Source: Leisingera caerulea DSM 24564
Lineage (GTDB): Bacteria > Pseudomonadota > Alphaproteobacteria > Rhodobacterales > Rhodobacteraceae
Reading direction: 5' to 3'
Assembly: GCF_000473325.1 (NCBI RefSeq)
Contig: NZ_AXBI01000020.1
Span: 500,458 to 564,457, forward strand
Length of the DNA stretch: 64,000 nucleotides
Part shown: positions 1-64,000 of the stretch, one piece after another
Position numbering within the stretch: the first letter of the stretch is position 1
How the letters are laid out: each line of letters begins with the position of its first letter
Notes under the pieces: model-generated
What the model saw: the letters and a program-made list of their open reading frames with translations, nothing else
Database searches by the model: none
What the model was told of the DNA's origin: nothing
Made by a program: the position numbers and the translations under genes

Positions 1-594
1 TGCGGATCGATCGACGCGGTGAACGATCAGCTCCTCCAGGATGCCCGCGAAGGCCGGAAATTCAAGGTGGACATCAAGGTCGCATCGCAGCTGATCGAAG
101 ATTTCCCGAAAGCGATCGTTGAAGTTGCGACCGCGCTCGTCGTCTGCAATGCGGGCTCGGAGAACTCGGTCAGCTATCTCGACGAGATGTACCGGCTGAC
201 CGAGAATGAAAAAGCCATCCTCCGCCACAACCTCAATGGCCCGTCCTCGCGCGGCGCCCCGGTCTGGGTGCTGTTCAAGATCAAGGGCAAGGGTCAGGTG
301 CGCCAGGAGCTTCTGCTGACCCTCGGCCCGGCCGAGCTTTGGGCCTTCTCAACCACCTCGGATGATGTTGCGCTCCGCTCGGAGCTTTACAAGCAGATCG
401 GTCCGAAGGCGACACGCCAGGTCCTGGCAGCCCGGTTCCCGGGCGGCACCGCAGAAGCGGAGATCAAGACCCGCATGGCCCGGATCGAGGAAATGGGCGA
501 GCGCGGCTTGAAGGCAGGACAGACGAATGTGATCAATGACCTCGTGCGGGAGCTGAAGGAGCAGTCCTTCATCATGCAAAAGCCTGCCGGATAA
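1..594 (+). CDS. C-terminal part of a probable IcmB/DotO (TraU)-type VirB4-like ATPase, 5' truncated by the window
   Basis: The frame is open from base 1, so this is the last 197 codons of a longer gene. The segment containing ELWAFSTTSDDVALR, followed by GPKATRQVLAARFPGG, resembles the C-terminal end of VirB4/IcmB-type conjugation ATPases, where a helicase-like arginine finger region is followed by a helical tail. No Walker motifs are visible because they would lie upstream. The call fits the neighbourhood: other type IVB (IncI Tra/Trb, Legionella Dot/Icm) components lie further along. A GTG at 19 could be mistaken for a start, but it has no ribosome binding site and the frame continues upstream. 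Family assignment is moderate; an unrelated helical protein is possible. Confidence 0.55.
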   Translation, partial: CGSIDAVNDQLLQDAREGRKFKVDIKVASQLIEDFPKAIVEVATALVVCNAGSENSVSYLDEMYRLTENEKAILRHNLNGPSSRGAPVWVLFKIKGKGQVRQELLLTLGPAELWAFSTTSDDVALRSELYKQIGPKATRQVLAARFPGGTAEAEIKTRMARIEEMGERGLKAGQTNVINDLVRELKEQSFIMQKPAG

Positions 595-620
595 GCGGTT
601 TCCTACCATCGATCACACAG

Positions 621-645
621 AGCGCGCGGCCCGTCCGCGCGCTTT
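621..645 (+). terminator. Hairpin terminator after the IcmB-like gene
   Basis: A 9-bp perfect stem, AGCGCGCGG (621-629) with CCGCGCGCT (635-643), lies 27 bases after the stop. The T tract is very short (TTT), so it may be a weak or rho-assisted terminator. Confidence 0.5.
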
Positions 646-718
646 GCCGTCCGGGGCGGGGCTTGGGCAGCAAAGCGCGCCGCATCTTTCCGTTGAGCTG
701 CGCCAAGGAAGGTGATAC

Positions 719-742
719 TTTTTCGCAAAACCTTTCTGGATT
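719..742 (+). promoter_or_regulatory. TTTTCGCA box promoter for the 755-4221 gene group
   Basis: TTTTTCGCAAAA at 719-730 lies upstream of ATG 755. The core TTTTCGCA (720-727) is followed after 9 bases by TGGATT (737-742), a weak -10-like hexamer. The same core-to-hexamer spacing recurs at 9012, 28859 and 56450, which is the main argument that it is functional. Confidence 0.5.
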
Positions 743-754
743 GGACGCCTCTCA

Positions 755-1864
755 ATGAACGCGAAAAACTATACAGCCTTTAAGCGGGTCGATTTGCCAA
801 CGCTGCTGGCCTCATCTTCCTTCTTGGTCAGCGGGCTTTTCATGGCTCAGACGTGGATGGACCATGAACGGGTGCGGCTGGCGGCCGAACCGCGGGTGCC
901 CGAGCTGGCGATGGCCGCCTGGCATGAGGTCTCGCACTGGGCCGGCATCCCAGGCCGCCAGGTCGACGTGGCGGGCTATGCGGCACCCGAAGAGGTCCCG
1001 GACGTGCCTGATCTGCCGGTCCTCAACGCCATCACCGTTCCAGACGGGCCGTCCGGCGAAGCCGAGCTTCAGAAAATCGGCGCCACGCTCGCAGCGGCCT
1101 ATGTGTTGCCGCAGGAGAAGGTCGTGGTTGAGATCCCGCGGGCCAAGCCAGCTCCGGAAAAGGCTGTCACCCTATCCGAGGAGATCGGGGGCACGAAGGA
1201 GCGCGCGGGCGCGGCCGGATATGTTCTCGGGGAAGATGGCGCCTCTCCAGAGCTGCGCCTGGCGTGGTCCACGCTCCACCGGGCCAGGATGGCCGAAGAA
1301 AGCGACCTGCAGGAGCCGGATGAGGCTTACTTCCGGCGCGCGGCCGGGGAAATCGGATACGTGCCCGCCGGTTTGGCTCCTGAACAGGTCCGGTCTCTGG
1401 ATGCGCCGGTCGAAGCCGGGGCGGGCGGTCTGGCGGAGGGGCCGGTCACATTCCGGTCCGCAGATCTTCTGGATGTCGATGGGCAGCTGATCCGGCTGGA
1501 TGGTGTCCGCGCGCCGTCTGAGGAGGATGCCTGCCAGACATCTGAGGGCAGTTCTTACGACTGCGCCGGCTGGGCTGTGCGCGGCATGGAGACGATCGTC
1601 GATGGCCGTGAGCTGAAATGCCATCTGACGGACCGTGCGGCCGGTGCGGATGGCGAGGTCTACGGCTGGTGCGACCTGGAACTGCGCAACGGGTCGCGGC
1701 GGGACCTGGCGGAAATCGGCGTGTCGTCGGGGATCCTGATGGTCGAGCACAATGGCGCCGGCATCAGCCCCTACCTGCGTTCCGAGGATAATGCGAAAAA
1801 CAAAGCGCACGGCATTTGGTCTGGCACCTATGTTCCTGCGAAAACCGAAGAGGAAAAAGAGTGA
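755..1864 (+). CDS. Membrane-anchored protein with C-terminal staphylococcal-nuclease-like domain
   Basis: 369 aa. One hydrophobic segment near residues 17-31 (after a charged start) suggests an N-terminal membrane anchor with the rest periplasmic. The last 120 residues read as a thermonuclease (SNase, OB-fold) domain: IRLDGVRAPSEED, paired cysteines at CQTSEGSSYDC, the KCHL and GWC strands, then a terminal ARG/HGIW-type ending NKAHGIWSGTY. The arginine of the first nuclease motif is present, but equivalents of the usual catalytic Glu (after AP) and the second Arg are not evident, so it may bind rather than cut nucleic acid. The middle region is Pro/Ala/Glu rich and looks unstructured. The stop overlaps the GTG of the next gene, implying co-translation. 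The role in conjugation is unknown. Confidence 0.6.
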   Translation: MNAKNYTAFKRVDLPTLLASSSFLVSGLFMAQTWMDHERVRLAAEPRVPELAMAAWHEVSHWAGIPGRQVDVAGYAAPEEVPDVPDLPVLNAITVPDGPSGEAELQKIGATLAAAYVLPQEKVVVEIPRAKPAPEKAVTLSEEIGGTKERAGAAGYVLGEDGASPELRLAWSTLHRARMAEESDLQEPDEAYFRRAAGEIGYVPAGLAPEQVRSLDAPVEAGAGGLAEGPVTFRSADLLDVDGQLIRLDGVRAPSEEDACQTSEGSSYDCAGWAVRGMETIVDGRELKCHLTDRAAGADGEVYGWCDLELRNGSRRDLAEIGVSSGILMVEHNGAGISPYLRSEDNAKNKAHGIWSGTYVPAKTEEEKE

Positions 1865-3312
1865 AATACGGAATTTTCGGAGCGGCGGCCATCGCTCTCA
1901 TGCTGCCCTCCTTCGCGGCCGCGAAAGACGAGCGGGGATTGTTCGGCCTGACGCCGGATGATTTTGCCCGCGGCAGTGCCGTGCAAAGCGCTGATAGCCA
2001 TGTCGCGGCCGCAGTGATCGCCTCAGGCACGGCAACTGGCATTCAATTTTCCGGGTTCAGCCTGCGCGGCGACAGCATGATCCTTGAAGCCGATCGTGTC
2101 GTTGTTAGCCCGGGCGGCCAGGTGAATGTCATCCGGGGAACCGTCAAATCAAAGCATGACGGCAAGGGCATCCTGAGCTTCCAGGACGGCAGCTTTGAAT
2201 CGGCCGTACTCCTGGAAACCCTGATGCTTGAGGACAGCTGCACGCCGTTCGGCGCCGCAAGCCCTGATCAGATGGATCTGGGGGACGCGGAGTTTGCCGA
2301 TCTGGTTTTGCGTGCGCCTGAAGATGTCATGGATGCGGTTGCTGCCGGCACCTCGTCAAACGGACCGGAAGTCATTCGCATCAAGCGTCTCAGCATGTCC
2401 TTCACCGGCCTGACTGATGCGCCATGCTTCATGGTGTCGAGGTTGTCGGCGCATGAGGGGGTGGCAGTGGCCGCTGATGGCTCCATCGGGCGCGTGAGTC
2501 GTGCCGAAGGGCGGGCGAATTTCCTGCCCGGATCCGGCCAGCCGGTTTTCCTGGATGCATCCATGACTGGCGCGGTTGCCTATGGGCCTGATGGCGATGA
2601 GCTGCTTCTGGCAGAAAACGTGACTTACGGCTTCTCGATCGATGAGGGCATCACGGCCGGACTGCAGGCGCTTGCGGAAACTGACCCGGAGGAGGTGGTT
2701 CCGAATATCGTGCAGCTGCTTGCCGACGGGAACTTCGGCTTCCATTACACGGCTTCCGGGCTGCGGATCCCGCTGGGCGAGATGCTCAGCAATTCTCAGC
2801 GCGACCGCATCGGCTCCAACGGCAGCGAGGTTGTCACCGGAGCGGCGGCGATGTCGCTCTCCTCAAAGGCCGATCGCATTCGCCTGGTGGCGAACACGGA
2901 TCTGGAAGGGATGCAGGATGCGCATCTCGACCTGGAAATGGTCATCACGCCAGGGGCGGGCGGGGGCACCGCAATGGCCATGACCGGCGGCCATCCGGCA
3001 GCGGTCATCCTGCCTTACCTTCAGATCGAGGGGCTGGAATTCTCGATTGAAGACCGTGGGATTTGGCAGCTGATCGAGCGCGGCACCGGAAAGCCCGTAT
3101 CGGCGCATGCGGCCGGCCTGGCGGGTTTGGCCGCCATGGCGCCGTCGGAGATCTCCAAACCGGTCATGGAGTGGATCAACGGGATCGCCCGCAACGGCCG
3201 TGGCGGTGTAACCATGAACCCGATCGAGCCGGTGGGTCTCGTTGAGGTGATGATGGGCGCGATGATGAACCCCGGAGGGCTTGGCTCTCTGCTCAGCATC
3301 GAGACCCATTAA
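1861..3312 (+). CDS. Exported protein of unknown function (paralogue-like to the 62533 gene)
   Basis: 483 aa from a GTG at 1861 that overlaps the preceding stop; AGGA at 1851 serves as ribosome binding site, so the longer in-frame start at 1816 is unlikely. A signal peptide (KYGIFGAAAIALMLPSFAAAK) predicts export. The body is a string of short strand-like repeats around residues 45-400 and ends with a helix-breaking IEDRGIW segment followed by a terminal domain. The architecture resembles the exported 485-aa protein at 62533-63990 (both have a GxxLRxD strand near the start and a DRG motif before the C-terminal block). It could belong to the DUF2125-like alphaproteobacterial exported proteins, but I cannot confirm this. 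Confidence 0.6.
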   Translation: MKYGIFGAAAIALMLPSFAAAKDERGLFGLTPDDFARGSAVQSADSHVAAAVIASGTATGIQFSGFSLRGDSMILEADRVVVSPGGQVNVIRGTVKSKHDGKGILSFQDGSFESAVLLETLMLEDSCTPFGAASPDQMDLGDAEFADLVLRAPEDVMDAVAAGTSSNGPEVIRIKRLSMSFTGLTDAPCFMVSRLSAHEGVAVAADGSIGRVSRAEGRANFLPGSGQPVFLDASMTGAVAYGPDGDELLLAENVTYGFSIDEGITAGLQALAETDPEEVVPNIVQLLADGNFGFHYTASGLRIPLGEMLSNSQRDRIGSNGSEVVTGAAAMSLSSKADRIRLVANTDLEGMQDAHLDLEMVITPGAGGGTAMAMTGGHPAAVILPYLQIEGLEFSIEDRGIWQLIERGTGKPVSAHAAGLAGLAAMAPSEISKPVMEWINGIARNGRGGVTMNPIEPVGLVEVMMGAMMNPGGLGSLLSIETH

Positions 3313-3359
3313 CAGACCGGCCTTTCCTGGAAGGGTATAAAGGGGATCTGCGCATCTTG

Positions 3360-3397
3360 GGCGCCAGCTTTCGGGAGATGGAGGCTGGCGCCTTTTC
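3360..3397 (+). terminator. Rho-independent terminator
   Basis: Perfect 9-bp stem GGCGCCAGC (3360-3368) and GCTGGCGCC (3384-3392) followed by TTTT. It closes the 755-3312 unit. Confidence 0.8.
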
Positions 3398-3469
3398 TAT
3401 AGATTGCGCAGCGGGCAGTTCGGTGCCAAACAAGGGCATAGCCCATTGGTAGATTCCGGGACCCGTATT

Positions 3470-3889
3470 ATGCGTCTAAGTTTAGCAGCAGCAGTTTTTC
3501 TGGCATCCATATCCGGCGCCGCCGCCAGCGCGCAAAGCAAGTGTGGTGGTGGCCGCAGCGATGTCCTCTCCGTTCAGGAGTATGACGCGGCCGTCACCCA
3601 GGTTGCCTACTCCAATGGTCTGGAACTCAACGTCCAGCTCAGCAATGAGAGCGGTCGTGACATCCGGATGATTGATGGCAGCATTCTGTTCCAGGACGTG
3701 CTCGGCCGGGACATCATCCGCATTGCAATTGAGCCCGACCAGAAGATCGCAGCCGGCGGATCTGTGAAGCAGGAGGGGCTTTATACAAACACCCGCCTTG
3801 CCGACGTGGCGCCGGAGGATGTCGTGGTGTCGACCTGCGTCCGCGGTCTCGTCTATGCGGACGGCGAAGTGTTCAAGGCGGGCGAATGA
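3470..3889 (+). CDS. Small exported protein, function unknown
   Basis: 139 aa from ATG 3470. The frame extends upstream to 3404, but a classical signal peptide (MRLSLAAAVFLASISGAAASA) begins at 3470, so that start is preferred. The mature part has two cysteines (KCGGG near the new N-terminus and STCVRG near the end) that could form a disulfide, and alternating hydrophobic strands between them, suggesting a beta-sandwich periplasmic domain. Its stop overlaps the start of the next gene by four bases (ATGA), so the two are a pair. No family recognised. Confidence 0.6.
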   Translation: MRLSLAAAVFLASISGAAASAQSKCGGGRSDVLSVQEYDAAVTQVAYSNGLELNVQLSNESGRDIRMIDGSILFQDVLGRDIIRIAIEPDQKIAAGGSVKQEGLYTNTRLADVAPEDVVVSTCVRGLVYADGEVFKAGE

Positions 3890-4221
3890 AAATGCGCAAG
3901 CCGATCTTGGCCATCGCCCTCGCAGTAGCTGCCTCGCAGGCCGCCGCCGAGGGGAATGAGGAGTTCAAGGCTGCCGCAGTCCAGGTGGCGATCGCTGCGA
4001 ACTGCCGGGCCACCTACGGCCAGCACGATCTGTTCGAGGCGGCCTTTTCAAACTTTGAAGCCGTCGCAGAGGAGACGGAGGCCGATCTCTCCGAGCTGGA
4101 GCTCGCTGAGATGAAGCAGAAGCTTTACGACTTTGAGGCCGAACCCGAGGGCAACATGTTCCTCGAAGGGTTCTGCAAGAAGCTGACTGCCCAGCTTCTC
4201 CCCGGATCGGTCAGCGAATAG
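3886..4221 (+). CDS. Small exported helical protein, function unknown
   Basis: 111 aa, translationally coupled to the preceding gene by an ATGA overlap. The N-terminus (MKMRKPILAIALAVAASQAAAE) is a signal peptide. The mature part of about 90 residues is acidic and helical, with cysteines at NCRATYG and FCKKL that could bridge the helices. Pairing with the 3470 product suggests a periplasmic two-protein unit, perhaps an adaptor for the transfer machinery; that is inference from position only. Confidence 0.6.
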   Translation: MKMRKPILAIALAVAASQAAAEGNEEFKAAAVQVAIAANCRATYGQHDLFEAAFSNFEAVAEETEADLSELELAEMKQKLYDFEAEPEGNMFLEGFCKKLTAQLLPGSVSE

Positions 4222-4245
4222 GCAGTAGAGCTGCCCCGACTGGCC

Positions 4246-4842
4246 TCATGCCGCCCGGACCGTGCGTTTGCGGATTGTCTTGTGCATGGATGGGATGTCC
4301 TTCACCGACAGCAGATGCACGCCGGTGCTGCGTGATAGGTCCCGGGCGCTCTTCGTGTAGTGCCCGGTCGTCAGAACTGCAGCTGCCATGACGCGGTAAT
4401 GCGCCTGACCCGCATAGGCCTCCTGGACGGCCCTGTTGCCGACTGCACCGCTATAGCGCTTGCACTGTATGCCAAGGGTCAGCCCGCCGCGGCGCGCAAT
4501 GATGTCCAGGCCCTGGTCGCCGCTGGCGCGCGTCACGCTGGCTCGCCATCCGTGCCGCCGGAGGTTCTCCGCGACCCAGTGCTCGAACAGGTGGCCATTT
4601 CTGGGCGGCCGGGCAGGATTGAAACGCGGCCTGCTGCCGCCAAGTCCTGGCAGGTGTCTGCAGATGCGCACAAGCAGTATGACCGCGCAGGCCACCCCGA
4701 AGATGATCGGAAGCATATCCGGGTGGGGAAGGAGGTTCGGAGCCCAGGTTCCCGCCAGGCGCCACATGAGAAGTCCAGCGAATGCGCAGACTGCCAGCCA
4801 GGCGGCCGTATTCACGAGAGCTCTGATGGCGCGGGAGATCAC
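4246..4842 (-). CDS. Membrane-anchored Mrr-type restriction endonuclease domain protein
   Basis: About 198 aa. Start taken as GTG 4842, which has AGG at a proper distance; a TTG at 4848 is too close to it. Two hydrophobic segments (roughly residues 8-30 and 44-60) are followed by a cytoplasmic Mrr-cat domain of the PD-(D/E)XK fold: GHLFEHWVAENLRRHGW, then GDQGLDIIARR supplying the Asp, and IQCKRYSG supplying the Q-x-K of the active site. The catalytic set is complete. Mrr-like enzymes cleave modified or foreign DNA; with a membrane anchor this one may act on DNA at the envelope. It is convergent with the 3886 gene and has its own box-type promoter at 4894-4916. Confidence 0.75.
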   Translation of the reverse strand: MISRAIRALVNTAAWLAVCAFAGLLMWRLAGTWAPNLLPHPDMLPIIFGVACAVILLVRICRHLPGLGGSRPRFNPARPPRNGHLFEHWVAENLRRHGWRASVTRASGDQGLDIIARRGGLTLGIQCKRYSGAVGNRAVQEAYAGQAHYRVMAAAVLTTGHYTKSARDLSRSTGVHLLSVKDIPSMHKTIRKRTVRAA

Positions 4843-4893
4843 ATTCAAACCTAGAGTGTCCGGGGTTCGGATCTGAGGATCCGGGTTGCGCCC

Positions 4894-4916
4894 AGACTAA
4901 GCGGCTATGCGAAAAA
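4894..4916 (-). promoter_or_regulatory. TTTTCGCA box promoter for the Mrr-type gene
   Basis: Read on the minus strand, TTTTTCGCA (4916-4908) is followed after 8 bases by TAGTCT (4899-4894), a good -10-like hexamer, about 50 bases before the GTG at 4842. Confidence 0.5.
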
Positions 4917-5093
4917 CAGATAGAAATTTGAATAAGAAATCCACAATCCCGGCGGAGGATCAAGTGGGGCTGGCCCTTTGCCCGTTGCATAAATGCACAA
5001 GAGCGGGAGGAAAATGTTTGAAAAACAAATAGGCAAGATATAGAATCCAATAATCACATATGGTTGGATTCCCGAAGAAAACGGAAAGTGCAG

Positions 5094-5633
5094 ATGAACA
5101 CAGGAACTGAAAGCATCGGTCGGGACATGTCACCGAGCACCGGCGCCTGGATGACTGCCTTTCAGATTGATGGGAATGAAGCAGAGTTTTCGCGCCTGCT
5201 TCGCATCCTTTCGGTCAAGCTTGGCGACGTCTACACCAGCAGGCTGCAGCATACGGTAAGCCTGTGCGGAGCGCTTCAGGGCGGCCGTGTGAAAATGATG
5301 CGTCGGGACGCGTCCGGTGTGAGCTTCACGGAGCTTCTGGGGCTGCTGGCTATCGTCAACACCCACGCGCGCCTGGCGCGTGCCAAGGCGGCCCGCATCG
5401 AGGATCCGGGGTTCTACCTGCGCGCGGAAGGCGGGGCGGTGCGCCCTGCCATGCCGCTGGAGCATCTGGCCTTGATCTCAGGCTACCGGGAAGACGAGCT
5501 GCCCTTGCTGCTTGCGCCGCTGATCCATGATGGCGCCATGCGCATCGTCCGCGACAGCAATGGCAACAAGGCCATCCATGCCGCTGACGGCTATGTCGAC
5601 GAGAGCGAAATCCGCCGGTTCATGAAGTTCTGA
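5094..5633 (+). CDS. Hypothetical protein
   Basis: 179 aa from ATG 5094, which has GGAAAG at 5082; the upstream in-frame start at 5064 is only a TTG. No signal peptide or membrane segment. The protein is mainly helical, with a MRRDASGVSFTELLGLLAIVNTHARLARAKAARIEDPGFYL-like block (residues about 70-115) and a C-terminal acidic tail. No catalytic motif was recognised. A 41-codon zinc-binding-type ORF follows after 8 bases and is probably co-transcribed. Confidence 0.55.
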   Translation: MNTGTESIGRDMSPSTGAWMTAFQIDGNEAEFSRLLRILSVKLGDVYTSRLQHTVSLCGALQGGRVKMMRRDASGVSFTELLGLLAIVNTHARLARAKAARIEDPGFYLRAEGGAVRPAMPLEHLALISGYREDELPLLLAPLIHDGAMRIVRDSNGNKAIHAADGYVDESEIRRFMKF

Positions 5634-5641
5634 GGCGGGGC

Positions 5642-5767
5642 ATGTCAACCTGCCGCACATGCGGAACGCCAATCCGGACATCATCGCTTTGGTGCTCTCC
5701 GGAGTGCCAAGCGGTCCGGACCGGCCCGCAGGCCAGCCTGCAGACGGAAAAGAGCCTGACAGAATAG
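5642..5767 (+). CDS. 41-aa putative zinc-binding peptide
   Basis: Short ORF starting 8 bases after the previous stop, with GAGG just upstream. The peptide begins MSTCRTCGTPIRT and continues with LWCSPECQ, giving a CxxC...CxxxC pair typical of treble-clef or zinc-ribbon knuckles (compare CxxCGxPI...CSxxC in small zinc-finger proteins). The four cysteines in so short a frame, the tight spacing and the ribosome binding site argue that it is real. Function unknown; it may bind nucleic acid or the preceding protein. Confidence 0.5.
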   Translation: MSTCRTCGTPIRTSSLWCSPECQAVRTGPQASLQTEKSLTE

Positions 5768-5809
5768 TCTGCCAGGCTCGATTTCATTCGCGTGAGCGGT
5801 ACCGCGGGA

Positions 5810-6016
5810 TCAGACGAGGGACAGATCCACCGCCGAAACCTTGCCGTTCCTGCCGGTTTCCAGCTCGTAGGAAACCTTCTGGCCATCCGGAAGGCTCTGA
5901 ATGCCAGAGCGCTGCAGCGCGCTGATATGGACGAAGACGTCGCTGCCGCCCTCATCCGGCTGAATGAAGCCATACCCTTTGGTTTCGTTGAACCATTTTA
6001 CAGTGCCGGTCGCCAT
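5810..6016 (-). CDS. cspA: CspA-family cold-shock protein
   Basis: 68 aa, full family length. Contains both RNA-binding motifs of the cold-shock domain, KGYGFIQ (RNP1) and VFVHISAL (RNP2), after the usual start [13 protein letters not shown]. Such proteins bind single-stranded RNA or DNA as a five-stranded OB fold and act as RNA chaperones. GGAGAAG lies just upstream of the ATG at 6016. It is a single-gene unit downstream of, and in the same direction as, the PBP1A gene. Plasmid copies of csp genes are common in Rhodobacterales; whether this one is cold-induced cannot be told from sequence. Confidence 0.93.
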
Positions 6017-6102
6017 GTCTTCTCCTGAGGTTATCCGGTTTCCGGACGAGCCTGCCCCATTTCCCCGCAGGGCGGCAAGCCCCCGAATTCAAAGCTCTTC
6101 GT

Positions 6103-8421
6103 TTAGCGCAAGAGGTTCAGGAGGTCGCCGTTCCGGTTTTCCGGGATGGGCGCGGCCTCGCGGATTTCCAGCCCGCCCCAAAATCCGGATATTCCGTCCT
6201 CGGCGCCTGCCGGGGAAAGCGGGGGTGCGCTCGCCGCGGCGATCACCTGGCGGGTGCTGCCCGGAGATGTTGAGGCTCCCTGTTCGTGAAGCACCGGCGG
6301 CCAGGCGATCGAAGCGCTGACCGCATCATCCCGCAAGCCATCTTCCCGGATCAGGCCGCGTTCGAGGGCGGTCTTCAGAATATCGGCGGCAATCGGAGCT
6401 GCAGCGCTTCCGCCCGCCATGCGGTTGGGAAGCGGCTTGTTGTCATCCCGTCCGAGCCAGACACCGATCACCAGATGCGGCGTGACCCCCATGAACCAGG
6501 CATCCCGCCAATCCTGCGTTGTCCCGGTCTTTCCTGCGATCGTCACCGGGTGCTTGCCAAAGGCCCGCGAGGCGGTGCCGCGCCGGGTGACGCCGCGCAT
6601 CATGCCCAGAAGGTCTTCGATGGAGCGCCGGCTGGCCACGGGTCCGGGACGGCGGAAATCTTCCTGGAAAGCCACTCCGGTTCCGTCAGTGATCCGGGAA
6701 ACCGCATGCGGCTTGCGCGGCATCCCGTCATTGACGATTGCAGCGTAGCCGGCCGCGAGATCGCGCAGCGTGGTTTCCGAGGTGCCAAGCGCGGCCGAGA
6801 TGTGGCGGTGCATGCCGCCCTCCGGGTAAACCCCGGCCGCCTCCGCCTGGCGCGCCATCGCCTCAACACCAATCCGGTTGATGAGAAAGGCTGCCGCAAG
6901 ATTTGAGCTGCGCTCGAGGCCGCTGTACATCGGGATAAGCCCGGACTGGCTGTGGTCATAATTCCGCGGGCGCCAGGCCACGCCCGAAGCCGAATGCCAG
7001 GTGTGTTCGATGTCCTCAACGGGGCTTTCCGGGCTGAAGCCCGACCGCAGCGCCGCAAGATAGAGGAATGGCTTGATGACGGATCCGGGCTGGCGCTGCG
7101 CGCGTGTCCGGTCGAACTCGCTCAGCCCGGCATCCACGCCGCCAACCGTCGCAAGAAGGCGGCCGGTGCGGGGGTCCAGGATGACGATGGCGCCCTCAAC
7201 CCGGGTTGGGAGCCGGATATCATAGGCCGGTTTGCCGCCGATGTGATCAAGCTGCGCAACCGGAACCAGGTCGCCCGGCGCCGGCGCGTATTCCGGGTGC
7301 GGATCCATGAGCACCACGCCCTGCTGCAGACCCTCACCTTCCACAAAGAGGTCCCAGCCTTGCTCGTTTTCCTCAATGAGGAGGGCGCTGCGATACGGGG
7401 AGCCTGCGGGAAGGGCTGCGCGCAGATCGGCAGGCATACGAATGCCATCCGCCGCAGCGCGCAACTCCGAGACATGCGGCTCAGAGATCCTCCTGGGCGC
7501 AATCACCGGTGAAACCTCCCGGACCGCGTCCGCAAGCGCCTCTTCAGCCAGGTCCTGCCAATCCCTGTCGATGGTGCTCAGGGCAATCCCGTAGTCCGGG
7601 ACAAATTCGCGATCTTCCAGATCCAGCATTGCCGCGCGCTGCTCCCACTGGCTGGCCTCGACAGACAAGTCGGGCGCTATTGCCCGGACCGGTTCATCCA
7701 GAGCGGCAGCCAGGGCGTCCTCATCGATCCAGCCGTGGCGCGACATCACCTTCAGGATCGCATTGCGCCGCTCGCGGGTAATATCCGGATTTTTCCAGGG
7801 GTCAAAAAGCGATGGGCCCTTCAGCATGGCGGCGAGGGTCGCGCTTTCTGCCAGCGAGAACTCAGCCCAGCTCTTGCCGAACCAGACTTCGGGGGCCCGC
7901 ATGACGCCCGTCAGCCCGCGCCCGTACCAGGCGCTCTGCAAATAGCGCCGCAGGATCTCCTGGTGGCTGAATTTCTGATGGGCCCGCACCGCCGACATGG
8001 CCTCGGTCAGCTTGCGCCCCAAGCTTCTCTCATTCCCAACAAGGGTGTTCTTCACCATCTGCTGACTGATCGTCGACCCGCCGCGGAGATTACCGCCAAG
8101 AGTATCGAGCGCGGCGGCAGCGATGCCGGCCGGATCAACACCGGTATGCTCGAGGAAGCGTTCGTCTTCAGCTGCAATCACCGCATTCAGGAAGTCTTCG
8201 GGAAGCTTGCCCATCTCGACCGGCACCGGACGGGATGTGATCACCTGGCCAATCGGCTCATCCTTCCCTGAATGGATGCGGATGACATACCCGGGCCGGG
8301 CCTCAGGTGTCACATCAACCGGCATCCGGCCCGGAAGAGACAAGGAACCCATCGGGCTTGTCATCAGGGTCCCCGCCACAGCAACAGCGAGATTTGTCAG
8401 GGAATAGAGACCTGCAGGCAT
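6103..8421 (-). CDS. Penicillin-binding protein 1A family (bifunctional transglycosylase/transpeptidase)
   Basis: 772 aa from ATG 8421. An N-terminal membrane segment (residues about 5-25) precedes a GT51 glycosyltransferase domain with AAEDERFLEHTGVD (catalytic Glu about 85) and GGSTISQQMVKN (about 114-125). The transpeptidase domain has all three motifs: SVIK (Ser447-Lys450), SSN (505-507) and KTGT (631-634). Both activities therefore look intact. It would polymerise and cross-link peptidoglycan in the periplasm. The gene starts 7 bases after the stop of a ribbon-helix-helix protein gene, so the two form an operon. On a conjugative element it may rebuild or remodel the wall around the transfer channel, or take the place of the PilT transglycosylase usually found with IncI pili; both are inference. 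Confidence 0.93.
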   Translation of the reverse strand: MPAGLYSLTNLAVAVAGTLMTSPMGSLSLPGRMPVDVTPEARPGYVIRIHSGKDEPIGQVITSRPVPVEMGKLPEDFLNAVIAAEDERFLEHTGVDPAGIAAAALDTLGGNLRGGSTISQQMVKNTLVGNERSLGRKLTEAMSAVRAHQKFSHQEILRRYLQSAWYGRGLTGVMRAPEVWFGKSWAEFSLAESATLAAMLKGPSLFDPWKNPDITRERRNAILKVMSRHGWIDEDALAAALDEPVRAIAPDLSVEASQWEQRAAMLDLEDREFVPDYGIALSTIDRDWQDLAEEALADAVREVSPVIAPRRISEPHVSELRAAADGIRMPADLRAALPAGSPYRSALLIEENEQGWDLFVEGEGLQQGVVLMDPHPEYAPAPGDLVPVAQLDHIGGKPAYDIRLPTRVEGAIVILDPRTGRLLATVGGVDAGLSEFDRTRAQRQPGSVIKPFLYLAALRSGFSPESPVEDIEHTWHSASGVAWRPRNYDHSQSGLIPMYSGLERSSNLAAAFLINRIGVEAMARQAEAAGVYPEGGMHRHISAALGTSETTLRDLAAGYAAIVNDGMPRKPHAVSRITDGTGVAFQEDFRRPGPVASRRSIEDLLGMMRGVTRRGTASRAFGKHPVTIAGKTGTTQDWRDAWFMGVTPHLVIGVWLGRDDNKPLPNRMAGGSAAAPIAADILKTALERGLIREDGLRDDAVSASIAWPPVLHEQGASTSPGSTRQVIAAASAPPLSPAGAEDGISGFWGGLEIREAAPIPENRNGDLLNLLR

Positions 8422-8428
8422 ATTTTGC

Positions 8429-8875
8429 TCAGCCTTCCTTGGTTTCGCGGCCTTCGTCCACCACAGCGCTGGTCCACAGCTCGCGGCCGTCGCCGATGAT
8501 GCCCTCGGTCGGGTCAACGCCGGTGAAGCCGATGATGGCGCCGCGGATGAAGTCGGCCGGGCGCAGGTTCAGGCTGCGCATCTCCGCCACGATCTCCTGA
8601 TGCATGCGTTCCGGGATCCAGACGATGACCTTGCGCCAGGCGATGCCGGTCGTGCCGGTCAGCTTCTGCACGCGCGCCGAGCTGCGCTGCGCGGCATCCA
8701 CCGCGGCCTCGAAGGCATCGTGCTGCCCCTCGGCGTGCGCCTTCAGGATGGCGGCCAGAACGACCCGCACCAGCTTACTGCGGTTCGGGTTCTTCCTTGT
8801 GAGCTCATCGCTCATCGCGTCGGTCATCTTCACATTGACCGAGCGCAGCTTCTCCGCTTCGCCACGAGTGCTCAT
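8429..8875 (-). CDS. Tandem ribbon-helix-helix DNA-binding protein
   Basis: 148 aa from ATG 8875 (AGGAG at ideal spacing). Two ribbon-helix-helix-like units are visible: VNVKMTDAMSDELTRKN...SKLVRVVLAAIL (residues about 12-45) and KVIVWIPERMHQEIVAEM...RPADFIRGAI (about 80-115), so one chain could form a complete RHH fold without dimerising. Such proteins are transcription repressors or relaxosome accessory proteins (NikA/MobC type). It heads the operon with the PBP1A gene and is divergent from the helicase gene. A CCCCAATGGGG palindrome at 8931-8941 in its own promoter region is a candidate autoregulatory operator. Regulator versus relaxosome role cannot be decided here. Confidence 0.65.
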   Translation of the reverse strand: MSTRGEAEKLRSVNVKMTDAMSDELTRKNPNRSKLVRVVLAAILKAHAEGQHDAFEAAVDAAQRSSARVQKLTGTTGIAWRKVIVWIPERMHQEIVAEMRSLNLRPADFIRGAIIGFTGVDPTEGIIGDGRELWTSAVVDEGRETKEG

Positions 8876-8930
8876 CGGGATCTCCTTTATCAATCTTCGG
8901 GGCTGGACCCTCTGTATTCCTTGAATCTAT

Positions 8931-8941
8931 CCCCAATGGGG
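8931..8941. promoter_or_regulatory. Candidate RHH operator palindrome
   Basis: CCCCAATGGGG is a palindrome around a central base, located 56-66 bases upstream of the ribbon-helix-helix gene start and just upstream of a possible minus-strand -10 (TAGATT, 8927-8922). Assignment to that protein is inferred from position. Confidence 0.35.
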
Positions 8942-8958
8942 TCGTGCCGCACTTTAGT

Positions 8959-8966
8959 TTTTCGCA
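8959..8966 (+). promoter_or_regulatory. TTTTCGCA box in the divergent RHH-helicase region
   Basis: TTTTTCGCA at 8958-8966, 53 bases before a second copy at 9012 in the same orientation. No convincing -10 hexamer follows it, so it may act as an upstream operator. Confidence 0.4.
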
Positions 8967-9003
8967 TTTTGGGCTTGGTCTTGTCGGGAATATGGGGAAA
9001 ACC

Positions 9004-9034
9004 TTGAGCGATTTTCGCAAATCCCCTGTAGAAT
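9004..9034 (+). promoter_or_regulatory. Box promoter for the helicase gene
   Basis: TTTTCGCA (9012-9019) is followed after 9 bases by TAGAAT (9029-9034), the best -10 match of the set. TTGAGC (9004-9009) could serve as a -35 with a 19-base spacer, placing the box inside the spacer. ATG 9059 lies 25 bases downstream. Confidence 0.55.
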
Positions 9035-9058
9035 CAGGCAAACGAGCTGGAGTAGGGC

Positions 9059-11779
9059 ATGTCCAACGACGCCATAGAATATCTGCGGTCCCTTTCTGAC
9101 GAGCAGAGCGCCGCGGCGCTGAAGACCGATGATCCGGTCATGATCATCGCCTGCGCAGGTTCCGGGAAGACCAGGACCCTCATCGGGCGGTTCATCCACC
9201 TGATGATGCCGCAGTCGATGGGCGGCCTCGGGGCTGACCCGAACTCGATCATGATGGTGACCTTCACCAACAAGGCCGCAAAGGAGATGCGTGAGCGTAT
9301 CAAGCCGATCATCGGCGCCCTGCAGGCGATGAACCCGCGGATCACAGGGGAGCCCTGGATCGGCACCTTCCATGGATTGTCGCTGCGCATTCTGCGTGTC
9401 GAGGCGGCAAAAGCGGGTCTGGGCCGCAACTTCTCGATCTTCGATGAATCCGATGCAGCGGGCCTTGCCAAGGAGGTCGCTGAGCAGCTGGACCTGGATA
9501 GCTTCGATGTCGATGAGTTCTTCCGGGATCTCGAGACAGCGAAGGCACGGCTTCTGTCGGCGGACCTTTTGTCCAAGAAGGTCTTCGATATCCATATGTC
9601 GAAGCTCGACAGCCCGGTTCTGCCCAAGAACCTCGCCACCTGGGAGAAGATCCTCGGCACATTCCACACCCAGGACTTCCCGCGCGTCTATACCGCCTAT
9701 CAATCCGCGCTCGATGAGCAGAACGCGGTCGACTTCTCGGATCTGATGAACCGGGTGACCAAACTGTTCCAGGAAAACGAAGAGGTGCGCAACTCCTGGC
9801 GCTCGACGTTCCGCCACTTCATGGTGGATGAGGTCCAGGACACCAACCGCGCGCAGGTCGCCTGGCTTGATGCCCTGACCGATGGCGGCCGCGAGATGGT
9901 GATGCCGGAAGGCGCCTACGAGAATGAGTTCGCCAATGCCGGAGACGGCATGCATGAAGTGAACGGCTTCCGCATCCGCCAGTTCCCGCGGCCGACGGTG
10001 GCATTCGTGGGGGATGATGACCAGTCCATCTACGCATTCCGGGGATCAGATCCCTCGATCATGCGGCTCCTGACCGACCGGTACCCGGGTCTCGATGTGA
10101 AGTTCATGCGCCAGTCGTACCGCTGCCAGCCCGCCATCCTGGATGTGGCCAACACGCTGGTGCGCAACAATGCCGGACGCTATGACAAGGTGATCAAGGC
10201 GGCCGATGAAACCCGCCCGCGCGCTCCGGTATACGTGGAAGAGCATCAGCGCCCGGAGGATGAAATCCGCCGCCTGGCAGCTGAGGCGCAGAACCATATC
10301 GCCTCCGGCGAAGACCCCTCCCAATTCGCCATCCTGACCCGGACCCGGGATCTGGCCAAGGCGGTTGCCAAGGAGCTGCGTGCCGCCGGCCTGCCGGTCA
10401 CAGAGGGCAAGGCGTCCGATATTCGCAAAACGGCAGAGGTCCGGGATGCGATGGCTTTCGCGGGCTTCATCACGAACCCGGATGCCGAGGTATTCCTGCG
10501 CCGCATCATCAACAAGCCGGCGCGCGGGCTTGGCCCGACATCGACCGGGCGCGTGAACGCGAATGCGCGAAAAAAGAACGTGTCGTTCATCGAGGAACTG
10601 CGTTCGATCATGAATGACCGGATCGAGATCCCGGAAGACGGGGAGGGGTACAAACCTGCCTTCGTGAAGAAGCTGAAGGAGTTCGGCTTCCTGGTCGGCC
10701 AGATGCGCAGCGACGCGCATGCGGCCCCCAATGCGGGCGAGGCAATCCGTGCCATCCTTGAGCGCTCGGGCTATCTGCCGAACATGCGCCGGGATGCGCT
10801 GCGCTCGGCGGGCTTGAAGGACGTCGACTTCGACAATCTGCCGCCGCGCGAATTCCTGACCGCGCTGATCCGGGAAACCTCCTCCAAGCGTGAGCAGGTG
10901 GGCGAGGACATCAGCTCGGAGGATCTTGCTGACCGGGCTGGGCAGCTGTCCGAAGCCTCCCGCCGGATTGGCAACATCGCCCTGCTCCTCGAGCAGGCCG
11001 AGCCGCATGCGAGCCTGGAAGCCTTCATGCAGGAGGCAACGCTGGAGATGGACCAAAGCGAGCAGGCCGCCGGTATCCAGGTGATGACCGTGCATGCCTC
11101 CAAGGGTCTGGAATTCTCAAAAGTCCGGCTGCCGTTTTGGATGGAAGGGATCTTCCCGCATGGGCGCGCGCTGGAAGAAGGGGATGCGGCGATCGAAGAA
11201 GAGCGCCGCCTGGCCTATGTGGCCTTGACCCGTGCGATCGACGATGTCCGGATTTCGCGCTCCTGGAAAATCTATGGCTGCCCGTTCATCCGGGGGCGCA
11301 CTGACCGGCCGTCGCGTTTCATCGACGAGATGCGGCTCAGCCCCAACAATGCGTTCAAGATGACGTCCATCAAGGGCGCCAACAACGCGGTCTACAAGGT
11401 CGGCCCCGTCAAGCCGGTGTCGCGCCCGGCAGCTCAGAAGGCCCCGGCCGCCACAAGCGGGAATGATGCGCTGAAGCTGCCGCCCCGCCAGGAGCTGGCC
11501 GGACTTCTTGGCACGCGCAGCCCGGCTGCGCCCGCACCGGCCGCCGCGGTTCAGGACAGCTTTTTCGATCAGGGTTTCGCGCCCGAGCAGATGCTGCCTC
11601 CCGAACGCGCGCTTCCGGAAGATCCGGACGACCGCCCCTTCGCACCGGTGAGCGAAGAGGAGTTCGCGCAGATGCAGCAGGGGGAGCCCGACTATGGGGA
11701 CATGGTGCCCGACTACGATTGGGAGCCCCCTTTCCATGAAGATCCTCGGGACAACCCCGACTTTGAACCTTCCATGTAA
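9059..11779 (+). CDS. UvrD/Rep-type superfamily 1 DNA helicase
   Basis: 906 aa. SF1A motifs in order: Walker A ACAGSGKTRT (residues 31-40), the VTFTNKAAKEMRER motif Ia block, VDEVQDTN (motif II), FVGDDDQSIYAFRG (motif III), RQSYRC (motif IV), VMTVHASKGLEF (motif V) and RLAYVALTRAI (motif VI). All catalytic residues appear intact. It would unwind DNA 3'-5' using ATP. The 180-residue C-terminal tail is Pro/Ala/Asp-rich and low in complexity, unlike chromosomal UvrD. It heads a DNA-processing unit with the LPD7-like gene 21 bases downstream, so it may help conjugative strand processing or plasmid repair. Confidence 0.92.
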   Translation: MSNDAIEYLRSLSDEQSAAALKTDDPVMIIACAGSGKTRTLIGRFIHLMMPQSMGGLGADPNSIMMVTFTNKAAKEMRERIKPIIGALQAMNPRITGEPWIGTFHGLSLRILRVEAAKAGLGRNFSIFDESDAAGLAKEVAEQLDLDSFDVDEFFRDLETAKARLLSADLLSKKVFDIHMSKLDSPVLPKNLATWEKILGTFHTQDFPRVYTAYQSALDEQNAVDFSDLMNRVTKLFQENEEVRNSWRSTFRHFMVDEVQDTNRAQVAWLDALTDGGREMVMPEGAYENEFANAGDGMHEVNGFRIRQFPRPTVAFVGDDDQSIYAFRGSDPSIMRLLTDRYPGLDVKFMRQSYRCQPAILDVANTLVRNNAGRYDKVIKAADETRPRAPVYVEEHQRPEDEIRRLAAEAQNHIASGEDPSQFAILTRTRDLAKAVAKELRAAGLPVTEGKASDIRKTAEVRDAMAFAGFITNPDAEVFLRRIINKPARGLGPTSTGRVNANARKKNVSFIEELRSIMNDRIEIPEDGEGYKPAFVKKLKEFGFLVGQMRSDAHAAPNAGEAIRAILERSGYLPNMRRDALRSAGLKDVDFDNLPPREFLTALIRETSSKREQVGEDISSEDLADRAGQLSEASRRIGNIALLLEQAEPHASLEAFMQEATLEMDQSEQAAGIQVMTVHASKGLEFSKVRLPFWMEGIFPHGRALEEGDAAIEEERRLAYVALTRAIDDVRISRSWKIYGCPFIRGRTDRPSRFIDEMRLSPNNAFKMTSIKGANNAVYKVGPVKPVSRPAAQKAPAATSGNDALKLPPRQELAGLLGTRSPAAPAPAAAVQDSFFDQGFAPEQMLPPERALPEDPDDRPFAPVSEEEFAQMQQGEPDYGDMVPDYDWEPPFHEDPRDNPDFEPSM

Positions 11780-11800
11780 AGACCACTGGAGACAGAGATC

Positions 11801-14074
11801 ATGAGCCAACTTTTTAAAATGATGCCCAAATCGAATGAAGCGGTCCTGGACGAGCAGTTTGAGGCCCAGTCAGCTGGAAACGAGTGGGACAAGATCAACC
11901 AGGAACTCGAAGCTGAGAAAACTCAGGCAGACGCGGATGCCTGGGATCAGATCAACCAGGATCTTGAAGCAAAGGCGGCCGGTGCTGATGCCTGGGACTG
12001 GAGCGAACAGGACATGGCGAAGGCGCCGAAGGTGCCGTTCCGGCTGCGCTCGGCCGACGGCAGCGACATTCCGGCGTTCCCGCGTGAGGAGGCGCTGGCC
12101 AGGCTGCACGCAATGAGCCCCGATCACGCTGCTGAGGTTCTGGAAATCTCGCGCCGCGCTGCCAAGGCGGCCATGCATGAAGCCATTCTGTCCAGCAGCG
12201 AGAAGGTGCCGCATGACACGCGGCGCGATTTCGTTGCCAATGTTGAGGGCGCCCTGATGGCCGCGCATCTGGCTTCAGCGCGGGGCATCCGGTTTGTTCC
12301 GGCGCCGGAGATCAATCTCGAGGTTCATGGAATCCGGATGGACACTCTTCTTCAGTCCGCCTGGGAGAAGGCTTCCGTGCGCCATGAGGCAGAAGAAAAA
12401 AGGAAAGAAGCGCCGCAGGCCCGCGCCGTGCCGGCGAACACATCCCCTTCCCAGGAAGAAGAAAAAGAGAAAAAAGAAGCGCCGCAGGCATCAGGCCAGG
12501 AACCCGAAAACGGCGACTTGGAAAACAAAAAACCTGCACAAGATACCCTTGACCCGACTGTGAGTGGCTATCGTCTGGAAATGCCAGCCCAGGACGGTGA
12601 GCAGGTTATCAAGGCAGGGGATGTCGTACCGGCCCTGAAAGCGCTGACCGCAGAAGTGAAAGCGGAACTCGATGCCCGGCGCAAGGCGTTCATCCGCGCG
12701 GCAGTCGCCGCCGCATTTAAGGAGAGCGGTGTAGAAAACCCCAGCGATGCCGATGTCGAACGCCTGACCAAGACGATGAACCTGGCGTACCTGGCGACCC
12801 GTGTGGCACGCGCGAAGCTCGGTCATGACGAGACCAGCCCGGTCCGCGCCCGGATCGAAGGCTCGCCGGTTCTGGATGAGGTGCTCGCCCAGGAGTTGGC
12901 GCGCGAAGTACCGGCGCCCTCTGCCGAGGCAGAGAGCGCTGCACCCTTGCCGGTGGCGGCGACATCGCCCTCCGAACAGGCTGAAGCGGAACTGATGACC
13001 GGCGCCAGCGGTGGGTTTGGCGTGATCGAAAATGGCGATCCCGAACCGGAGATCCCCATGGAGCACGAACTGTCGGTTGCGGATCACATGGAACGGCTGG
13101 GCTTTCCGAAGCGGCCGAAGTCGTGGCCTGTGGTCATGGCCTGGCCGATGCAGCCTGATTTCGACATGCTGATCAAAAGCAAAGCCTCCCGTGAAGCGCA
13201 GGAAGAATATCTGCGCGGGATGCGGGAGATGCAGGCCAGGATGCTGCAGCGGGCCGAGGAGATCAACGAATACATCCTCAAGCACAATGACCCCCGCATT
13301 CCGCGCGGCTCCCTGGTGAACCGGAAACTCGGCATCCCGACCTGGTCTGATTATGGCGCGCGCCGCCATCTGAAGCGCTCGTCGGACGATCTCCACTACG
13401 GCATCCGCTGGGCCAGCCTGCTGGACGACAAGACAACCCGTCAGGCATCCAACCTGGTGCGCGCCTGGGCCCACAATACCGCCACAACCAACGATGGCGG
13501 GGTCGTGGTTGCTCACCGCGATGCAATCCGGTTCAAGGAAATCACCCCGCAATCGGTCCAGCTCGCAATCCAGGAAAGCATGGCGCGCGGCTGGAGCACG
13601 ATGAAGATGAAGGGGGACCGCAAATTTGCCATGGCGGCCATCGAAGCCGCAAAGCAGGCGAACGTGCAGGCGGAGATCATCGAGTTCTACGGCCCGTGGA
13701 ACCTCTACAAGCGGCGCCACACCGTCATGCCGACGCCGCCGGGGGCCACGAATGCGCAGCCGCGGGTGGAAACGCAGAACGTGGGGGCCGCGCCGACCGA
13801 TGCGAACGCACGCAAGCCGCTGACCGACAGCGAAGTGCAGCAGGACATCGAGGAGGCCGCAGCAGAAAAGATCACCCTGGCGCAGAAGGAGAAATCCATT
13901 AGGGAACTGGGAAATCTGGGCAAGAAAAAGGGTGCCGAACCTGATCCGTCCAGCATGGAAGTGATCCAGGCTGACGAAGATGTGCCGATCGAATGGGATC
14001 TGACTCCCGAAGGCGGCCAGGACGACCCCTTCGCCGCGCCCAAGCCCGCAATGGCGGGTCCGGGAATGGCCTGA
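11801..14074 (+). CDS. Large polyvalent-type protein with LPD7-like domain and N-terminal repeats
   Basis: 757 aa. Residues about 25-70 contain three imperfect repeats around NEWDKINQELEAE, DAWDQINQDLEAK and DAWDWSEQDM. A long charged, low-complexity linker (about 195-250, EEEKEKK-rich) follows, then a helical middle domain. Residues about 560-645 resemble the LPD7 module found in relaxases and polyvalent proteins of mobile elements: a strand with VVAHRDAIRF, an SVQLAIQESMARGWSTMKMKG segment, then KFAMAAIEAAKQANVQ. LPD7 is usually fused to conjugative relaxases, but no relaxase HUH or tyrosine motif is visible. It follows the helicase gene closely. Function is unknown; it may be injected with, or act on, transferred DNA. 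Confidence 0.6.
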   Translation: MSQLFKMMPKSNEAVLDEQFEAQSAGNEWDKINQELEAEKTQADADAWDQINQDLEAKAAGADAWDWSEQDMAKAPKVPFRLRSADGSDIPAFPREEALARLHAMSPDHAAEVLEISRRAAKAAMHEAILSSSEKVPHDTRRDFVANVEGALMAAHLASARGIRFVPAPEINLEVHGIRMDTLLQSAWEKASVRHEAEEKRKEAPQARAVPANTSPSQEEEKEKKEAPQASGQEPENGDLENKKPAQDTLDPTVSGYRLEMPAQDGEQVIKAGDVVPALKALTAEVKAELDARRKAFIRAAVAAAFKESGVENPSDADVERLTKTMNLAYLATRVARAKLGHDETSPVRARIEGSPVLDEVLAQELAREVPAPSAEAESAAPLPVAATSPSEQAEAELMTGASGGFGVIENGDPEPEIPMEHELSVADHMERLGFPKRPKSWPVVMAWPMQPDFDMLIKSKASREAQEEYLRGMREMQARMLQRAEEINEYILKHNDPRIPRGSLVNRKLGIPTWSDYGARRHLKRSSDDLHYGIRWASLLDDKTTRQASNLVRAWAHNTATTNDGGVVVAHRDAIRFKEITPQSVQLAIQESMARGWSTMKMKGDRKFAMAAIEAAKQANVQAEIIEFYGPWNLYKRRHTVMPTPPGATNAQPRVETQNVGAAPTDANARKPLTDSEVQQDIEEAAAEKITLAQKEKSIRELGNLGKKKGAEPDPSSMEVIQADEDVPIEWDLTPEGGQDDPFAAPKPAMAGPGMA

Positions 14075-14079
14075 TGAGG

Positions 14080-14117
14080 AGGCGTTTCCCGTTTTCACGG
14101 GAGACGCCTAATCTTTT
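14080..14117 (+). terminator. Rho-independent terminator
   Basis: Twelve-base arms at 14080-14091 and 14098-14109 with one G-T pair, followed by ATCTTTTT. Ends the helicase-LPD7 unit. Confidence 0.75.
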
Positions 14118-14152
14118 TCGATGAGCAGACCAGTGAAGTTCCGGAAAACACG

Positions 14153-15391
14153 ATGAAAATACACACCAAGGCACTCCTGGACACCTGCGGCTTTGCTTGC
14201 AAGAGCCTGGCCGGCGAACCGGAAACGGGGGGCTATGCCGAGCTGGATGCGCGCGCGGTGTTCATAACGGAAGACAGCGTTGAACGCGCCCGTGCGGCCC
14301 AGGCCGGCCTGGCGCCGTTTGACCCCTCCCGCCTGCCGTCCTTGCGGTATGGCGACATCCTCATATCGCGCGCCCGGCCTGACGGCCAAAAAGAAGGGCT
14401 GCACATACCCGCGGGCCGGGATGCCGGTCTCGTGGTTCCGGTCACCGGGAGTGATGGCTTTGAGCGCCAGATTCCCTTCACCGGCCGCCATATGCTCAGC
14501 GCCCGCCAGCAGCTGCTGGCGATGGGGCCGCGCGGACGTCAGCTGAATGCGGATCAGCGGACTATCCTGGAGGGTATTCAGGGTGTGTTCGAGATCGTCG
14601 CAGCAAAAGCGGATCCCGCTGTTTTCAGCGAGGAGCTGATCGGTCAGGCGTTCATGTGCTCCCTGCTGGATCACGCCGGACGTATCGGTACATCGATTTC
14701 CGATGCGGATTTCGGGCGCAAGGCGCGGGCTGATATGATCCGCGCGCAGATCACCCGGGTGCGGCCGGATCATCCCGACGGGCTGTCGGCCGCCGCGGCC
14801 GCAGATCTGGACGAGGTTTTCCAGGACATCGGCATCCGGACCGCGGCGCAGTCCGGGGGTGAGATCCGGTCGATCGGCGGAATGGAGGTCACGGATGAAG
14901 CGCTGCGCGGCATGATCATGTCCAACGAGAGGCTCAGCCGGGAAGTCTTTGGCGCTCTGACCGCAACACCGCTCTCCCGCCTGGGCGCGGCCGCGGTCAG
15001 CTCCATGGAGTATGACCTCCTTGCCGATGAGCTGTCCGACCGGGCCCTCACTGGCCAATGGGTCGATCGCGCGCAGCGGCGCGCGCAGGAAATTACCGGC
15101 GAGCAGATGCCGGGGTATACGTTCGAGATGAAGATGTTCTCGGTGGATGGGATCGACATCCTGGCGATCCGGGATTCAGTCGGCTCCGCTTCCGGGCAGG
15201 CTTTCGTCTACTCCTGGCCTACCGCGGACCGGATCCCGCTGGCAGAGATCGGGAACGAGACCGTCCTGAATATCTCACCTGAAGAGATCCCGGGCGAAGA
15301 GGAGGTCAAGCGTTTGCAGGGCATCCTGGACTCCCTGATCGGCGACCAGGCTCTTGAAGCCGCGCATGGACGGGCCATCCGGATGGCCTGA
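14153..15391 (+). CDS. Hypothetical cytoplasmic protein
   Basis: 412 aa from ATG 14153, preceded by CCGGAA. There is no signal peptide or membrane segment. The first third holds a beta-rich part with ARPDGQKEGLHIPAGRDAG; the middle is helical and the C-terminus mixed, including YTFEMKMFSVDGIDILAIRD. No motif that I recognise. Convergent with the DnaA-domain gene; a shared hairpin separates the two. Confidence 0.6.
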   Translation: MKIHTKALLDTCGFACKSLAGEPETGGYAELDARAVFITEDSVERARAAQAGLAPFDPSRLPSLRYGDILISRARPDGQKEGLHIPAGRDAGLVVPVTGSDGFERQIPFTGRHMLSARQQLLAMGPRGRQLNADQRTILEGIQGVFEIVAAKADPAVFSEELIGQAFMCSLLDHAGRIGTSISDADFGRKARADMIRAQITRVRPDHPDGLSAAAAADLDEVFQDIGIRTAAQSGGEIRSIGGMEVTDEALRGMIMSNERLSREVFGALTATPLSRLGAAAVSSMEYDLLADELSDRALTGQWVDRAQRRAQEITGEQMPGYTFEMKMFSVDGIDILAIRDSVGSASGQAFVYSWPTADRIPLAEIGNETVLNISPEEIPGEEEVKRLQGILDSLIGDQALEAAHGRAIRMA

Positions 15392-15413
15392 TGCGCCGCC
15401 AGCGCAAGAAGAT

Positions 15414-15440
15414 GCGCCCGCCACGGAGTGACGGGTGCTT
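15414..15440. terminator. Bidirectional hairpin between convergent genes
   Basis: GCGCCCGCCA / TGACGGGTGC arms around CGGAG (15414-15438) form an imperfect stem; TTTC follows on the plus strand. It could end transcription from both sides. Confidence 0.5.
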
Positions 15441-15450
15441 TCATCTTCGA

Positions 15451-15458
15451 TTTTCGCA
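15451..15458 (+). promoter_or_regulatory. TTTTCGCA box next to the stop of the DnaA-domain gene
   Basis: On the minus strand the word reads TGCGAAAA 4 bases after the stop codon and before the hairpin, the same arrangement as at 18030 and 39446. Confidence 0.4.
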
Positions 15459-15462
15459 ATAA

Positions 15463-16266
15463 TCAGTGCAGGTGTTTGCTGGCGCGCATCAGCAGGTTGC
15501 GGTTCTGCAGGATGCCAATCGTATCTGCTTTTTCGCAAAGTATGTGGATCGACCGGCTGTAGCCGGCATCCGAGGCGCACTCGTTTTTCACCTTGTTGAT
15601 GGAATTGAGGATCGTGGTGTGGTCCCGGTTCCCGAGATTTTGTCCGATCATCGTCAGGGAGTGCCCGCAAACCGAGCGCATCAGCCAGATCAGCTTGAAC
15701 CGAGCGATCACGATTTCCTTCTTGCGGCTCTCGGAGGCAATCTGATCCATAGGGATCTGCGTGTTCTCGAAGATCAGCGCGGCCAGCGCTTTCATGCAGG
15801 GCGTAGTGCCCGCAGGCTTCAGCTGGCGCTCGTTCTGACGCTGGGCCACGATGCCCAGGGCCTTCAGGTGGATGATAAAGCGGTAGCGGCTGATGGGCCG
15901 GTCCTGGATGCGCATGGTTTCCGCATTGAAGACCTGGTTCAGGATATTCGCGGGGCTCAGATCGGCGTCAATGAGGCCCTTGCGGTGACCGTTCGACAGA
16001 AGCTGGCCAATCCCGAGCGCGTGAACCTCCTTGGCGGTTGTCGCAACGCGCACCAGCGGCGTGCCGTCTTCCAGCTGATGGAAGATCTGGAGCGCCTCCT
16101 TCAGGATCTCCCGGCTGCGGGCCGCGACCGGGTTCGCCGGAGGCGTGCTGTCCTCGAGGGCGCAAGTGATACAATCAGAATTTCGCAAATCAAGAAGTGA
16201 GGTGAGGGACTGGGCGGCCTGGTGATCCTCTGCCGGCATAGCCAGGCGCAATATCTGTGCGTTCAT
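15463..16266 (-). CDS. DnaA domain IV-like DNA-binding protein
   Basis: 267 aa. The C-terminal part (residues about 172-248) carries the DnaA domain IV signature: a basic helix (SRKKEIVIARFKLIW), then MIGQNLGNRDHTTILN, matching the GxRDHTT box-contacting loop of replication initiator DnaA. There is no AAA+ ATPase domain; the N-terminal 170 residues are unrelated and helical, with two CxxC-type cysteines near 32-35. Such truncated DnaA-like proteins can bind DnaA boxes without initiating replication. GAGG precedes the ATG. Perfect or near DnaA boxes occur next to several promoters in the window, so it may be a plasmid regulator or a competitor of host DnaA; that link is inference. Confidence 0.75.
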   Translation of the reverse strand: MNAQILRLAMPAEDHQAAQSLTSLLDLRNSDCITCALEDSTPPANPVAARSREILKEALQIFHQLEDGTPLVRVATTAKEVHALGIGQLLSNGHRKGLIDADLSPANILNQVFNAETMRIQDRPISRYRFIIHLKALGIVAQRQNERQLKPAGTTPCMKALAALIFENTQIPMDQIASESRKKEIVIARFKLIWLMRSVCGHSLTMIGQNLGNRDHTTILNSINKVKNECASDAGYSRSIHILCEKADTIGILQNRNLLMRASKHLH

Positions 16267-16409
16267 CGTTTTCCTCAGTTTTGACAGGCCATTAGCGGCC
16301 CGGCTTGACTAAAAATATTTCCCAGAGGGAGTCGTCCGGAGTTTCGGCCCTCAAGGTGGTGCTTTTGATTTTCGAATTTTACGATTAAGGTCAGCGTGAG
16401 CAAATTAGA

Positions 16410-16417
16410 TTTTCGCA
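16410..16417 (+). promoter_or_regulatory. TTTTCGCA box just before the YqaJ gene
   Basis: TTTTCGCAAA at 16410-16419, 17 bases before ATG 16435. AAGACT (16426-16431) is at the usual distance, but would give a nearly leaderless transcript, so the box may instead be an operator; a TTGATT (16366) further upstream could be part of the promoter. Confidence 0.4.
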
Positions 16418-16434
16418 AACTGGAGAAGACTTGC

Positions 16435-18021
16435 ATGTCGACCGAAGCCAAGAGCACCGAAGAAGCGCCGGAAATTTTCCCGCTCGAAGACTCCCTGCCG
16501 CTCTTTCGTGCGTTCGATGCTGCCGCTGATGCGGAGGCGGCGCGCAAGGCGCCGGCTGATTTCGAGGAGAGCAGCAAGCGCCTGGCCGCGCTGATCGATA
16601 AGCTGCCCCAGCGCCGCGCGATCAAAGATGAGCATGCGGCGCGCTGGCTGGAGCGCACAATGCGCACCGCCGTTGACCGGATGGAGCTTGAGCATGGCGA
16701 GGGGAATGCCACGGTTGCCGATGTTCACAATCATGTCTTCTGGCACGTGCGCCGGGCGTCGGGGATTGGCGGCTCGGAGGCCGGAACGGTTCTGAAGCAC
16801 TACCGCGGCAAGAAGGGCACCTTCGGGGATGCGCACAACCTGGTGCTGGAGAAGCTGCTGATCATGTCGCCGCAGCCTTCCACCGAGGAGATGGCCCGCG
16901 GCGTGCGCGCTGAGCCTTGGGTGCAGCGCATGTATCACGAGCAGCATGGCGTGAAGAGCGATGAGGAAGATCTCGCCAAGCTGAAGAATTTCCGCTGGGC
17001 AAAGCGCCCCGCCTCCGTTGGCACGCCGGACGATATCGTCACGCACACGCAGGGCGATCTGGCCGGGCTGAAACGCTGCCTCGATTACAAGGCGCCCTCG
17101 GCTGCCGTTGTCGAGGATTACGAGAACAACGGTGTGTCGATGGACTACATCTGCCAGGTGCATCACTACGCGATCCTGCAGCTGGCCTCCGGCTCCAAGT
17201 TCGACGTGATGTCCATCGAGGCATTCGATCCCCGCAGCTTTAAGATTATCTCCTTCCCGGTTGAGTTTGACATCGAACTGGCGAAAGAGATTGCGGGCGC
17301 CTGCCACCGGCTGTGGCATGAGAACGTGATGATGGGCGTTGTCCCGGATGCGCCGGCCGTCGAAGAGCTGGATGTCAAAGACGCCACGCTGAAGAATTTC
17401 GGTGTGCAGGCTGCATTCCTGAAAGTCCTCGGCGACGAGCTCGGAAAACGCCAGAAGGATTTGCTGGAGCGCATCTCAACCATGGGCGCCGAGTGGCACG
17501 AAGTGGCCACGGGCAAAATGGATCTGACCGTTGCGGCCTTTTCCCGCAAACGCAAATGGGACGAGGACAAGCTGCGCGACCTGGCGGAAGCGGCCGACAT
17601 CGATGTGACACCCTTCGAGATCCCCGACAAAAAGGGCAAGGTCGACGCTCAGGCAGCAACAGATTTTCTGCAGGATCTGCATGCGGCGCTCAAGGAAGAG
17701 GACAAGGAAGCCGTCAGCAAACTGCTCAAAGACTACCTGGATGCGGGCGCGCCGATCGTCACCAAGCTGGACATGGATAAGCTGGCCGAGCATCTCGAAG
17801 AGCGCGGCATTTCGGTCAATGAGGCGGCGGGCGTGCAGGAGAGCTTCGCCCTGTCCCGGAAGTCCAAAGGCCCCGAGTTCGAGCGCCTGTCGCACCTGCG
17901 GGGCGAGGTTTCCGATCTCGTAGACGGCATCGAGGCCATGGCTGAGGAGCAGGCGCCAAAGATCATCAGCGGCGAGATCGATGGTGATGAGGAATACGAT
18001 CCGGAGATGGAAATGGCCTGA
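16435..18021 (+). CDS. YqaJ/lambda-exonuclease-type recombinase nuclease
   Basis: 528 aa from ATG 16435 with GGAG upstream; a GTG at 16396 is less likely. The N-terminal half is a YqaJ-type PD-(D/E)XK nuclease: RRASGIGGSEAGTVL, RGVRAEPWVQRMY (Glu), GTPDDIV (Asp) and CLDYKAPS (the D-x-K of the active site), then a long helix (YICQVHHYAILQLA). Such enzymes resect duplex DNA 5'-3' for single-strand annealing and are typical of phages and mobile elements. The C-terminal 200 residues are helical and acidic, possibly a partner-binding region. No annealing protein (Beta/RecT/Erf) was recognised nearby. Ends at a strong terminator. Confidence 0.85.
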   Translation: MSTEAKSTEEAPEIFPLEDSLPLFRAFDAAADAEAARKAPADFEESSKRLAALIDKLPQRRAIKDEHAARWLERTMRTAVDRMELEHGEGNATVADVHNHVFWHVRRASGIGGSEAGTVLKHYRGKKGTFGDAHNLVLEKLLIMSPQPSTEEMARGVRAEPWVQRMYHEQHGVKSDEEDLAKLKNFRWAKRPASVGTPDDIVTHTQGDLAGLKRCLDYKAPSAAVVEDYENNGVSMDYICQVHHYAILQLASGSKFDVMSIEAFDPRSFKIISFPVEFDIELAKEIAGACHRLWHENVMMGVVPDAPAVEELDVKDATLKNFGVQAAFLKVLGDELGKRQKDLLERISTMGAEWHEVATGKMDLTVAAFSRKRKWDEDKLRDLAEAADIDVTPFEIPDKKGKVDAQAATDFLQDLHAALKEEDKEAVSKLLKDYLDAGAPIVTKLDMDKLAEHLEERGISVNEAAGVQESFALSRKSKGPEFERLSHLRGEVSDLVDGIEAMAEEQAPKIISGEIDGDEEYDPEMEMA

Positions 18022-18029
18022 CGCCAATC

Positions 18030-18037
18030 TGCGAAAA
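18030..18037 (-). promoter_or_regulatory. TTTTCGCA box between the YqaJ stop and its terminator
   Basis: TGCGAAAA begins 8 bases after the stop and 12 bases before the terminator stem, in the sense orientation of the gene. Confidence 0.35.
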
Positions 18038-18048
18038 ACCAAATCACG

Positions 18049-18082
18049 GCCCGCGCTTTCACAAAGCGCGGGCTTTCTTTTT
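18049..18082 (+). terminator. Strong rho-independent terminator
   Basis: Eleven-base perfect stem GCCCGCGCTTT (18049-18059) with AAAGCGCGGGC (18063-18073), followed by TTTCTTTTT. It also marks the boundary to the cargo-like block. Confidence 0.9.
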
Positions 18083-18258
18083 GCGGGTGGTCATTAGAAT
18101 TTTAGACACACTGCACTTGTGACGCCATTTTGCGGCAGCTGATCTTCTGGTAGTGTTCAAGCCACATCTCTCGCCTGCACCTTGATGGCAATTGTAAGCA
18201 ATTTTTTTGGTGTGCTTTTGCTATTCGGGGCCAACTGATTGTTCTGAAGCAGTTTTAC

Positions 18259-18726
18259 GTGCTGTGTCGCACGGATTGGATAAGTGTGGGGGGTAGGGTG
18301 CTGGCGAGATCTTTCCTGATTGTCTTTGCAACATTTTTGGCTTCGTTCTGGATGCCGGGCGATGCGGTTGCGGTCGAAGCTCTTTCCTGCGGCGTGACAC
18401 CGATTTCGAGCAGAGGCCATCTTCCATCTGAGGTTTCAATTCAGCTGCTGGCGAACCAGAGGCTGGCTGCGGTCAGCAACAACTGGATCGAGATGTCCTA
18501 CGGCCAGCCGGTGCTGGCCAACCTGAAGCGGAGAAGCGAGGCTTCTTTCGTTTTGAACTGGGAGGTTGAGCATCCGGGCGGCCTCGGCGGACCTGAGCCG
18601 GCCACGGTGCATTATCGCGCGGTTCTGAATATGCGAAACCTGAAAATCACCGTGCTGGCATCTGAGCCTGGCGGGAGCGGGACGCGCCAGCGCGGAACAG
18701 GCAGCTGTGCCACCGCTGACCGCTAA
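18259..18726 (+). CDS. Small exported protein, function unknown
   Basis: Up to 155 aa; the start is uncertain because only GTG candidates exist (18259, 18286, 18298). The hydrophobic stretch LARSFLIVFATFLASFW followed by GDAVAVEA is a signal peptide, so a start at 18286 or 18298 would also serve. The mature region of about 120 residues has two cysteines (LSCGVT and GSCATADR) and beta-type strands. No family recognised. Base composition is visibly more AT-rich than in the genes to the left, as expected for acquired cargo. Confidence 0.45.
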   Translation: MLCRTDWISVGGRVLARSFLIVFATFLASFWMPGDAVAVEALSCGVTPISSRGHLPSEVSIQLLANQRLAAVSNNWIEMSYGQPVLANLKRRSEASFVLNWEVEHPGGLGGPEPATVHYRAVLNMRNLKITVLASEPGGSGTRQRGTGSCATADR

Positions 18727-18957
18727 CGGCCGTGCGCGGGATTAGCCGCCGCGGCAAGTCATCTCGCTGTTGGCTTGGGGCTCCTGGGGCTGGCCGCCTT
18801 CCGTGAAACCCCGCGGGATTACTTCTCCGCCGCATGCACGGCCCGGGTTCGCCTTATAGGAAAATGCCATGCTTACACTTTTATTGAAATTTCAATCCAA
18901 AGCTGTTAGAGGCTGTGATTGCATGCTTTCTGGTTTATCTGTGTTTTAGGGTGAGTG

Positions 18958-19041
18958 ATGCTGGAGCTTTATGTCTTGTGTACCGGAGTCGGATACTTTG
19001 CAGGATTTGGTGCCTGCTTCTGGATGATGCGCTCAGATTAG
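18958..19041 (+). CDS. 27-aa putative membrane micropeptide
   Basis: Tiny frame starting ATG CTG GAG with AGGGTGAG upstream. The peptide (LELYVLCTGVGYFAGFG-type core, then WMMRSD) is a single hydrophobic helix with a polar tail, typical of bacterial membrane microproteins. It ends 10 bases before the zinc-ribbon ORF at 19052. Not provable from one sequence, but the ribosome binding site and the run of three tightly spaced small frames are suggestive. Confidence 0.3.
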   Translation: MLELYVLCTGVGYFAGFGACFWMMRSD

Positions 19042-19051
19042 GTCGCGGCAA

Positions 19052-19225
19052 ATGTTCCGGTTCCAGGAAACTGATGGTGCCTGCTCGGTTAATTTCGAGT
19101 GCCCAGTGTGCCAGATCACAATGGATATAGCGTTTGACGCAGTGCCTGCGAAAGGGGACGAATTCGACTGTCCGAATTGTCAGGCGCAGCTGATCGCGCA
19201 CTATGCGCAAGACGAGTGCAATTAG
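19052..19225 (+). CDS. 57-aa zinc-ribbon protein
   Basis: Begins MFRFQETDGACS and contains FECPVCQITMDIAF, then FDCPNCQAQLIAHY, a clear pair of CPxC knuckles 20-odd residues apart, as in zinc-ribbon domains. It would bind one zinc ion and perhaps nucleic acid or a partner protein. The frame lies between a 27-codon hydrophobic ORF and a 58-codon ORF in a stretch of about 840 bases that otherwise holds nothing. Confidence 0.5.
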   Translation: MFRFQETDGACSVNFECPVCQITMDIAFDAVPAKGDEFDCPNCQAQLIAHYAQDECN

Positions 19226-19236
19226 GGGGTTGCGGG

Positions 19237-19413
19237 TTGGATCTCGGAGGACTGCAGGTCAGGTTGGCAAGGGCTGAAGAAGTCGCCGAGGTCCGGCGAT
19301 CAGGGAGACGCATCATTGGCACCTATGGGGGGCTTACAGTGGTCGTCTACCACGATGAGGCGCGAAACGTTGTTGCGGTTTCCCATGTTCTGCAAGTGGC
19401 TGCATCTGCCTAG
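19237..19413 (+). CDS. 58-aa hypothetical protein
   Basis: Frame from TTG 19237, preceded by a GGGGG run 11 bases after the zinc-ribbon stop. The peptide has a compact alternating pattern (LAEVRRSGRRIIGTYGG-like, then LTVVVYHDEARNVVAVSH) consistent with a small beta fold. The TTG start makes this uncertain; a longer frame from 19177 would overlap the zinc-ribbon gene. Confidence 0.3.
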   Translation: MDLGGLQVRLARAEEVAEVRRSGRRIIGTYGGLTVVVYHDEARNVVAVSHVLQVAASA

Positions 19414-19563
19414 GTCGTATTGATGATAGGGTTTCACACCAGGCTTTGAGTACAATTCAAGATGGTGTCATATTTAGAAACCGGAACCCATCCTCCCCCA
19501 AACTGGGGAGGACAAGTGCTTCTTGCGTCGGAAAAATAGCGATAGTTCAGAGGGAGAAGAGAT

Positions 19564-20034
19564 ATGAAACGATCTATCGTTGCAGCAATTGCCGTTACAG
19601 CTATCGCACTGACCTCTCCGGTTTTCGCCGGCAGCAAACCCAAAGGCGCAAAGCCTGCAGATCCCAAGCAAATCGCCGCGCTCTATGCCGGTAAAACCAG
19701 CCACTGGACCCGCGGCGGATATGCCTATTGGGGGCCTGGCGGTGAATTCCTGGGTGTCGGGAAATCCGGAGATTCCGTAGGGATCGGAAAGTGGTATGTG
19801 ACGACGCGCGGAAAGCTCTGCCACGAGACCCAATGGTATTGGCTGGAGAAAGGCGAAAGGAAAAGCACGGACGGCAAGTGGTGCTGGGACTTCGTAACAG
19901 CTCCAGATGGGGTGGTCTGGGAACGGTTCCAGGAAGACAAGTCAAACTGGTACCGCCACAAGCCTGCAAAGCAGCACAACGGGAATACTCAGCGCAGCAA
20001 GATCAGCTCCCTGAGATCCAAGATCGGAGTTTGA
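19564..20034 (+). CDS. Exported DUF995-type protein
   Basis: 156 aa. A signal peptide (MKRSIVAAIAVTAIALTSPVFA) is followed by a domain with the DUF995 pattern: IAALYAGKTSHWTRGGYAYWGPGGEF, GIGKWYVTTRGKLCHETQWYW and KWCWDF. Members are periplasmic proteins of unknown role common in Rhodobacterales and Rhizobiales. Two cysteines (LCHE and WCWD) probably pair. GAGGGAGAAG lies directly upstream of the ATG. It is a single gene, convergent with the LuxR-type gene. Confidence 0.75.
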   Translation: MKRSIVAAIAVTAIALTSPVFAGSKPKGAKPADPKQIAALYAGKTSHWTRGGYAYWGPGGEFLGVGKSGDSVGIGKWYVTTRGKLCHETQWYWLEKGERKSTDGKWCWDFVTAPDGVVWERFQEDKSNWYRHKPAKQHNGNTQRSKISSLRSKIGV

Positions 20035-20070
20035 CCGGGCGGGGGGCTTCTGACAGCAGGGTGAAGAGCA

Positions 20071-21234
20071 TCACAAGATCGGAGGGGTGAATTGCAGGGC
20101 CCTCCACGTGAACTTCACTCTGTTGTCAGAAAGCGTCTTCTTCATGACCGACTTCACGTGGGAAGTTGCTGTTGACGCCGCTACGCCAAGGGCCTCGCCG
20201 ATCTCAGGCGTGGTCAGGCCGGAGACCAGAAGGCTTGCAGCCTTCTTCTCCATCGGGGTGAAGCCGTAAGCATCCCCAAAAAGGTCTATCCGCAGGTCGG
20301 AAATCCGATCTGCATCAATGATAGTGATCAGGCTCCCGAAGAACCCTCTTTCCAGTTCGACATCTGCATCCCGAAGAGGAGATACGATGAGCAGAAGCGG
20401 ATGGTCCGATCCCCGGCGGGGAATGCTTAGCTCAACGGCGGACGCTCCGCCCTTGCCCTCTGACGTCTGGGCTATGTTCTGGACGGCCTGCGATATCGCT
20501 GCTGTTTTCTCAGGGTCGATTGTTACCAGATTGCCGCGCAGATCACGCCAGATCCCGTCCTTTTCAGCGCAAATGTCTTTGGCAGCGGTATTGCAAACTG
20601 CAACTCTTCCGAAGCGGTCCGTGACGCATATGCCAAGATCTATTTTGTTGAGAGCCCCCAGAACAGCATCGTATTTCGCTCGCAGGTTTTGAGCCCATCT
20701 TGCTATGTCAAACGCTTTTGCAAGGTGTGGCCCAAGAATGCCGGCTGCAACAACGTCTTCTCGCGGGATTTCTGAATGAGCTTCGTCGTAGTAAAATTGG
20801 ACCCCAGCATTTATCAAAGGATCCACGGAAGTGTTGAGATACAGGCGTCTGAATATCCCTGTTTGTCCCCGGACGAAGACGACTTCAGGTCGGCCCTCAA
20901 TCCATTCCAGATCCCAAATGTCGGTATCCAAAACCGGGCTCCCGACCGAAGACGTCCGCATATATGCGGCACCGACATCATCATATCCGGTTACCCCTTT
21001 CTCTCTAAACCTCCTGTTGTACTCTTCAAACAGCCACTCAATTGACTTCAATGATGGGCTTCCGCCCCGTGTTGAGAATCTTATCTCATCATATTCGCCA
21101 TAGGCGTAGTGAACGACATGCTTCGCAGCGGTAGCCCGCCGGCAAGCCTCCATTGCATCACTCCACCTGTTCGTGGAGTAGGCCGCGTCATAGATGCTGG
21201 AAAGTGCGTTAGAGAAGCGGTCGATACTTATCAT
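20071..21234 (-). CDS. LuxR-type transcription regulator with PAS-like sensor region
   Basis: 387 aa. The last 65 residues are a LuxR/GerE helix-turn-helix (GFTPMEKKAASLLVSGLTTPEIGEALGV-type helices, then STATSHVKSVMKKTL). The N-terminal part is not the acyl-homoserine-lactone binding domain: residues 1-165 form an unrecognised domain, and about 170-290 look PAS-like (KYDAVLGALNKIDLGICVTDRFGRV, then a Leu-Val-rich sheet). It therefore probably senses a ligand or cellular signal other than a classical AHL. It is divergent from the acyltransferase-SDR pair at 21500-23329, the usual layout for a regulator and its target. Confidence 0.85.
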   Translation of the reverse strand: MISIDRFSNALSSIYDAAYSTNRWSDAMEACRRATAAKHVVHYAYGEYDEIRFSTRGGSPSLKSIEWLFEEYNRRFREKGVTGYDDVGAAYMRTSSVGSPVLDTDIWDLEWIEGRPEVVFVRGQTGIFRRLYLNTSVDPLINAGVQFYYDEAHSEIPREDVVAAGILGPHLAKAFDIARWAQNLRAKYDAVLGALNKIDLGICVTDRFGRVAVCNTAAKDICAEKDGIWRDLRGNLVTIDPEKTAAISQAVQNIAQTSEGKGGASAVELSIPRRGSDHPLLLIVSPLRDADVELERGFFGSLITIIDADRISDLRIDLFGDAYGFTPMEKKAASLLVSGLTTPEIGEALGVAASTATSHVKSVMKKTLSDNRVKFTWRALQFTPPIL

Positions 21235-21499
21235 GTCTTTCCACCAGAACTTGAACTCAAAACATCCGCACCCTCGCAGGTGCGCCGAGGATCCGACTCA
21301 TCCCCAAGCTGTACCCGTCAGAGGGCAAAAATAATCCTATCGCAAATCTAAGCTTTGACAAATCGGAGCGCCCCCCCTTGCCTGAAACAGGAGAAGGTCT
21401 CCCCAATTTGGAGGAGGATTTGCCCCGCAAAAGACGAGAGCCTGAACCTGGAGGCTGGGAAAGTTTTTCCACGCCCAAAGGTTAAGCGGGGGAGTTGTG

Positions 21500-22483
21500 A
21501 TGGCGCTTATTGAAGAGACGCTGAATAGCGATTTGGTCGAGTACAGGATTATTTCTGATCCGGACGAGCTCCGTCAGGTTTTCCGTCTCAGGTATGAGGT
21601 CAATATCCATGAGCTTGGCTGGACGATCCCGGCCGACCACTCCAGCCAACTCATCACCGACGAGCTCGACCATACCTCTTCGATTGTCGGTGCGGTGGTG
21701 AATGGGGAGGTGCTTGGATCACTCCGGATGTCTCCTATGGCAAAAATCCCGGAGGGCCTTCGCCGGAAGATATTCTCCGGGTATCCGACGCCCGTGGACC
21801 TGAGCGCTTTTTCAGTTACCTCGCGCCTCGCCGTTGCCAGGTCGCACAGGAGGTCGAGAGTTGCCCTGAAAATCATCCAGGAGGCGGCGCGCGTCTCGAA
21901 TGCGAAGGGATCGCCGATTTCGATCATATATTGCGCGCCGGCTCTTGTGCCGATGTACATGAAGCTTGGCCTGAGGATCTTCAATAACCCTATTCATGTG
22001 GATGGCTTGGGCATTCAATGCCTGATGTCCATTGACGTCTCCGACCGGGAGGCGCTTGCAAAGTTGCGCAGCCCGCTGGCTTGCTGCGCGCCTCCCTCGC
22101 CGCCGCATACCCCGTCCATAAAGTCCGCCAGGGACTGGCATGCCCTCACGCGTCCGGTCAGAAGCCTTCCGGAAACCATCCCGGCCGCAAGTGTCGAGGC
22201 AATGCTGCCTGCGGCGCGTTCCGGGTCTTTACCTGGTCTGTCCTCAGGGTCACAGCACATCGTCCAGGTGTTCCGTGCGGGTCAGGAGGTTTGGACGCGG
22301 GGCAGCCCGAGGCAGCCGAACCTGCTGGTCCTGGAGGGAGCGCTGCGCTCCAGCGGTCCGGATATCAGCCCGGTCAGCTTCAAGGCGGGAAACTTCATTG
22401 ACTTTGACAAGCTGAGCCATCGGGGGGTTGCGGCATCAAACCTGAACAGCCTCACCGAAACCAGAGCAGCAATCATTTATTGA
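21500..22483 (+). CDS. LuxI/FeeM-like N-acyltransferase with C-terminal cNMP-binding-like domain
   Basis: 327 aa from ATG 21500 with GGGGGAG five bases upstream. Residues 1-190 follow the GNAT fold of autoinducer synthases and N-acyl amino acid synthases (FeeM, exosortase-associated acyltransferases): LRQVFRLRYEVNIHELGW, then SAFSVTSRLAVARSHRRS, then a helix and YMKLGLRIF. After a linker, residues about 245-325 (HIVQVFRAGQEVWTRGS, LLVLEGALRS, ending with an AT-type strand) resemble a cyclic-nucleotide-binding beta-roll. It probably transfers an acyl chain to an amino group; the product is unknown. Ten bases separate it from the SDR gene, so an acylated signal or lipid modified by the SDR is plausible inference. 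Confidence 0.6.
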   Translation: MALIEETLNSDLVEYRIISDPDELRQVFRLRYEVNIHELGWTIPADHSSQLITDELDHTSSIVGAVVNGEVLGSLRMSPMAKIPEGLRRKIFSGYPTPVDLSAFSVTSRLAVARSHRRSRVALKIIQEAARVSNAKGSPISIIYCAPALVPMYMKLGLRIFNNPIHVDGLGIQCLMSIDVSDREALAKLRSPLACCAPPSPPHTPSIKSARDWHALTRPVRSLPETIPAASVEAMLPAARSGSLPGLSSGSQHIVQVFRAGQEVWTRGSPRQPNLLVLEGALRSSGPDISPVSFKAGNFIDFDKLSHRGVAASNLNSLTETRAAIIY

Positions 22484-22492
22484 GGTGCCCAC

Positions 22493-23329
22493 ATGAAAGC
22501 CAATACTTGGGTCTCAAAGCACTTCCAGAAGGGCAAGCAGGTCTGCTTGGTGACGGGGGGATCGTCCGGGATCGGCCTCAACTATGCCAGGTCCTTTGCC
22601 GCGATGGGGTGCGATCTTGTGCTGGTTTCAGAAAACCGGACTGAATTGGAGGCGGTCGCGAAGTCGATCGCGATGGATTACGGGGTGGAGGTGGAAACCA
22701 TCACCCACGACTTCACGGATCCTTACGGGGCTCCGCTTCTGGAACGGCGCATATCCGAGTACAGGGTCGGGATTTTTGTCAGCAATGCAGGCTTTGGCAT
22801 GAAGGGAGGGTTCCCCGCCTTCAGCGGTGATCGCTATTGCGACATCATCAGCTGCCATGTCAGCTATCCAACGCTTCTGTTACGGCGGATCCTCTTCAGT
22901 CAGAGCAAGGAGGACCCTTTGCTGATCATCAACGTCGTCACAATCAACGTTCTGGCCCCAACGCCTTTCACGGCGGTTTACACCGCAACAAAGGCTTACC
23001 TGCTCAGCCTCTTTCAGTCTGTCGAGGCGGAGTTCTCCGACAGGCCATACCTGTGGCACAACATGCTTCCCGGAACCACTGATACGCCTTTCCACGTCAA
23101 GCAGGGCGTCATTCCACAGGCGATGGTCATGAAGCCGGAGGAAGTCGTTCGGCGCAGTCTCGACAATATTGGGAAGAGGATTTTCATCCCGAACAGGATG
23201 GATCGCGCGATTGCGCCTATCTTCCGGATTCTTCCCAGCGGCGCGGCGATGGCTCTGGCGAAGTTTTTCCTGAAGCGACGCCTCGGTGTTGCAACTGGCA
23301 CGCATGGCGCAAAGGAACCGGCTGAGTAG
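22493..23329 (+). CDS. Short-chain dehydrogenase/reductase
   Basis: 278 aa. The Rossmann nucleotide motif TGGSSGIG is near residues 21-28, the NAG motif is at SNAGFG, and YTATK supplies the catalytic Tyr and Lys. The position usually held by the catalytic Ser, 13 residues before the Tyr, reads Thr. That substitution is rare but can be active. It would reduce or oxidise a carbonyl or alcohol with NAD(P)H. It is the second gene of the acyltransferase operon, so the substrate may be the acyl product. A GC-rich hairpin follows at 23461-23482. Confidence 0.85.
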   Translation: MKANTWVSKHFQKGKQVCLVTGGSSGIGLNYARSFAAMGCDLVLVSENRTELEAVAKSIAMDYGVEVETITHDFTDPYGAPLLERRISEYRVGIFVSNAGFGMKGGFPAFSGDRYCDIISCHVSYPTLLLRRILFSQSKEDPLLIINVVTINVLAPTPFTAVYTATKAYLLSLFQSVEAEFSDRPYLWHNMLPGTTDTPFHVKQGVIPQAMVMKPEEVVRRSLDNIGKRIFIPNRMDRAIAPIFRILPSGAAMALAKFFLKRRLGVATGTHGAKEPAE

Positions 23330-23460
23330 ACCTTCAGCGGCGGCACGAAATTCGGCCACGGCGGCGGCTTTGCCAGATTATTGCGATTGACAGTTCGCGC
23401 CCGGCGGCTAGGCTCTCCCTATGGTTAAGAGCGTAAACCCATTCCGGTTTCTTCTTCTGA

Positions 23461-23482
23461 ACCGCCCGGTTCCCCGGGCGGT
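23461..23482. terminator. GC-rich hairpin after the SDR gene
   Basis: Nine-base arms ACCGCCCGG and CCGGGCGGT with a four-base loop. There is no T tract on either strand, so it is a possible structure-dependent terminator only. Confidence 0.35.
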
Positions 23483-23568
23483 CTGCGCATAGGCGCGTTC
23501 TCGACCACCCGGGGCTTCTCATATCCTTGAAATGAGACTGCAGGCTTTATTGCCCTGGGAGACGTATC

Positions 23569-24036
23569 ATGACATTAGCCAAGAGTACCCAACTGCCTGC
23601 GGGCAGTGACTTCCGATCGCTGTTTGAGCGCTCCGCTGTGGAGACCGGATTCCTGCTTACTGTCGAGGACCGGTTTGGCATTGAGCGCCTTCTTCACCGC
23701 CGCGGAACCCGAAATGCGCCCAGCCCCGCGCTTCTGAACGGGCTTTTGCGCCACAAGCTGCGGATCTCGCGCGGCGCGCCGTGGCCCGCCCCGCCGGAGC
23801 TGGTCGTGGCCGGTTGCCATGTGACTTACATGATCAGCGGCGGGGGCGCGCGCTCGGGTGTGCTCTCGATGAGCCCGGCGCCCGCCCCCGGGCGGATCCT
23901 CATCGCATCACTGCTTGGCGCAACCCTGGTCGGCATGCGGAAGATGCAGAAGGTGCCGCTCCTGCGGGATGACGGCCAGATCGAGACGATCGTCGTTCTG
24001 GACGTAAGCCCGGCACCGGACCACGGCCCGGCCTGA
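23569..24036 (+). CDS. Rnk/GreA-C-terminal-domain-like protein (first of two)
   Basis: 155 aa. The second half matches the GreA/GreB C-terminal FKBP-like fold as found in Rnk: GCHVTYMISGGGARSGVLSM, then IASLLGATLVGMRKMQ and a final IETIVVLDV strand. The N-terminal half lacks the coiled coil of GreA and the normal Rnk N-domain. Such proteins bind the secondary channel of RNA polymerase. A cognate copy lies 90 bases downstream, but the sequence is diverged and the two are not a simple duplication. Family call is from pattern only. Confidence 0.5.
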   Translation: MTLAKSTQLPAGSDFRSLFERSAVETGFLLTVEDRFGIERLLHRRGTRNAPSPALLNGLLRHKLRISRGAPWPAPPELVVAGCHVTYMISGGGARSGVLSMSPAPAPGRILIASLLGATLVGMRKMQKVPLLRDDGQIETIVVLDVSPAPDHGPA

Positions 24037-24126
24037 CGCCTCCACGCGCCTCGCCGCACCAGGAAGCCGGCCACCCCCAAAGAAATGCACCAATGCCATC
24101 GAAAGGCAGAAGCATAGGAGTATCCC

Positions 24127-24570
24127 ATGACCGAAAAAAGACCCGCCTCGCGCGGCACAGCCCGCCGCCCCAAGGTCGTCATCGCAGCAGACTGCCTGGA
24201 CCGGCTCGAAGCACTTGCGGAGGGCGCGATCCCGCGGGATCCGGACCTCGCAGACCGGCTTCTTGAGGAGATCGGCCGCGCCCGGATTGTGCCGGGGGCA
24301 AAACTCCCGGCGAATGTCGTGGCGATTGATCGCCCGGTCACCTTCCGGGATGAGACAACCGGTCAGGAAAAGACCGTAACCCCGGTTTTTCCGGAGAATG
24401 CCGATATCGAGCGGGGCCGGATTTCTATCCTGACGCCGATCGGGGTCGCCCTGATTGGTTTGTCCGAAGGGGCATCCCTCAACTGGGATACCCGTGATGG
24501 AAAGCGGCGGGTGCTGACCGTTTTGCGTGTCGCTCCCCATGATGCCGCCGAAAAGCTGAACGCTCAATGA
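24127..24570 (+). CDS. rnk: Rnk-like nucleoside-diphosphate-kinase regulator / GreA-GreB family protein
   Basis: 147 aa. Two-part Rnk layout: an N-terminal helical part (VVIAADCLDRLEALAEG...ADRLLEEIGRARIV) and a GreA/GreB C-terminal domain with PANVVAIDRPVTFRDETTG, VTPVFPENADIERGRISI, LTPIGVALIGLSEGA and LNWDTRDGK. Rnk proteins bind RNA polymerase and affect growth-phase expression; the historical name refers to altered nucleoside diphosphate kinase levels. AGGAG precedes the ATG. It is separated from the first copy by 90 bases and followed by a terminator. Confidence 0.8.
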   Translation: MTEKRPASRGTARRPKVVIAADCLDRLEALAEGAIPRDPDLADRLLEEIGRARIVPGAKLPANVVAIDRPVTFRDETTGQEKTVTPVFPENADIERGRISILTPIGVALIGLSEGASLNWDTRDGKRRVLTVLRVAPHDAAEKLNAQ

Positions 24571-24648
24571 TTGGTAAAAGGCCGCTCACGCACTGACACT
24601 TAGAATGAACCTCTCAGGCGCGATTATTTCCGGCGCCCCAATTGAATA

Positions 24649-24710
24649 GCCTGCGGGGGCGCCGAAGGCCGCCAAGCTTGATTTTGCAAGGCGCCTCAGG
24701 CACTCTTTTT
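24649..24710 (+). terminator. Long-loop terminator after the Rnk-like gene
   Basis: GCCTG and GGCGCC (24649-24653, 24658-24663) can pair with GGCGCC-T-CAGGC (24690-24701), followed by ACTCTTTTT. The loop is long, so the structure is less certain than its composition suggests. Confidence 0.5.
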
Positions 24711-24813
24711 ACGTGTAGGTTTTTGGTGGCTTCTGTATCACTTCATTTCGCTCCGCAGATCAGATGTTCATCAGGGTGAGGATTATCCTTCGCTTACCTT
24801 TTGGCAGGTGACT

Positions 24814-25920
24814 ATGTTCGGAAAAATTGAAGATCTCATCCGGTCAAATTGCACGGCATTCCTTGCAGCATTGCTGATTGTGACATCGCCGACCGTCGGA
24901 GCTCAAGTGAATGTAAATCAAGGAGCAGCTGGAAGACCGAAGGAAAGGCCGAATTACTTAATTCCCCCCAGGCTATCCGCCGGGAGCGCTGCTTCCGCTT
25001 ATAGCGGCCGTCCCTGCGGTGCAGCGCCCGATAGTCCCTGCATTAACCGCCGAACGATGCGCGACTTGCAGGAGAGTCTCAATGCATTGGGGTTTGACGC
25101 AGGCCCCGCGGACGGGATCTTCGGGCTTCGGACATCACGAGCGCTAAATGCGTACCGCTCAGTAAAGGGTGCCCCGTTTTCCGGTTATCCACTCGCCAAG
25201 GAGGCTGAGGCAATTATAAGTGCAGCGAGAGAGGCCGATGGTAGCCAGCCGATCGCTGTGGCTGCAACTGCTGCTGTGGTGCCGCCAGACACACCCGGCG
25301 TCGCACCGGTTCCAACCCGGGTCTTTGCGGGACCTGGACAGTTCCCCCCATCACGCTTCAGGGGGTATGGCTTCCTTGCCTTCCCCGCATTGGCCTCAGA
25401 GTATGATTTCGACCGCCATATGAAGCTCTGCCAAGCATATGTGAACAGCCTGCCCGCAACCTCATCGGTCAAACAACCGCGAGGGGATCAATTCGTCACA
25501 GTATGGCCGATCAAGGACAAGAGGCTGGCGTCCTCCCTAAATGGCAAGTTTCTCAGGCTTGAGACGTCGGCCAAATGCTCGAAGGCCATCGATGATTATG
25601 ATGATGGACAAGCGCGTGAAGTGCTGGCCAATGTGCGCGCGGCTCAGAATGTTTCCCTGGATGGCCGGGGGCCCTACCTCTTCGGCTGGATCCCGGCGAA
25701 TGAGTACGGTCAGGCGGGCAAGCTCATCCTGATGCTGGACCTGTCTCGCGTCACCACCTACGAGCAGGCCCTGGTGCAGCTGCAAAGCTGGCAGCAGAAG
25801 ATTGCCACGAACCCTGAGCTGCTGCGCGATGGATTATCGGTCGAGAATATACGGCGAACGATCAGGGATTGGTCAGATCAGCACGGACAAGCATTCCTTA
25901 TGCTGATTGGGGCAGGGTAG
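24814..25920 (+). CDS. Exported protein with peptidoglycan-binding domain
   Basis: 368 aa from ATG 24814 with AGGTG upstream (a GTG at 24808 is the alternative). A signal peptide (FLAALLIVTSPTVGAQ) is followed by a PG_binding_1 domain (residues about 70-125: TMRDLQESLNALGFDAGPADGIFGLRTSRALNAYR), a Pro/Ala linker and an unrecognised 200-residue C-terminal domain with a YEQALVQLQSWQQK helix. It would bind cell-wall peptidoglycan in the periplasm. The C-terminal domain has no hydrolase motif that I can see. The 25927 gene starts 6 bases downstream. Confidence 0.75.
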   Translation: MFGKIEDLIRSNCTAFLAALLIVTSPTVGAQVNVNQGAAGRPKERPNYLIPPRLSAGSAASAYSGRPCGAAPDSPCINRRTMRDLQESLNALGFDAGPADGIFGLRTSRALNAYRSVKGAPFSGYPLAKEAEAIISAAREADGSQPIAVAATAAVVPPDTPGVAPVPTRVFAGPGQFPPSRFRGYGFLAFPALASEYDFDRHMKLCQAYVNSLPATSSVKQPRGDQFVTVWPIKDKRLASSLNGKFLRLETSAKCSKAIDDYDDGQAREVLANVRAAQNVSLDGRGPYLFGWIPANEYGQAGKLILMLDLSRVTTYEQALVQLQSWQQKIATNPELLRDGLSVENIRRTIRDWSDQHGQAFLMLIGAG

Positions 25921-25926
25921 GCGGAT

Positions 25927-26229
25927 ATGGGGCTTGCACAAATATCCCGCGGACTTCTCATTGCATTCGTTTTCGGTCTGTTTTTCACCTTCTGGGTCAA
26001 TCCTGGCACGACCGGCGGCCTTCTTCTTCTCATGGCGATCTCCACTGGCGTCATGTACCTCCTGGTCTCTGTGGCACATCTCATCTGGATTTTGGTTTCG
26101 CGCAGCCGAAGGTCTGCTGAACCGCCTCAGAGCGCAACGGAGGTCCCTAAAGCCCAATCCGGAGCAGGGATCACCTTCCGGTCTCAACGCGGAGATGGCA
26201 AATCGACAGACGATGGGCGCAGTGGCTAA
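25927..26229 (+). CDS. Small inner-membrane protein
   Basis: 100 aa with two hydrophobic helices (residues about 5-24 and 30-56) and a short basic, polar cytoplasmic tail. It is co-transcribed with the peptidoglycan-binding protein (6-base gap), so the two may be partners. No family recognised. Confidence 0.55.
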   Translation: MGLAQISRGLLIAFVFGLFFTFWVNPGTTGGLLLLMAISTGVMYLLVSVAHLIWILVSRSRRSAEPPQSATEVPKAQSGAGITFRSQRGDGKSTDDGRSG

Positions 26230-26344
26230 CCTAAAGACTGCCACGGCGGTAGCGCGTTCTCAGCCGTCGAAAACCCTCACCGCGCGCAGATTATCTTCAC
26301 CATTTTTGCCTTGCTTTAGAATTTCCTCACCCTGCCAGCCCAAA

Positions 26345-26375
26345 AAGAAACCCCCGCGGCATCGGCTGCGGGGGC
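26345..26375 (-). terminator. Terminator for the 26410 gene
   Basis: On the minus strand, CCCCCGC and GCGGGGG arms (26374-26368 and 26357-26351) are followed by TTTCTTTTT, 35 bases after the stop. Confidence 0.85.
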
Positions 26376-26409
26376 TGTTCAGGCGAGATGGTGGTCTGCC
26401 GGGGCCGGA

Positions 26410-26865
26410 TCAGTTCAGCTGGGAAGAATTCCCGGGCATCATGTCACGGTCGAAGTTCATCGTGAACGGGCGCATGGCCAGCTTGTAGACGATAAGGGCG
26501 CCGTCGACCTCGGCCGCCTGCCCGATGGCGTAGCCGTGGCGCGGCAGGGTTTCCTGGCCCAGGTCGAAGTCGAGCTTGAGGGGGACCGTGCGACCGAAGT
26601 TCTCCGCGTCATCCAGGGTGAGCAGGGCCTCATCCGGCGCCTTCGGGTTGAAGGAGATCGAGCCGCGGAACTCGATCACATTGCCCGCCAGCGTGGTGAT
26701 GCCGCGCGCCTTCTGAACCTCGAGCGCGTCAGAGACGCGGCGCACATCGGCAGGGGTCTTGATGCTGACTTTCGTCACATCGGCGGCGTCGGACGCGTCG
26801 ATGAAGTTGATGACCGCGCTCTTCTCCCCGATGGAAAGGCTGGCGGGATCGTAGAATCCGAACAT
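26410..26865 (-). CDS. Hypothetical protein
   Basis: 151 aa from ATG 26865; the frame extends further upstream, but the codon context and the FGFYDPASLSIG start fit this ATG, after GGAGACACAC. There is no signal peptide. The middle holds an ARGITTLAGNVIEFRGSISF strand block and an acidic end. It is preceded by the TTTTCGCA box at 26916 and a TTGTCA-N18-GGATAT promoter-like pair. It is the first backbone-type gene to the right of the cargo block. Function unknown. Confidence 0.55.
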   Translation of the reverse strand: MFGFYDPASLSIGEKSAVINFIDASDAADVTKVSIKTPADVRRVSDALEVQKARGITTLAGNVIEFRGSISFNPKAPDEALLTLDDAENFGRTVPLKLDFDLGQETLPRHGYAIGQAAEVDGALIVYKLAMRPFTMNFDRDMMPGNSSQLN

Positions 26866-26915
26866 GTGTGTCTCCGGTTTTTCTCGTTGAGCGCAGCCTG
26901 CTGGCCGCGTTCTAT

Positions 26916-26923
26916 TTTTCGCA
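26916..26923 (+). promoter_or_regulatory. TTTTCGCA box upstream of the 26410 gene
   Basis: Reads TGCGAAAAA in the direction of the minus-strand gene, just downstream of a -10-like GGATAT and 50 bases before ATG 26865. A DnaA-box-like TGTGGATAG lies at 26973-26981. Confidence 0.4.
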
Positions 26924-26987
26924 TATCCCATTCTGCCCCGATACCCTGACAAAACCTATGAGAACCGAAAAATGTGGATAGCTTTTC

Positions 26988-28283
26988 TCAGCTGCTTTCG
27001 AGAGCCGGGGCCGCGGCCGGGCGCGCAGTCCATGTCTGCCGGATCATTTCGGCGTAGACCGGATCCGGAGAGGGCAGCCAGTCCTGGTCGAGGCGGCGGC
27101 CGCCGCCGGTGCCGCTGCGCAGGTTGCGCTCGCCATAGACATGCAGCGTGCTCTTGGCGGTGTGGCCGGTCAGTGCCGCGGCCTGATGCGGTTCCATGGC
27201 CAGCTTGGCCCGTGTCGCGAAGGAGTGCCGGAAGGCATAGAGGTTCAGGTTCATGCCCTCGAAGCGCGGTTCCTGTTTGGCGATCTGCTTGAGGATTCGG
27301 GTCATCGAGGCCCGGATGCTGTCCTTGCGTTCGACGGTGAGCCGCAGCTTGCGGCACTGGGTGGCGAGCGCGATCAGGTTGAGCTGGCGGGTCGGGATCT
27401 TCTTGAGAACCTGCAGGCGGTATTCGGATTTCAGTTCCGCTTTCTGGTTTGTCGTTTTGGCCGATTTGATCATCAGGATGCTGGGGGCGCCGCTGCGCGT
27501 CATGGCATTGCGTGCGGCGACGCCCAGGTTGTCGCCGGTGTCGCGCGACGCCTGTTCGACGGTCATCATGAGTTCCTGGTGGAGCGCCATCGAGGGGTTC
27601 TCGCTGACCATGCGGACCATCTCGGGCGTGAAAGCGAGGTCAATCCTCGGCACCATGAGCGCGCAGTTCCAGACCTCGACCGGGCGCATTCCGGTGAACC
27701 ACATGACGTTCACGAAAAGTCTCAGTGTCCCCTCCAGACGGGCCTTGCCGGTGATCAGCGAGTTCAGGCTGTCGATGGGGTCATGGAGGCTCAGTTCCAA
27801 TTCGATGGCCGTCAGATCCCGGGCATTGAGGAACCGCTGCGACTTCTGATCGGTGCGCGCCTTGGTGTCCCCCTTCTTGCCGGTCAACAGCTCGACGAGC
27901 TCCTCCTCGACCAGGTCATGCCCGTTCAGGCGCAGGGTTTCCATTTCGCCGGACAGGATCTCTTCGCCGTCTTCCATGATGGTCCGGTAGGGGCGCCGCA
28001 CGGATTGCATGGCGGCATCAAAATCGTCACTGCCGGGCGCCTCCATCCAGCTGCGCACGGTGACGCCCGTGGGCCAGGAGCAGGTTCCATCGGTGCGCTC
28101 CACCTCTGAGAAGATTTTTCGCACAGCTGCGATCTCGACATTCACGGTGGCCACGGAGAGCGCGCGGGAACGGATCGACAATTGCGTCACCAGATCGATG
28201 AGCCGCGCAGGGCGTGAGAGGGCCTCGCAACGGCGTTCGGCGCAATCGATCAGGCGGTTGATGACATTCACGTATTGTTCCAT
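26988..28283 (-). CDS. Tyrosine recombinase (phage-integrase family)
   Basis: 431 aa from ATG 28283 with GGGGAAA upstream. Catalytic set: Arg200 in FTGMRPVEV, Arg352 in LYAFRHSFATR, His374 in LTGHTAKST and Tyr383 in LHVYG. The first position of the HxxR box is Tyr rather than His, a tolerated variant. The N-terminal half is a long SAM-like binding domain. It could resolve plasmid multimers, integrate the element, or act like Rci on a shufflon; however, no inverted-repeat shufflon was seen at pilV, which is 26 kb away. Single-gene unit. Confidence 0.85.
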   Translation of the reverse strand: MEQYVNVINRLIDCAERRCEALSRPARLIDLVTQLSIRSRALSVATVNVEIAAVRKIFSEVERTDGTCSWPTGVTVRSWMEAPGSDDFDAAMQSVRRPYRTIMEDGEEILSGEMETLRLNGHDLVEEELVELLTGKKGDTKARTDQKSQRFLNARDLTAIELELSLHDPIDSLNSLITGKARLEGTLRLFVNVMWFTGMRPVEVWNCALMVPRIDLAFTPEMVRMVSENPSMALHQELMMTVEQASRDTGDNLGVAARNAMTRSGAPSILMIKSAKTTNQKAELKSEYRLQVLKKIPTRQLNLIALATQCRKLRLTVERKDSIRASMTRILKQIAKQEPRFEGMNLNLYAFRHSFATRAKLAMEPHQAAALTGHTAKSTLHVYGERNLRSGTGGGRRLDQDWLPSPDPVYAEMIRQTWTARPAAAPALESS

Positions 28284-28924
28284 GGTTTCCCCATCTTGCC
28301 ACGATAAACCCCGGAGGGGAGGGGCATCGCATATTATCGGACCGGGTAAATTCCGGGTTCTGTTTTCGAGCCTGCCGCGCAGGCCGCCAGGCCGCGCTGT
28401 GACCGAGTGAGAGTCACCAGGCCCGCTTCCACATTTATAGGGCGCCTTTTCGAAAGAAGGTAGCCTTGGATCATTCATTTTCGCAAAACACTGTGGATGA
28501 CCAGCGCCGCCGGGGTGCTTCCTCGAAGATCTCGCAAGAAGCCGGTTGAAGGGCGGAAAAACTATTACACGACCCTGCGGCGGCAGATTGCACCCCTGCA
28601 TGGCGCACATGGTTTACTCCAGCCGTGAATATTCCGGCTATCGGCGAAAATTTGGGAGTCATTCACCCTGCGCATAAAGAGCGCAGCGCTTTTGCTGGCA
28701 GGTCCGCCGGCAGGCCGGGGTTGCGGCCGTGGAGCCTCCAGGCGGCACTTTATAGAGATGATGATGCGAGCGTCTCGGGGCGCGGAGCGAGCCGCGGCGC
28801 GTCGGGGTTTTCCACAATAATCAAGCCGGTCGATCGGGAAAGACCCGCATCAGACCTATTTTCGCACATTCGCCAAATGCTAGCCTGGGTCAGGTTTTCA
28901 CCAGGAGAACACAGGTAGAAATTC
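28284..28924. other. Long intergenic region upstream of dotD and the recombinase
   Basis: 641 bases without a supported gene. It holds two TTTTCGCA boxes (28478-28485 and 28859-28866), a DnaA-box-like TGTGGATGA (28492-28500) and TTTTCCACA (28808-28816). A candidate control or oriT-like region, but I saw no nic-type inverted repeat. Confidence 0.4.
28859..28881 (+). promoter_or_regulatory. Box promoter for the dotDCB-icmT operon
   Basis: TTTTCGCA (28859-28866) is followed after 9 bases by AATGCT (28876-28881). ATG of dotD is at 28925. Confidence 0.5.
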
Positions 28925-29413
28925 ATGAAACATTTGGCAGCCCCCTCGCTCGTCCTTGTCACGCTCATCTCGGCCTGTGGCTCCATGACGATCGGGACCC
29001 CCAAGGTCGATCCCATCCCTGAGATCGACGAGCAGATCGCTGAAGCGGTCGAGACCTCCTCGAAGGCAAATGAGGCCATCGCGCAGGTTGAAGTGGCAAC
29101 CGCCGCACCGGTGCGCGCAGGCCCGGGCCAGAGCGTCCCGCCTGGTGTCGTTCTGCCGCCAGAGGCCGTGCAGCCGGTCACCGTGGACTGGCAAGGCGCG
29201 ATCGAGCCGTTCCTCTCCGAGATGGCCGTGCGCGCCGGCTATGCCTTCAGTGTGACTGGAGACACCCCGGCCAATCCCATGATGATCTCGATCACCGCGA
29301 ATGAAGAGCCCCTCTTCGGGGTGGTCCGCCGCGCGGGGGCCATGGCGCACGGTTATGCCGACATCGGCTTCAACCCCTCCGCCAAGACCATCGAAATCCG
29401 TTACGGAGGCTGA
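28925..29413 (+). CDS. dotD: DotD/TraH-type outer-membrane lipoprotein of the type IVB system
   Basis: 162 aa. Lipoprotein signal with the lipobox ISAC (Cys18). The remainder has the DotD pattern: a flexible stretch, a helix (IDEQIAEAVETSSKANEAI), then a compact secretin-N-like alpha-beta domain (residues about 90-160: VDWQGAIEPFLSEMAVRAGY, ISITANEEPLFGVVR). DotD and DotC place the DotH ring in the outer membrane in Legionella, and TraH is the IncI counterpart. It is the first of a collinear dotD-dotC-dotB-icmT set, matching traH-traI-traJ-traK. Confidence 0.85.
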   Translation: MKHLAAPSLVLVTLISACGSMTIGTPKVDPIPEIDEQIAEAVETSSKANEAIAQVEVATAAPVRAGPGQSVPPGVVLPPEAVQPVTVDWQGAIEPFLSEMAVRAGYAFSVTGDTPANPMMISITANEEPLFGVVRRAGAMAHGYADIGFNPSAKTIEIRYGG

Positions 29414-29417
29414 TCGC

Positions 29418-30359
29418 ATGACGAGCCGCGCCCCCGCAATCATGGCCCTCGCCGGCCTCGCGCTCTCGGCCTGCACCTTGCCGGCCATTGAGCGCGGCAA
29501 GAGCTCCGATCTGGTGCCTCCGGCGATCGGTGCCGAAACAGACAACCTGCGGATTGGCGCGGAGCCTCCCGCGTCCGCGTCTGATATCCGGATTGCCATC
29601 TATGATCCGGACGATTCAAAGTCCGAGATCACCAAGCTGCGCTCGGAAGCCCTCAAGGAGGCCGCGCAGAGCTATGGATCGCAGATGGGTTATGCCCGGC
29701 GCTCCTGGGAGATCCTCGGCCGCCTGGAGGCACGCTCCCGTGACCTGAGCCAGGTGTTCGACTTCAACCGTGTGGTGTCTTCTGCTCCGGTGAAGGCGGG
29801 TGTCATTCTGCCGCCGGTCGTTTCACGCTCATTCGATGCCTTCACCACCGATGCGGATGGTCGGGAGGCCAGTGTGGCGGATGAATATCTGACCATCGTT
29901 CGCCCTGGCAGGATTTCGGCGCATGCCCCGACCTGGCGTGACTACCTGATCTTCGCGGCGCCCTCCCCGGAGGAACCTGCCCGCAGCCTGATGCCGTCAG
30001 GCTCGCAGGAGCTGAAGATGTTCAAAGGCTGGTTCGAGGATGGCTTTGATGCCGGCATTGAGTTGGCCGATGCTGAGTTCGAGCAGCGCATTGCCCGGCT
30101 GAAGCAGGACTATCAGGGGATGCTGCAATACCGGCGCCTGGTGGCAATGGGCATGATGGACCGGATGGTGCTTGCCGACGCCGACTTCGGCGTGACCGAA
30201 GACAACGGCCAGATGCGGATCGGCTCCTCGACCGTCCGGATCGTATCCGACGCATCGTTCCAGTCCGACCCGACACGCTGGAAAGTCCGCTCGGTGTCCG
30301 AACGCGATGCGCTCATCGTCGAGACCGGAGAGATCCCGTCGCTGTCCAATTTGGATTGA
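29418..30359 (+). CDS. dotC: DotC/TraI-type lipoprotein of the type IVB system
   Basis: 313 aa from ATG 29418. A lipobox LSAC follows the signal. The body matches DotC: a long helical region with LRSEALKEAAQSYGSQMGYARRSWEI, the VVSSAPVKAGVILPPVVSRS loop, TYVLRPGRIS-like strand and a C-terminal acidic region. DotC, with DotD, is required to localise DotH to the outer membrane. The gene begins 4 bases after dotD. The length and order fit the family. Confidence 0.88.
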   Translation: MTSRAPAIMALAGLALSACTLPAIERGKSSDLVPPAIGAETDNLRIGAEPPASASDIRIAIYDPDDSKSEITKLRSEALKEAAQSYGSQMGYARRSWEILGRLEARSRDLSQVFDFNRVVSSAPVKAGVILPPVVSRSFDAFTTDADGREASVADEYLTIVRPGRISAHAPTWRDYLIFAAPSPEEPARSLMPSGSQELKMFKGWFEDGFDAGIELADAEFEQRIARLKQDYQGMLQYRRLVAMGMMDRMVLADADFGVTEDNGQMRIGSSTVRIVSDASFQSDPTRWKVRSVSERDALIVETGEIPSLSNLD

Positions 30360-30363
30360 CCCC

Positions 30364-31638
30364 ATGAATGAAATGAGCCCCTCCAGCCAGCCGCGCACGC
30401 CCATGTCACGGAAAATGTCGCCGGGCGTCGAGAAGGCTGTCAAAGTGCAGCCGGATACCGAAGCCCGGACAATCCGCTTGCTGCCTGACGAGCCGCAGAG
30501 GATCTGCGTGCAGGATTTCCGCCAGATGCTGATGACGGCGGTGATGTCCGGCGCCTCGGACATCACCTTTCAGTCGGACCAGCAGCCGCGGCCGGAAATT
30601 CACGGCATTCTCTACCGGGGGATGACGCGCCCGCTGTCGCCGACGGAGCTGAACCTTGTTCTGGTCGAGGCTTACGGCGGGTCGAACGGTCCCACCGAAA
30701 TCAATGCGATGAATGTCCTCGATTTCTCCTACGAGCTGAACTTGCCGGATGGGGACCGTCAGCGCTTCCGTGTGAATGCCACCGGCATTTACGGCCGCGA
30801 TGGCGCGGGCGTGGAGCTGACCTTCCGGGCCCTCCCGCGGCGGACGCCGGATCTGGAAATGGTCAAGCTGGGCGCGGATGAGGTTGCGGCACTGGCCCCC
30901 CGGGACGGTATCGTTGTGATCGCAGGGGCGACCGGGTCGGGTAAGTCGACAACCATGGCGGCGCTGACGCGGTACCATTTGGAGGAAAGCCCCCGGCCGG
31001 TGAAGATCGTCGATATCCAAGCGCCGATCGAATACACCTTCCGGGATGTCATGAGCAGCCTGGGCGGATCCTCTTCGACGATCGGGCAGTCCGAAGTCGG
31101 CCGTCACGTGCGGTCCTTTGCGGAAGGTGTGCATTCGGCGCTGCGCCGCAAGCCCCACATCATCAACGTTGGCGAGGCGCGTGACTTCGAAACCATCGCC
31201 GCATCGCTCGAGGCTTCACTGACGGGGCACCTGGTCTACACGACCACGCATGCCGGTTCGGTTGCTGTTGCGATCCGGCGACTGCTGACGATTTTCCCCG
31301 GCAATGAGCGGGAGAGCCGCGGCTACGACCTGGTCAACGCGCTGCGCTTCCTGATGGTGCAGCATCTGGTGCCGACCCCTGATGGCAGCGGCCGGGTGCC
31401 GGTCCGGGAATACCTTCAGTTCACGGAAGCCATGCGTGAGCGCCTGCTGACGTCCCCGATGCAGGACTGGTCGACGATTGTTGATCAGGCGGTGCAGGGC
31501 GCGCTGGCTGGCCAGGACCCGGAGATGCAGCACGCGTCTTTGCAGTCAGTGTGTTCCAAGCTCTATGCGGAAGGAAAGATTACCCGCCGTGACGCGCTGC
31601 ACTTGGGCGGACGGTATGCAGTAGAAGGGCATGGCTGA
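30364..31638 (+). CDS. dotB: DotB/TraJ-type secretion ATPase (VirB11/PilT superfamily)
   Basis: 424 aa from ATG 30364. An N-terminal domain is followed by the RecA-like ATPase: Walker A GATGSGKST (about residues 188-196), an Asp box (DIQAPIEY), Walker B-type NVGEARDFET (about 268) and the His box TTTHAGSV. These features are those of hexameric DotB, the cytoplasmic ATPase that docks on the type IVB channel and energises transfer. Its stop overlaps the icmT start (TGATG), so expression is coupled. It is distinct from pilQ and from the ATPase at 55255. Confidence 0.9.
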   Translation: MNEMSPSSQPRTPMSRKMSPGVEKAVKVQPDTEARTIRLLPDEPQRICVQDFRQMLMTAVMSGASDITFQSDQQPRPEIHGILYRGMTRPLSPTELNLVLVEAYGGSNGPTEINAMNVLDFSYELNLPDGDRQRFRVNATGIYGRDGAGVELTFRALPRRTPDLEMVKLGADEVAALAPRDGIVVIAGATGSGKSTTMAALTRYHLEESPRPVKIVDIQAPIEYTFRDVMSSLGGSSSTIGQSEVGRHVRSFAEGVHSALRRKPHIINVGEARDFETIAASLEASLTGHLVYTTTHAGSVAVAIRRLLTIFPGNERESRGYDLVNALRFLMVQHLVPTPDGSGRVPVREYLQFTEAMRERLLTSPMQDWSTIVDQAVQGALAGQDPEMQHASLQSVCSKLYAEGKITRRDALHLGGRYAVEGHG

Positions 31639-32015
31639 TGTATTTCGGAACGCCCCTCTACTGGCGTGAGAGCCACAAGCAGCCGAGGTTTCTGCTGTTC
31701 GACAGCCGCCTGGTTGCAGTGCTCTTTCTGACCATCATGCACATCCGGTTGTGGACGATTATCCTGTCGATCGTGACCATCCTGGTGCTGTGGTTCTTCG
31801 AGCGCAAAGGCGTCAGCGCGGATAGCATCCTGCGCTTCCTCCGGGCACGCCTCGTTGGCCGCAAGCGCAGCGCCCGCGGTCTGCATCGCGAACGCTCAGC
31901 TGTGGATTTCGGCTTTGAAACCGAAGCCCACGTCCAGCGGGCCCGGCAGATGATCGAGCATCGCAGTCAGGCAGCGGAAAAAGGAAAGTCGAAGAAGGGG
32001 AAGGGGCGGAAATGA
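31638..32015 (+). CDS. icmT: IcmT/TraK-like inner-membrane protein
   Basis: 125 aa. The IcmT pattern is clear: WRESHKQPRFLLFDSRL start, a central hydrophobic helix pair (LFLTIMHIRLWTIILSIV, ILVLWFFERKG) and a basic RFLRARLVGRKR segment. It is longer than Legionella IcmT (about 86 aa) through a Lys-rich tail. Overlaps dotB and the next gene by 1 and 4 bases. Its role is in the inner-membrane part of the transfer channel. Confidence 0.85.
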   Translation: MYFGTPLYWRESHKQPRFLLFDSRLVAVLFLTIMHIRLWTIILSIVTILVLWFFERKGVSADSILRFLRARLVGRKRSARGLHRERSAVDFGFETEAHVQRARQMIEHRSQAAEKGKSKKGKGRK

Positions 32016-32518
32016 ACGCGCTTGTCAAAGAACCCGCAGAAACAGCAGCACGCATCCGAGTCTTCCGCTCTCCCGAGCCGCGCCTTACGGATGACTATCC
32101 AGGAATGCGCGAAGAGCGGGTCTTCGTCACAATTGGCCCGGGGGAAACCCGTGTGACCATTCTGGATGACGAAGGGGAGTGTGCGAAGAGCTGGACCGCG
32201 ATCTTCGGCTGGAGTTTTCTGTTCGGCGTTCCGGTTAACCTGGGTGACCGCATTATCACCCTGGATGAACAGGAAACGATCACCCTGGCCCTGAGCGGCC
32301 GGACCCGGATCTACGGCCGGATGGTTGATACGGCCTCCTTTGTGAAGGAGGCGGGCCGCCAGATGAGCGCCGGACTGGACGATATCCTCTCGCAGACCGT
32401 CGGGTCCGGAGCCCGCTTCTCAGCCATCGTCCTGGCAGCCCCGCAGTGGCTTCACGAACTTCTGTCCGGATCCATCGGGATCCGGCCGCATATCCTTCAC
32501 GAGATCAGCGACGCCTGA
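32012..32518 (+). CDS. Hypothetical protein in the dot operon
   Basis: 168 aa, overlapping icmT by four bases (ATGA), so probably part of the transfer operon. No signal peptide. An N-terminal part with MREERVFVTIGPGETRVTI is followed by alternating strands and a C-terminal helix pair. It could be a small cytoplasmic chaperone-like component in the place of IcmS/IcmR, but I see no match; the position is the only argument. Confidence 0.55.
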   Translation: MNALVKEPAETAARIRVFRSPEPRLTDDYPGMREERVFVTIGPGETRVTILDDEGECAKSWTAIFGWSFLFGVPVNLGDRIITLDEQETITLALSGRTRIYGRMVDTASFVKEAGRQMSAGLDDILSQTVGSGARFSAIVLAAPQWLHELLSGSIGIRPHILHEISDA

Positions 32519-32539
32519 TTGTAAATTCTGGAGAACATC

Positions 32540-32863
32540 ATGAAACGGATCATCGCAACCGCTTTGGGTTTTGCCGCGGCCGGGCTGATCAGCGCAACAC
32601 CCGCAGCTGCAGGCTTCTACCTCGAGGGCCTGCAGCCCTACGCGGGGGATTACTGCGCAGATGCGGACACCACGCTCAGCGACCCGCTGGTCGAGCCCCA
32701 TATCGACTGGGAAAACGCGTCACCTAGCGCCGAGACCCTGGAGGGTCACCCGCCCTATACGGCCCGGGGCTGCAAGACCGGCAAGTACGGCAAGGCCGGG
32801 CCCGGCCGCGTACACCCGGCAGTCAAGATCCACTCCAAGACATACCGTGTGCCACAAAAATGA
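32540..32863 (+). CDS. Small exported protein, function unknown
   Basis: 107 aa with a signal peptide (MKRIIATALGFAAAGLISATPAAAG). The mature 80 residues contain two cysteines (YCADAD and GCKTGK) and many Pro and Gly, with little secondary structure. The stop overlaps the next ATG (ATGA). Same operon as dotB by position. Confidence 0.5.
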   Translation: MKRIIATALGFAAAGLISATPAAAGFYLEGLQPYAGDYCADADTTLSDPLVEPHIDWENASPSAETLEGHPPYTARGCKTGKYGKAGPGRVHPAVKIHSKTYRVPQK

Positions 32864-33213
32864 CTTCCGGTTTCGAAAAGACTGTCGAAATGCTCAGCGG
32901 GGAGGACGGCCCATCCATTGTGGTGCGGCCTCTGTTCCCCTTCACAGCTGAAGGGTACCGCATCAAAACCCCGGCCGCGGTTGAGATCTATGGCGAGGGC
33001 AAGATGATCTCGCTGGATCTTCCCGCAGAGGTGCAGGAGGACTTCTTGTGTGCGGATCAGATCGAGCTTTGCGAGTTCCCGATCGAAGGCACAACCCCGG
33101 TTCGGGAGCTCATTCTGATCCGCGAAAGCAATCCTGAGATTGAGATTTTCGCAAACTCGCCGGAAGATACGGGCAACCCCAAACCGCTCAAGGAACTCCT
33201 CAATGGCGAATGA
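32860..33213 (+). CDS. Hypothetical acidic protein
   Basis: 117 aa, coupled to the preceding gene by ATGA and overlapping the DnaQ-like gene by 11 bases. It has a PLFPFTAEGYRIKTPAAVEIYGEGKMI core of strands and an acidic C-terminus. No signal peptide and no recognised motif. Confidence 0.5.
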   Translation: MTSGFEKTVEMLSGEDGPSIVVRPLFPFTAEGYRIKTPAAVEIYGEGKMISLDLPAEVQEDFLCADQIELCEFPIEGTTPVRELILIRESNPEIEIFANSPEDTGNPKPLKELLNGE

Positions 33214-34270
33214 AGACCGCAATCAGAAAATCGTCACCCTTCTGAAAACTCTGATGTCGACCTCGGACGGCCTCAGCCTCATTCGCGACACCCTGCGTTC
33301 CGGCGGGATCAGCACGCTCCAGCAGGTCGAAGCAATGACCTTCCCGGAGGTCACTGATCCAGTGCGCCTGGCCAATGCCGAAGAGGGAGTCCTGATGGAT
33401 ACGGAAACCACAGGGGTCGACACCTCGAAGGACAAGGTCATCCAGCTGGCTATGCGGAAGGTGAAATACGACAGCCAGGGCATTCTGAGCGTTGGCGAGG
33501 TCTTTGACCGGTTCCGCGATCCTGGGATGCCGATCCCGGCCGAGGTGACCCGGATCACCCGGATCACGGATGAGGATGTGAAGGGGCACACGATTGACGA
33601 CGGCGAAGTCCGGGCCTTCCTCGGGAGTGCGAAAAAGGTAATCTGCCATAACGCAGGGTTCGACCGGAAGATGGTGGAGCGCAACTTCCCGGACGCCGGC
33701 TTCGACAAGATCGACTTCGATTGCACCTTTGCGCAGGTCGATTGGCTGTCCCGCGGCTGCAACGGCCGCTCGCTTGAGCAGATCGCGCTGCAGGCCGGTT
33801 ATGTCTACGGATCACACAACGCGCTGAACGATATCAACGTGATGCCCTATATCCTGAACCAGGACCATCCTGAGCTGGGCACGCCGTGGTCAGAGTTGCA
33901 TGCGAACAGCAATGCGTCTTCCATCCTGCTGATTGCGGAAAACAGCACGTTTGCTGTGAAGGATCACCTCAAGGAAAACGGATACCGCTGGTCGCCTGAT
34001 GGCCAGGATGCCGCGGGATACGAGAAGTCCTGGTACAAGATCCTCCCGGATGATCCGGAGGTCCTGGCGGAAGAGGCTGACTTCCTGAGGGAAAAGATCT
34101 ACCAGCGCGACGCGTCCCTGCCGGCCTTCCGGATTTCCGGAATGGAGCGCTACTCGGCGCGGCGCCCGGTGACCAAGGAGGTGTTCCGCACCGCCGAGGT
34201 GCGCACCGCGATCGATGTGGTCGCTCAAAAGAGCGTCACGCAGGAGCCGCAGGGCGCCTTTGGGTTCTGA
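33203..34270 (+). CDS. DnaQ-type 3'-5' exonuclease
   Basis: 355 aa from ATG 33203, starting inside the end of the previous gene. DEDDh exonuclease motifs: LMDTETTG (Asp66, Glu68), CHNAGFDRKMVE (Exo II region) and SHNALNDINVM (His and Asp of Exo III). These are as in the epsilon proofreading subunit of DNA polymerase III. An additional 110-residue C-terminal domain of unknown type follows. It would degrade single-stranded DNA 3'-5' with two metal ions. It closes the dot operon at a terminator and may trim transferred strands; that is inference. Confidence 0.85.
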   Translation: MANEDRNQKIVTLLKTLMSTSDGLSLIRDTLRSGGISTLQQVEAMTFPEVTDPVRLANAEEGVLMDTETTGVDTSKDKVIQLAMRKVKYDSQGILSVGEVFDRFRDPGMPIPAEVTRITRITDEDVKGHTIDDGEVRAFLGSAKKVICHNAGFDRKMVERNFPDAGFDKIDFDCTFAQVDWLSRGCNGRSLEQIALQAGYVYGSHNALNDINVMPYILNQDHPELGTPWSELHANSNASSILLIAENSTFAVKDHLKENGYRWSPDGQDAAGYEKSWYKILPDDPEVLAEEADFLREKIYQRDASLPAFRISGMERYSARRPVTKEVFRTAEVRTAIDVVAQKSVTQEPQGAFGF

Positions 34271-34298
34271 TTGGGGTTCGGTCCCGCACAATGAAGCA

Positions 34299-34322
34299 GG
34301 CCCGCCGATGGCGGGCCTTTTT
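34299..34322 (+). terminator. Rho-independent terminator of the dot operon
   Basis: GGCCCGCC (34299-34306) and GGCGGGCC (34310-34317) with TTTTT following. Confidence 0.88.
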
Positions 34323-34340
34323 CGTATGCAGCTTGCGGGG

Positions 34341-35297
34341 TTAGCGCAGGAGGGTAAGCTCCTGGACCAGGTGCTCGAGTTCACCGCCGAGCTTTGCTGA
34401 AACGGTCAGCCCGTTGGGCAGCTTCAAGGTCCTGGATACCGTATTCTCGAGCTTGAGGCTTGCATCGACCATCTTCTGGTGGAACCCGCCTGAGCCCTTT
34501 TCCTTGCTGTACCAAAGGCATGCAAGTTCATGCTCATCAATGACCTCGGCGTTCTTGATCTGCTGCAGGACCGGCTTAACGAAGAGTTCGGGATGCGTGT
34601 CGAACCCCAGCTTTTCGAGGTAGATCAGCACCGCGGCGAAACCGGGCAGGCTGACGGCGCGCGAGAAGCTTGCGACCTGGGTCTCATCCGGCCCCGGCTT
34701 GTGGAAATGGCTGACGGAAGTCACCTTGGCCATTGCGAGGAGATTGTCTACGCCCATCCCGAACACCATGCTGCCAAGATCCATGCTCAGCTTGTCCAGC
34801 CAGGTCTCGAATTCCTGGGTGCTGATCAGGCGCCGTTCGGACAGGATCTTCGCCCTGGCCTTCGCCTTCGCGGTTACGGGGCGAGGCTTGAGATTGTTCA
34901 GACCCTTCCAGATTTCCTGAAGTGCCCGCTGTTCGACATGGTCGCCGGATACGGCCTGCGGGGCAGCCGGTACAGGCGCAGGGGACGGTGCGGGCGCAGG
35001 GGCCGGCTGAGCATTCTGGGCCATCGAGGAGAGTAAGTGGCTCATGCGGCCCCAGCTCTGCTCGCCATGGATCTTGGCGATAATCTCCAGGCTCTGGCTG
35101 TGGGATACGATGTAGGACGGTGCAAGTGCGGTGCGCAGGCGCTTCGCCTGGGCTTTGGCAACGTCGGAGGAGGCCGGGAAACCGGCATTCAGTGCATTCA
35201 TGATTCTACCATTGAGGGTCGTATCGTATCTGGGGTTCGGTCCATTACCGCCACGAAGACCCTTGGATAGAAGGATATCATGAACGTTAGGATGCAC
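34341..35297 (-). CDS. Hypothetical protein with glyoxalase-superfamily-like N-terminal helical motif
   Basis: Up to 318 aa from GTG 35297; ATG 35201 is an alternative start. Residues about 45-90 include a helix-turn resembling the short domain found in glyoxalase-related proteins: AKRLRTALA, then SHSQSLEIIAKIHGEQSWGRM. A Pro/Ala linker (AQPAPAPAPSPAPVPAAPQ) separates it from a C-terminal helical domain with EFETWLDKLSMDLG. No catalytic motif seen. Convergent with the DnaQ-like gene. Its role is unknown. Confidence 0.5.
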   Translation of the reverse strand: MHPNVHDILLSKGLRGGNGPNPRYDTTLNGRIMNALNAGFPASSDVAKAQAKRLRTALAPSYIVSHSQSLEIIAKIHGEQSWGRMSHLLSSMAQNAQPAPAPAPSPAPVPAAPQAVSGDHVEQRALQEIWKGLNNLKPRPVTAKAKARAKILSERRLISTQEFETWLDKLSMDLGSMVFGMGVDNLLAMAKVTSVSHFHKPGPDETQVASFSRAVSLPGFAAVLIYLEKLGFDTHPELFVKPVLQQIKNAEVIDEHELACLWYSKEKGSGGFHQKMVDASLKLENTVSRTLKLPNGLTVSAKLGGELEHLVQELTLLR

Positions 35298-35426
35298 ATG
35301 TTCTTCTTGGGAAAATCCCGGACCGGAACGGCCATGTGCAGCACAATGACCTCATAACCCGGATTATTCTAAGATGCAACCTGAAAGGTAGGAACGGGTC
35401 ATGCGGCCTCAGGGGCCGCATACCGG

Positions 35427-35960
35427 TCAGGCCGCTGCAGGCGGACAGGGCGCGCGCATCGGACCGTCGTCCATAGCGATGTCACGGCCGGGCCCCTTGA
35501 GGAAGAACCAGCGCGCCATGAGCGCGGCCTCTGCCATACCGTGGTTCTTCTTGACCCGCAGAATTTTTTCGTGCTCTGGCCAGAGCTCGCGCGCGTAGGC
35601 CCGGGAGGCCTCCTTCACCTTGTCATCAGAAAGACCGCCGAGGCGGGATGCAGATTTCCATTCCGGAGGGGTGACCATGATGAGCGGCTTGTGATGGGCA
35701 GACACGGTTCCGAGGATCGAGCCCACGCACAGTCCGAAGGTGAACATCGAACTCACCCCTTGGTTGGTTCTGGCGCCAACCTCCTCCACGATCACCTGGT
35801 CGCTGTCCGCGATCACCTCGGCAATATGCATGGGGCAGGGGCGAAGGAGGCGGCCGGATCCCAGCGTCGTAACCGTGCCGATTTCAACGGTCCAGGGCGT
35901 AGCGGTATCAAACCGCGCCCAGCTTGCCTCACGGCCGGGGTCGAAGGTGGTAATCCGCAT
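35427..35960 (-). CDS. RuvC-like Holliday-junction-resolvase-superfamily nuclease
   Basis: 177 aa. RNase H/RuvC-type acidic residues: Asp7 in the first strand (ITTFDPG), Glu59-Glu60 (QVIVEEVG) and Glu near the C-terminal helix (GMAEAALMARW). The GARTNQGVSSMFTFGLCVG helix matches RuvC-like proteins of phages and mobile elements. It may cleave branched DNA during recombination or conjugation. It is one of four DNA-metabolism proteins in the window (with UvrD-like, YqaJ and DnaQ). Confidence 0.75.
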   Translation of the reverse strand: MRITTFDPGREASWARFDTATPWTVEIGTVTTLGSGRLLRPCPMHIAEVIADSDQVIVEEVGARTNQGVSSMFTFGLCVGSILGTVSAHHKPLIMVTPPEWKSASRLGGLSDDKVKEASRAYARELWPEHEKILRVKKNHGMAEAALMARWFFLKGPGRDIAMDDGPMRAPCPPAAA

Positions 35961-36057
35961 CAGCGCACCGCCTGTGAGGCTGATGGATTGATATTTGCAA
36001 TATGAAGGGGCACCGTAAGGCTCCAGGTTGTCAGTTTTGTCTCCTGCTAACCTATCC

Positions 36058-36079
36058 TGCGAAATGGAAATGCGAAAAA
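36058..36079 (-). promoter_or_regulatory. Two tandem boxes upstream of the RuvC-like gene
   Basis: TGCGAAA (36058-36064) and TGCGAAAAA (36071-36079) are spaced 13 bases apart. On the minus strand these read TTTTTCGCA and TTTCGCA, about 100 bases before ATG 35960. A TATCCACA lies at 36092-36099. Confidence 0.4.
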
Positions 36080-36121
36080 GTTACCTGTTGATATCCACAT
36101 GAATGCAATGCGTCAGACACG

Positions 36122-36147
36122 AAAAAGGCCCGCCGGAACGGCGGGCC
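36122..36147 (-). terminator. Terminator for the 36182 gene
   Basis: GGCCCGCC and GGCGGGCC arms (36127-36134, 36140-36147); on the minus strand TTTTT follows. It lies 35 bases after the stop. Confidence 0.85.
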
Positions 36148-36181
36148 TTGCTCAGAGAACCATGATGGTCAGGCGCTCAGC

Positions 36182-36595
36182 TCAGGTATGAGCGTTCATT
36201 TCACGTATGAGCGACCAGCACATCGGAGTGTAGGGTATGGCCAGGATCACAACCGCGACCAGAGCCGCGATATGGCCGACATGACCGCCACCCGCGAGAA
36301 CCGCCATCGCCACCAGCGCGGCCGGCACGAGAGACGCCAGGAGCGTCAGGCCGTGAGCCGCATACAGGGCGCCGGTCAGGAAGATCATCAGACCGGAGCT
36401 GCGATCGCTGAGGCTTGCGAACATCTTGACGTGGGCAACCACCGCAAGAGCGGCAGTGACAGCGGTCGCAAAGCCCCAGGTGAGCGGGGTCAGGCCGATG
36501 TTGAGGAAGTCGCCCCCATCTGCCGTCGACGATATGAAGCCGACAGCCGTGGCCGATATGAAGGCGATATACAGGAGGCTGTAGATGAAGGTCAT
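36182..36595 (-). CDS. Small four-helix inner-membrane protein
   Basis: 137 aa from ATG 36595 with GGAGAA upstream. Four hydrophobic segments (FIYSLLYIAFISATAVGF, LTWGFATAVTAALAVVAHV, GLMIFLTGALYAAHGLTLLASLV, and a Gly-Ala-Val-rich last helix) predict a polytopic membrane protein with short termini. Its promoter is the best-defined in the window. No family recognised; could be an exclusion-type protein next to dotA/traY, like ExcA in IncI plasmids, but that is only inference from position. Confidence 0.6.
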   Translation of the reverse strand: MTFIYSLLYIAFISATAVGFISSTADGGDFLNIGLTPLTWGFATAVTAALAVVAHVKMFASLSDRSSGLMIFLTGALYAAHGLTLLASLVPAALVAMAVLAGGGHVGHIAALVAVVILAIPYTPMCWSLIREMNAHT

Positions 36596-36621
36596 TGTGG
36601 TTCTCCGTTGCTGATGCACTA

Positions 36622-36650
36622 AATGTAGGTTGCGAAAAACTTTATGTCAA
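36622..36650 (-). promoter_or_regulatory. Classical -35/-10 promoter containing a TTTTCGCA box
   Basis: On the minus strand TTGACA (36650-36645) and TACATT (36627-36622) are separated by exactly 17 bases, and the spacer contains TTTTTCGCA (36639-36631). ATG 36595 is 27 bases downstream. The box thus lies where a repressor would occlude RNA polymerase. Confidence 0.7.
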
Positions 36651-36665
36651 CGAGGCTCTGATAAT

Positions 36666-36673
36666 TTTTCGCA
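36666..36673 (+). promoter_or_regulatory. Inverted second TTTTCGCA box
   Basis: TTTTTCGCA at 36665-36673, inverted relative to the spacer box at 36631-36639 with 25 bases between. The pair could allow looping or cooperative binding. Confidence 0.45.
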
Positions 36674-36743
36674 TCCCCCCAAATTTGAGGGGAGGGCGGA
36701 ACTTGTGAGTTGGCCTGCTGGACCTCCATTATTCCTGGTACAC

Positions 36744-36770
36744 AAAGAAGAAGGGCGCCCGCAGGCGCCC
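36744..36770 (-). terminator. Terminator after dotA
   Basis: GGGCGCC (36753-36759) and GGCGCCC (36764-36770); on the minus strand TTCTTCTTT follows, just after the dotA stop. Confidence 0.75.
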
Positions 36771-36782
36771 CTCTTTATCGTC

Positions 36783-39257
36783 TTAGCCAGAGTCCCCAGG
36801 ACGGCCTGGGCCCCTGATGGACGTCTTGAAGCTGTCGTAGAACCCGCGCACGAAGCCCGGTTTGGCATAGCCGCCAGATGCATCCCGCTCGCCGGTCCCC
36901 TTGGCAGAGAAGCCGTATTTGGCGCCAAGGCGGTGCGCTGCGTTTGCAGGGGTTGCACCTGCCTTATACATGGCACCAGCCGCGCCTGCCGCAGCCATCC
37001 GGACCTGCTTCTCCTCACCGCTGGTGATATTTGCATCCGCACCCATCCAGCGCAGCACGCGTCCGGGGAATTCGGAAACCAGCGAGAAGCTGCGTTCCAG
37101 CAGGGTCATGTAGAGGACCGTGATCAGGACGCCGAAGCAGAGGATTGCGCCGAACTCGACGAACGGCCCGCTGCCCATGATCCCGGAGATGGCCTGGTTG
37201 ATGCCGAGATCGATCAGAGCCGAGGTGATCCGGAAGATCGACATGCCGATCAGGAAGCCAAAGACCATCAGGACCGGGGTCATCAGGAGGGAGAGAAGCA
37301 TCAGCCATCCCATCCGTCCGGCTTCGCCGGAAACACCTTCCCCGTCCATTCTCATGTGGCCCAGGGCCCAGAGGTTGACGGCAATCACAGCCTCGATGAT
37401 CAGGAGGAAGTAACCGCTCACCGCCAGAACCCAGAAGAAGAAGGGCATGATGGGGAGAATGAACGACAGGGTCGCACCCGCGGCCAGCAGGATCCCGATG
37501 AAGGGTGTCATCACCGTTGCCACCGAACCGCCGGTGAACAGACCGCCGATGAAAGCCACACCGATCAGAACCGCAGACAGGTTGATCAGCGCATTGCCAA
37601 GCTTCGTCAGGCCGATCATCGGATCCGCAGCCCATTGGCCAGGCGAAGTCATTTCAAGAATGGTTTCCATCACCCAGGTGCGCCAATACGAGTAGCCGGG
37701 GATCTTGGAAAGGAAGTTTCCGCCATCGACATTCTTGTTCAATTCGCCCAGATGATCTGTCGACATCGGGAAGCCCAGGGCAGCAAGGCCCGCGGTGGAG
37801 TTGGAGTAGGATTCCATCATCCGCGCCATCCACAGGGAGGCTTCTTCCTCGGTGGCAAAACCCGCCGCATATGCGCGGTCGGTCTCATCGATGAACCACC
37901 CGGTCTCGCCGCCGGAAGCGATGTACAGATCCCGCGCGCCGTCACCGACGATACGGATGTAATTGCCCTCGCTTGCCGTGGCTTTTGCATAGGTGAGCGA
38001 TGCCAGCTCATTGTTGAGCTGGGCCAGCATCATGTACCAGGAGCCGGCGCCGATCCAGCCTTCGCCGTAGCATTTGACACTGTCGTTATCGACGGATGGA
38101 TTGGAGATGTCTGCCGGAGCGTTCTCCGAGCAGGTACCTTTGATCCGGTTGAGGAGCGCATCCCGGGACGCCTGGCCCTGGCGGTCGGTGCCGACGGCCA
38201 ATGTGGTCAGAGCATCGATCTCGTTTTCCAGATTGGCATTGGCACGCTGCCAGGCCGAAATGATCCCGCTGGAGATGTCCGGGATGGGCGCGCCATTGTC
38301 CATTGCCGCGGGAAGGATGTTGTTGGCAATGTTCGCCAGATCAGTCTCCAACATTTGCATGGAGCCCTGGTGAGCGGCAATGAACCGCGACTGAATGCCA
38401 GCACGCGCACTTTCCGGAATGCCGTTGATTGAGGCGCCGTCCGAAATGCTGGTGATGTAGCGGGGCAGTTCGGGCGTCGACGATGAGCCGCAAAGACCCA
38501 TGTGGGAAAGCGAGCCATCAGCCGCCTGCACCGCAGACATTCTGGTCGTGCGGGTGCCGTCCGGGCTTGGGATGACGCGGGTGGTAATGCCCACACCGGC
38601 GGCGCCGCCCGTTGCGGTGGCAAACTGCTGATTGACGATCGCCTGGCAGGCCGCGTTGTTGAACAGGGTTGCTACGATCTTCGGATCGATCTGCGGCGGA
38701 TCCGCGGTGATCGGGGCTTCCCCGCTGATCACCAGTTCTGCCGAAGCGCCCCAGATGGCGGAAGCAATATTGGTGGATCCGCGGACGATATAGGCGACAC
38801 CGTTCTGAGCCAGGTTATAGCCGTTCAAGGTCGGGACCATGAGGCCGACGGCAAAGATTACGCGAAGGGGCGCCCAGAGCGAGGACCACCTCTGGCCAAG
38901 TACCGAACCCTCGTGGGCTGACTGCATGATCCCGATCGTGACATTCCAGAAGAACAGAATGCCGCCGACAACCAGCATGATGATGTTGAAGTATCCGATG
39001 ATCTCGGAGAACACCGTCTTGGTCGTCGAGCCGTTTGCCGCGGGGAACAGCGGGCCGAAGAGCTGGTTCAGAAAGATCGAGGTATAGGCATCGCCGTGCT
39101 GGGTGCCAAACAGCGCGGCCGTCTCCAGAACGCTGGGCGTATCAGCCGCCGCGGCGCCCTGTGCCAGCACCAGCATGATAAGGCTCGAAAGCCCCAGCAT
39201 GCCTAGCACATGTTTCCATCCCGGCATGAGGGCGGGACTCCCCTTGGTTGGTATCAT
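36783..39257 (-). CDS. dotA: DotA/TraY-type polytopic inner-membrane protein
   Basis: 824 aa from ATG 39257 (an ATG at 39272 is 5 codons upstream but poorly spaced from its GGAAG). N-terminal signal-like helix, then a helix around IIGYFNIIMLVVGGILFFW, a very large loop (residues about 130-530) rich in Gly, Ser and Asn with several cysteines, and five or more hydrophobic helices from about 560 (VLIGVAFIGGLF, LLAAGATLSFILPIMPFFFW, LLIIEAVIAVNL, MLLSLLMTPVLMVFGFLIGM, LCFGVLITVLYMTL). This is the DotA/TraY plan. DotA is essential for the channel. It is a single gene with its own terminator, downstream of pilS. Confidence 0.88.
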   Translation of the reverse strand: MIPTKGSPALMPGWKHVLGMLGLSSLIMLVLAQGAAAADTPSVLETAALFGTQHGDAYTSIFLNQLFGPLFPAANGSTTKTVFSEIIGYFNIIMLVVGGILFFWNVTIGIMQSAHEGSVLGQRWSSLWAPLRVIFAVGLMVPTLNGYNLAQNGVAYIVRGSTNIASAIWGASAELVISGEAPITADPPQIDPKIVATLFNNAACQAIVNQQFATATGGAAGVGITTRVIPSPDGTRTTRMSAVQAADGSLSHMGLCGSSSTPELPRYITSISDGASINGIPESARAGIQSRFIAAHQGSMQMLETDLANIANNILPAAMDNGAPIPDISSGIISAWQRANANLENEIDALTTLAVGTDRQGQASRDALLNRIKGTCSENAPADISNPSVDNDSVKCYGEGWIGAGSWYMMLAQLNNELASLTYAKATASEGNYIRIVGDGARDLYIASGGETGWFIDETDRAYAAGFATEEEASLWMARMMESYSNSTAGLAALGFPMSTDHLGELNKNVDGGNFLSKIPGYSYWRTWVMETILEMTSPGQWAADPMIGLTKLGNALINLSAVLIGVAFIGGLFTGGSVATVMTPFIGILLAAGATLSFILPIMPFFFWVLAVSGYFLLIIEAVIAVNLWALGHMRMDGEGVSGEAGRMGWLMLLSLLMTPVLMVFGFLIGMSIFRITSALIDLGINQAISGIMGSGPFVEFGAILCFGVLITVLYMTLLERSFSLVSEFPGRVLRWMGADANITSGEEKQVRMAAAGAAGAMYKAGATPANAAHRLGAKYGFSAKGTGERDASGGYAKPGFVRGFYDSFKTSIRGPGRPGDSG

Positions 39258-39320
39258 GGTATTGGACCTCATCTTCCGGACGTTTCGCGCCGATAATTCC
39301 GGATTCTCCGGATGGACATC

Positions 39321-39328
39321 TGCGAAAA
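39321..39328 (-). promoter_or_regulatory. TTTTCGCA box upstream of dotA
   Basis: On the minus strand TTTTCGCA lies 64 bases before ATG 39257. No convincing -10 follows at the usual distance. Confidence 0.4.
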
Positions 39329-39420
39329 TTGTAATTGCGAGGCGGGAAAGAACCGATAGCTATGTCCCGCTCCCAGTCGGGCGGGGCAGTAATTTTGTGG
39401 ACAAGGCCCCCCGCAAAAAC

Positions 39421-39453
39421 AAAAACCCCGCCGAAGCGGGGTTTCTTTTTCGC
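39421..39453 (-). terminator. Terminator after pilS with TTTTCGCA box
   Basis: On the minus strand, after the pilS stop, TGCGAAAAA (39453-39445) is directly followed by GAAA-CCCCGC-TTCG-GCGGGG and TTTTTGTTTTT. Box and terminator are adjacent, as at 18030. Confidence 0.8.
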
Positions 39454-39464
39454 ATAGCGTCCGC

Positions 39465-39938
39465 TTAGCGGGTGAAGGTGATGTCCAGCACGCCGGTGGT
39501 GCAATCGGACGCGGTGCCCGCACCATCGACGCCGGCAACGCTGCGCGGACCGAAGTCTTCCAGCTTCATGCGCTCACAGACGGAGCGGTTCAGGTTGGAC
39601 ATGGTGATGGTGAAGGTCTGGCCATTGCCGGTCGCGGTGACATCGTCGAACATGCGGTCCGGCATGCCGGATGCGATCTGGAACTGCGAGCCAACCATCG
39701 AGCCGCTGTTGTCGGCGTCGGCGGTCACAGCGGAGAAATCGGGATCCAGGCGGTACTGGGAGTGGATTTCGCTGGAGATCGCGATGGCGGTGCGGGTGTT
39801 GTCGGCGACGGTGGTGGAGTTGGTCACCTGGAAGTACATGTACATCACGCCGGCCAGGCCGCCCAGGACGACGATCACGCCGAGTGAGATCTGGAAAAGG
39901 TCATAGCCGCGTTTGCGCAGGGTGTTCAGTTTCTTCAT
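39465..39938 (-). CDS. pilS: PilS-type major pilin of the type IVb thin pilus
   Basis: 157 aa. Short basic leader ending in KRG, cleaved before YDLFQISLGVIVVLGGLAGV, a hydrophobic helix typical of type IV prepilins. The mature +5 residue is Gln where most type IV pilins have Glu. A C-terminal cysteine pair (VCERM and SDCTTG) matches the disulfide loop of type IVb pilins. Assembled by PilQ/PilR and processed by PilU. Separate from the pilL-R operon by 354 bases, with its own upstream region. Confidence 0.8.
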   Translation of the reverse strand: MKKLNTLRKRGYDLFQISLGVIVVLGGLAGVMYMYFQVTNSTTVADNTRTAIAISSEIHSQYRLDPDFSAVTADADNSGSMVGSQFQIASGMPDRMFDDVTATGNGQTFTITMSNLNRSVCERMKLEDFGPRSVAGVDGAGTASDCTTGVLDITFTR

Positions 39939-40053
39939 GGTCGTGTTCCCGTTTCAATCCTTAGGAGCGTGGTGGCACGCGAGGGCGCCTGGTGGTTCGG
40001 ACAAGCAGCGCAGGAAGCGCAGCCGCAAGAATATTATCCTCCCAATTGATGTA

Positions 40054-40061
40054 TTTTCGCA
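40054..40061 (+). promoter_or_regulatory. TTTTCGCA box upstream of pilS
   Basis: Reads TGCGAAAA in the pilS direction; a TTGCGA overlapping it is 18 bases from a GATAAT, which could make it part of a -35. Confidence 0.4.
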
Positions 40062-40091
40062 AACCGCATTCCGCTAGTGAATGGTCCAAAA

Positions 40092-40100
40092 TGTGGATAA
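40092..40100 (-). promoter_or_regulatory. DnaA-box match near pilS
   Basis: TGTGGATAA is the reverse complement of TTATCCACA, the consensus DnaA box. It lies 31 bases from the TTTTCGCA box. Confidence 0.4.
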
Positions 40101-40232
40101 ACTCGTCCTTCAGCCTCGCGGGACGCCTGAAAATGCGGAGAACTCCCCCTCCAGGAATCTGGGCACTTTCTTCTCGCTTCGGGCAATGTATTTCCAGCGC
40201 TGAGTAATCCGCAGAAAAGGGCTGCGCATAAT

Positions 40233-40262
40233 GTGAAAAGGGCCCCGTTTCCGGGGCCCTAA
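40233..40262 (-). terminator. Terminator after pilR
   Basis: GGGCCCC and GGGGCCC arms (40240-40246, 40253-40259); on the minus strand TTTTC follows. Confidence 0.85.
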
Positions 40263-40292
40263 CCTGAGACAGAACTGTGACTGGCGGGAAAA

Positions 40293-41372
40293 TCAGCGCA
40301 AAGATGTCGTGATCTGCCCTTGCAGCGCAAAAACGCCCGCGACGATGCCCAGCAGGGTGCCGGCGACAGCCAGCATGGCCAGGTTCCGGACCATCCCCAT
40401 GGATGAGGTGATGTTCTTCTGGGATTGATCGATCCAGCCCTTTGACAGCTTGGAGAGCTGGGCGGAGAGATCCTGAGTTTCAGCGTAGATCTTGATGTTC
40501 AAGTTCATTTTACGGTCCGGCCATCCGGTTCCGGCCCGGTGAAGGGCGGCGCCGAAGTTGTTGCCGTTGAGCAGCTGGTTCCGGATCCTGAGAATCCGGT
40601 AGGCCACGTAGGGCGACGCCGAAGGCCGCAGCCGGTCCAGCGCCTGCGAGGCGGGCATGCCGCCTTGGATCAGCATTGACATCGACATCAGGAATGAAAT
40701 GCCGGTGTACATCCGGTATGTCGAATAGAGCGGAAACTTGTCCGCGATGATGCGGCCGCCCCCGACCCAGCGCGGAAAGGAGAAAACGATCAGCGACAGG
40801 GTCGTCACCAGGAACAAGACCGTTGGGGTGATGTAGTTCATCGCGAAGGTGTTGATGAACCGCAGGAAGGCGGAAGGTCCGTACCACTTCTCGATGGGGT
40901 GCATCTCAGCGATCGTGGGAACCACTTCACTGCCGAAATACGTCATGATGCCAAAGAGCACAGCAATCAGAACGAGCGGATATGCAGATCCAACAAGAAT
41001 GGTGGATTTGATTTTTCGCTTTTTCTCCAGCATCTCGAGGTAATCGCGCAGGTTGGCTGCGAAATCGTTCGAGTTCTCAATCGCCTCCAGCACCATGATG
41101 TCTTCCTGCGGAGCCCAGGGCTTCATCGCCTGGCCGAGAGAGGAGCCGTTCTTTTTGCTCTGGATGATGTCATGCAGGATGATCGCCAGGGTCTCTTTTG
41201 GCTTTTTGCCTTCCTCGCTGGCTGTCTCCCACGCCATCTGGATCGCGTCGGTCTGGTTCATGCCCGTTTCGATCAGTGCGATCAATTGGTCATAAAAACC
41301 CGTGCGCTGGCTGTAGCTGAAGAGAAGTTTCGCCAGCTTCTTCTCGATCTTTGAGGGCTTGTGAGGCTTCAT
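40293..41372 (-). CDS. pilR: PilR-type polytopic platform protein (GspF/PilC family)
   Basis: 359 aa. Two T2SSF-like halves: residues about 15-130 with the EAIENSNDFAANLRDYLEMLEKKRK region and a membrane helix (ILVGSAYPLVLIAVLFGIMTYFG), then a second half with SMSMLIQGGMPASQALDRL and a terminal helix (LAMLAVAGTLLGIVAGVFAL). GspF-type proteins form the inner-membrane platform driven by the assembly ATPase. The ATG overlaps the stop of the degenerate ATPase gene by four bases. Confidence 0.9.
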   Translation of the reverse strand: MKPHKPSKIEKKLAKLLFSYSQRTGFYDQLIALIETGMNQTDAIQMAWETASEEGKKPKETLAIILHDIIQSKKNGSSLGQAMKPWAPQEDIMVLEAIENSNDFAANLRDYLEMLEKKRKIKSTILVGSAYPLVLIAVLFGIMTYFGSEVVPTIAEMHPIEKWYGPSAFLRFINTFAMNYITPTVLFLVTTLSLIVFSFPRWVGGGRIIADKFPLYSTYRMYTGISFLMSMSMLIQGGMPASQALDRLRPSASPYVAYRILRIRNQLLNGNNFGAALHRAGTGWPDRKMNLNIKIYAETQDLSAQLSKLSKGWIDQSQKNITSSMGMVRNLAMLAVAGTLLGIVAGVFALQGQITTSLR

Positions 41373-42247
41373 GGCGTATGCTTTCCGGCAGGGGAGATGG
41401 CGTTATTGCGGAGTGTTTCCATCAGCGCAGAGCGCTGCAAAGGATCGGCTGGAAGAGGGCCGAAGGCGTCCAGCACTGCGTTAGCCTCGCAAACCCCTTC
41501 CGCGGCTCTTGCGAGGGCATGGGCAAGAGCGCTCAAGCCCGGTGATGGATAGGACGGCGCCGGGGCGGCGTGCTTGCCGGATCCAGGCAGAACGACAATC
41601 TCGCCAATAACTTCGGCACCATTGATGCCATCTGAGCATGCGTCGCAGCCAGCACCCCTTTCGCGCCAGCTGCCGTGCCCTTCGAAAAGATTTGAATACT
41701 CCCCTGAAACCTTTCCCGCGCCCGGCTGTGAGCAAACAGCGCAAAGCCGGGGCAGTTTCGCGACATGGAAGAGACCGGAGAGCAGGCCTGCACTCCAGGG
41801 ATCAAACCCTTCAGAGAAAAAACCAGCCAGGCGCGCAAGCGCCTTATCAGCAGCACTTCCCTCAATGCTTGCCCACACGCCGATGCCCCAGCGTGCGGCT
41901 TCAGCGCCGGTGCGGGCAAGGAGCGGCGCCCCTTCCGCATCGATCGGGTCCACGATCAATGCATCGGGATCCGAATACATCGCGTAGCGGACAGCTGAGA
42001 CCATTCGGTCACCGCCCGGCTGCATGGGCACGATGCTCTCGGGCGGAGCCCGGAACGCCCCCGGCAGTGCAACGACGGAGACCCGCATGCGGTCATGGGA
42101 GCGCATGCTGCGTGCCACATACTCCAACGCAAGCGTTCGCGCGTCCGCATCCGCACCAGAGACAAGCGCGATACCGGATGAGCGCTGGATCAGCTCTTTT
42201 ATCGCGGCCTCCTGGCTTGGCAGGAACGCCAAATGCAGCTCGGTCAC
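41369..42247 (-). CDS. Degenerate GspE/PilB-type ATPase paralogue
   Basis: 292 aa, GTG start overlapping the pilQ stop; its own stop overlaps pilR. It can be read along the C-terminal ATPase domain of PilQ/GspE: GIALVSGADADART replaces the Walker A GxxxxGK[ST]; DPDALIVDPIDAEGA replaces the Walker B and Asp-box region; and LCAVCSQP with GCDACSDG keep the two CxxC pairs of the GspE zinc site. The P-loop Lys and catalytic Glu are absent, so it cannot hydrolyse ATP. The N-terminal domain of PilQ is missing. Translational coupling on both sides argues that it is a real structural component, not decay. Confidence 0.75.
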   Translation of the reverse strand: MTELHLAFLPSQEAAIKELIQRSSGIALVSGADADARTLALEYVARSMRSHDRMRVSVVALPGAFRAPPESIVPMQPGGDRMVSAVRYAMYSDPDALIVDPIDAEGAPLLARTGAEAARWGIGVWASIEGSAADKALARLAGFFSEGFDPWSAGLLSGLFHVAKLPRLCAVCSQPGAGKVSGEYSNLFEGHGSWRERGAGCDACSDGINGAEVIGEIVVLPGSGKHAAPAPSYPSPGLSALAHALARAAEGVCEANAVLDAFGPLPADPLQRSALMETLRNNAISPAGKHTP

Positions 42248-43866
42248 TTTTCCAGCCTCTTTTTCATTTCCTGTTCCTGTTCCAGAACGGCGACATCGGA
42301 GCGCAGGCGTTCCTGCAGGAACATGAAGTCGCGCTCGTAGGCCGAAAACAGATCCACCTCCTCTTCGACCTCGTTGATGTCGCAGAGACCCGCACCGACT
42401 TTAGAGAGGGCGTGGTGCAATACCGGCAGGCCGCCCAGTCCACCCTCGTCGACAGGCCTCATCCAGTATTCCCGCATCTGGATGCGTTCGCCGCGGGCGA
42501 AGAGCTCAAGCAGCTTCGGGTCGGTGAGAACCGTCTCCGCAACCACTGTCCGGCCGGAGAGGCCAAGTTTGCAGTGGTCGCAGCCGGGGCCGCGGACATA
42601 GAGATCATCGGCTCCCTTTTTGAAAACATTGATAAGCTTTTTCGCAAGCTCTTTGTCCAGCTGACCTTTGGCAACCGCTTCCCTGAAAGTGATGCGGCAG
42701 TGCTCGCACATGACACCGGCCAGACGCTGATAGACCAGGCCGCGGATAACTTGCGGATCCTGCAGCTTCCACGCGGGCACACCAAGGTCGATCATGCGGT
42801 CAAGAATGCCAAGCGCGGAGCCTGCATGGACCGTTGTCCAAAGGGCGTGGCCGGTCATCACCGCCTGAATGGCCAGGTTGCTCGTTTCAGATGAACGCGT
42901 CTCACCCATGACAATGACGTTCGGGTCGGAGCGCAAAGAGGCTTTCATCGCCTCAGTGAAGCCATCGACCCCGTTCTGCCCTGAGCGTACCGGCACCTGA
43001 ATGGCGCCGGGCAGATCCAGTTCGACCGGTTCTTCGATGGTGTACATCGTGATTTCGCGCAGCTTGTCGATGAACATCTTGTTCAGGACGCGCTGCAGTG
43101 TTGTCGATTTACCCGAGGACACTTTCCCGGCCAGGATATACATCCCGTTTGTCCGGCGCCGCATCGTGGCAATGTCGGAAATCTGCTGGGCATTATAGCC
43201 CAGATGGTCGATTTCGATCTCATTCGCCGGCGCTTCATATTTGAGGCGCATGACAAGGGCGCCGCGGCCATCTGATGTTGGCGAATACTGCAGGCGGACC
43301 ATCTCCACCTTGTTGGGCAGAAGGTTCGATTTCGAGGTCAGCGCGCCCTGCTGGAAGCTCAGGTCAGAGGTCGCTCCGCTTTGGTCAGAGGCAACGGCAA
43401 AGGCGGCTTTGATCAGCGCCATCCCCTCATCGGGCTCCCGGAAGCCAAGATCCTTGGCCCGGCCGAACACACGGATCCTGATCTCTGCATACCGCTTGAG
43501 AACGCGGATATGGACGTCGGACGCGCGCTCCGCCGCAGCTTTTGCCAGGATCTCCGAAAGGTCGACCTGCCGGTCCAGCTCCAGTGCGATCGCCTCAGTG
43601 GCGCCCCCGGTCTCATCAGCATAGAGGTCCATGAGGACGGTGGGCTCGACCTCATGGAACTCTTTGATCTCATACCCGCGGCGTGTCGCCGTGGAGAGGG
43701 CCATCTTTACGTCAGCGGACCAGCGGTCGCCGGTCGTGATGATGGCAACCCCGTTTGAGAACAGCGCAACCTGCCTGCGCTGGGAGTCCGCAATCTGTAC
43801 AGGCCCGTTTGGCCGCGTCAGCAGTTCAGCACTCGAAATGCTTTGCTTGAGTATGTCGGTGCTCAT
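42244..43866 (-). CDS. pilQ: PilQ-type assembly ATPase (GspE/PilB family)
   Basis: 540 aa. An N-terminal N2E-like domain is followed by a full ATPase core: AGKVSSGKSTTL (Walker A, about residues 246-257), the TIEEPVEL Asp box, DPNVIVMGETRSSET (Walker B), TTVHAGSA (His box) and the zinc motif MCEHC...GCDHC. All catalytic residues are intact. It powers thin-pilus extension. It lies in the pilN-O-P-Q-R order of IncI plasmids (R64) with a box 30 bases upstream. Confidence 0.92.
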   Translation of the reverse strand: MSTDILKQSISSAELLTRPNGPVQIADSQRRQVALFSNGVAIITTGDRWSADVKMALSTATRRGYEIKEFHEVEPTVLMDLYADETGGATEAIALELDRQVDLSEILAKAAAERASDVHIRVLKRYAEIRIRVFGRAKDLGFREPDEGMALIKAAFAVASDQSGATSDLSFQQGALTSKSNLLPNKVEMVRLQYSPTSDGRGALVMRLKYEAPANEIEIDHLGYNAQQISDIATMRRRTNGMYILAGKVSSGKSTTLQRVLNKMFIDKLREITMYTIEEPVELDLPGAIQVPVRSGQNGVDGFTEAMKASLRSDPNVIVMGETRSSETSNLAIQAVMTGHALWTTVHAGSALGILDRMIDLGVPAWKLQDPQVIRGLVYQRLAGVMCEHCRITFREAVAKGQLDKELAKKLINVFKKGADDLYVRGPGCDHCKLGLSGRTVVAETVLTDPKLLELFARGERIQMREYWMRPVDEGGLGGLPVLHHALSKVGAGLCDINEVEEEVDLFSAYERDFMFLQERLRSDVAVLEQEQEMKKRLEK

Positions 43867-43895
43867 GGCTCACCCAATCGAAAAACAACAATCAA

Positions 43896-43903
43896 TTTTC
43901 GCA
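43896..43903 (+). promoter_or_regulatory. TTTTCGCA box between pilP and pilQ
   Basis: Reads TTTGCGAAAATTG in the pilQ direction, after a hairpin (AGCCCCGTGGC and GCCATGGGGC on the minus strand) downstream of the pilP stop and 30 bases before ATG 43866. The gap is 77 bases. Confidence 0.4.
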
Positions 43904-43943
43904 AATCGCCCCATGGCTTCCGCCACGGGGCTGATAGCCGGGC

Positions 43944-44849
43944 TTACCCGCGGATCTGGATCTTGATCGGCTTGCCGTGGCGCAGAATGGTGATCGAAGT
44001 CTCATCGATCTGCTGGACGATCGTATCGTTGGGCAGCAGATCGCCCTCCCGGACACGGATCCGCTCCTCGCCATGCACGATCACCGCCGAGAAGTTTCCG
44101 GCCAGCCCGTAAACCTCCCGAAGCGACACCGGGATGTCGATCGGGGCCAGAGGGGCCGCCGTCTGGGCGCCGCCGGTATCCAGGGTAGAGGCGCCTTGCA
44201 TGGAGGACAGCTCTTTGCGGATCAGCTCGACAATTTCGGACTGGGAGGGCGCATCCGAGGCGGCAGCCGTCTGCCTGGCGTTTGCTGACGGCGGCGCGAC
44301 ATAGGTGGGATCGAAGAAGCTCGAGCCGTCATCACGGGCCTTCGGGGCCTCGACGACGCTATCCGATGGCCCCTCCAGGGCTTCCTGGATTTCACGCTGG
44401 ATCTGGGCCCTCTTGAGATCGGCATCAAGCAGGATCGGGCTGCCTTCCAGCTGCTTTGCCAGCTCCGGATACATCAGGCGGAAGGCGTCAACGCCCAGCA
44501 GCTCCACCAGCTGTTCGACAGATTTGGCGTGGCTGATCTGCCCTTCCAGGATCAGCCTTTGCTCCATGATGTCGGCCTGCTTGCTGACAATGCCGTAACG
44601 GTCCAGCCGCAGGGTGTCGGCCTTGGCCACCTCATCCACGGTGGCCTGAAAATCGCGTTCGACGTGTGCCGGCGCGCCTTCCGTTTCGGCCGCGGCAGCG
44701 TCCCGAACACTGCCATCGATCACGATCTCCGGTCCGGAGGGCGGATTTTCTGAGGACGGCTCCTGCGCGTTTACGGGCAGCTGGAACGCCAGCAAGGCCA
44801 GCGCAGAGATGCCAATCGGATTGAGGTATTTCATTTTCGCATTCTTCAT
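43944..44849 (-). CDS. pilP: PilP-like periplasmic pilus protein
   Basis: 301 aa from ATG 44849 (GAGG upstream; a TTG at 44864 is less likely). Signal peptide (ISALALLAFQLPVNAQ), then a long acidic region, a helical segment, and a PilP-type beta domain at the end: LREVYGLAGNFSAVIVHGEERIRVREGD, then VQQIDETSITILRHGK. In IncI plasmids PilP links the PilO inner-membrane protein and the PilN secretin. Confidence 0.8.
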   Translation of the reverse strand: MKNAKMKYLNPIGISALALLAFQLPVNAQEPSSENPPSGPEIVIDGSVRDAAAAETEGAPAHVERDFQATVDEVAKADTLRLDRYGIVSKQADIMEQRLILEGQISHAKSVEQLVELLGVDAFRLMYPELAKQLEGSPILLDADLKRAQIQREIQEALEGPSDSVVEAPKARDDGSSFFDPTYVAPPSANARQTAAASDAPSQSEIVELIRKELSSMQGASTLDTGGAQTAAPLAPIDIPVSLREVYGLAGNFSAVIVHGEERIRVREGDLLPNDTIVQQIDETSITILRHGKPIKIQIRG

Positions 44850-44892
44850 GACGGCCTCGGTCAATTCGTGATGGTTTTATTCCCCGGTCCGC

Positions 44893-46443
44893 TTAACGCG
44901 GAGGAGGAGGCAGCATAGGCGGATGGTAGGCTTTGATCGCCAAATCCCAGATCCCGGTCTGCATATTGTATAGCAGAGCCTGCGGGACGAGCGCCGGTAC
45001 ATCCTCCAGGATATCCCCAAAATTCGTCAGCCTGTATGGGGCCGAAATACGGATGTCGTGCGAGTTGAAAACCGGATGCGTGCGTGCCGCTTTCTGGTTT
45101 TTGTCATTCGGCCGAATGGCCAGCGGAGCACCCAGGACCTGGAAGCGCTCACGCAGCCGCTCCTCGATCAGGACGCCCGACCAGGGTTTTTCCTGGAAGG
45201 AGATCTCATTCACGCTGAATTCAAAGGTCCGTCCCCAGGACGCGGTTTCACCGTTGGCGGACAGGCGCGGTGCTGGTTCGTCCGCGGGGATGGCCGCGCG
45301 AAGCCAGCTGAAGCTTCCGCCTGAGCGGCTCCAGCCGGTGCTGATCGTCCCCTTGCCTTTGTCAAACGAGCAGGAGATGGGCTGGGCCTCCCAGCCGGGG
45401 ATGAGAATGGCGGACTTGGCCATCTCCTTCATGCAGACTTCGATAAACCCGCCAATCTCAACCGATTTGTGCCAGGGCACATCATGAGGGGAGAAGGTCA
45501 TTCCCTGCTCAGCCCGGCGGCGCAGTTCCCTCAGCTCTCGTTCCTGTTCAGCCCTTTGATGTTCGATGAAGAAGTACCCGCCGGCGGCGGCGGCCAAGAG
45601 AACGCTGCCCAGCAGGATCCGCGGCAGATTGTCTTTGATCGGGGTGCAGGATTTCAGCTTGCTGCCGGAACGCAGATCGACGAGCTCGTGCAGCTTCTCA
45701 CGGCGTGTCTGCGGAATTCCCCACTCCAAAGGCGCATAGACGGCGGTCCAGTCCGGGGCCTCCAGGTCAGCAAGGAAGATCTGCTCCGCTGCTTCCCGGG
45801 AGCGCAGGATCTGATCGTCGAAAACCTTGCCGTCCCGGATCGATCCGACCCACCAGGTGTCGCTGGCCTCACTGAGCTGGAACACACCGATCCACCGGGG
45901 GCCGGTCACTTCGGGGGGCAGCATCGTGACAAGCGCACGCATGCCAGGCACCTGGCCCTGATCAGGGCTGCCCAAACCGATGAAACCGTTGTCCAGGGTG
46001 TCGGTGTAGAGTTTGAAATCGACGGTGGCCTGGGTCGGGTCGTCCCGGGTCAGATCGTTCATCTCCTCGATCTTATCCTTGACGGCCGTATCCTCTTCGA
46101 TCGAGGTCCAGGTCAGTCCGATCGCGGCTTTCTTGGTTCCGAAGGAAAGAACGCCCGCATCTTCAAGGAAGATGTCATCCGATACCTGCTCACTGCTGCG
46201 GCCAGCCTGCGGCTTGAGGCGCTGGAGCCATGCGAGCTTGCCCGAAGCGGCGTCTTTGGAGACGTCTTCTGCGGGCGGATCTTCATAGAGACTTTCGCCG
46301 GGAGCACTTTCAGGGCTCTCTTCCGTTTCGGAAGCTGCGGAGCGCCGCCAATTGAACTTCCGCAAGAGCGCAGAAAGCCCGGACGGCGCCGCGCCGTCAG
46401 CCTTCTGGTCAATGTTCTGGGTTTCTTCATTGTCGAAATTCAT
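44893..46443 (-). CDS. pilO: PilO-like bitopic pilus protein
   Basis: 516 aa. A cytoplasmic N-terminal domain of about 275 residues (with LKHDE-rich segments and PILSY-like strands) is followed by a single membrane helix (ILLGSVLLAAAAGGYFFI) and a coiled-coil, then a periplasmic domain to the end with an EISFQEKPW-type strand set. The length and topology fit PilO of the R64 thin pilus. It lies between pilN and pilP. Confidence 0.8.
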   Translation of the reverse strand: MNFDNEETQNIDQKADGAAPSGLSALLRKFNWRRSAASETEESPESAPGESLYEDPPAEDVSKDAASGKLAWLQRLKPQAGRSSEQVSDDIFLEDAGVLSFGTKKAAIGLTWTSIEEDTAVKDKIEEMNDLTRDDPTQATVDFKLYTDTLDNGFIGLGSPDQGQVPGMRALVTMLPPEVTGPRWIGVFQLSEASDTWWVGSIRDGKVFDDQILRSREAAEQIFLADLEAPDWTAVYAPLEWGIPQTRREKLHELVDLRSGSKLKSCTPIKDNLPRILLGSVLLAAAAGGYFFIEHQRAEQERELRELRRRAEQGMTFSPHDVPWHKSVEIGGFIEVCMKEMAKSAILIPGWEAQPISCSFDKGKGTISTGWSRSGGSFSWLRAAIPADEPAPRLSANGETASWGRTFEFSVNEISFQEKPWSGVLIEERLRERFQVLGAPLAIRPNDKNQKAARTHPVFNSHDIRISAPYRLTNFGDILEDVPALVPQALLYNMQTGIWDLAIKAYHPPMLPPPPR

Positions 46444-46505
46444 CGTTGCATCCTCGTATCGCAGCCGGTCCGGCTGAGCGGGGCCGGGCGAACCCGGCCG
46501 CCCCC

Positions 46506-48083
46506 TTAGTGTGCGGCTTTGGACCGGTCGATAATGCGCGGCGTGATCATCATGACCGTTGCAACGCGTTCGTTCGTCTTCTCCGAGTGACCGCCCCAGG
46601 CAGACAGGCCGTTGGCGTTTTTCTTCTTCTCGGTGGTGATGCGCTCGCGCTCAAAGCCCGCCAGGATCAGCGTCTGGCCATTCTCAACCACGGTCTGCTG
46701 TTCAAAGGACGTCTTGGAGACGACCGGCTGCTGGATCGCATCATTGCCTTCGCCGAAGGTGCGCATGTCGTTGAGCTCCGACAGGCGGACCGTGTACTGC
46801 ACCATGATATCGCGGTTGTTCATGATGCGCGGGAACAGCTGCATCTGGAAGCCGGTGGTCACGATATCCGGGGTGCGGATGATGCGGTCATCGCCGTCTT
46901 CATCCTCTTCGATCGTGATCTCCTTGAGGTACGGGGTCTCGGTGACCACCTCGATCGGCGCTGCGCGGTTGTTCGACGTCGTGGCACCGGCGCGGTTTTT
47001 GACGGATACGCGCCCCTGCGTGGACAGCGCATTTACAACCGCGCCAACGGAGACATCACCGGACAGGATGCCGATGTTGTAATCGCCAAGGGCGCCGCCC
47101 GAGAACACGCTGGAGCCGAATTTCACCGCGCCGTCGGTCGTGTTGGAAATGGCCGCGCCCAGATCCAGGCCGAACTTGTTCTCATCGTTGAGGGAAACGG
47201 TCATGACCTGCACGTCGAAGCTGATCTGCTGGCTGATGGTGCCATTCAGCTGCTCGATATACTCCTGCACCCGGTTCTGGTCGGCCACTTTGGCAGTGAC
47301 GGTCACCAGGCCGGTGGTTGAACCGATCGAGACCTGTGCGCCTTCTCCCACCAGCCCGCTCATTGCGGCCTGCACTTCCGACCAGACATCAGAGTTGATC
47401 GAGGAGGTCGACGTGATGTTGTTGGAGCCGATCGAGGAGGTCTGGCCTGAGGTCGAAGGCAGCGCTGTGATCTGGTACTTCCGCGTCACGTAATCGCGGA
47501 AGATCACCCTCCCGTCCGAATAGGACCACTCAACCTCGAAGGTCGAAGCAATCCGGTTCAGAACGTCGGAGAGAGAGCCGCGCAGGTCAGGCCGCATGGT
47601 GATGCCGGGCTCTTCAGATGCGCGTGATGACCGGCCGCCGGCAACCGCATTGCGCGGCGCAGGGCGGCCGGTGCTGTCGGTGCTCGACGTGGCTTCGTCC
47701 GCGGAAATGACGCTGTTGTCATTCGCAGAGGACAATTTGCCGGTCGGACCCAGGGCAAGAATATGCGGGATGCCGGTGATGTCCGCCATGCGCTGAATGA
47801 TCTCGTTCAGACCCATGGGGTCGCGGCTCTGCAGCTTGATCGCACCCGGCGCTTCCAGGTGGGACGGCAGCAAGGCCGAAGCGTTGTGGCGCTCGGGGGA
47901 GGCGCCGACAAAGATGCCATCTGAGAACTGCGAACCGCCTGCACGTTTGGCGGTGCGTCCGCCAAGGCGCTCGAGACCCATTTTCACGCCCGTCTCATAA
48001 CGGCTGATTTTCTCATCCTCGCCCGTCGAGCAAGCGGTGAGCGCGATCAGCGACACAGCGCCAAAAGACAACAGTTTTTTCAT
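46506..48083 (-). CDS. pilN: PilN-type secretin lipoprotein
   Basis: 525 aa. A lipobox LTAC follows the signal (MKKLLSFGAVSLIALTAC). Secretin N-domain is seen in residues about 160-330, and the C-terminal secretin core shows the NKFGLDLGAAIS, VVTETPYLKEI, ITTGFQMQLFPRI and NRDIMVQYTVRLS strands. It would form the outer-membrane pore for the thin pilus. Confidence 0.9.
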   Translation of the reverse strand: MKKLLSFGAVSLIALTACSTGEDEKISRYETGVKMGLERLGGRTAKRAGGSQFSDGIFVGASPERHNASALLPSHLEAPGAIKLQSRDPMGLNEIIQRMADITGIPHILALGPTGKLSSANDNSVISADEATSSTDSTGRPAPRNAVAGGRSSRASEEPGITMRPDLRGSLSDVLNRIASTFEVEWSYSDGRVIFRDYVTRKYQITALPSTSGQTSSIGSNNITSTSSINSDVWSEVQAAMSGLVGEGAQVSIGSTTGLVTVTAKVADQNRVQEYIEQLNGTISQQISFDVQVMTVSLNDENKFGLDLGAAISNTTDGAVKFGSSVFSGGALGDYNIGILSGDVSVGAVVNALSTQGRVSVKNRAGATTSNNRAAPIEVVTETPYLKEITIEEDEDGDDRIIRTPDIVTTGFQMQLFPRIMNNRDIMVQYTVRLSELNDMRTFGEGNDAIQQPVVSKTSFEQQTVVENGQTLILAGFERERITTEKKKNANGLSAWGGHSEKTNERVATVMMITPRIIDRSKAAH

Positions 48084-48107
48084 TTTTCAATCCTTCCGGG
48101 GTGGCGC

Positions 48108-48503
48108 TCAGTTGCTGCTCAGCGGCTGGTGCTGGATGTGCAGCACGCGGTTGCCGCGGTGGAATGTTGCGGAAAGCTCGGGGTTGCCCAGGTAAATGGA
48201 GTCGATCAGGCTCGACGCGCTTTCCTCAAAACCGCCAGCAAAGGTCGCCGAGGCGCGCAGCCGGTAATCATCCGGACTGTCCCAGATGAGCGTCCAGCCC
48301 GACACCCGGGTCCAGCCGTCCAGCGTGTCCTTCAAAGACGTGCCGGCCATGACAACCCATTTGTTCTGCGCCGATGCCGCAGGCGCATCGCCAGGGGCGC
48401 CGCCGCCCGCTGCAAGCGGTGCAGCATGGGTGCAGGCGAACAGCGCGAGCCCTGCGGCAAACGCCAGGCGCATGAGTGCATTTTTGTCTGACGACGTTTT
48501 CAT
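48108..48503 (-). CDS. pilL: PilL-like protein with TcpQ domain
   Basis: 131 aa from ATG 48503 (AGAGG upstream). Signal peptide (LMRLAFAAGLALFACTHA), then a TcpQ-type C-terminal domain: WVVMAGTSLKDTLDGWTRVSGWTLIWD, LRASATFAGGFEES, LSATFHRGNRVLHIQ. This is the C-terminal domain found in PilL of IncI plasmids; the long PilL N-terminus is absent, so it is a short form. It probably helps place the secretin. Confidence 0.75.
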   Translation of the reverse strand: MKTSSDKNALMRLAFAAGLALFACTHAAPLAAGGGAPGDAPAASAQNKWVVMAGTSLKDTLDGWTRVSGWTLIWDSPDDYRLRASATFAGGFEESASSLIDSIYLGNPELSATFHRGNRVLHIQHQPLSSN

Positions 48504-48529
48504 TTCGATCATCCTCTTAATGGTCGCCG

Positions 48530-49666
48530 TCAGAGGCGACTTGGCTTGGGCTTCGGGCGGAGAGAGACGGTCGGAGAGGACCGGCTATCATTGTTTTTCG
48601 CATTCTCGGGGGCCTCTTCTTCGATGCCGGCTTTGGCAGAAGAGCGGTGCGGCGCTGGAGGCACCGGCACAGCGGCGGATACAAGGATCTCACCGCCGCC
48701 GGGGGCCGGATCATCGCCTGCAGCTTCGATGGCTGGGATGCCATGCTTCAGCGATACAGACTTCCCCTCGACCCGGTCACCGGTTTCGAACGTGACATGC
48801 AGGTCGCCGGGTTCAGCGGAAATATCCACTACGCGGCCATAGCGGCCGACAACCATGCCGGGCTCGACATTGAACCTGGATCCCGGAATTTTGGCGTTGC
48901 TCAGGGAGATGGTGCCATCGGGGTTCGCGATCACTTCCCAGCCCTGCAGGGAGATATCCTTGCCATTGCCGACATCCACCACGCGCGGCGCAGCCGCGCC
49001 CGCCTGCCTGGCCATTGAGAGAAGATCTTCCGGAGAAGCGGATCCGATACCGTCATCGCTGAGGCTTGGGATGCCCTGCAGGACCGATTGAGACGGCATG
49101 GTGGCAGAAGAGGGATCGTTTGCCAGCTGCATCATCAGCGCAATGGCCTCGATTTGATCCGGGGACATTGCCGACATGGCGCGGATCGCTTCCGGGGTCA
49201 GCCTGAAGCCGCCGGGCTGGCCTTCAGCGGCAACCGGCTTGCGGTCTGGAACAGCGCTTTCGGCTTCGTCCTTCTGCTGCGGCAGGAAGACGCCATTGTG
49301 AAATTGAACCGGTTCGCGCTCGCCGTACTCGTAATCGGCGATGTACTCGCCGCTGAGCAGGGCTGCGATGCGCTGCTGGTCGATACCGGGCGCGGAGTCG
49401 TTCAGGTAGCGGTTCGTGATCTCGGCGCGCAAGAGGTCCAGCACAGCCGCATTGGGCTTTTGAGCAGAGCCTGAGGCTTCCTGCGGCAAATCCTCCTCAG
49501 GAAGCACAACGGCTGGAACGGCCTCCGCCACAGGGGCGTGCATGCTTTCATCGCTGGTCAGAGCGTCCTCATCCGGAAGAATGATTTGAGGCTCAGCTGC
49601 CGAAAGGGACGTCCCGCTCAGCAGGGCTGCAAAAACGATGCCGGAAAACTTGAACTCACGCTTCAT
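48530..49666 (-). CDS. Periplasmic protein with PilP-like beta domain
   Basis: 378 aa from ATG 49666; the frame runs 39 codons further upstream into the previous gene. Signal peptide (FKFSGIVFAALLSGTSLSAAE). The middle region is helical. Near residues 240-310 a beta module, with ISLQGWEVIANPDGTISLS and FNVEPGMVVGRYGRVVDIS, resembles a PilP-type domain. The Pro/Lys/Arg-rich tail ends PKPKPSRL. It is second in the pil operon and may scaffold the secretin. Confidence 0.6.
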   Translation of the reverse strand: MKREFKFSGIVFAALLSGTSLSAAEPQIILPDEDALTSDESMHAPVAEAVPAVVLPEEDLPQEASGSAQKPNAAVLDLLRAEITNRYLNDSAPGIDQQRIAALLSGEYIADYEYGEREPVQFHNGVFLPQQKDEAESAVPDRKPVAAEGQPGGFRLTPEAIRAMSAMSPDQIEAIALMMQLANDPSSATMPSQSVLQGIPSLSDDGIGSASPEDLLSMARQAGAAAPRVVDVGNGKDISLQGWEVIANPDGTISLSNAKIPGSRFNVEPGMVVGRYGRVVDISAEPGDLHVTFETGDRVEGKSVSLKHGIPAIEAAGDDPAPGGGEILVSAAVPVPPAPHRSSAKAGIEEEAPENAKNNDSRSSPTVSLRPKPKPSRL

Positions 49667-49670
49667 TGAC

Positions 49671-50159
49671 TCACCCGTCCTTCTGGTCCGCGGATGTCCG
49701 CCGGCGCACATTGCGCACCGAAGCCCCGACTGCCTCGATCCGGTCGCGGGTGAAGACCTCCTCGACAAGACCATGGCGGGCAAAAACGCCCAGGGACGAA
49801 ATCACGTTGTAGCGGTAGACTTCGAATTCAGGCGAAATCTGACCGGAGAAAATGTCGTCGAGCGCTTCCGGATTGCGGCTGGCCATTTCGATGAGCGCAC
49901 TCAGGCGCATATCCGCTGGAAGATACGCCATGACGCGCAGGCTGTTTTGCCTCACGAAGGTTCGGGCGGAGCTGCCGCGGCGGATCATCCTTTGGGCGGA
50001 CATGATGACGGAAATCATACGCGGCACAGCTGCCGCCGCACCGCCGCGGCGCGGTGCAGCCCAGGTCTCACGCTGTGTCAGCTCATCGGAAGCACTGATC
50101 AGCGCGGTGACCACGGTTTCCGGAAGAGCGCCATTGGTGTTCTGATTTTCGGAATTCAT
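49671..50159 (-). CDS. Hypothetical cytoplasmic protein heading the pil operon
   Basis: 162 aa from ATG 50159 (frame extends upstream). No signal peptide. Two helical halves with many Arg residues (PRRGGAAAAVPRMISVIMSAQRMI, then AYLPADMRLSALIEMASRNPEALDDIF), reminiscent of a cytoplasmic scaffold or chaperone. Stop lies 4 bases from the next ATG, so the two are coupled. Not recognised as a known IncI pil protein. Confidence 0.55.
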   Translation of the reverse strand: MNSENQNTNGALPETVVTALISASDELTQRETWAAPRRGGAAAAVPRMISVIMSAQRMIRRGSSARTFVRQNSLRVMAYLPADMRLSALIEMASRNPEALDDIFSGQISPEFEVYRYNVISSLGVFARHGLVEEVFTRDRIEAVGASVRNVRRRTSADQKDG

Positions 50160-50245
50160 GTTGCCGCCAAAAATTATTCGCAAGAATGTTTTTTCACAGA
50201 TCCTTGAGCCGTTCAATTTCCGGCAGAGGAGCTCCGTCCGATAAA

Positions 50246-50254
50246 TGTGGAAAA
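50246..50254 (-). promoter_or_regulatory. DnaA-box-like TGTGGAAAA in the divergent pil/dotM region
   Basis: The reverse complement is TTTTCCACA, a match to the DnaA-box consensus. It lies 73 bases from the box at 50327. Confidence 0.3.
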
Positions 50255-50321
50255 CACCTCAAGAACACGGATTTCTCACTTCAGGAAATAGTTTAGCCCA
50301 ATGTTTCAACTTTGGATTTTC

Positions 50322-50350
50322 GCATATTGGAAACTATGCTGAGCCAGCGA
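50322..50350 (+). promoter_or_regulatory. Box promoter of the dotM-pilU-pilM-pilV operon
   Basis: TTGGAT (50322-50327) and TATGCT (50345-50350) are spaced 17 bases; TTTTCGCA (50327-50334) overlaps the end of the -35. ATG 50397 is 46 bases downstream. Confidence 0.6.
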
Positions 50351-50396
50351 AATAACGGCACGGGGCCCTTCGCAGCCCTTCAGCCCGGAGATTGAA

Positions 50397-50879
50397 ATGG
50401 ACGTAAACCAAGAAGCCGCGAGCGTGCATCTTCACCAGGACACCGATCTGCGTGCGCATGTGATCCTGGATGTCGGCTCCAGCATGCCTCACCAGTTCTC
50501 GCGGAACGGGCGCACGCTCCCGGCCGCCGTTGCTTTCCAAAGCCAGGTTCTGGTTCGGGACCTTCTGAAGCTGGGACTGTTTTCGATGAACATCCAGTCC
50601 ATGGCCGGACTTCAGGATGAAGCGGGCAGTATTCCTGTGTCATTCGCCAAGATCCCGGAATCCCTGCTCGGCGTAGGGCTGCACTATGCGATCACTGTCG
50701 CGCCGACGGTGCCCGGCGAGGGTGAACCGATAGTGGTGATCGATGAGCTGGAGCGCCATGTGCGCCGGCTGGAACGGCACTTTGGGCGGATCGATGTCGA
50801 CATGAGCCTTGTTGCGCGGGTTGCGGAACATGCGCGTGAGCGTTCCATCGTCCCCGACCTCGCCCATCAGGAGGGCTGA
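50397..50879 (+). CDS. Hypothetical protein, first in the dotM operon
   Basis: 160 aa from ATG 50397 with GGAGA at ideal spacing. No signal peptide or membrane helix. VILDVGSSMPHQFSRNGR and a FQSQVLVRDLLKLGLFSM helix are followed by a terminal helical region. It precedes dotM by 3 bases. In Legionella small cytoplasmic proteins (IcmS, IcmW) work with the DotM-DotL complex, and this protein is a candidate functional counterpart by position only; I see no sequence similarity. Confidence 0.5.
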   Translation: MDVNQEAASVHLHQDTDLRAHVILDVGSSMPHQFSRNGRTLPAAVAFQSQVLVRDLLKLGLFSMNIQSMAGLQDEAGSIPVSFAKIPESLLGVGLHYAITVAPTVPGEGEPIVVIDELERHVRRLERHFGRIDVDMSLVARVAEHARERSIVPDLAHQEG

Positions 50880-50882
50880 TGC

Positions 50883-52340
50883 ATGTCCCAGCAGCAACAG
50901 CAGCCGGGCGGCGAGGACCAGGAATTCATCAAGCTGGGCATCTGCCTGCTCATATGCGTGATCATTCTTTGGGGAGTGCTTGCAACCCAGGAGTATCGGC
51001 TCAATGCGGTCATTGGTGCTGTAACCTGGGTCCATATCCTCCCATTTGCCCTGGCAGGCAAATACGTTCCCTTCCTCGCTGACATCCCCTTCCTTGGGAA
51101 TTGGCTCTTTGGCCCCGCCATGCAGGCGATGACATTTCTGGAGCGGGGCGGTTATGCCGTCATGGAGCCCCCTCAGCGCACCGCCATCCTCGCGGCGGGC
51201 GGGCGCAGTGCAACGGTCATTTACGGTGCCGTCCTGTCGTGGATTGCCGTTCGCGGCAAAGACTTCCGCGTCGACCAGAAGTATCGCACTCTGCACACCC
51301 TGGAATCCATGATCCGGGTCCAGTCCGAGGATTGGGTAACCTCCCGCATTGCGCGGCATGTAAACCCTCTCAAGGGCAAGGAAATCGATGCCCGCCGAAT
51401 CGCGGAGGCCGTCTCAGGGCGTGCCAATGCCGATACGGCAATGCCGGGCAATCTGCTGCCCAAGCGGGTCATTATGATGCAGCCCGGCACTTGGAACCGG
51501 GCGCTGCGGCCTGAGGAATGGCTGATCAGCAATGGGCTGGCCTTTGATCCCGACCGCTTCAAGGAGCTGTCCGATCCGGAGCGCAACGCCAAGGTTACGG
51601 ACTTCGAGTTCAAGGGAAGCTGGGAGCAGCTGGATCTTGAAGAGATCTCCGAAGTGCTGTCCGTACAGCTCCGCTCCCCCTGGAAAGGACCTGAGCAGCT
51701 GCGCCCTTCGCTGCGGGCCGTATATGCTGTCATGGCCCTTTTCTATGACTATGATATCGACGGCGGCAACAAGCTCCTCAATGAGCTTGCATTGCTTGCA
51801 GACGGCACCGGCGTCAGGCGCGGCGGCATGGACTTCGCGATCCAGTATGAGGCTGGAATGATGGCGAAGGTCGACAAGATTGCCTTGGGCCGTCAGGGCA
51901 AGATGCTGGCAAAATGCGCGCAGCACCATGCATGGGTGGAAAGCGCCTTCCCAACGCTCATGGCAGTGGCACGCAAGGACCGCGGCGTGCTGCCGCCGGC
52001 CGCGTTCCTGTGGCTGAAGGTTGAAGACCGGTTGCTCTGGTACATCCTGAACAATGTGGGCAATGATGCTGTGATGGTCGAGGCCGCCGGGGCGATCGCC
52101 CACTCGCGCGCTGAAACTCAGATCTCCAAGCCCTTGTTCCGCCCGGCTGTGTATCAGGCGGCACGGGCGCTGCTCGAAGATTATCTCGACATGACCCCCG
52201 AACGGATCGAAAGCCGCCGGGACAAGGCAATCCGCCAGCGCTCCCCGGGAGACCAGCTCAACATGCTGCGCGATGAGATCATGTTCGGGGATGCGCCTGA
52301 CCAGGCTGAAGAGCATTTGGACGTTGAGGAAGACGAATGA
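50883..52340 (+). CDS. dotM: DotM/IcmP (TrbA)-type coupling complex protein
   Basis: 485 aa. Two N-terminal membrane helices (LGICLLICVIILWGVLATQ and VIGAVTWVHILPFALAG) and a third near residue 95-115 are followed by a large cytoplasmic domain, as in DotM. The GPEQLRPSLRAVYAVMALFYDYDI and ALLADGTGVRRGGMDF regions, and the HHAWVESAFPTLMAVARKDRG helix, fit the family. DotM binds the DotL coupling ATPase and delivers substrates to the channel. ATGA overlap with pilU follows. Confidence 0.88.
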   Translation: MSQQQQQPGGEDQEFIKLGICLLICVIILWGVLATQEYRLNAVIGAVTWVHILPFALAGKYVPFLADIPFLGNWLFGPAMQAMTFLERGGYAVMEPPQRTAILAAGGRSATVIYGAVLSWIAVRGKDFRVDQKYRTLHTLESMIRVQSEDWVTSRIARHVNPLKGKEIDARRIAEAVSGRANADTAMPGNLLPKRVIMMQPGTWNRALRPEEWLISNGLAFDPDRFKELSDPERNAKVTDFEFKGSWEQLDLEEISEVLSVQLRSPWKGPEQLRPSLRAVYAVMALFYDYDIDGGNKLLNELALLADGTGVRRGGMDFAIQYEAGMMAKVDKIALGRQGKMLAKCAQHHAWVESAFPTLMAVARKDRGVLPPAAFLWLKVEDRLLWYILNNVGNDAVMVEAAGAIAHSRAETQISKPLFRPAVYQAARALLEDYLDMTPERIESRRDKAIRQRSPGDQLNMLRDEIMFGDAPDQAEEHLDVEEDE

Positions 52341-53050
52341 TGCCAGTTGATCTCTATTACAGCGCGTTTGCCGTATGCATGCTTGTAACCCTTCTGGGGC
52401 GGATCGGCGTGCGGATGTCCTCGGCAGGGGAGGAGACGGTCCGTTTCTGGCCCGCCTGCTTCTTCGCCCTGGCAGGCGGGATGAGCGCTGCAGCACTGCT
52501 CATAAAGGACGGCGGCGCCGGCATCACAAGCCTGCCCGGCTTCCTCATTTCAGTGTCCTTCGCATCCACCCTCTGCCTCGCGGCATTTGTGGACCGTGAG
52601 ACTTCTTGGGCGCCGGATATTCTGATGGCCATCCTGGCCGCAGGCGCAGTGGTCCTGGCGTCCCGCTTTCACGGATGGGATCTGAGCCTCATGAGCGCCG
52701 CCGCGGCGGGCGCAGGCGGCTTGCTGGCTGTCAATCTCCTCTGGATGGCTGCCGTGCGCTTGACCGGCTGGATTTGGATCCTGCCGCCGGGAGATATCCT
52801 TGGCATATCCATCCCGTTCATCCTTTTCGGAGCCACCCCCTACTCGATCGGGATCATGTTTGGGACTGCTGCGCTCTTGGTGCTTTGCCGCAGCTTTGAT
52901 TGGGTTCACGCCGTGTTTGAGAAGCCAGGGAACGGCGAGAAGGTCGCCCGGGACATGGATGTGGATATCGCGGATGTGCGAAAAAGCATCCCCTTTCTCT
53001 CCGTGTGCCTTCCGGTAGTCTGGGCCGCGCTGCTGATCTATTTTTGGTGA
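52337..53050 (+). CDS. pilU: PilU-type prepilin peptidase (A24 family)
   Basis: 237 aa, polytopic, 6-7 hydrophobic helices. The two catalytic Asp motifs are present: FVDRETSWAPD (D-x6-PD) and PPGDILGIS (the second, with Pro instead of the first Gly of GxGD). It removes the basic leader of PilS and PilV. It overlaps dotM by four bases, so pilus processing and conjugation genes share a transcript here. Confidence 0.85.
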   Translation: MMPVDLYYSAFAVCMLVTLLGRIGVRMSSAGEETVRFWPACFFALAGGMSAAALLIKDGGAGITSLPGFLISVSFASTLCLAAFVDRETSWAPDILMAILAAGAVVLASRFHGWDLSLMSAAAAGAGGLLAVNLLWMAAVRLTGWIWILPPGDILGISIPFILFGATPYSIGIMFGTAALLVLCRSFDWVHAVFEKPGNGEKVARDMDVDIADVRKSIPFLSVCLPVVWAALLIYFW

Positions 53051-53060
53051 GGATGATGCC

Positions 53061-53573
53061 ATGATGTCCCTGATACCAGCCATGCTGGTCGTAACATTCA
53101 CCATCACCATTGCCTTCGCTTCATTCGGAGAGAGGGCGGTGGACGATCGTGGCACGGTGATGGGGTCGAACCTGACCCTTCATCACAAGCAATCCGTTGC
53201 CCAGGCAATGGAGGATGGCCGGACATCGGGTTACATCACAAGCGCACTGGGCGGTCCTTTCCGGCAGATGGGCGACTGGACAACCCAGGTGGTTTCATCC
53301 GGGCACCGGACCGTTGTCGTCACTTATCTTCCGGATGGTATCCAGGGCGCCGAGCAAAGTGCCCTCAAGGCATTTTCAGAGGTGACCCCTCTCAGCTTGC
53401 GCAAGCTGCCCGAGAGTTACGCGGGGAACTACAAGTATTCCGAAACCGGGACCGGAGGCACAATCGGGCGCGGGGATTTCTCAGATATGGTTCTGCCGAT
53501 CCCGGCAAACGGGCCGGCAATTATCACGGTGATAAATCAGGATTACACCGGCCCCGGAGGTCCCGGCGCTTGA
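53061..53573 (+). CDS. pilM: PilM-type pilus protein
   Basis: 170 aa. An N-terminal hydrophobic helix (SLIPAMLVVTFTITIAFASF) is followed by a periplasmic alpha-beta domain with VVVTYLPDGIQG and ALKAFSEVTPLSL, matching PilM of the IncI thin pilus. The stop overlaps the first available pilV start. Confidence 0.7.
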   Translation: MMSLIPAMLVVTFTITIAFASFGERAVDDRGTVMGSNLTLHHKQSVAQAMEDGRTSGYITSALGGPFRQMGDWTTQVVSSGHRTVVVTYLPDGIQGAEQSALKAFSEVTPLSLRKLPESYAGNYKYSETGTGGTIGRGDFSDMVLPIPANGPAIITVINQDYTGPGGPGA

Positions 53574-53650
53574 GAAACAAGGCTGAATGGCGGGTCATGA
53601 CGAGCATGCAGGTAAAAAAGGCGTTCTTCGAGGATGCCGGGAGACAAAAA

Positions 53651-55255
53651 ATGAAGCACGAAAAAGAAAATGCGGATTTCAAAATCAACACCCAGCGGCA
53701 GCGGGGCAGCATGCTGCTGGAAGCGGCGCTCTCGATCTCGGTGCTTCTCGGTCTGGTCGGCTATGTCGCCCAGGCCAACCAGCAGGAGCTTGAGAAACAG
53801 AAACGCGTGATGGTCGCATCGGAGCACGATGTCATCGTCACCGCGGCCCGCAGCTTTCTGCAGCAGCGCTACCACGATGTGGTGATGGATCTGTTCGATG
53901 CTGCCGATACAGGCGGGCAGGGGGTCATGACCTACAGCCTGAGCGATCTGGCTGATGCCGGCTTCCTGCCTGCGTCCTATTCGGGCGGCATTCTGAAGAC
54001 GGCCTATGGGCAGGACTATGCGCTTCTCGCCCGCGCAGTTGACCGCAGCGACGGCGCCCAGCCGCAGGCAACGATGGGATACGCGGATATGGATCCGCTG
54101 GCATCCGGCGAAATCGATGTGGCTCTGACGGATGGAGACCCCTCCAACGGTGAGCTGGAGATCGAATCCATCCTGGTCTCTCACGGGGGAGACAGCATTC
54201 CGATCGGTGCTGCAGGTGATGTCATCGGCCAAATGAAGGCGTCTTTCGGGGGCTTCGTTGCAGACAGCGATGTGGCCAGCGGCGCCTATGAGAACTTCAC
54301 GATGGACATCTCCGGGTTCAATGCTCTGCCCGAGTACCCGTCCCGCGGCCGCTTTGCCAGCGTTGTGTCGCTGTCCAGCTACGGGGTTCTGGGCTCTGAA
54401 AGCGGCACGGAGCCCGCCATCGACCCGTTCCTGCGCTGTGACGGGGTGAGCATCGCCTCGGACGATTACGCAGACTGCATCAGCTCAAACGAGGTCTACA
54501 CCGACATCGTTCTTCGACCCTTTGACAGCGACAATGACGGTACCGCTGACGTGCTTCCCGCGCTTCGCAATGTCACCATGCTGGACTGTGCGGACGGTTC
54601 CGGCTCGGGCAATCTGAATGAGTTCACCGTGGACTGTGCGACCACCCGCCTGACTGGTGACTTTGTGTCTCTGGGCGACAATGCTGACATCGGCAAAATG
54701 ACGGTCCGCGCGGATGGCATCGGCTTCGATGGGGACGATGTTCTGAAACGGCAGAACATCAACGGCACTGACGAAAACATTCTGAATGCCGATCGCCTCA
54801 CCCTTGCGGGTGTCAATGGCGGCCAGGACTTCTCTGAAGCTGTTACCTCCAGCCGCGTTGTCCGGGCCCGGGACACCATCGCCAAGCCGTCCTGCCCGGC
54901 CACCACGATTGATGGTGCAAACCCCATGGAGCCGCGCATCTATGTGACGCCGGCCGCCTATTCGGATCCGCGCGGACGCCCCGTTGTGGGTGTGCGGGCC
55001 TTCGCGGAAGATCTCGGCACAGACTGGCGGGTGCGGATGATGATCTTCGTGGGGCAGGATTTCTGCACGAACGACCCCTCCAGCCCCATGATGGTCAGCT
55101 CCACATCCTTCCGGGCGAACGGTTCACCGATCGGCGGAAACTGCACGACTTACACCGGTAATGTTGTGGATACCTACCGGGGTGACGGCAGTGCGGACGT
55201 CTGGGAGCTGGAAGGTGATTTCGGTGCAGCTGTTGCTCAAACCCGGTGCTACTGA
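53651..55255 (+). CDS. pilV: PilV-type tip adhesin/minor pilin (shufflon N-domain family)
   Basis: 534 aa from ATG 53651 (GGGAG at proper spacing; ATG 53597 and TTG 53570 lie upstream). The leader ends QRQRG before SMLLEAALSISVLLGLVGYV; the mature +5 residue is Glu. Residues about 20-380 follow the constant region of PilV (QQELEKQKRVMVASEHDVI, ADAGFLPASY, the FDSDNDGTADVL region). The C-terminal 150 residues are the part replaced by the shufflon in R64, but there are no inverted segments here. It decides recipient recognition at the pilus tip. Confidence 0.85.
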   Translation: MKHEKENADFKINTQRQRGSMLLEAALSISVLLGLVGYVAQANQQELEKQKRVMVASEHDVIVTAARSFLQQRYHDVVMDLFDAADTGGQGVMTYSLSDLADAGFLPASYSGGILKTAYGQDYALLARAVDRSDGAQPQATMGYADMDPLASGEIDVALTDGDPSNGELEIESILVSHGGDSIPIGAAGDVIGQMKASFGGFVADSDVASGAYENFTMDISGFNALPEYPSRGRFASVVSLSSYGVLGSESGTEPAIDPFLRCDGVSIASDDYADCISSNEVYTDIVLRPFDSDNDGTADVLPALRNVTMLDCADGSGSGNLNEFTVDCATTRLTGDFVSLGDNADIGKMTVRADGIGFDGDDVLKRQNINGTDENILNADRLTLAGVNGGQDFSEAVTSSRVVRARDTIAKPSCPATTIDGANPMEPRIYVTPAAYSDPRGRPVVGVRAFAEDLGTDWRVRMMIFVGQDFCTNDPSSPMMVSSTSFRANGSPIGGNCTTYTGNVVDTYRGDGSADVWELEGDFGAAVAQTRCY

Positions 55256-56430
55256 TGTTCGGACGTTCATCCAGCAAACCGCGCCCGGCACCACCAGCGG
55301 CAATGCCGCAGGCCGCATCCCGACCACCGGCGCCGCCCGCGGCGCCGCAACCCCCTGCAGGTGCGGCCGCCAGGCCATCCCAGGGGCTGGCCCCTCAATT
55401 GATGCCGGAAGGCGACCTCGCCAAGATCCTGTCTGCCTACAACTTCATTGACCTCTACATATCAAACGATCCCCTGGCGCCGATCATGGCTCGCGGACTG
55501 AGGGCAGCAACCATCGGCCTGAGCGCTTTCGGCAAGGGGCTCGTGCGGCTCCCTGAGGTGCTCTACGATGACGCGACACGGCTCTACGAGGTGATCGACC
55601 GCAAATGGAAGCATTCCGACTACAAGCGGGAGTTCACAGTCGTTCACGATGAACGGTCATACCGCTGCGCTCTGATCGCTCCGCCGGATTTCCGGTTTAC
55701 AGAGGGGCTGGAGCCGTTGCGGGAAAACGAGGTGCGATGGTGTATCCGGCAGGTGAGTGGTGCCGCGCCCAGTTTTGAAGAACAGGGTCTGTCCGCAGAA
55801 GCCCGGCAGAACATCCAAGACCTGATCATCCGCAGGGGGCTGGTGATCTGTTCCGGCCCGTTTGCGTCCGGCAAGACGACGCTTGCCTCATCGATCGTGG
55901 ATCACTGGGTCGCGGAAAGCCGGGACGTTGGCATCACATTGGAGGATCCGCCGGAAATCCCGCTGGCGCGCGTGACTGAGGACAGGGGCGTGATCTATCA
56001 GATCGACCTCATGGACCGCTCGGTCCGCGATGCTATCAAACACGCCCGCCGCTGGTCCCCGCGATACGTCTTCCTCGGGGAGGTCAGGACGGGCGACGTT
56101 GCGAGCGAGCTGCTGCATATGGCAATCTCTGGGCCGCTTGCCATCTGCACGATCCACGCATCCGACCCTGTACAGGCCATCGTGTCGCTCTTCCGCTTCG
56201 CATCGTCGGCGATGTCTGAAGATATGGCGAAGGACATGATCTCCGCAGCTTTGCAGCATGTTTTCCATCAGGAGATGGTGAGCGGGCGGGTGCTGATGAA
56301 GCAGGCCAAAATCCATGGCGTCGACAATCACCTCATCCGCTCGAAGATCAAAGCAGGCAACTTCCGGGGTCTCTACGAGGACTTTGAGCGTCAGGTTATC
56401 AACAGCAATAGCCCGGCCAGGGCAGGGTGA
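55255..56430 (+). CDS. Traffic ATPase (PilT/VirB11-like) in the pilV operon
   Basis: 391 aa from ATG 55255, which overlaps the pilV stop by one base. A Pro/Ala-rich N-terminal 40 residues precede a mixed domain and the ATPase core: ICSGPFASGKTTLA (Walker A), ITLEDPPEIP (Asp box), VFLGEVRTGDVA (Walker B) and CTIHASDP (His box). All catalytic residues are intact. IncI plasmids have PilQ and TraJ but no PilT-like retraction ATPase, so this one may retract the thin pilus or serve the coupling step. It is the third active traffic ATPase in the window. Confidence 0.8.
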   Translation: MFGRSSSKPRPAPPAAMPQAASRPPAPPAAPQPPAGAAARPSQGLAPQLMPEGDLAKILSAYNFIDLYISNDPLAPIMARGLRAATIGLSAFGKGLVRLPEVLYDDATRLYEVIDRKWKHSDYKREFTVVHDERSYRCALIAPPDFRFTEGLEPLRENEVRWCIRQVSGAAPSFEEQGLSAEARQNIQDLIIRRGLVICSGPFASGKTTLASSIVDHWVAESRDVGITLEDPPEIPLARVTEDRGVIYQIDLMDRSVRDAIKHARRWSPRYVFLGEVRTGDVASELLHMAISGPLAICTIHASDPVQAIVSLFRFASSAMSEDMAKDMISAALQHVFHQEMVSGRVLMKQAKIHGVDNHLIRSKIKAGNFRGLYEDFERQVINSNSPARAG

Positions 56431-56444
56431 TCCGTCGCATGACG

Positions 56445-56472
56445 TTGAATTTTCGCAAATGTTGAGTAGACT
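56445..56472 (+). promoter_or_regulatory. Box promoter for the 56533-58748 gene pair
   Basis: TTGAAT (56445-56450) and TAGACT (56467-56472) are separated by 16 bases and the TTTTCGCA box (56450-56457) begins in the -35 end. ATG 56533 is 60 bases downstream. Confidence 0.6.
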
Positions 56473-56532
56473 ATCTGAAACCCCGCTCAGGGGAATTCAT
56501 CTCCAAGAGTGAGAAAAACGGAGTTTGGCAAC

Positions 56533-57621
56533 ATGAGCCACTGGAAAACACTGCTTCTCAGCCGTTCAGCCATTGCCGGTGTCATCGCCCTTGGGGCCGG
56601 CGTCGCGGCGCCTGTCGGTGCGTCTGCAGAAGACTGGCTGGATTCAATCCAGGATTCACGCTGCGCGCCGGAAGATATCGCAGGCATTACAGGCAATGTC
56701 CGCAACGCGATCGAGGCATCGGTGCGCCGGGCAGAGATGTCCATTCAGGCTCCGACCCCCGTCGGCGATCTGGGCTGCCTCAATGATCTGATGACCGCTC
56801 CGCTGGACATCTTCTCCAATGTCGGCGGTCTGCTGGGCAGCCTTCAGTCCGGCCTTGGCGATATTGCGTCCATGTCGCTCAACCTTGATATCGATGTGTC
56901 GGGCATGATTTGCGGATTTGCTGCAAAGAAATTCGCAACACTGACGCAGCCGCTGAGCGAGATGGACAAGACAATGTCCGGTTTCGCCTCTCTTGCAGCC
57001 AACGCCGACGACCGGATCAACGGGCAGCTGAACTCGGCCTTCTCTGAAATCACCGACAGCGGCTGGGACAGTTCGGCAAACACCACCTCGACGGCCTCTG
57101 GCTATGGCGGCTATTCGGGCATCGTCTCGAGCAGCGACAGCTCCGGCTATAGCGGCACGATCTCGGACTACACCCTGCCGGATGTGTCGCCCTCCGCGAG
57201 CGATGTGGAGGAGGTCACCTACACGGTTGCAAGCACCGTGGTGAACAATAACTCGGACGCCTGGAACCTCTACAACCAGCGTCTGATGATGGCTCTTGGC
57301 CAGTATATCGGCTGCCGTGTTGGCGGACAGCTTGATGGCACGCAGATCACTGGCACCTACCACGGGTCAGGCACCTGGAATGTCCCCGGCCATATTTCCA
57401 GCTGCACATTCAACCCGGGCGCATGGCCCGCGACATTGAGCAGCGATGACGGCACCACCATCGAAGTCGCGCCCAGCTCGAACTCATCGGGCGGCGCCGC
57501 CCGGAATGAGGATGTCGACCGGGAGGGCGGTCAGGACCGCAGCGCTCCGGCGGCTGCTCAGAATTCATCCCCCGTACCTCAAAACGGCCCCGCAACCATC
57601 TGGGACATGCTGGACAAGTAA
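56533..57621 (+). CDS. Exported protein of the transfer region, function unknown
   Basis: 362 aa from ATG 56533 with GGAG upstream; GTG 56509 is in frame but weaker. Signal peptide (LLLSRSAIAGVIALGAGVAAPVGASAE). A helical N-terminal part has QDSRCAPEDIAG and GDLGCLNDLM (paired Cys), and a Gly/Ser/Tyr-rich stretch (about 190-235) follows. A C-terminal beta domain with IGCRVGGQ and SSCTFNPG cysteines is next. No family recognised. It may be a periplasmic or surface component paired with the 57642 gene. Confidence 0.6.
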   Translation: MSHWKTLLLSRSAIAGVIALGAGVAAPVGASAEDWLDSIQDSRCAPEDIAGITGNVRNAIEASVRRAEMSIQAPTPVGDLGCLNDLMTAPLDIFSNVGGLLGSLQSGLGDIASMSLNLDIDVSGMICGFAAKKFATLTQPLSEMDKTMSGFASLAANADDRINGQLNSAFSEITDSGWDSSANTTSTASGYGGYSGIVSSSDSSGYSGTISDYTLPDVSPSASDVEEVTYTVASTVVNNNSDAWNLYNQRLMMALGQYIGCRVGGQLDGTQITGTYHGSGTWNVPGHISSCTFNPGAWPATLSSDDGTTIEVAPSSNSSGGAARNEDVDREGGQDRSAPAAAQNSSPVPQNGPATIWDMLDK

Positions 57622-57641
57622 GACCGGGCAAGGAGTAGAAC

Positions 57642-58748
57642 ATGAAGAAGATCCTTTTGGGAACCTGCCTGACCCTGGCTACGGTGCTGCCGCAGATGGC
57701 GCTTGCAGGCGGATGGGCAACGGCGCCTCAGGCGAACACCATCATTCGGCAGCTGAGCACGCTGAACGATAACCAGGTCCGCACAGGCGAGAATGTAAAA
57801 GACCTGGAAGAGCAGGTTGAAAGTTCGATGGAGGAGGCTGCGGACCGGATCATCGCGGCGCTGCGCAGTCATTCCGGCGAACAATCCGCCTATCAGGACA
57901 AGCAGATCGAGGCCACACGGCGGATCACGGATGCCGCGGAGCTGAATGCCACCGAACGTATGCGCCAGGAATTCCGCGCGCGTGCGGAAAGCGGCGAGTT
58001 CGATCCGAGCCCGGACATCTGTCTGCTGGCTGGCCTGTTCCGCGATAGCGGTGCAACGGCGCCAAACCCGCGCGGCTCAACAACTGTTGCAGGGGCACGC
58101 CAGCTGAACAACGGCGCTGACCCGGCGGTGCGCCAGGGCGGCACCGCCCGTGCCAAGTCGATGATCGACGATCGCGCCGAGCTCCAGGGGACGATGGGAG
58201 GCTTTGCGGATCCGACCGTGGATCCTGCTGCCATTCTCCAGAATCCGACCTTGTCGATCGAGAGCGATGAAGACCGCCGTGCCGCCGAGCGGCTGGTGCG
58301 CAACCTGACCGACCCGAACCCGCCGCGGCCGGTGACCGCCGCGGAACTGCAGACACCCGCCGGCGTGGCCCGCGCGGAGCAGAGGGCAATCCAGGAAACC
58401 CGGAACAACGCCAGCGCGGAAACGGTTTCCATGGTGATGAATATGCGCACCGAGGTCGGCCCGGCCGATCCGTGGCGGCCCTATGTCGAGGACATCTCCA
58501 ACTACAACCGCCCGCTTGGGGATGAGGTTTCGGAAATGCAGGCGATCGACATCCGCACCCTGCGCCATTACGCGCCGAAACCTGAGGTCTTCCAGGAGCG
58601 CGCCGCCTGGTCCGAAAAGCAGCTTCTGCAGGAGATCCTCGATGTCATGGCGATCAACGCCCGCATGAACTACATGCAGCTCGAACTGGATACCCGGCGG
58701 GCAATCGTTGAGACCCAGATCCTGTCGATCCTGAACAACGGCGGCTGA
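57642..58748 (+). CDS. Exported protein, possible TraW-like transfer factor
   Basis: 368 aa. Signal peptide (MKKILLGTCLTLATVLPQMALAGG). An N-terminal coiled coil (LNDNQVRTGENVKDLEEQVESSMEEAADRI, about residues 45-75) is followed by a long helical body with a conserved-looking PDICLLAGLF motif and a final helix pair rich in Met and Leu. Its place next to dotL, after an exported partner, suggests a role in the outer part of the channel (TraW/IcmX class), but this is inference. Confidence 0.6.
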   Translation: MKKILLGTCLTLATVLPQMALAGGWATAPQANTIIRQLSTLNDNQVRTGENVKDLEEQVESSMEEAADRIIAALRSHSGEQSAYQDKQIEATRRITDAAELNATERMRQEFRARAESGEFDPSPDICLLAGLFRDSGATAPNPRGSTTVAGARQLNNGADPAVRQGGTARAKSMIDDRAELQGTMGGFADPTVDPAAILQNPTLSIESDEDRRAAERLVRNLTDPNPPRPVTAAELQTPAGVARAEQRAIQETRNNASAETVSMVMNMRTEVGPADPWRPYVEDISNYNRPLGDEVSEMQAIDIRTLRHYAPKPEVFQERAAWSEKQLLQEILDVMAINARMNYMQLELDTRRAIVETQILSILNNGG

Positions 58749-58775
58749 GCCGCAACCGGACGGTTCCAAGGTCAG

Positions 58776-58804
58776 AGGGCCGGGGCATTGCCCTGGCCCT
58801 TTCT
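58776..58804 (+). terminator. Terminator before dotL
   Basis: AGGGCC and GGC can pair with GCC and GGCCCT (58776-58800) with one bulged pair, followed by TTTC. It separates the 56533 unit from dotL. Confidence 0.6.
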
Positions 58805-58927
58805 CATTGGCGCGGCCGGCCGGGCGCATTTTCATGTTGATAACCGCCTCTCAGGCGACGGCGGCTGCATCGATTGGTGATATAAAAGGGCAATTCATGC
58901 ATCCGCGTAAGTGCGGTGATGCTGGAA

Positions 58928-58935
58928 TGCGAAAA
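58928..58935 (-). promoter_or_regulatory. TTTTCGCA box directly upstream of dotL
   Basis: Reads TGCGAAAAAA in the dotL direction, ending 15 bases before ATG 58952. Confidence 0.4.
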
Positions 58936-58951
58936 AATGAAAGCTTGAAGC

Positions 58952-61900
58952 ATGGCCGAGCATATACAGAAGTCACAATCCCTGCCGTCCGTGAAGGATC
59001 AGGTCGATCCCGGAATGGTCCGGCGCCCTATCAAGTCCCCGATGCAATCCTTCAGGGATACGATGAGCGCCAAGAGCACGGTCATGATGACCTTGTCGAT
59101 CTCGGTTTCGGTTATGGCGCTGTATTCTCCGAGCTGGATCGGTGTTCTGCCTGCTTCCCTCGGCTACTACATGTGGGCGTCATCGAAGAAATACCGTTTG
59201 CCCTTCAAGGTTCCCCAAAGCTGGGGCGGGACCGACTTCGGCGCCCCCAAGCCGGGCGGCAGCGGTTACGCCAAGGCGTCTGGGATCCTCTACTTCGGGC
59301 GCGACCAGCAAAGCCAGGAGGAGCTTTGGATCGAGAACGGTGATGCGCGCCGGCACGGGTTCTTCCTGGGAACCACCGGCTCGGGCAAGGCGCTGCCGCT
59401 TGATACCCCGGTCCTTACGCCGCGGGGATGGGTGCTGAACGGGGATCTCCGGCCGGGCGATGAAGTTTGCCACCCTCTGGGCGGGACTTCCCGGATTGAC
59501 TCGATCCACCCTCAGGGCGTGATCCCGGCGGTGCGGATGTGGTTCTCTGACGGCCGCCATGCAGACTGCTCGCTCGACCACCTCTGGCATGTGCGCGCCC
59601 GGCCCAGGGTCAATGTCGATCGCAAGCTGGGGCTGGCGGAAGGGCTGGGTTTCGGTGACAGCGGGAAAAATATGACCGCTGGCGACATCGGCATCCTGCA
59701 CGGCATGCACGGGGATAAACTGCACATCGAAATCCCCCTGGCTGTCCCGCATCAGGGCATGAGCATTCCGGATGGCTCCGGCATCCTGTCGGAGGAACAT
59801 GCGCAGCGGGGCGCGGCGGCGGGCCTCCATCACCTGGATTACATGCCGTCGCTGTTTGGCACGCCGGCCGAGCGGATCGCCTTCCTCAAGGCCTGGTCCC
59901 GCAACGCTGACATCGGTGTCGCGATTGAAAAGCACGGCGTCAGGCTGACCGGTCTGCGCACGCCGGATGCCAAGATCCTGAAGCAGCTTGTCTGGTCCCT
60001 GGGCGGTGTTGCGACCGTCTATGTCCGCGGCAGCACCAAGAAGCGCGATCGGGGCGTGGATCTTGTTGTGATGTTTGAGGGCATCGGAGATCTGTGGCCC
60101 CAGGCATCCGGCTGCAAGTTCCCTGGCGAGGGGCTGGAGATCACCGAGGTCGAGCGGCTCCATGATGATGTGGAGATGTCCTGCATCAAGACGGACCGGG
60201 AAGACGGGCTCTACGTGATGGAAAACCACGTGGTCACCCACAACACCGAACTCCTGCTTGGCATCGTGTCACAGACGCTGATGTGGTCATCAGGCTTTCT
60301 CTTCATCGACGGCAAGGGGACAACCGAATTCTATGCGCGCGCCTGGACGCTCGCGAAACGCTTCGGCCGCGAGGATGACGTCCGTGTTCTGAACTTCACG
60401 GACGCGGGCGGCGACCCGGATGCTCCGGCGGGCGGGCCCGATGTTCAGTCCAACACCCTGAACCCGTTCTCCAAAGGCGGCGCCGACCAGCTCATGAACC
60501 TCATCGTGGGCCTGATGGGGGATGCAGGCCAGGGCAACGACATGTGGAAGAGCCGCGCCATGTCACTGGTTACCGCGGCCATGAAGGCGCTTGTGCAGAT
60601 GCGCGACGCCGGTGACATCCTGCTCGATGTGCAGGCAATCCGGGACTTCCTCCCGCTCGGCGAAGGGTTCAAGAAAGAGCTTCTGAAGGGCAAGCCGATC
60701 CGCACCATCGAGGATGTTCCGGAAGAGGCGTGGCACGAATTGCGCACGCGGGGCGGGATGATCGAGCTGTACCTGAGGGCTATGAAGGGGGACTTTTCGA
60801 ACTCTTCCCGACTCGCCTTAAAGGCGTTCTTTGATACGCTTCCCGGCTTCAATATGAGCAAGGCATTGAAGGGTGATCCGCAGGACGGGAAGGCCTCAGA
60901 GCAGTACGGCTTCCTTTCGATGCAATTGACTAAGCCATTGGGATCATTGGCAGATGACTACGGTCACATCTTCCGGACCCCTCTTGGAGAGGTCGATATT
61001 GACGACGTTGTTCTGAACCGCCGCATCCTGATTGTACTCCTCCCTGCGTTGCAGAAGGCGCCGGAAGAAATGCAGATGTGCGGGAAGATCGTGGTCAACC
61101 TCGTGAAGATCATGATGGGTAATGCCTCCGGCTCGGCGCTCCATGGCTCGAAGCAGGAGATCGTGGATTCCAAGCAGACACGCGCCCCATCCCCCTACAT
61201 CGTCGTGCTCGACGAGGCGGGCTATTACATGGTCAAGGGCATTGACGTGATGATGGCGCAGGCCCGCTCGCTCGGCTTTATGATCATCGTTGCCGGTCAG
61301 GATATGGCGGCAATGCAGGCGATCTCCCCGCAGATCGCCGAAACCGCATCAGCAAACGCATCGATCGTTGCTGCCGGCAAGACGATGGATGCGGACAAGA
61401 CGGCCGGGTTCATTCAAAAACTGTTCGGCCGGACGCAGGTTTCCGTGACATCTGGGTACACTGCGCAATCCGGCATGCTCGGAACCAAGTGGGTCGACCG
61501 GATGGATGCCTCCTTCCAGGAGGTCGAGAAGGTGCGGCTGGACGAGCTGCAGCACATGATGGAAGGGGAGTTCTATTTCCTCTTCAACGGTACCATCGTG
61601 AGGGTGTCCACGTTCTACATCGGCGGGGACTTCGCCGGATCGTTCTCAGTGAACAAGTTCCTGAAGGTGCGGGGCCCGACTGACCGGGTTCCGGGCCTCG
61701 ACCAGACCGTCGAAATCAACTTCATCGGATCCATGATGGATACGTCAGAGAAGATCCTCGGCTTTGCGCGCAGCCCGGAGAGTGCAGAAGACCTCGATGC
61801 GCTGTCCGACACGGTGACGGATGTTGCCCGGATCGCGCAGGGGCTGCTCTGGAAGGCAGGAAAACATGCCGCGAATCCGCGCAACATTCACAATGCGTGG

Positions 61901-62536
61901 CTTGGCGGCCTGCTGGCCGGTGAAGCTGCCGAAGTGCCCGAGTATGAGGATGAGGCAGTCGACCGCGGCGGCAACTGGGAAGACGAACTTGATGTCGACC
62001 TGATGGACGAGCTCGGGATCCGGGGTGATTTCGATGAGCTTGATCCTGAAGCTGTGGATCAGCGGAACATGCGCCGGCGGATGGCGGAGATGGAAATCGA
62101 CGGGATTGATCTGGAGGAGGATGACGAAGAGGTCGGGGACGTGGTTTCCGGTCTGCACCGCGCTGCGCGCGGGCGCACGCCGCAAGAGCGGCACGGAGGC
62201 ATGATCGACCTGCTCATTGCCCAGGAGCGGGCAAAAGAGAAGGCTCAAACCAACAGGGAGATCGCGGAGAAGCTGCGGGACGAGGAGGCAGAGCGGCTTG
62301 ATGAAGAGCGCGAGAACCGCCGGTCCATGGGGGAATTCTTCAGTTTCGTGGCGGAGAACAGCTCCCGGTTTGCGAAAATCTTCGCGGAAGAGGATGTCGA
62401 CGGGGAACTCGGCCTGGAGATCCTGCGGCGGTCCGGAAGTGTGAAGCCGGTGCCCCTCAATTCCATGCAGGACCCGGCCTTCGTAAGCGAAGCGGTCGAC
62501 ATGCTGGAGAAGGCCATTTCCACGGAGCAGAAATGA
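58952..62536 (+). CDS. dotL: DotL/IcmO (TrbC)-type coupling ATPase precursor, interrupted by an intein
   Basis: 1194 aa precursor; 909 aa after splicing. Two N-terminal membrane helices (VMMTLSISVSVMALYS, LPASLGYYMWASS) precede the RecA-like VirD4/TraG-type ATPase domain. Walker A is GTTGSGK (residues 140-146) continuing TELLLG after the intein, and Walker B is IVVLDEAG (about 750-757). A Glu-rich C-terminal tail, as in DotL, would bind adaptor proteins. It recruits relaxosome and protein substrates to the channel with DotM. Within the extein, the LGTTGSGK and TELLLG halves join without a gap. The stop overlaps the next gene. Confidence 0.9.
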   Translation: MAEHIQKSQSLPSVKDQVDPGMVRRPIKSPMQSFRDTMSAKSTVMMTLSISVSVMALYSPSWIGVLPASLGYYMWASSKKYRLPFKVPQSWGGTDFGAPKPGGSGYAKASGILYFGRDQQSQEELWIENGDARRHGFFLGTTGSGKALPLDTPVLTPRGWVLNGDLRPGDEVCHPLGGTSRIDSIHPQGVIPAVRMWFSDGRHADCSLDHLWHVRARPRVNVDRKLGLAEGLGFGDSGKNMTAGDIGILHGMHGDKLHIEIPLAVPHQGMSIPDGSGILSEEHAQRGAAAGLHHLDYMPSLFGTPAERIAFLKAWSRNADIGVAIEKHGVRLTGLRTPDAKILKQLVWSLGGVATVYVRGSTKKRDRGVDLVVMFEGIGDLWPQASGCKFPGEGLEITEVERLHDDVEMSCIKTDREDGLYVMENHVVTHNTELLLGIVSQTLMWSSGFLFIDGKGTTEFYARAWTLAKRFGREDDVRVLNFTDAGGDPDAPAGGPDVQSNTLNPFSKGGADQLMNLIVGLMGDAGQGNDMWKSRAMSLVTAAMKALVQMRDAGDILLDVQAIRDFLPLGEGFKKELLKGKPIRTIEDVPEEAWHELRTRGGMIELYLRAMKGDFSNSSRLALKAFFDTLPGFNMSKALKGDPQDGKASEQYGFLSMQLTKPLGSLADDYGHIFRTPLGEVDIDDVVLNRRILIVLLPALQKAPEEMQMCGKIVVNLVKIMMGNASGSALHGSKQEIVDSKQTRAPSPYIVVLDEAGYYMVKGIDVMMAQARSLGFMIIVAGQDMAAMQAISPQIAETASANASIVAAGKTMDADKTAGFIQKLFGRTQVSVTSGYTAQSGMLGTKWVDRMDASFQEVEKVRLDELQHMMEGEFYFLFNGTIVRVSTFYIGGDFAGSFSVNKFLKVRGPTDRVPGLDQTVEINFIGSMMDTSEKILGFARSPESAEDLDALSDTVTDVARIAQGLLWKAGKHAANPRNIHNAWLGGLLAGEAAEVPEYEDEAVDRGGNWEDELDVDLMDELGIRGDFDELDPEAVDQRNMRRRMAEMEIDGIDLEEDDEEVGDVVSGLHRAARGRTPQERHGGMIDLLIAQERAKEKAQTNREIAEKLRDEEAERLDEERENRRSMGEFFSFVAENSSRFAKIFAEEDVDGELGLEILRRSGSVKPVPLNSMQDPAFVSEAVDMLEKAISTEQK
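59390..60244 (+). other. In-frame intein (class 3 features) inside dotL Walker A
   Basis: 285-aa intervening sequence, residues 147-431 of the precursor. Block A: ALPLDTPVLTPRGW, with Ala instead of Cys or Ser at position 1. Block B: DCSLDHLWHV with Trp66. Block F: EMSCIKTDREDGLYV with Cys265. Block G: HVVTHN, followed by Thr as the first extein residue. This W, C, T set is the signature of class 3 inteins, which use the block F Cys as first nucleophile. The central part (FLKAWSRNADIG, then VRLTG...LVWSLGG) resembles a LAGLIDADG endonuclease but lacks intact acidic residues, so homing activity is probably lost. Confidence 0.9.
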
Positions 62537-63990
62537 TGAACCGGATGCTTTCCGCCGCTGCTGCGGCCGCCGGGGCGCTGATCGCAGCTCAAGCCCCAGC
62601 TGCAGAGGCCCTGGAGCCGCTGCAGAAACTCTTCCCGCCCGACATGTACAGCTCGAAGGTCCGCCAGGATGTCTACGCTGAGGGCGTCAGGACCTATTCC
62701 GGCATCACGCTGCGTTCTGACGTCTCCGCAATCGGAATTGACCAGATCACGTTCCGTCCGGCTCCGGACGGGGATATTTCTGTCCACATCGGCGCCTTGA
62801 CCATGAAGCCGCGGGACGAGCTGTCCCCGGCAATCTCGATCAGCGGGATCAGCCTGCAGATGGAGGATTGGCCGGCCCAGGGCGGCGACATGTTCTGCAA
62901 CTGGATGAATGTGGTCAGCAAGGCGAACATCTCCGCCGCGGAGATGACTTTCCCCGCGGAACCCGCGGGGATCGGATCCATGCGTATTGAGGATCTGGGG
63001 TTTGAAGCCAGGCGCGTGCCGGAGAACTGCTGGATCAGCGGCTTGCTGGCTGTCGGCAGGGCGGATGTGCGGCGCGCAGAAGGCGCATCTGTCCAGGTGT
63101 CGCAAGTGCGATCGGAAATCGGCATGCCCGGGAACCGGGTGAGTGCGGCCGGGTCCCAGGGGACCGCCGCTTCGCTCCGGACCAAGATAGCGGAAATCGA
63201 ATTGCGCAAAGCAGGCCGGACGCCGACATACGGGTTCTCCGGGGTCGACCTGGCTGCGGAGATGAAGGCGGCCAGCCTCCAGGGGCTGCTGCATGTCTTG
63301 CACAGCAGCCCGCTCAGCGGCGGAAAGGTCAATCCCGACCTCAACCTTATGCAGATGGTCAATGCGCTCACGCTGCTGGAAATGGACCTGCAGGCCTCCT
63401 CCTCGACCACACGGATTTTCTCGGCCGGTGTCGTGCCGCCGGAAGCGGTCACCAATTTCAGCAGGGTCGGGCTCTCGACGGTCACCGGCTCCTCCGGTCT
63501 TCGCATTCTGGCCTCAAAAGGGGATCTCCTGCTGAAAGCCAGCGCATCTCTGAATGGGCTTGTTGACCTGGGGCTGACAGCATCGGCGGATCTTGCGCCA
63601 TATTCGCGCACAAAGCTCCTTGCGGCCAATGCGGGCAAGGAGCTCGGCGCTCACCTGCTGCCGGAGCTTTCCCTGAAGGATGCGGCCCTGACCTACAAGG
63701 ACAGGGGGCTGGAGCGGTATGTGATTGACCTGACAGGGGTGCCGTCCGGCCTCTATATCGAGGAGTTCGGCGGCCTTCTTGCGGAACAGAGCCCCAAGCG
63801 GATTGCCGGATCCGTCCGGCAGTCGACAGGGAAGATCGCAGAGTTCTTCCGGCATGCTGCGGATGCGGAGACCATGGTCATCAAGGCCGCCCCTGCGCTT
63901 CCGGTGCGATTGGCTGAAATGACGCTCCTGGCGCTGACGGATGTGAACGGCTTGGCACGAAAGCTCGGCCTGACCATGCGGCGCGGGTGA
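62533..63990 (+). CDS. Exported protein of unknown function (paralogue-like to the 1861 gene)
   Basis: 485 aa from ATG 62533, coupled to dotL by overlap. Signal peptide (LSAAAAAAGALIAAQAPAAEA). A strand-rich N-terminal domain (GITLRSDVSAIGIDQITF), two cysteines (FCNWMN and NCWISG), a helical middle and the YKDRGLERYVI motif before a C-terminal helix. The layout matches the 1861 protein, where the same places hold GFSLRGDSM and IEDRGIW. Function unknown; probably a periplasmic accessory of the transfer system. Confidence 0.6.
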   Translation: MMNRMLSAAAAAAGALIAAQAPAAEALEPLQKLFPPDMYSSKVRQDVYAEGVRTYSGITLRSDVSAIGIDQITFRPAPDGDISVHIGALTMKPRDELSPAISISGISLQMEDWPAQGGDMFCNWMNVVSKANISAAEMTFPAEPAGIGSMRIEDLGFEARRVPENCWISGLLAVGRADVRRAEGASVQVSQVRSEIGMPGNRVSAAGSQGTAASLRTKIAEIELRKAGRTPTYGFSGVDLAAEMKAASLQGLLHVLHSSPLSGGKVNPDLNLMQMVNALTLLEMDLQASSSTTRIFSAGVVPPEAVTNFSRVGLSTVTGSSGLRILASKGDLLLKASASLNGLVDLGLTASADLAPYSRTKLLAANAGKELGAHLLPELSLKDAALTYKDRGLERYVIDLTGVPSGLYIEEFGGLLAEQSPKRIAGSVRQSTGKIAEFFRHAADAETMVIKAAPALPVRLAEMTLLALTDVNGLARKLGLTMRRG

Positions 63991-64000
63991 AGGGGCCGCC

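Follow-up and report, generated by a model that had tools for sequence, protein, structure and literature searches.

How a conjugative coupling ATPase could function when its Walker A motif is cut in two is the question raised by a gene in the 64,000-nucleotide stretch of Leisingera caerulea DSM 24564 DNA analyzed here (the window). An earlier note, made from the letters of the sequence, had proposed that a class 3 intein interrupts the motif. The reading we favor, with a probability of roughly 0.93, is that the insert is a class 3 intein with an intact splicing domain and a decayed LAGLIDADG homing endonuclease, and that its splicing yields an ATPase of 909 aa whose Walker A motif is of the usual form.

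The host gene and its transfer system

The intein-bearing gene (58952..62536, + strand) is an intact open reading frame encoding a precursor of 1194 aa plus a stop codon, and the predicted host protein is a DotL/IcmO/TrbC-type coupling ATPase. A PDB search with the whole ORF matched IcmO (6sz9, E=5e-112), and the Pfam family TraG-D_C was matched above its cut-off of 22 (28.6 bits, E=1.5e-6). NF041447 (TrbC) was matched at E=1.6e-98, but its 331 bits lie below the curated cut-off of 800. Several further genes in the window are of the kinds expected for a type I-like transfer system. They include a DotM-like gene (50883..52340, + strand; DotM_C, E=1.6e-39) and, upstream of the coupling ATPase, a DotB-like secretion ATPase gene (55246..56430, + strand; T2SSE, E=1.4e-17), the putative name DotB following from its type and context. 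A shufflon-type protein (53570-55255, same strand as the coupling ATPase) adjoins the transfer genes and scores 25.3 bits, below the family cut-off. A thin-pilus-like gene set is located next to the transfer genes at 40293-48083, and the opposite strand of the window carries a secretin, PilO, two T2SSE genes and one T2SSF gene.

The host protein was matched in 0 of 20 same-genus genomes, and the transfer system is thus accessory. The organism's own genome gave one match to the host protein and one to the intein profile. Since no second copy of the ATPase was found in it, transfer in this organism, if functional, would depend on splicing.

Position and parts of the insert

The in-frame insert of 285 codons lies exactly at 59390-60244 (precursor residues 147-431), with the junctions GTTGSGK / ALPLDTPV...VVTHN / TELLLG, so that Walker A is split between Lys and Thr. 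The ORF translation agrees with the earlier note on the position, the junctions and the 909 aa that remain without the insert, and the Trp in DHLW, the Cys in SCIKTD and the Thr at +1 are all present as that note described them. The GC content is 64.0% in the insert and 60.3% and 59.9% in the two host parts. Upstream of the junction, at 59369..59389 on the + strand, GTTGSGK (precursor residues 140-146) is the part of Walker A that belongs to the N-extein. With 285 residues between Lys146 and the Walker A Thr, no normal P-loop can form in the precursor.

Sequence alignments, the PDB search and a fold model delimit the 285-aa intein from Ala1 to Asn285 (59390..60244, + strand, as are all parts that follow). 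The N-terminal part of its Hint splicing domain, with blocks A and B, spans 59390..59599, and block B holds His64 (59579-59581) and Trp66 (59585-59587, within DHLW), all placed by alignment and model. The central domain (intein residues 97-245, 59678..60124) is followed by the C-terminal part of the splicing domain (60125..60244), where the alignment puts Cys265 of block F (60182-60184, within SCIKTD) and Thr283-His284-Asn285 of block G (60236-60244). Thr+1 (60245..60247) is predicted to act as the second nucleophile and to become the Walker A Thr after splicing.

Assignment to class 3

By every sequence criterion tested, the insert is a class 3 intein. Residue 1 is Ala, so no Cys, Ser or Thr nucleophile is available there. 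The class is defined by Trp at block B:12 and His at B:10 (PMC5222942), and the corresponding Trp66 and His64 occur without exception in all 27 aligned inteins, as do Cys265 (block F:4) and Thr283-His284-Asn285. Conservation of the block F Cys among relatives, which the earlier note had named as a check, thus holds throughout the alignment. Class 3 inteins also have Ser or Thr at +1, where the window's intein has Thr. The Trp-Cys-Thr triad of the earlier note needs one correction. All of its residues are present, but the triad Thr is that of block G:5, here Thr283, and not the +1 residue (PMC5222942; PMC5050341). As both positions are Thr in the window's intein, the class assignment stands despite this slip.

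Structural comparisons gave the same answer. The PDB search with the whole ORF matched the class 3 DnaB inteins 6bs8 (E=2.6e-5), 6rix (0.0036) and 6riy (0.0043), with alignments beginning at query residue 147, the first residue of the insert. A profile of 23 inteins (the window's and 22 relatives) matched 6riz (1.1e-11), 6bs8 (6.4e-10) and 6rix (4e-9). A confident model of the insert has the Hint fold and resembles class 3 DnaB inteins, and solved inteins align to it over residues 1 to 285. Together with the invariant residues, these matches bear out the proposal of a class 3 intein in the Walker A motif of a DotL-type ATPase. The insert itself matched no curated family model (Pfam, NCBIfam). 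Across the 27 members, Pfam matches comprised LAGLIDADG_3 (3), Hint_2 (3), Hom_end (2) and Hom_end_hint (1), and seven members matched the NCBIfam replicative DNA helicase model PRK07773.

Four of the 27 aligned inteins have Ser at residue 1, all from Rhodobacteraceae (L032, on the same contig as L010, and L033, L034 and L035). All except L034 also have Ser at +1, and all four keep the full class 3 triad. They possibly combine, in nature, traits of class 1 with those of class 3.

Following published class 3 chemistry, Cys265 would attack the Lys146-Ala1 peptide bond to give the class 3 branched intermediate, and the N-extein would then transfer to Thr+1. Cyclisation of Asn285 and an acyl shift would join GTTGSGK to TELLLG, and the product would be the 909-aa ATPase with its standard Walker A motif.

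The central domain

The central domain is the relic of a LAGLIDADG endonuclease, which agrees with the degenerate state described in the earlier note. Active LAGLIDADG enzymes have two motifs with catalytic acidic residues. In the window's intein the first motif region is absent and the acids of the second are replaced, both readings being alignment-dependent. A Pfam search of the insert gave no LAGLIDADG match. Foldseek with the central domain alone returned nothing at E<=0.001 (best 6.2e-3), and the first 16 matches were all LAGLIDADG proteins. The endonuclease motifs are gone in all 18 complete Rhodobacteraceae inteins of our genome scan, and the window's intein is probably unable to home by itself any longer.

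Distribution of the intein and of empty sites

Genome contigs were scanned with one genome per species (84,980 species), and the best 80 of 315 relatives were kept. Among these 80 loci, 23 carry the intein (19 recognized by script and four by eye, L026-L028 and L036, the last covered only in the C-terminal part of the intein) and 57 are empty at the same codon. Twenty of the 80 have titles naming Rhodobacteraceae or its genera, now Paracoccaceae and Roseobacteraceae at NCBI. Nineteen of these 20 have the intein, one of them seen in part, a ratio biased upward because one of the two scan patterns includes the intein's own THN end; the remaining locus, L041, is empty. One metagenome-assembled genome (CAR3_bin_1) holds both an intein-bearing DotL (L027) and the intein-free L041. 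A whole-protein search of 394 genomes of the family found DotL in six genomes as seven gene copies, five with the intein, and overlaps with the contig scan (G034 is L023, G103 is L032, G146 is L020, and G253 holds L027 and L041). At higher ranks the intein profile matched four of 385 genomes of the class at E<=1e-6, the own genome among them. An order-level search matched one of 390 genomes, the own one, and the genomes among the matches listed were mostly of the same family. In one same-family genome (G025, locus L003), an intein-like start follows QVGK at about 1501 in a frame that resembles a terminase on visual inspection and soon runs into a stop codon; this is perhaps a broken intein gene.

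Mobile elements carry related inteins. A plasmid search with the intein gave 28 matching records at E<=0.1, and in all five examined (L004-L008) the insert splits the P-loop between Lys and Thr. Of 441 matching phage records, 39 match over at least 80% of the intein's length, and in the three phage loci examined (L098, L099, L100) a helicase or terminase has the insert between its GK and T, with the ending THN/T. In Miltoncostaea oceani (L008, NZ_CP064357, 4001-5014), a type II/IV secretion-family ATPase has a similar intein at GEMGAGK/T.

The comparison of DotL homologues with and without the insert, suggested in the earlier note, is clear: empty-site copies align continuously and gap-free across the insertion site. 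Methylorubrum extorquens AM1, with a 365-codon intein, and M. hispanicum, with none, have flanks that are 85% and 86% identical in DNA, and the break between them falls within a few bases of the Lys/Thr codons.

Evolution and selection

The host tree was built from 26 intein-bearing hosts and 14 empty ones picked from 58, by a quick method that gave long-branch warnings. It shows three changes of state for the intein, in Rhodobacteraceae, in Methylorubrum and in Pseudomonas/Xanthomonas. These are most simply three gains, with losses as an alternative, as such counts do not separate the two. In the intein tree, the Methylorubrum intein pairs with that of the pKAZ5 TraD (support 88), which speaks for separate gains.

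For 19 Rhodobacteraceae genes, 11 of 16 splits are common to the host tree and the intein tree, compared with at most 3 in 1000 label shuffles. The intein would thus have been transmitted mostly with its host gene, and it looks to have been largely co-inherited after the endonuclease decayed. Two placements conflict with good support. L022 is placed differently by intein (91/94) and host (100/100). The intein tree also joins the window and L018 as sisters (100/99), a grouping that the host tree breaks up (100/98). In window precursor numbering, the N-extein and the intein of L018, together with its residues 780-839 and 900-959, are closer to those of the window; its host residues 540-659 are closer to L019/L021, and the rest of the gene is about equally close to both. 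As it approaches L019/L021 only at 540-659, the conflict lies in the host part, and we read it as recombination within the host DotL gene that gave L018 a mosaic ancestry. Recent independent homing was considered as the cause and rejected, since both the N-extein and the intein of L018 are nearer to the window.

Both dN/dS values could be obtained for 12 of 15 pairs. The window and L018 gave 0.117 for the intein and 0.122 for the extein, and in the other 11 pairs the intein (0.07-0.45) exceeded the extein (0.02-0.16). Inside the intein (8 pairs), the splicing domain gave 0.06-0.25 and the central domain 0.15-0.69. These ratios are rough, since dS is saturated in many cases, with values above 1. 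Roughly, then, the sequences point to purifying selection on the splicing domain.

Splicing and alternative explanations

It is important to ask why an intein that can probably no longer home is still present. One answer is that DotL splicing is a conditional switch, slowed or stopped by an environmental cue such as oxidation of Cys265, so that transfer would be gated after translation. The P-loop is split in the unspliced protein, the intein is found in nearly all of the Rhodobacteraceae loci among the best 80 of 315 even though the endonuclease motifs have been lost, and the Msm DnaBi1 intein, also class 3 and at the same kind of site, is inhibited by oxidation in which its block F Cys takes part, the partner residue being Cys48 (PMC6195587). 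That case is a precedent and not evidence for the window's intein, however, and the high frequency is inflated by the scan pattern. In addition, L027 and the mini-inteins of Pseudomonas and Xanthomonas lack Cys60 of the window's intein. A simpler cause of persistence exists, in that imprecise loss would kill the ATPase; retention may follow from the P-loop being restored only by precise deletion or by splicing. We therefore regard a switch as unlikely. The longer-term version, in which the intein has been kept since the ancestor of the Rhodobacteraceae clade because splicing serves transfer as a post-translational gate on the coupling ATPase, for example a redox gate through Cys265, seems even harder to credit.

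A spliceable class 3 intein also explains the data better than a splicing-dead fossil in a decaying transfer system. The endonuclease part has clearly decayed and the system is accessory, as its absence from the 20 same-genus genomes indicates. Yet the class 3 residues are all present, the host ORF is intact, the other transfer genes are recognizable, and dN/dS is low both in the splicing domain and in the extein (0.02-0.16 in the 12 pairs, of 15, for which it could be obtained), which makes a fossil very improbable. It is still less probable that splicing is started by residue 1 or by Thr+1, as in the class 1 and class 2 routes, and not by the block F Cys. The Ser starts of L032-L035 mean that residue 1 need not be inert throughout the group, but Ala1 excludes class 1 in the window, Cys265 and Trp66 are invariant, and in the Bvi IcmO intein a Cys at +1 was unable to take over from the Cys of block F (PMC5222942). 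Ala1 and the full conservation of the block F Cys led us to reject both mechanisms. An ordinary extra DotL domain, for which the lack of any curated family match might speak, can be dismissed on fold and site: Walker A is split between Lys and Thr, intein motifs stand at both edges, and solved inteins align over the whole model.

Comparison with known systems

The earlier note was aware of no intein reported from a coupling protein of the DotL/TrbC type and suggested a new host and site. The new host does not survive. A study of 2016 showed splicing in E. coli of a class 3 intein in IcmO from a Burkholderia vietnamiensis G4 plasmid (Bvi IcmO; PMC5222942), which is why a new host was rejected, and the same Lys/Thr junction is occupied in public coupling ATPases of Methylorubrum, Pseudomonas and Xanthomonas and in TraD of pKAZ5. 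The Bvi IcmO intein resembles the window's in class, in its DotL/TrbC host family and in being plasmid-borne; it differs as a 142-aa mini-intein with Cys at +1, compared with 285 aa and Thr+1. Its site, ARSLGF/CITFA (PMC5222942), corresponds to residues 776/777 of the window's precursor and not to Walker A, so that the host family was already known and the site differs. In the window's host, ARSLGF (precursor residues 771-776, 61262..61279, + strand) is without an insert. Among the open-licence papers listed by our searches, we recognized none as dealing with an intein in the Walker A of DotL, TrbC or TraD.

Closer relatives share the junction. The intein of a DotL/TrbC-type protein on the M. 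extorquens AM1 megaplasmid (NC_012811, L004), which we take to be the InBase entry 'Mex-TrbC', has the same host family, Lys/Thr junction and class 3 residues, but is 365 aa long, retains both LAGLIDADG regions, is 26% identical to the window's intein and has its empty near-copy in M. hispanicum. The DotL mini-inteins of Pseudomonas and Xanthomonas (plasmid loci L005 and L007; contigs L037-L040) agree in host family, junction and class 3 residues, but have 145-150 aa without a central domain and form a separate group on the host tree. The pKAZ5 TraD intein (L006) also sits in a coupling ATPase, at GTTGSGK/A...THN/T, with the same class 3 residues, but belongs to an F-type transfer system, with an extein 20% identical and an intein of 369 aa with LAGLIDADG motifs. 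This plasmid (KR827394; L006 at 4001-5107) is IncC-typed, and five more Enterobacterales plasmids (H81-H85) matched with the same query range and identity.

Beyond conjugation, the mycobacterial DnaB-1 class 3 inteins (6bs8, 6rix, 6riy) share the triad and the Hint fold (PMC5222942, PMC6195587), but are mini-inteins of a replicative helicase with DxxH in block B, where the window's intein has SxxH. Those of Msm and Mle are also placed at a Walker A Lys/Ser site, FGVGK/STLGL in Msm (PMC5222942), and another report speaks of the junction of a P-loop's invariant Lys and Thr as a 'classic' place for an intein (PMC5050341). The phage inteins of a Pseudomonas phage EL helicase (L098), a Mesorhizobium phage Cp1R7A-A1 helicase (L099) and a Vibrio phage USC-1 terminase (L100), at GSGK, GLGK and QQGK before T, match the window's intein over the full length at 28, 25 and 30% identity, their hosts being phage helicases and terminases.

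What is fresh here is modest, namely an apparent, largely joint inheritance with the host in Rhodobacteraceae after endonuclease decay, and purifying selection on the splicing domain. The analysis corrects a claim of first discovery: class 3 P-loop inteins recur at one codon in conjugation and secretion ATPases, with three state changes among the DotL hosts examined and further cases in a TraD and a type II/IV secretion-family ATPase. The group could serve as a test bed for why inteins persist once the endonuclease decays, since one gene offers empty sites, a two-motif intein in Methylorubrum, relics in Rhodobacteraceae and mini-inteins in Pseudomonas and Xanthomonas.
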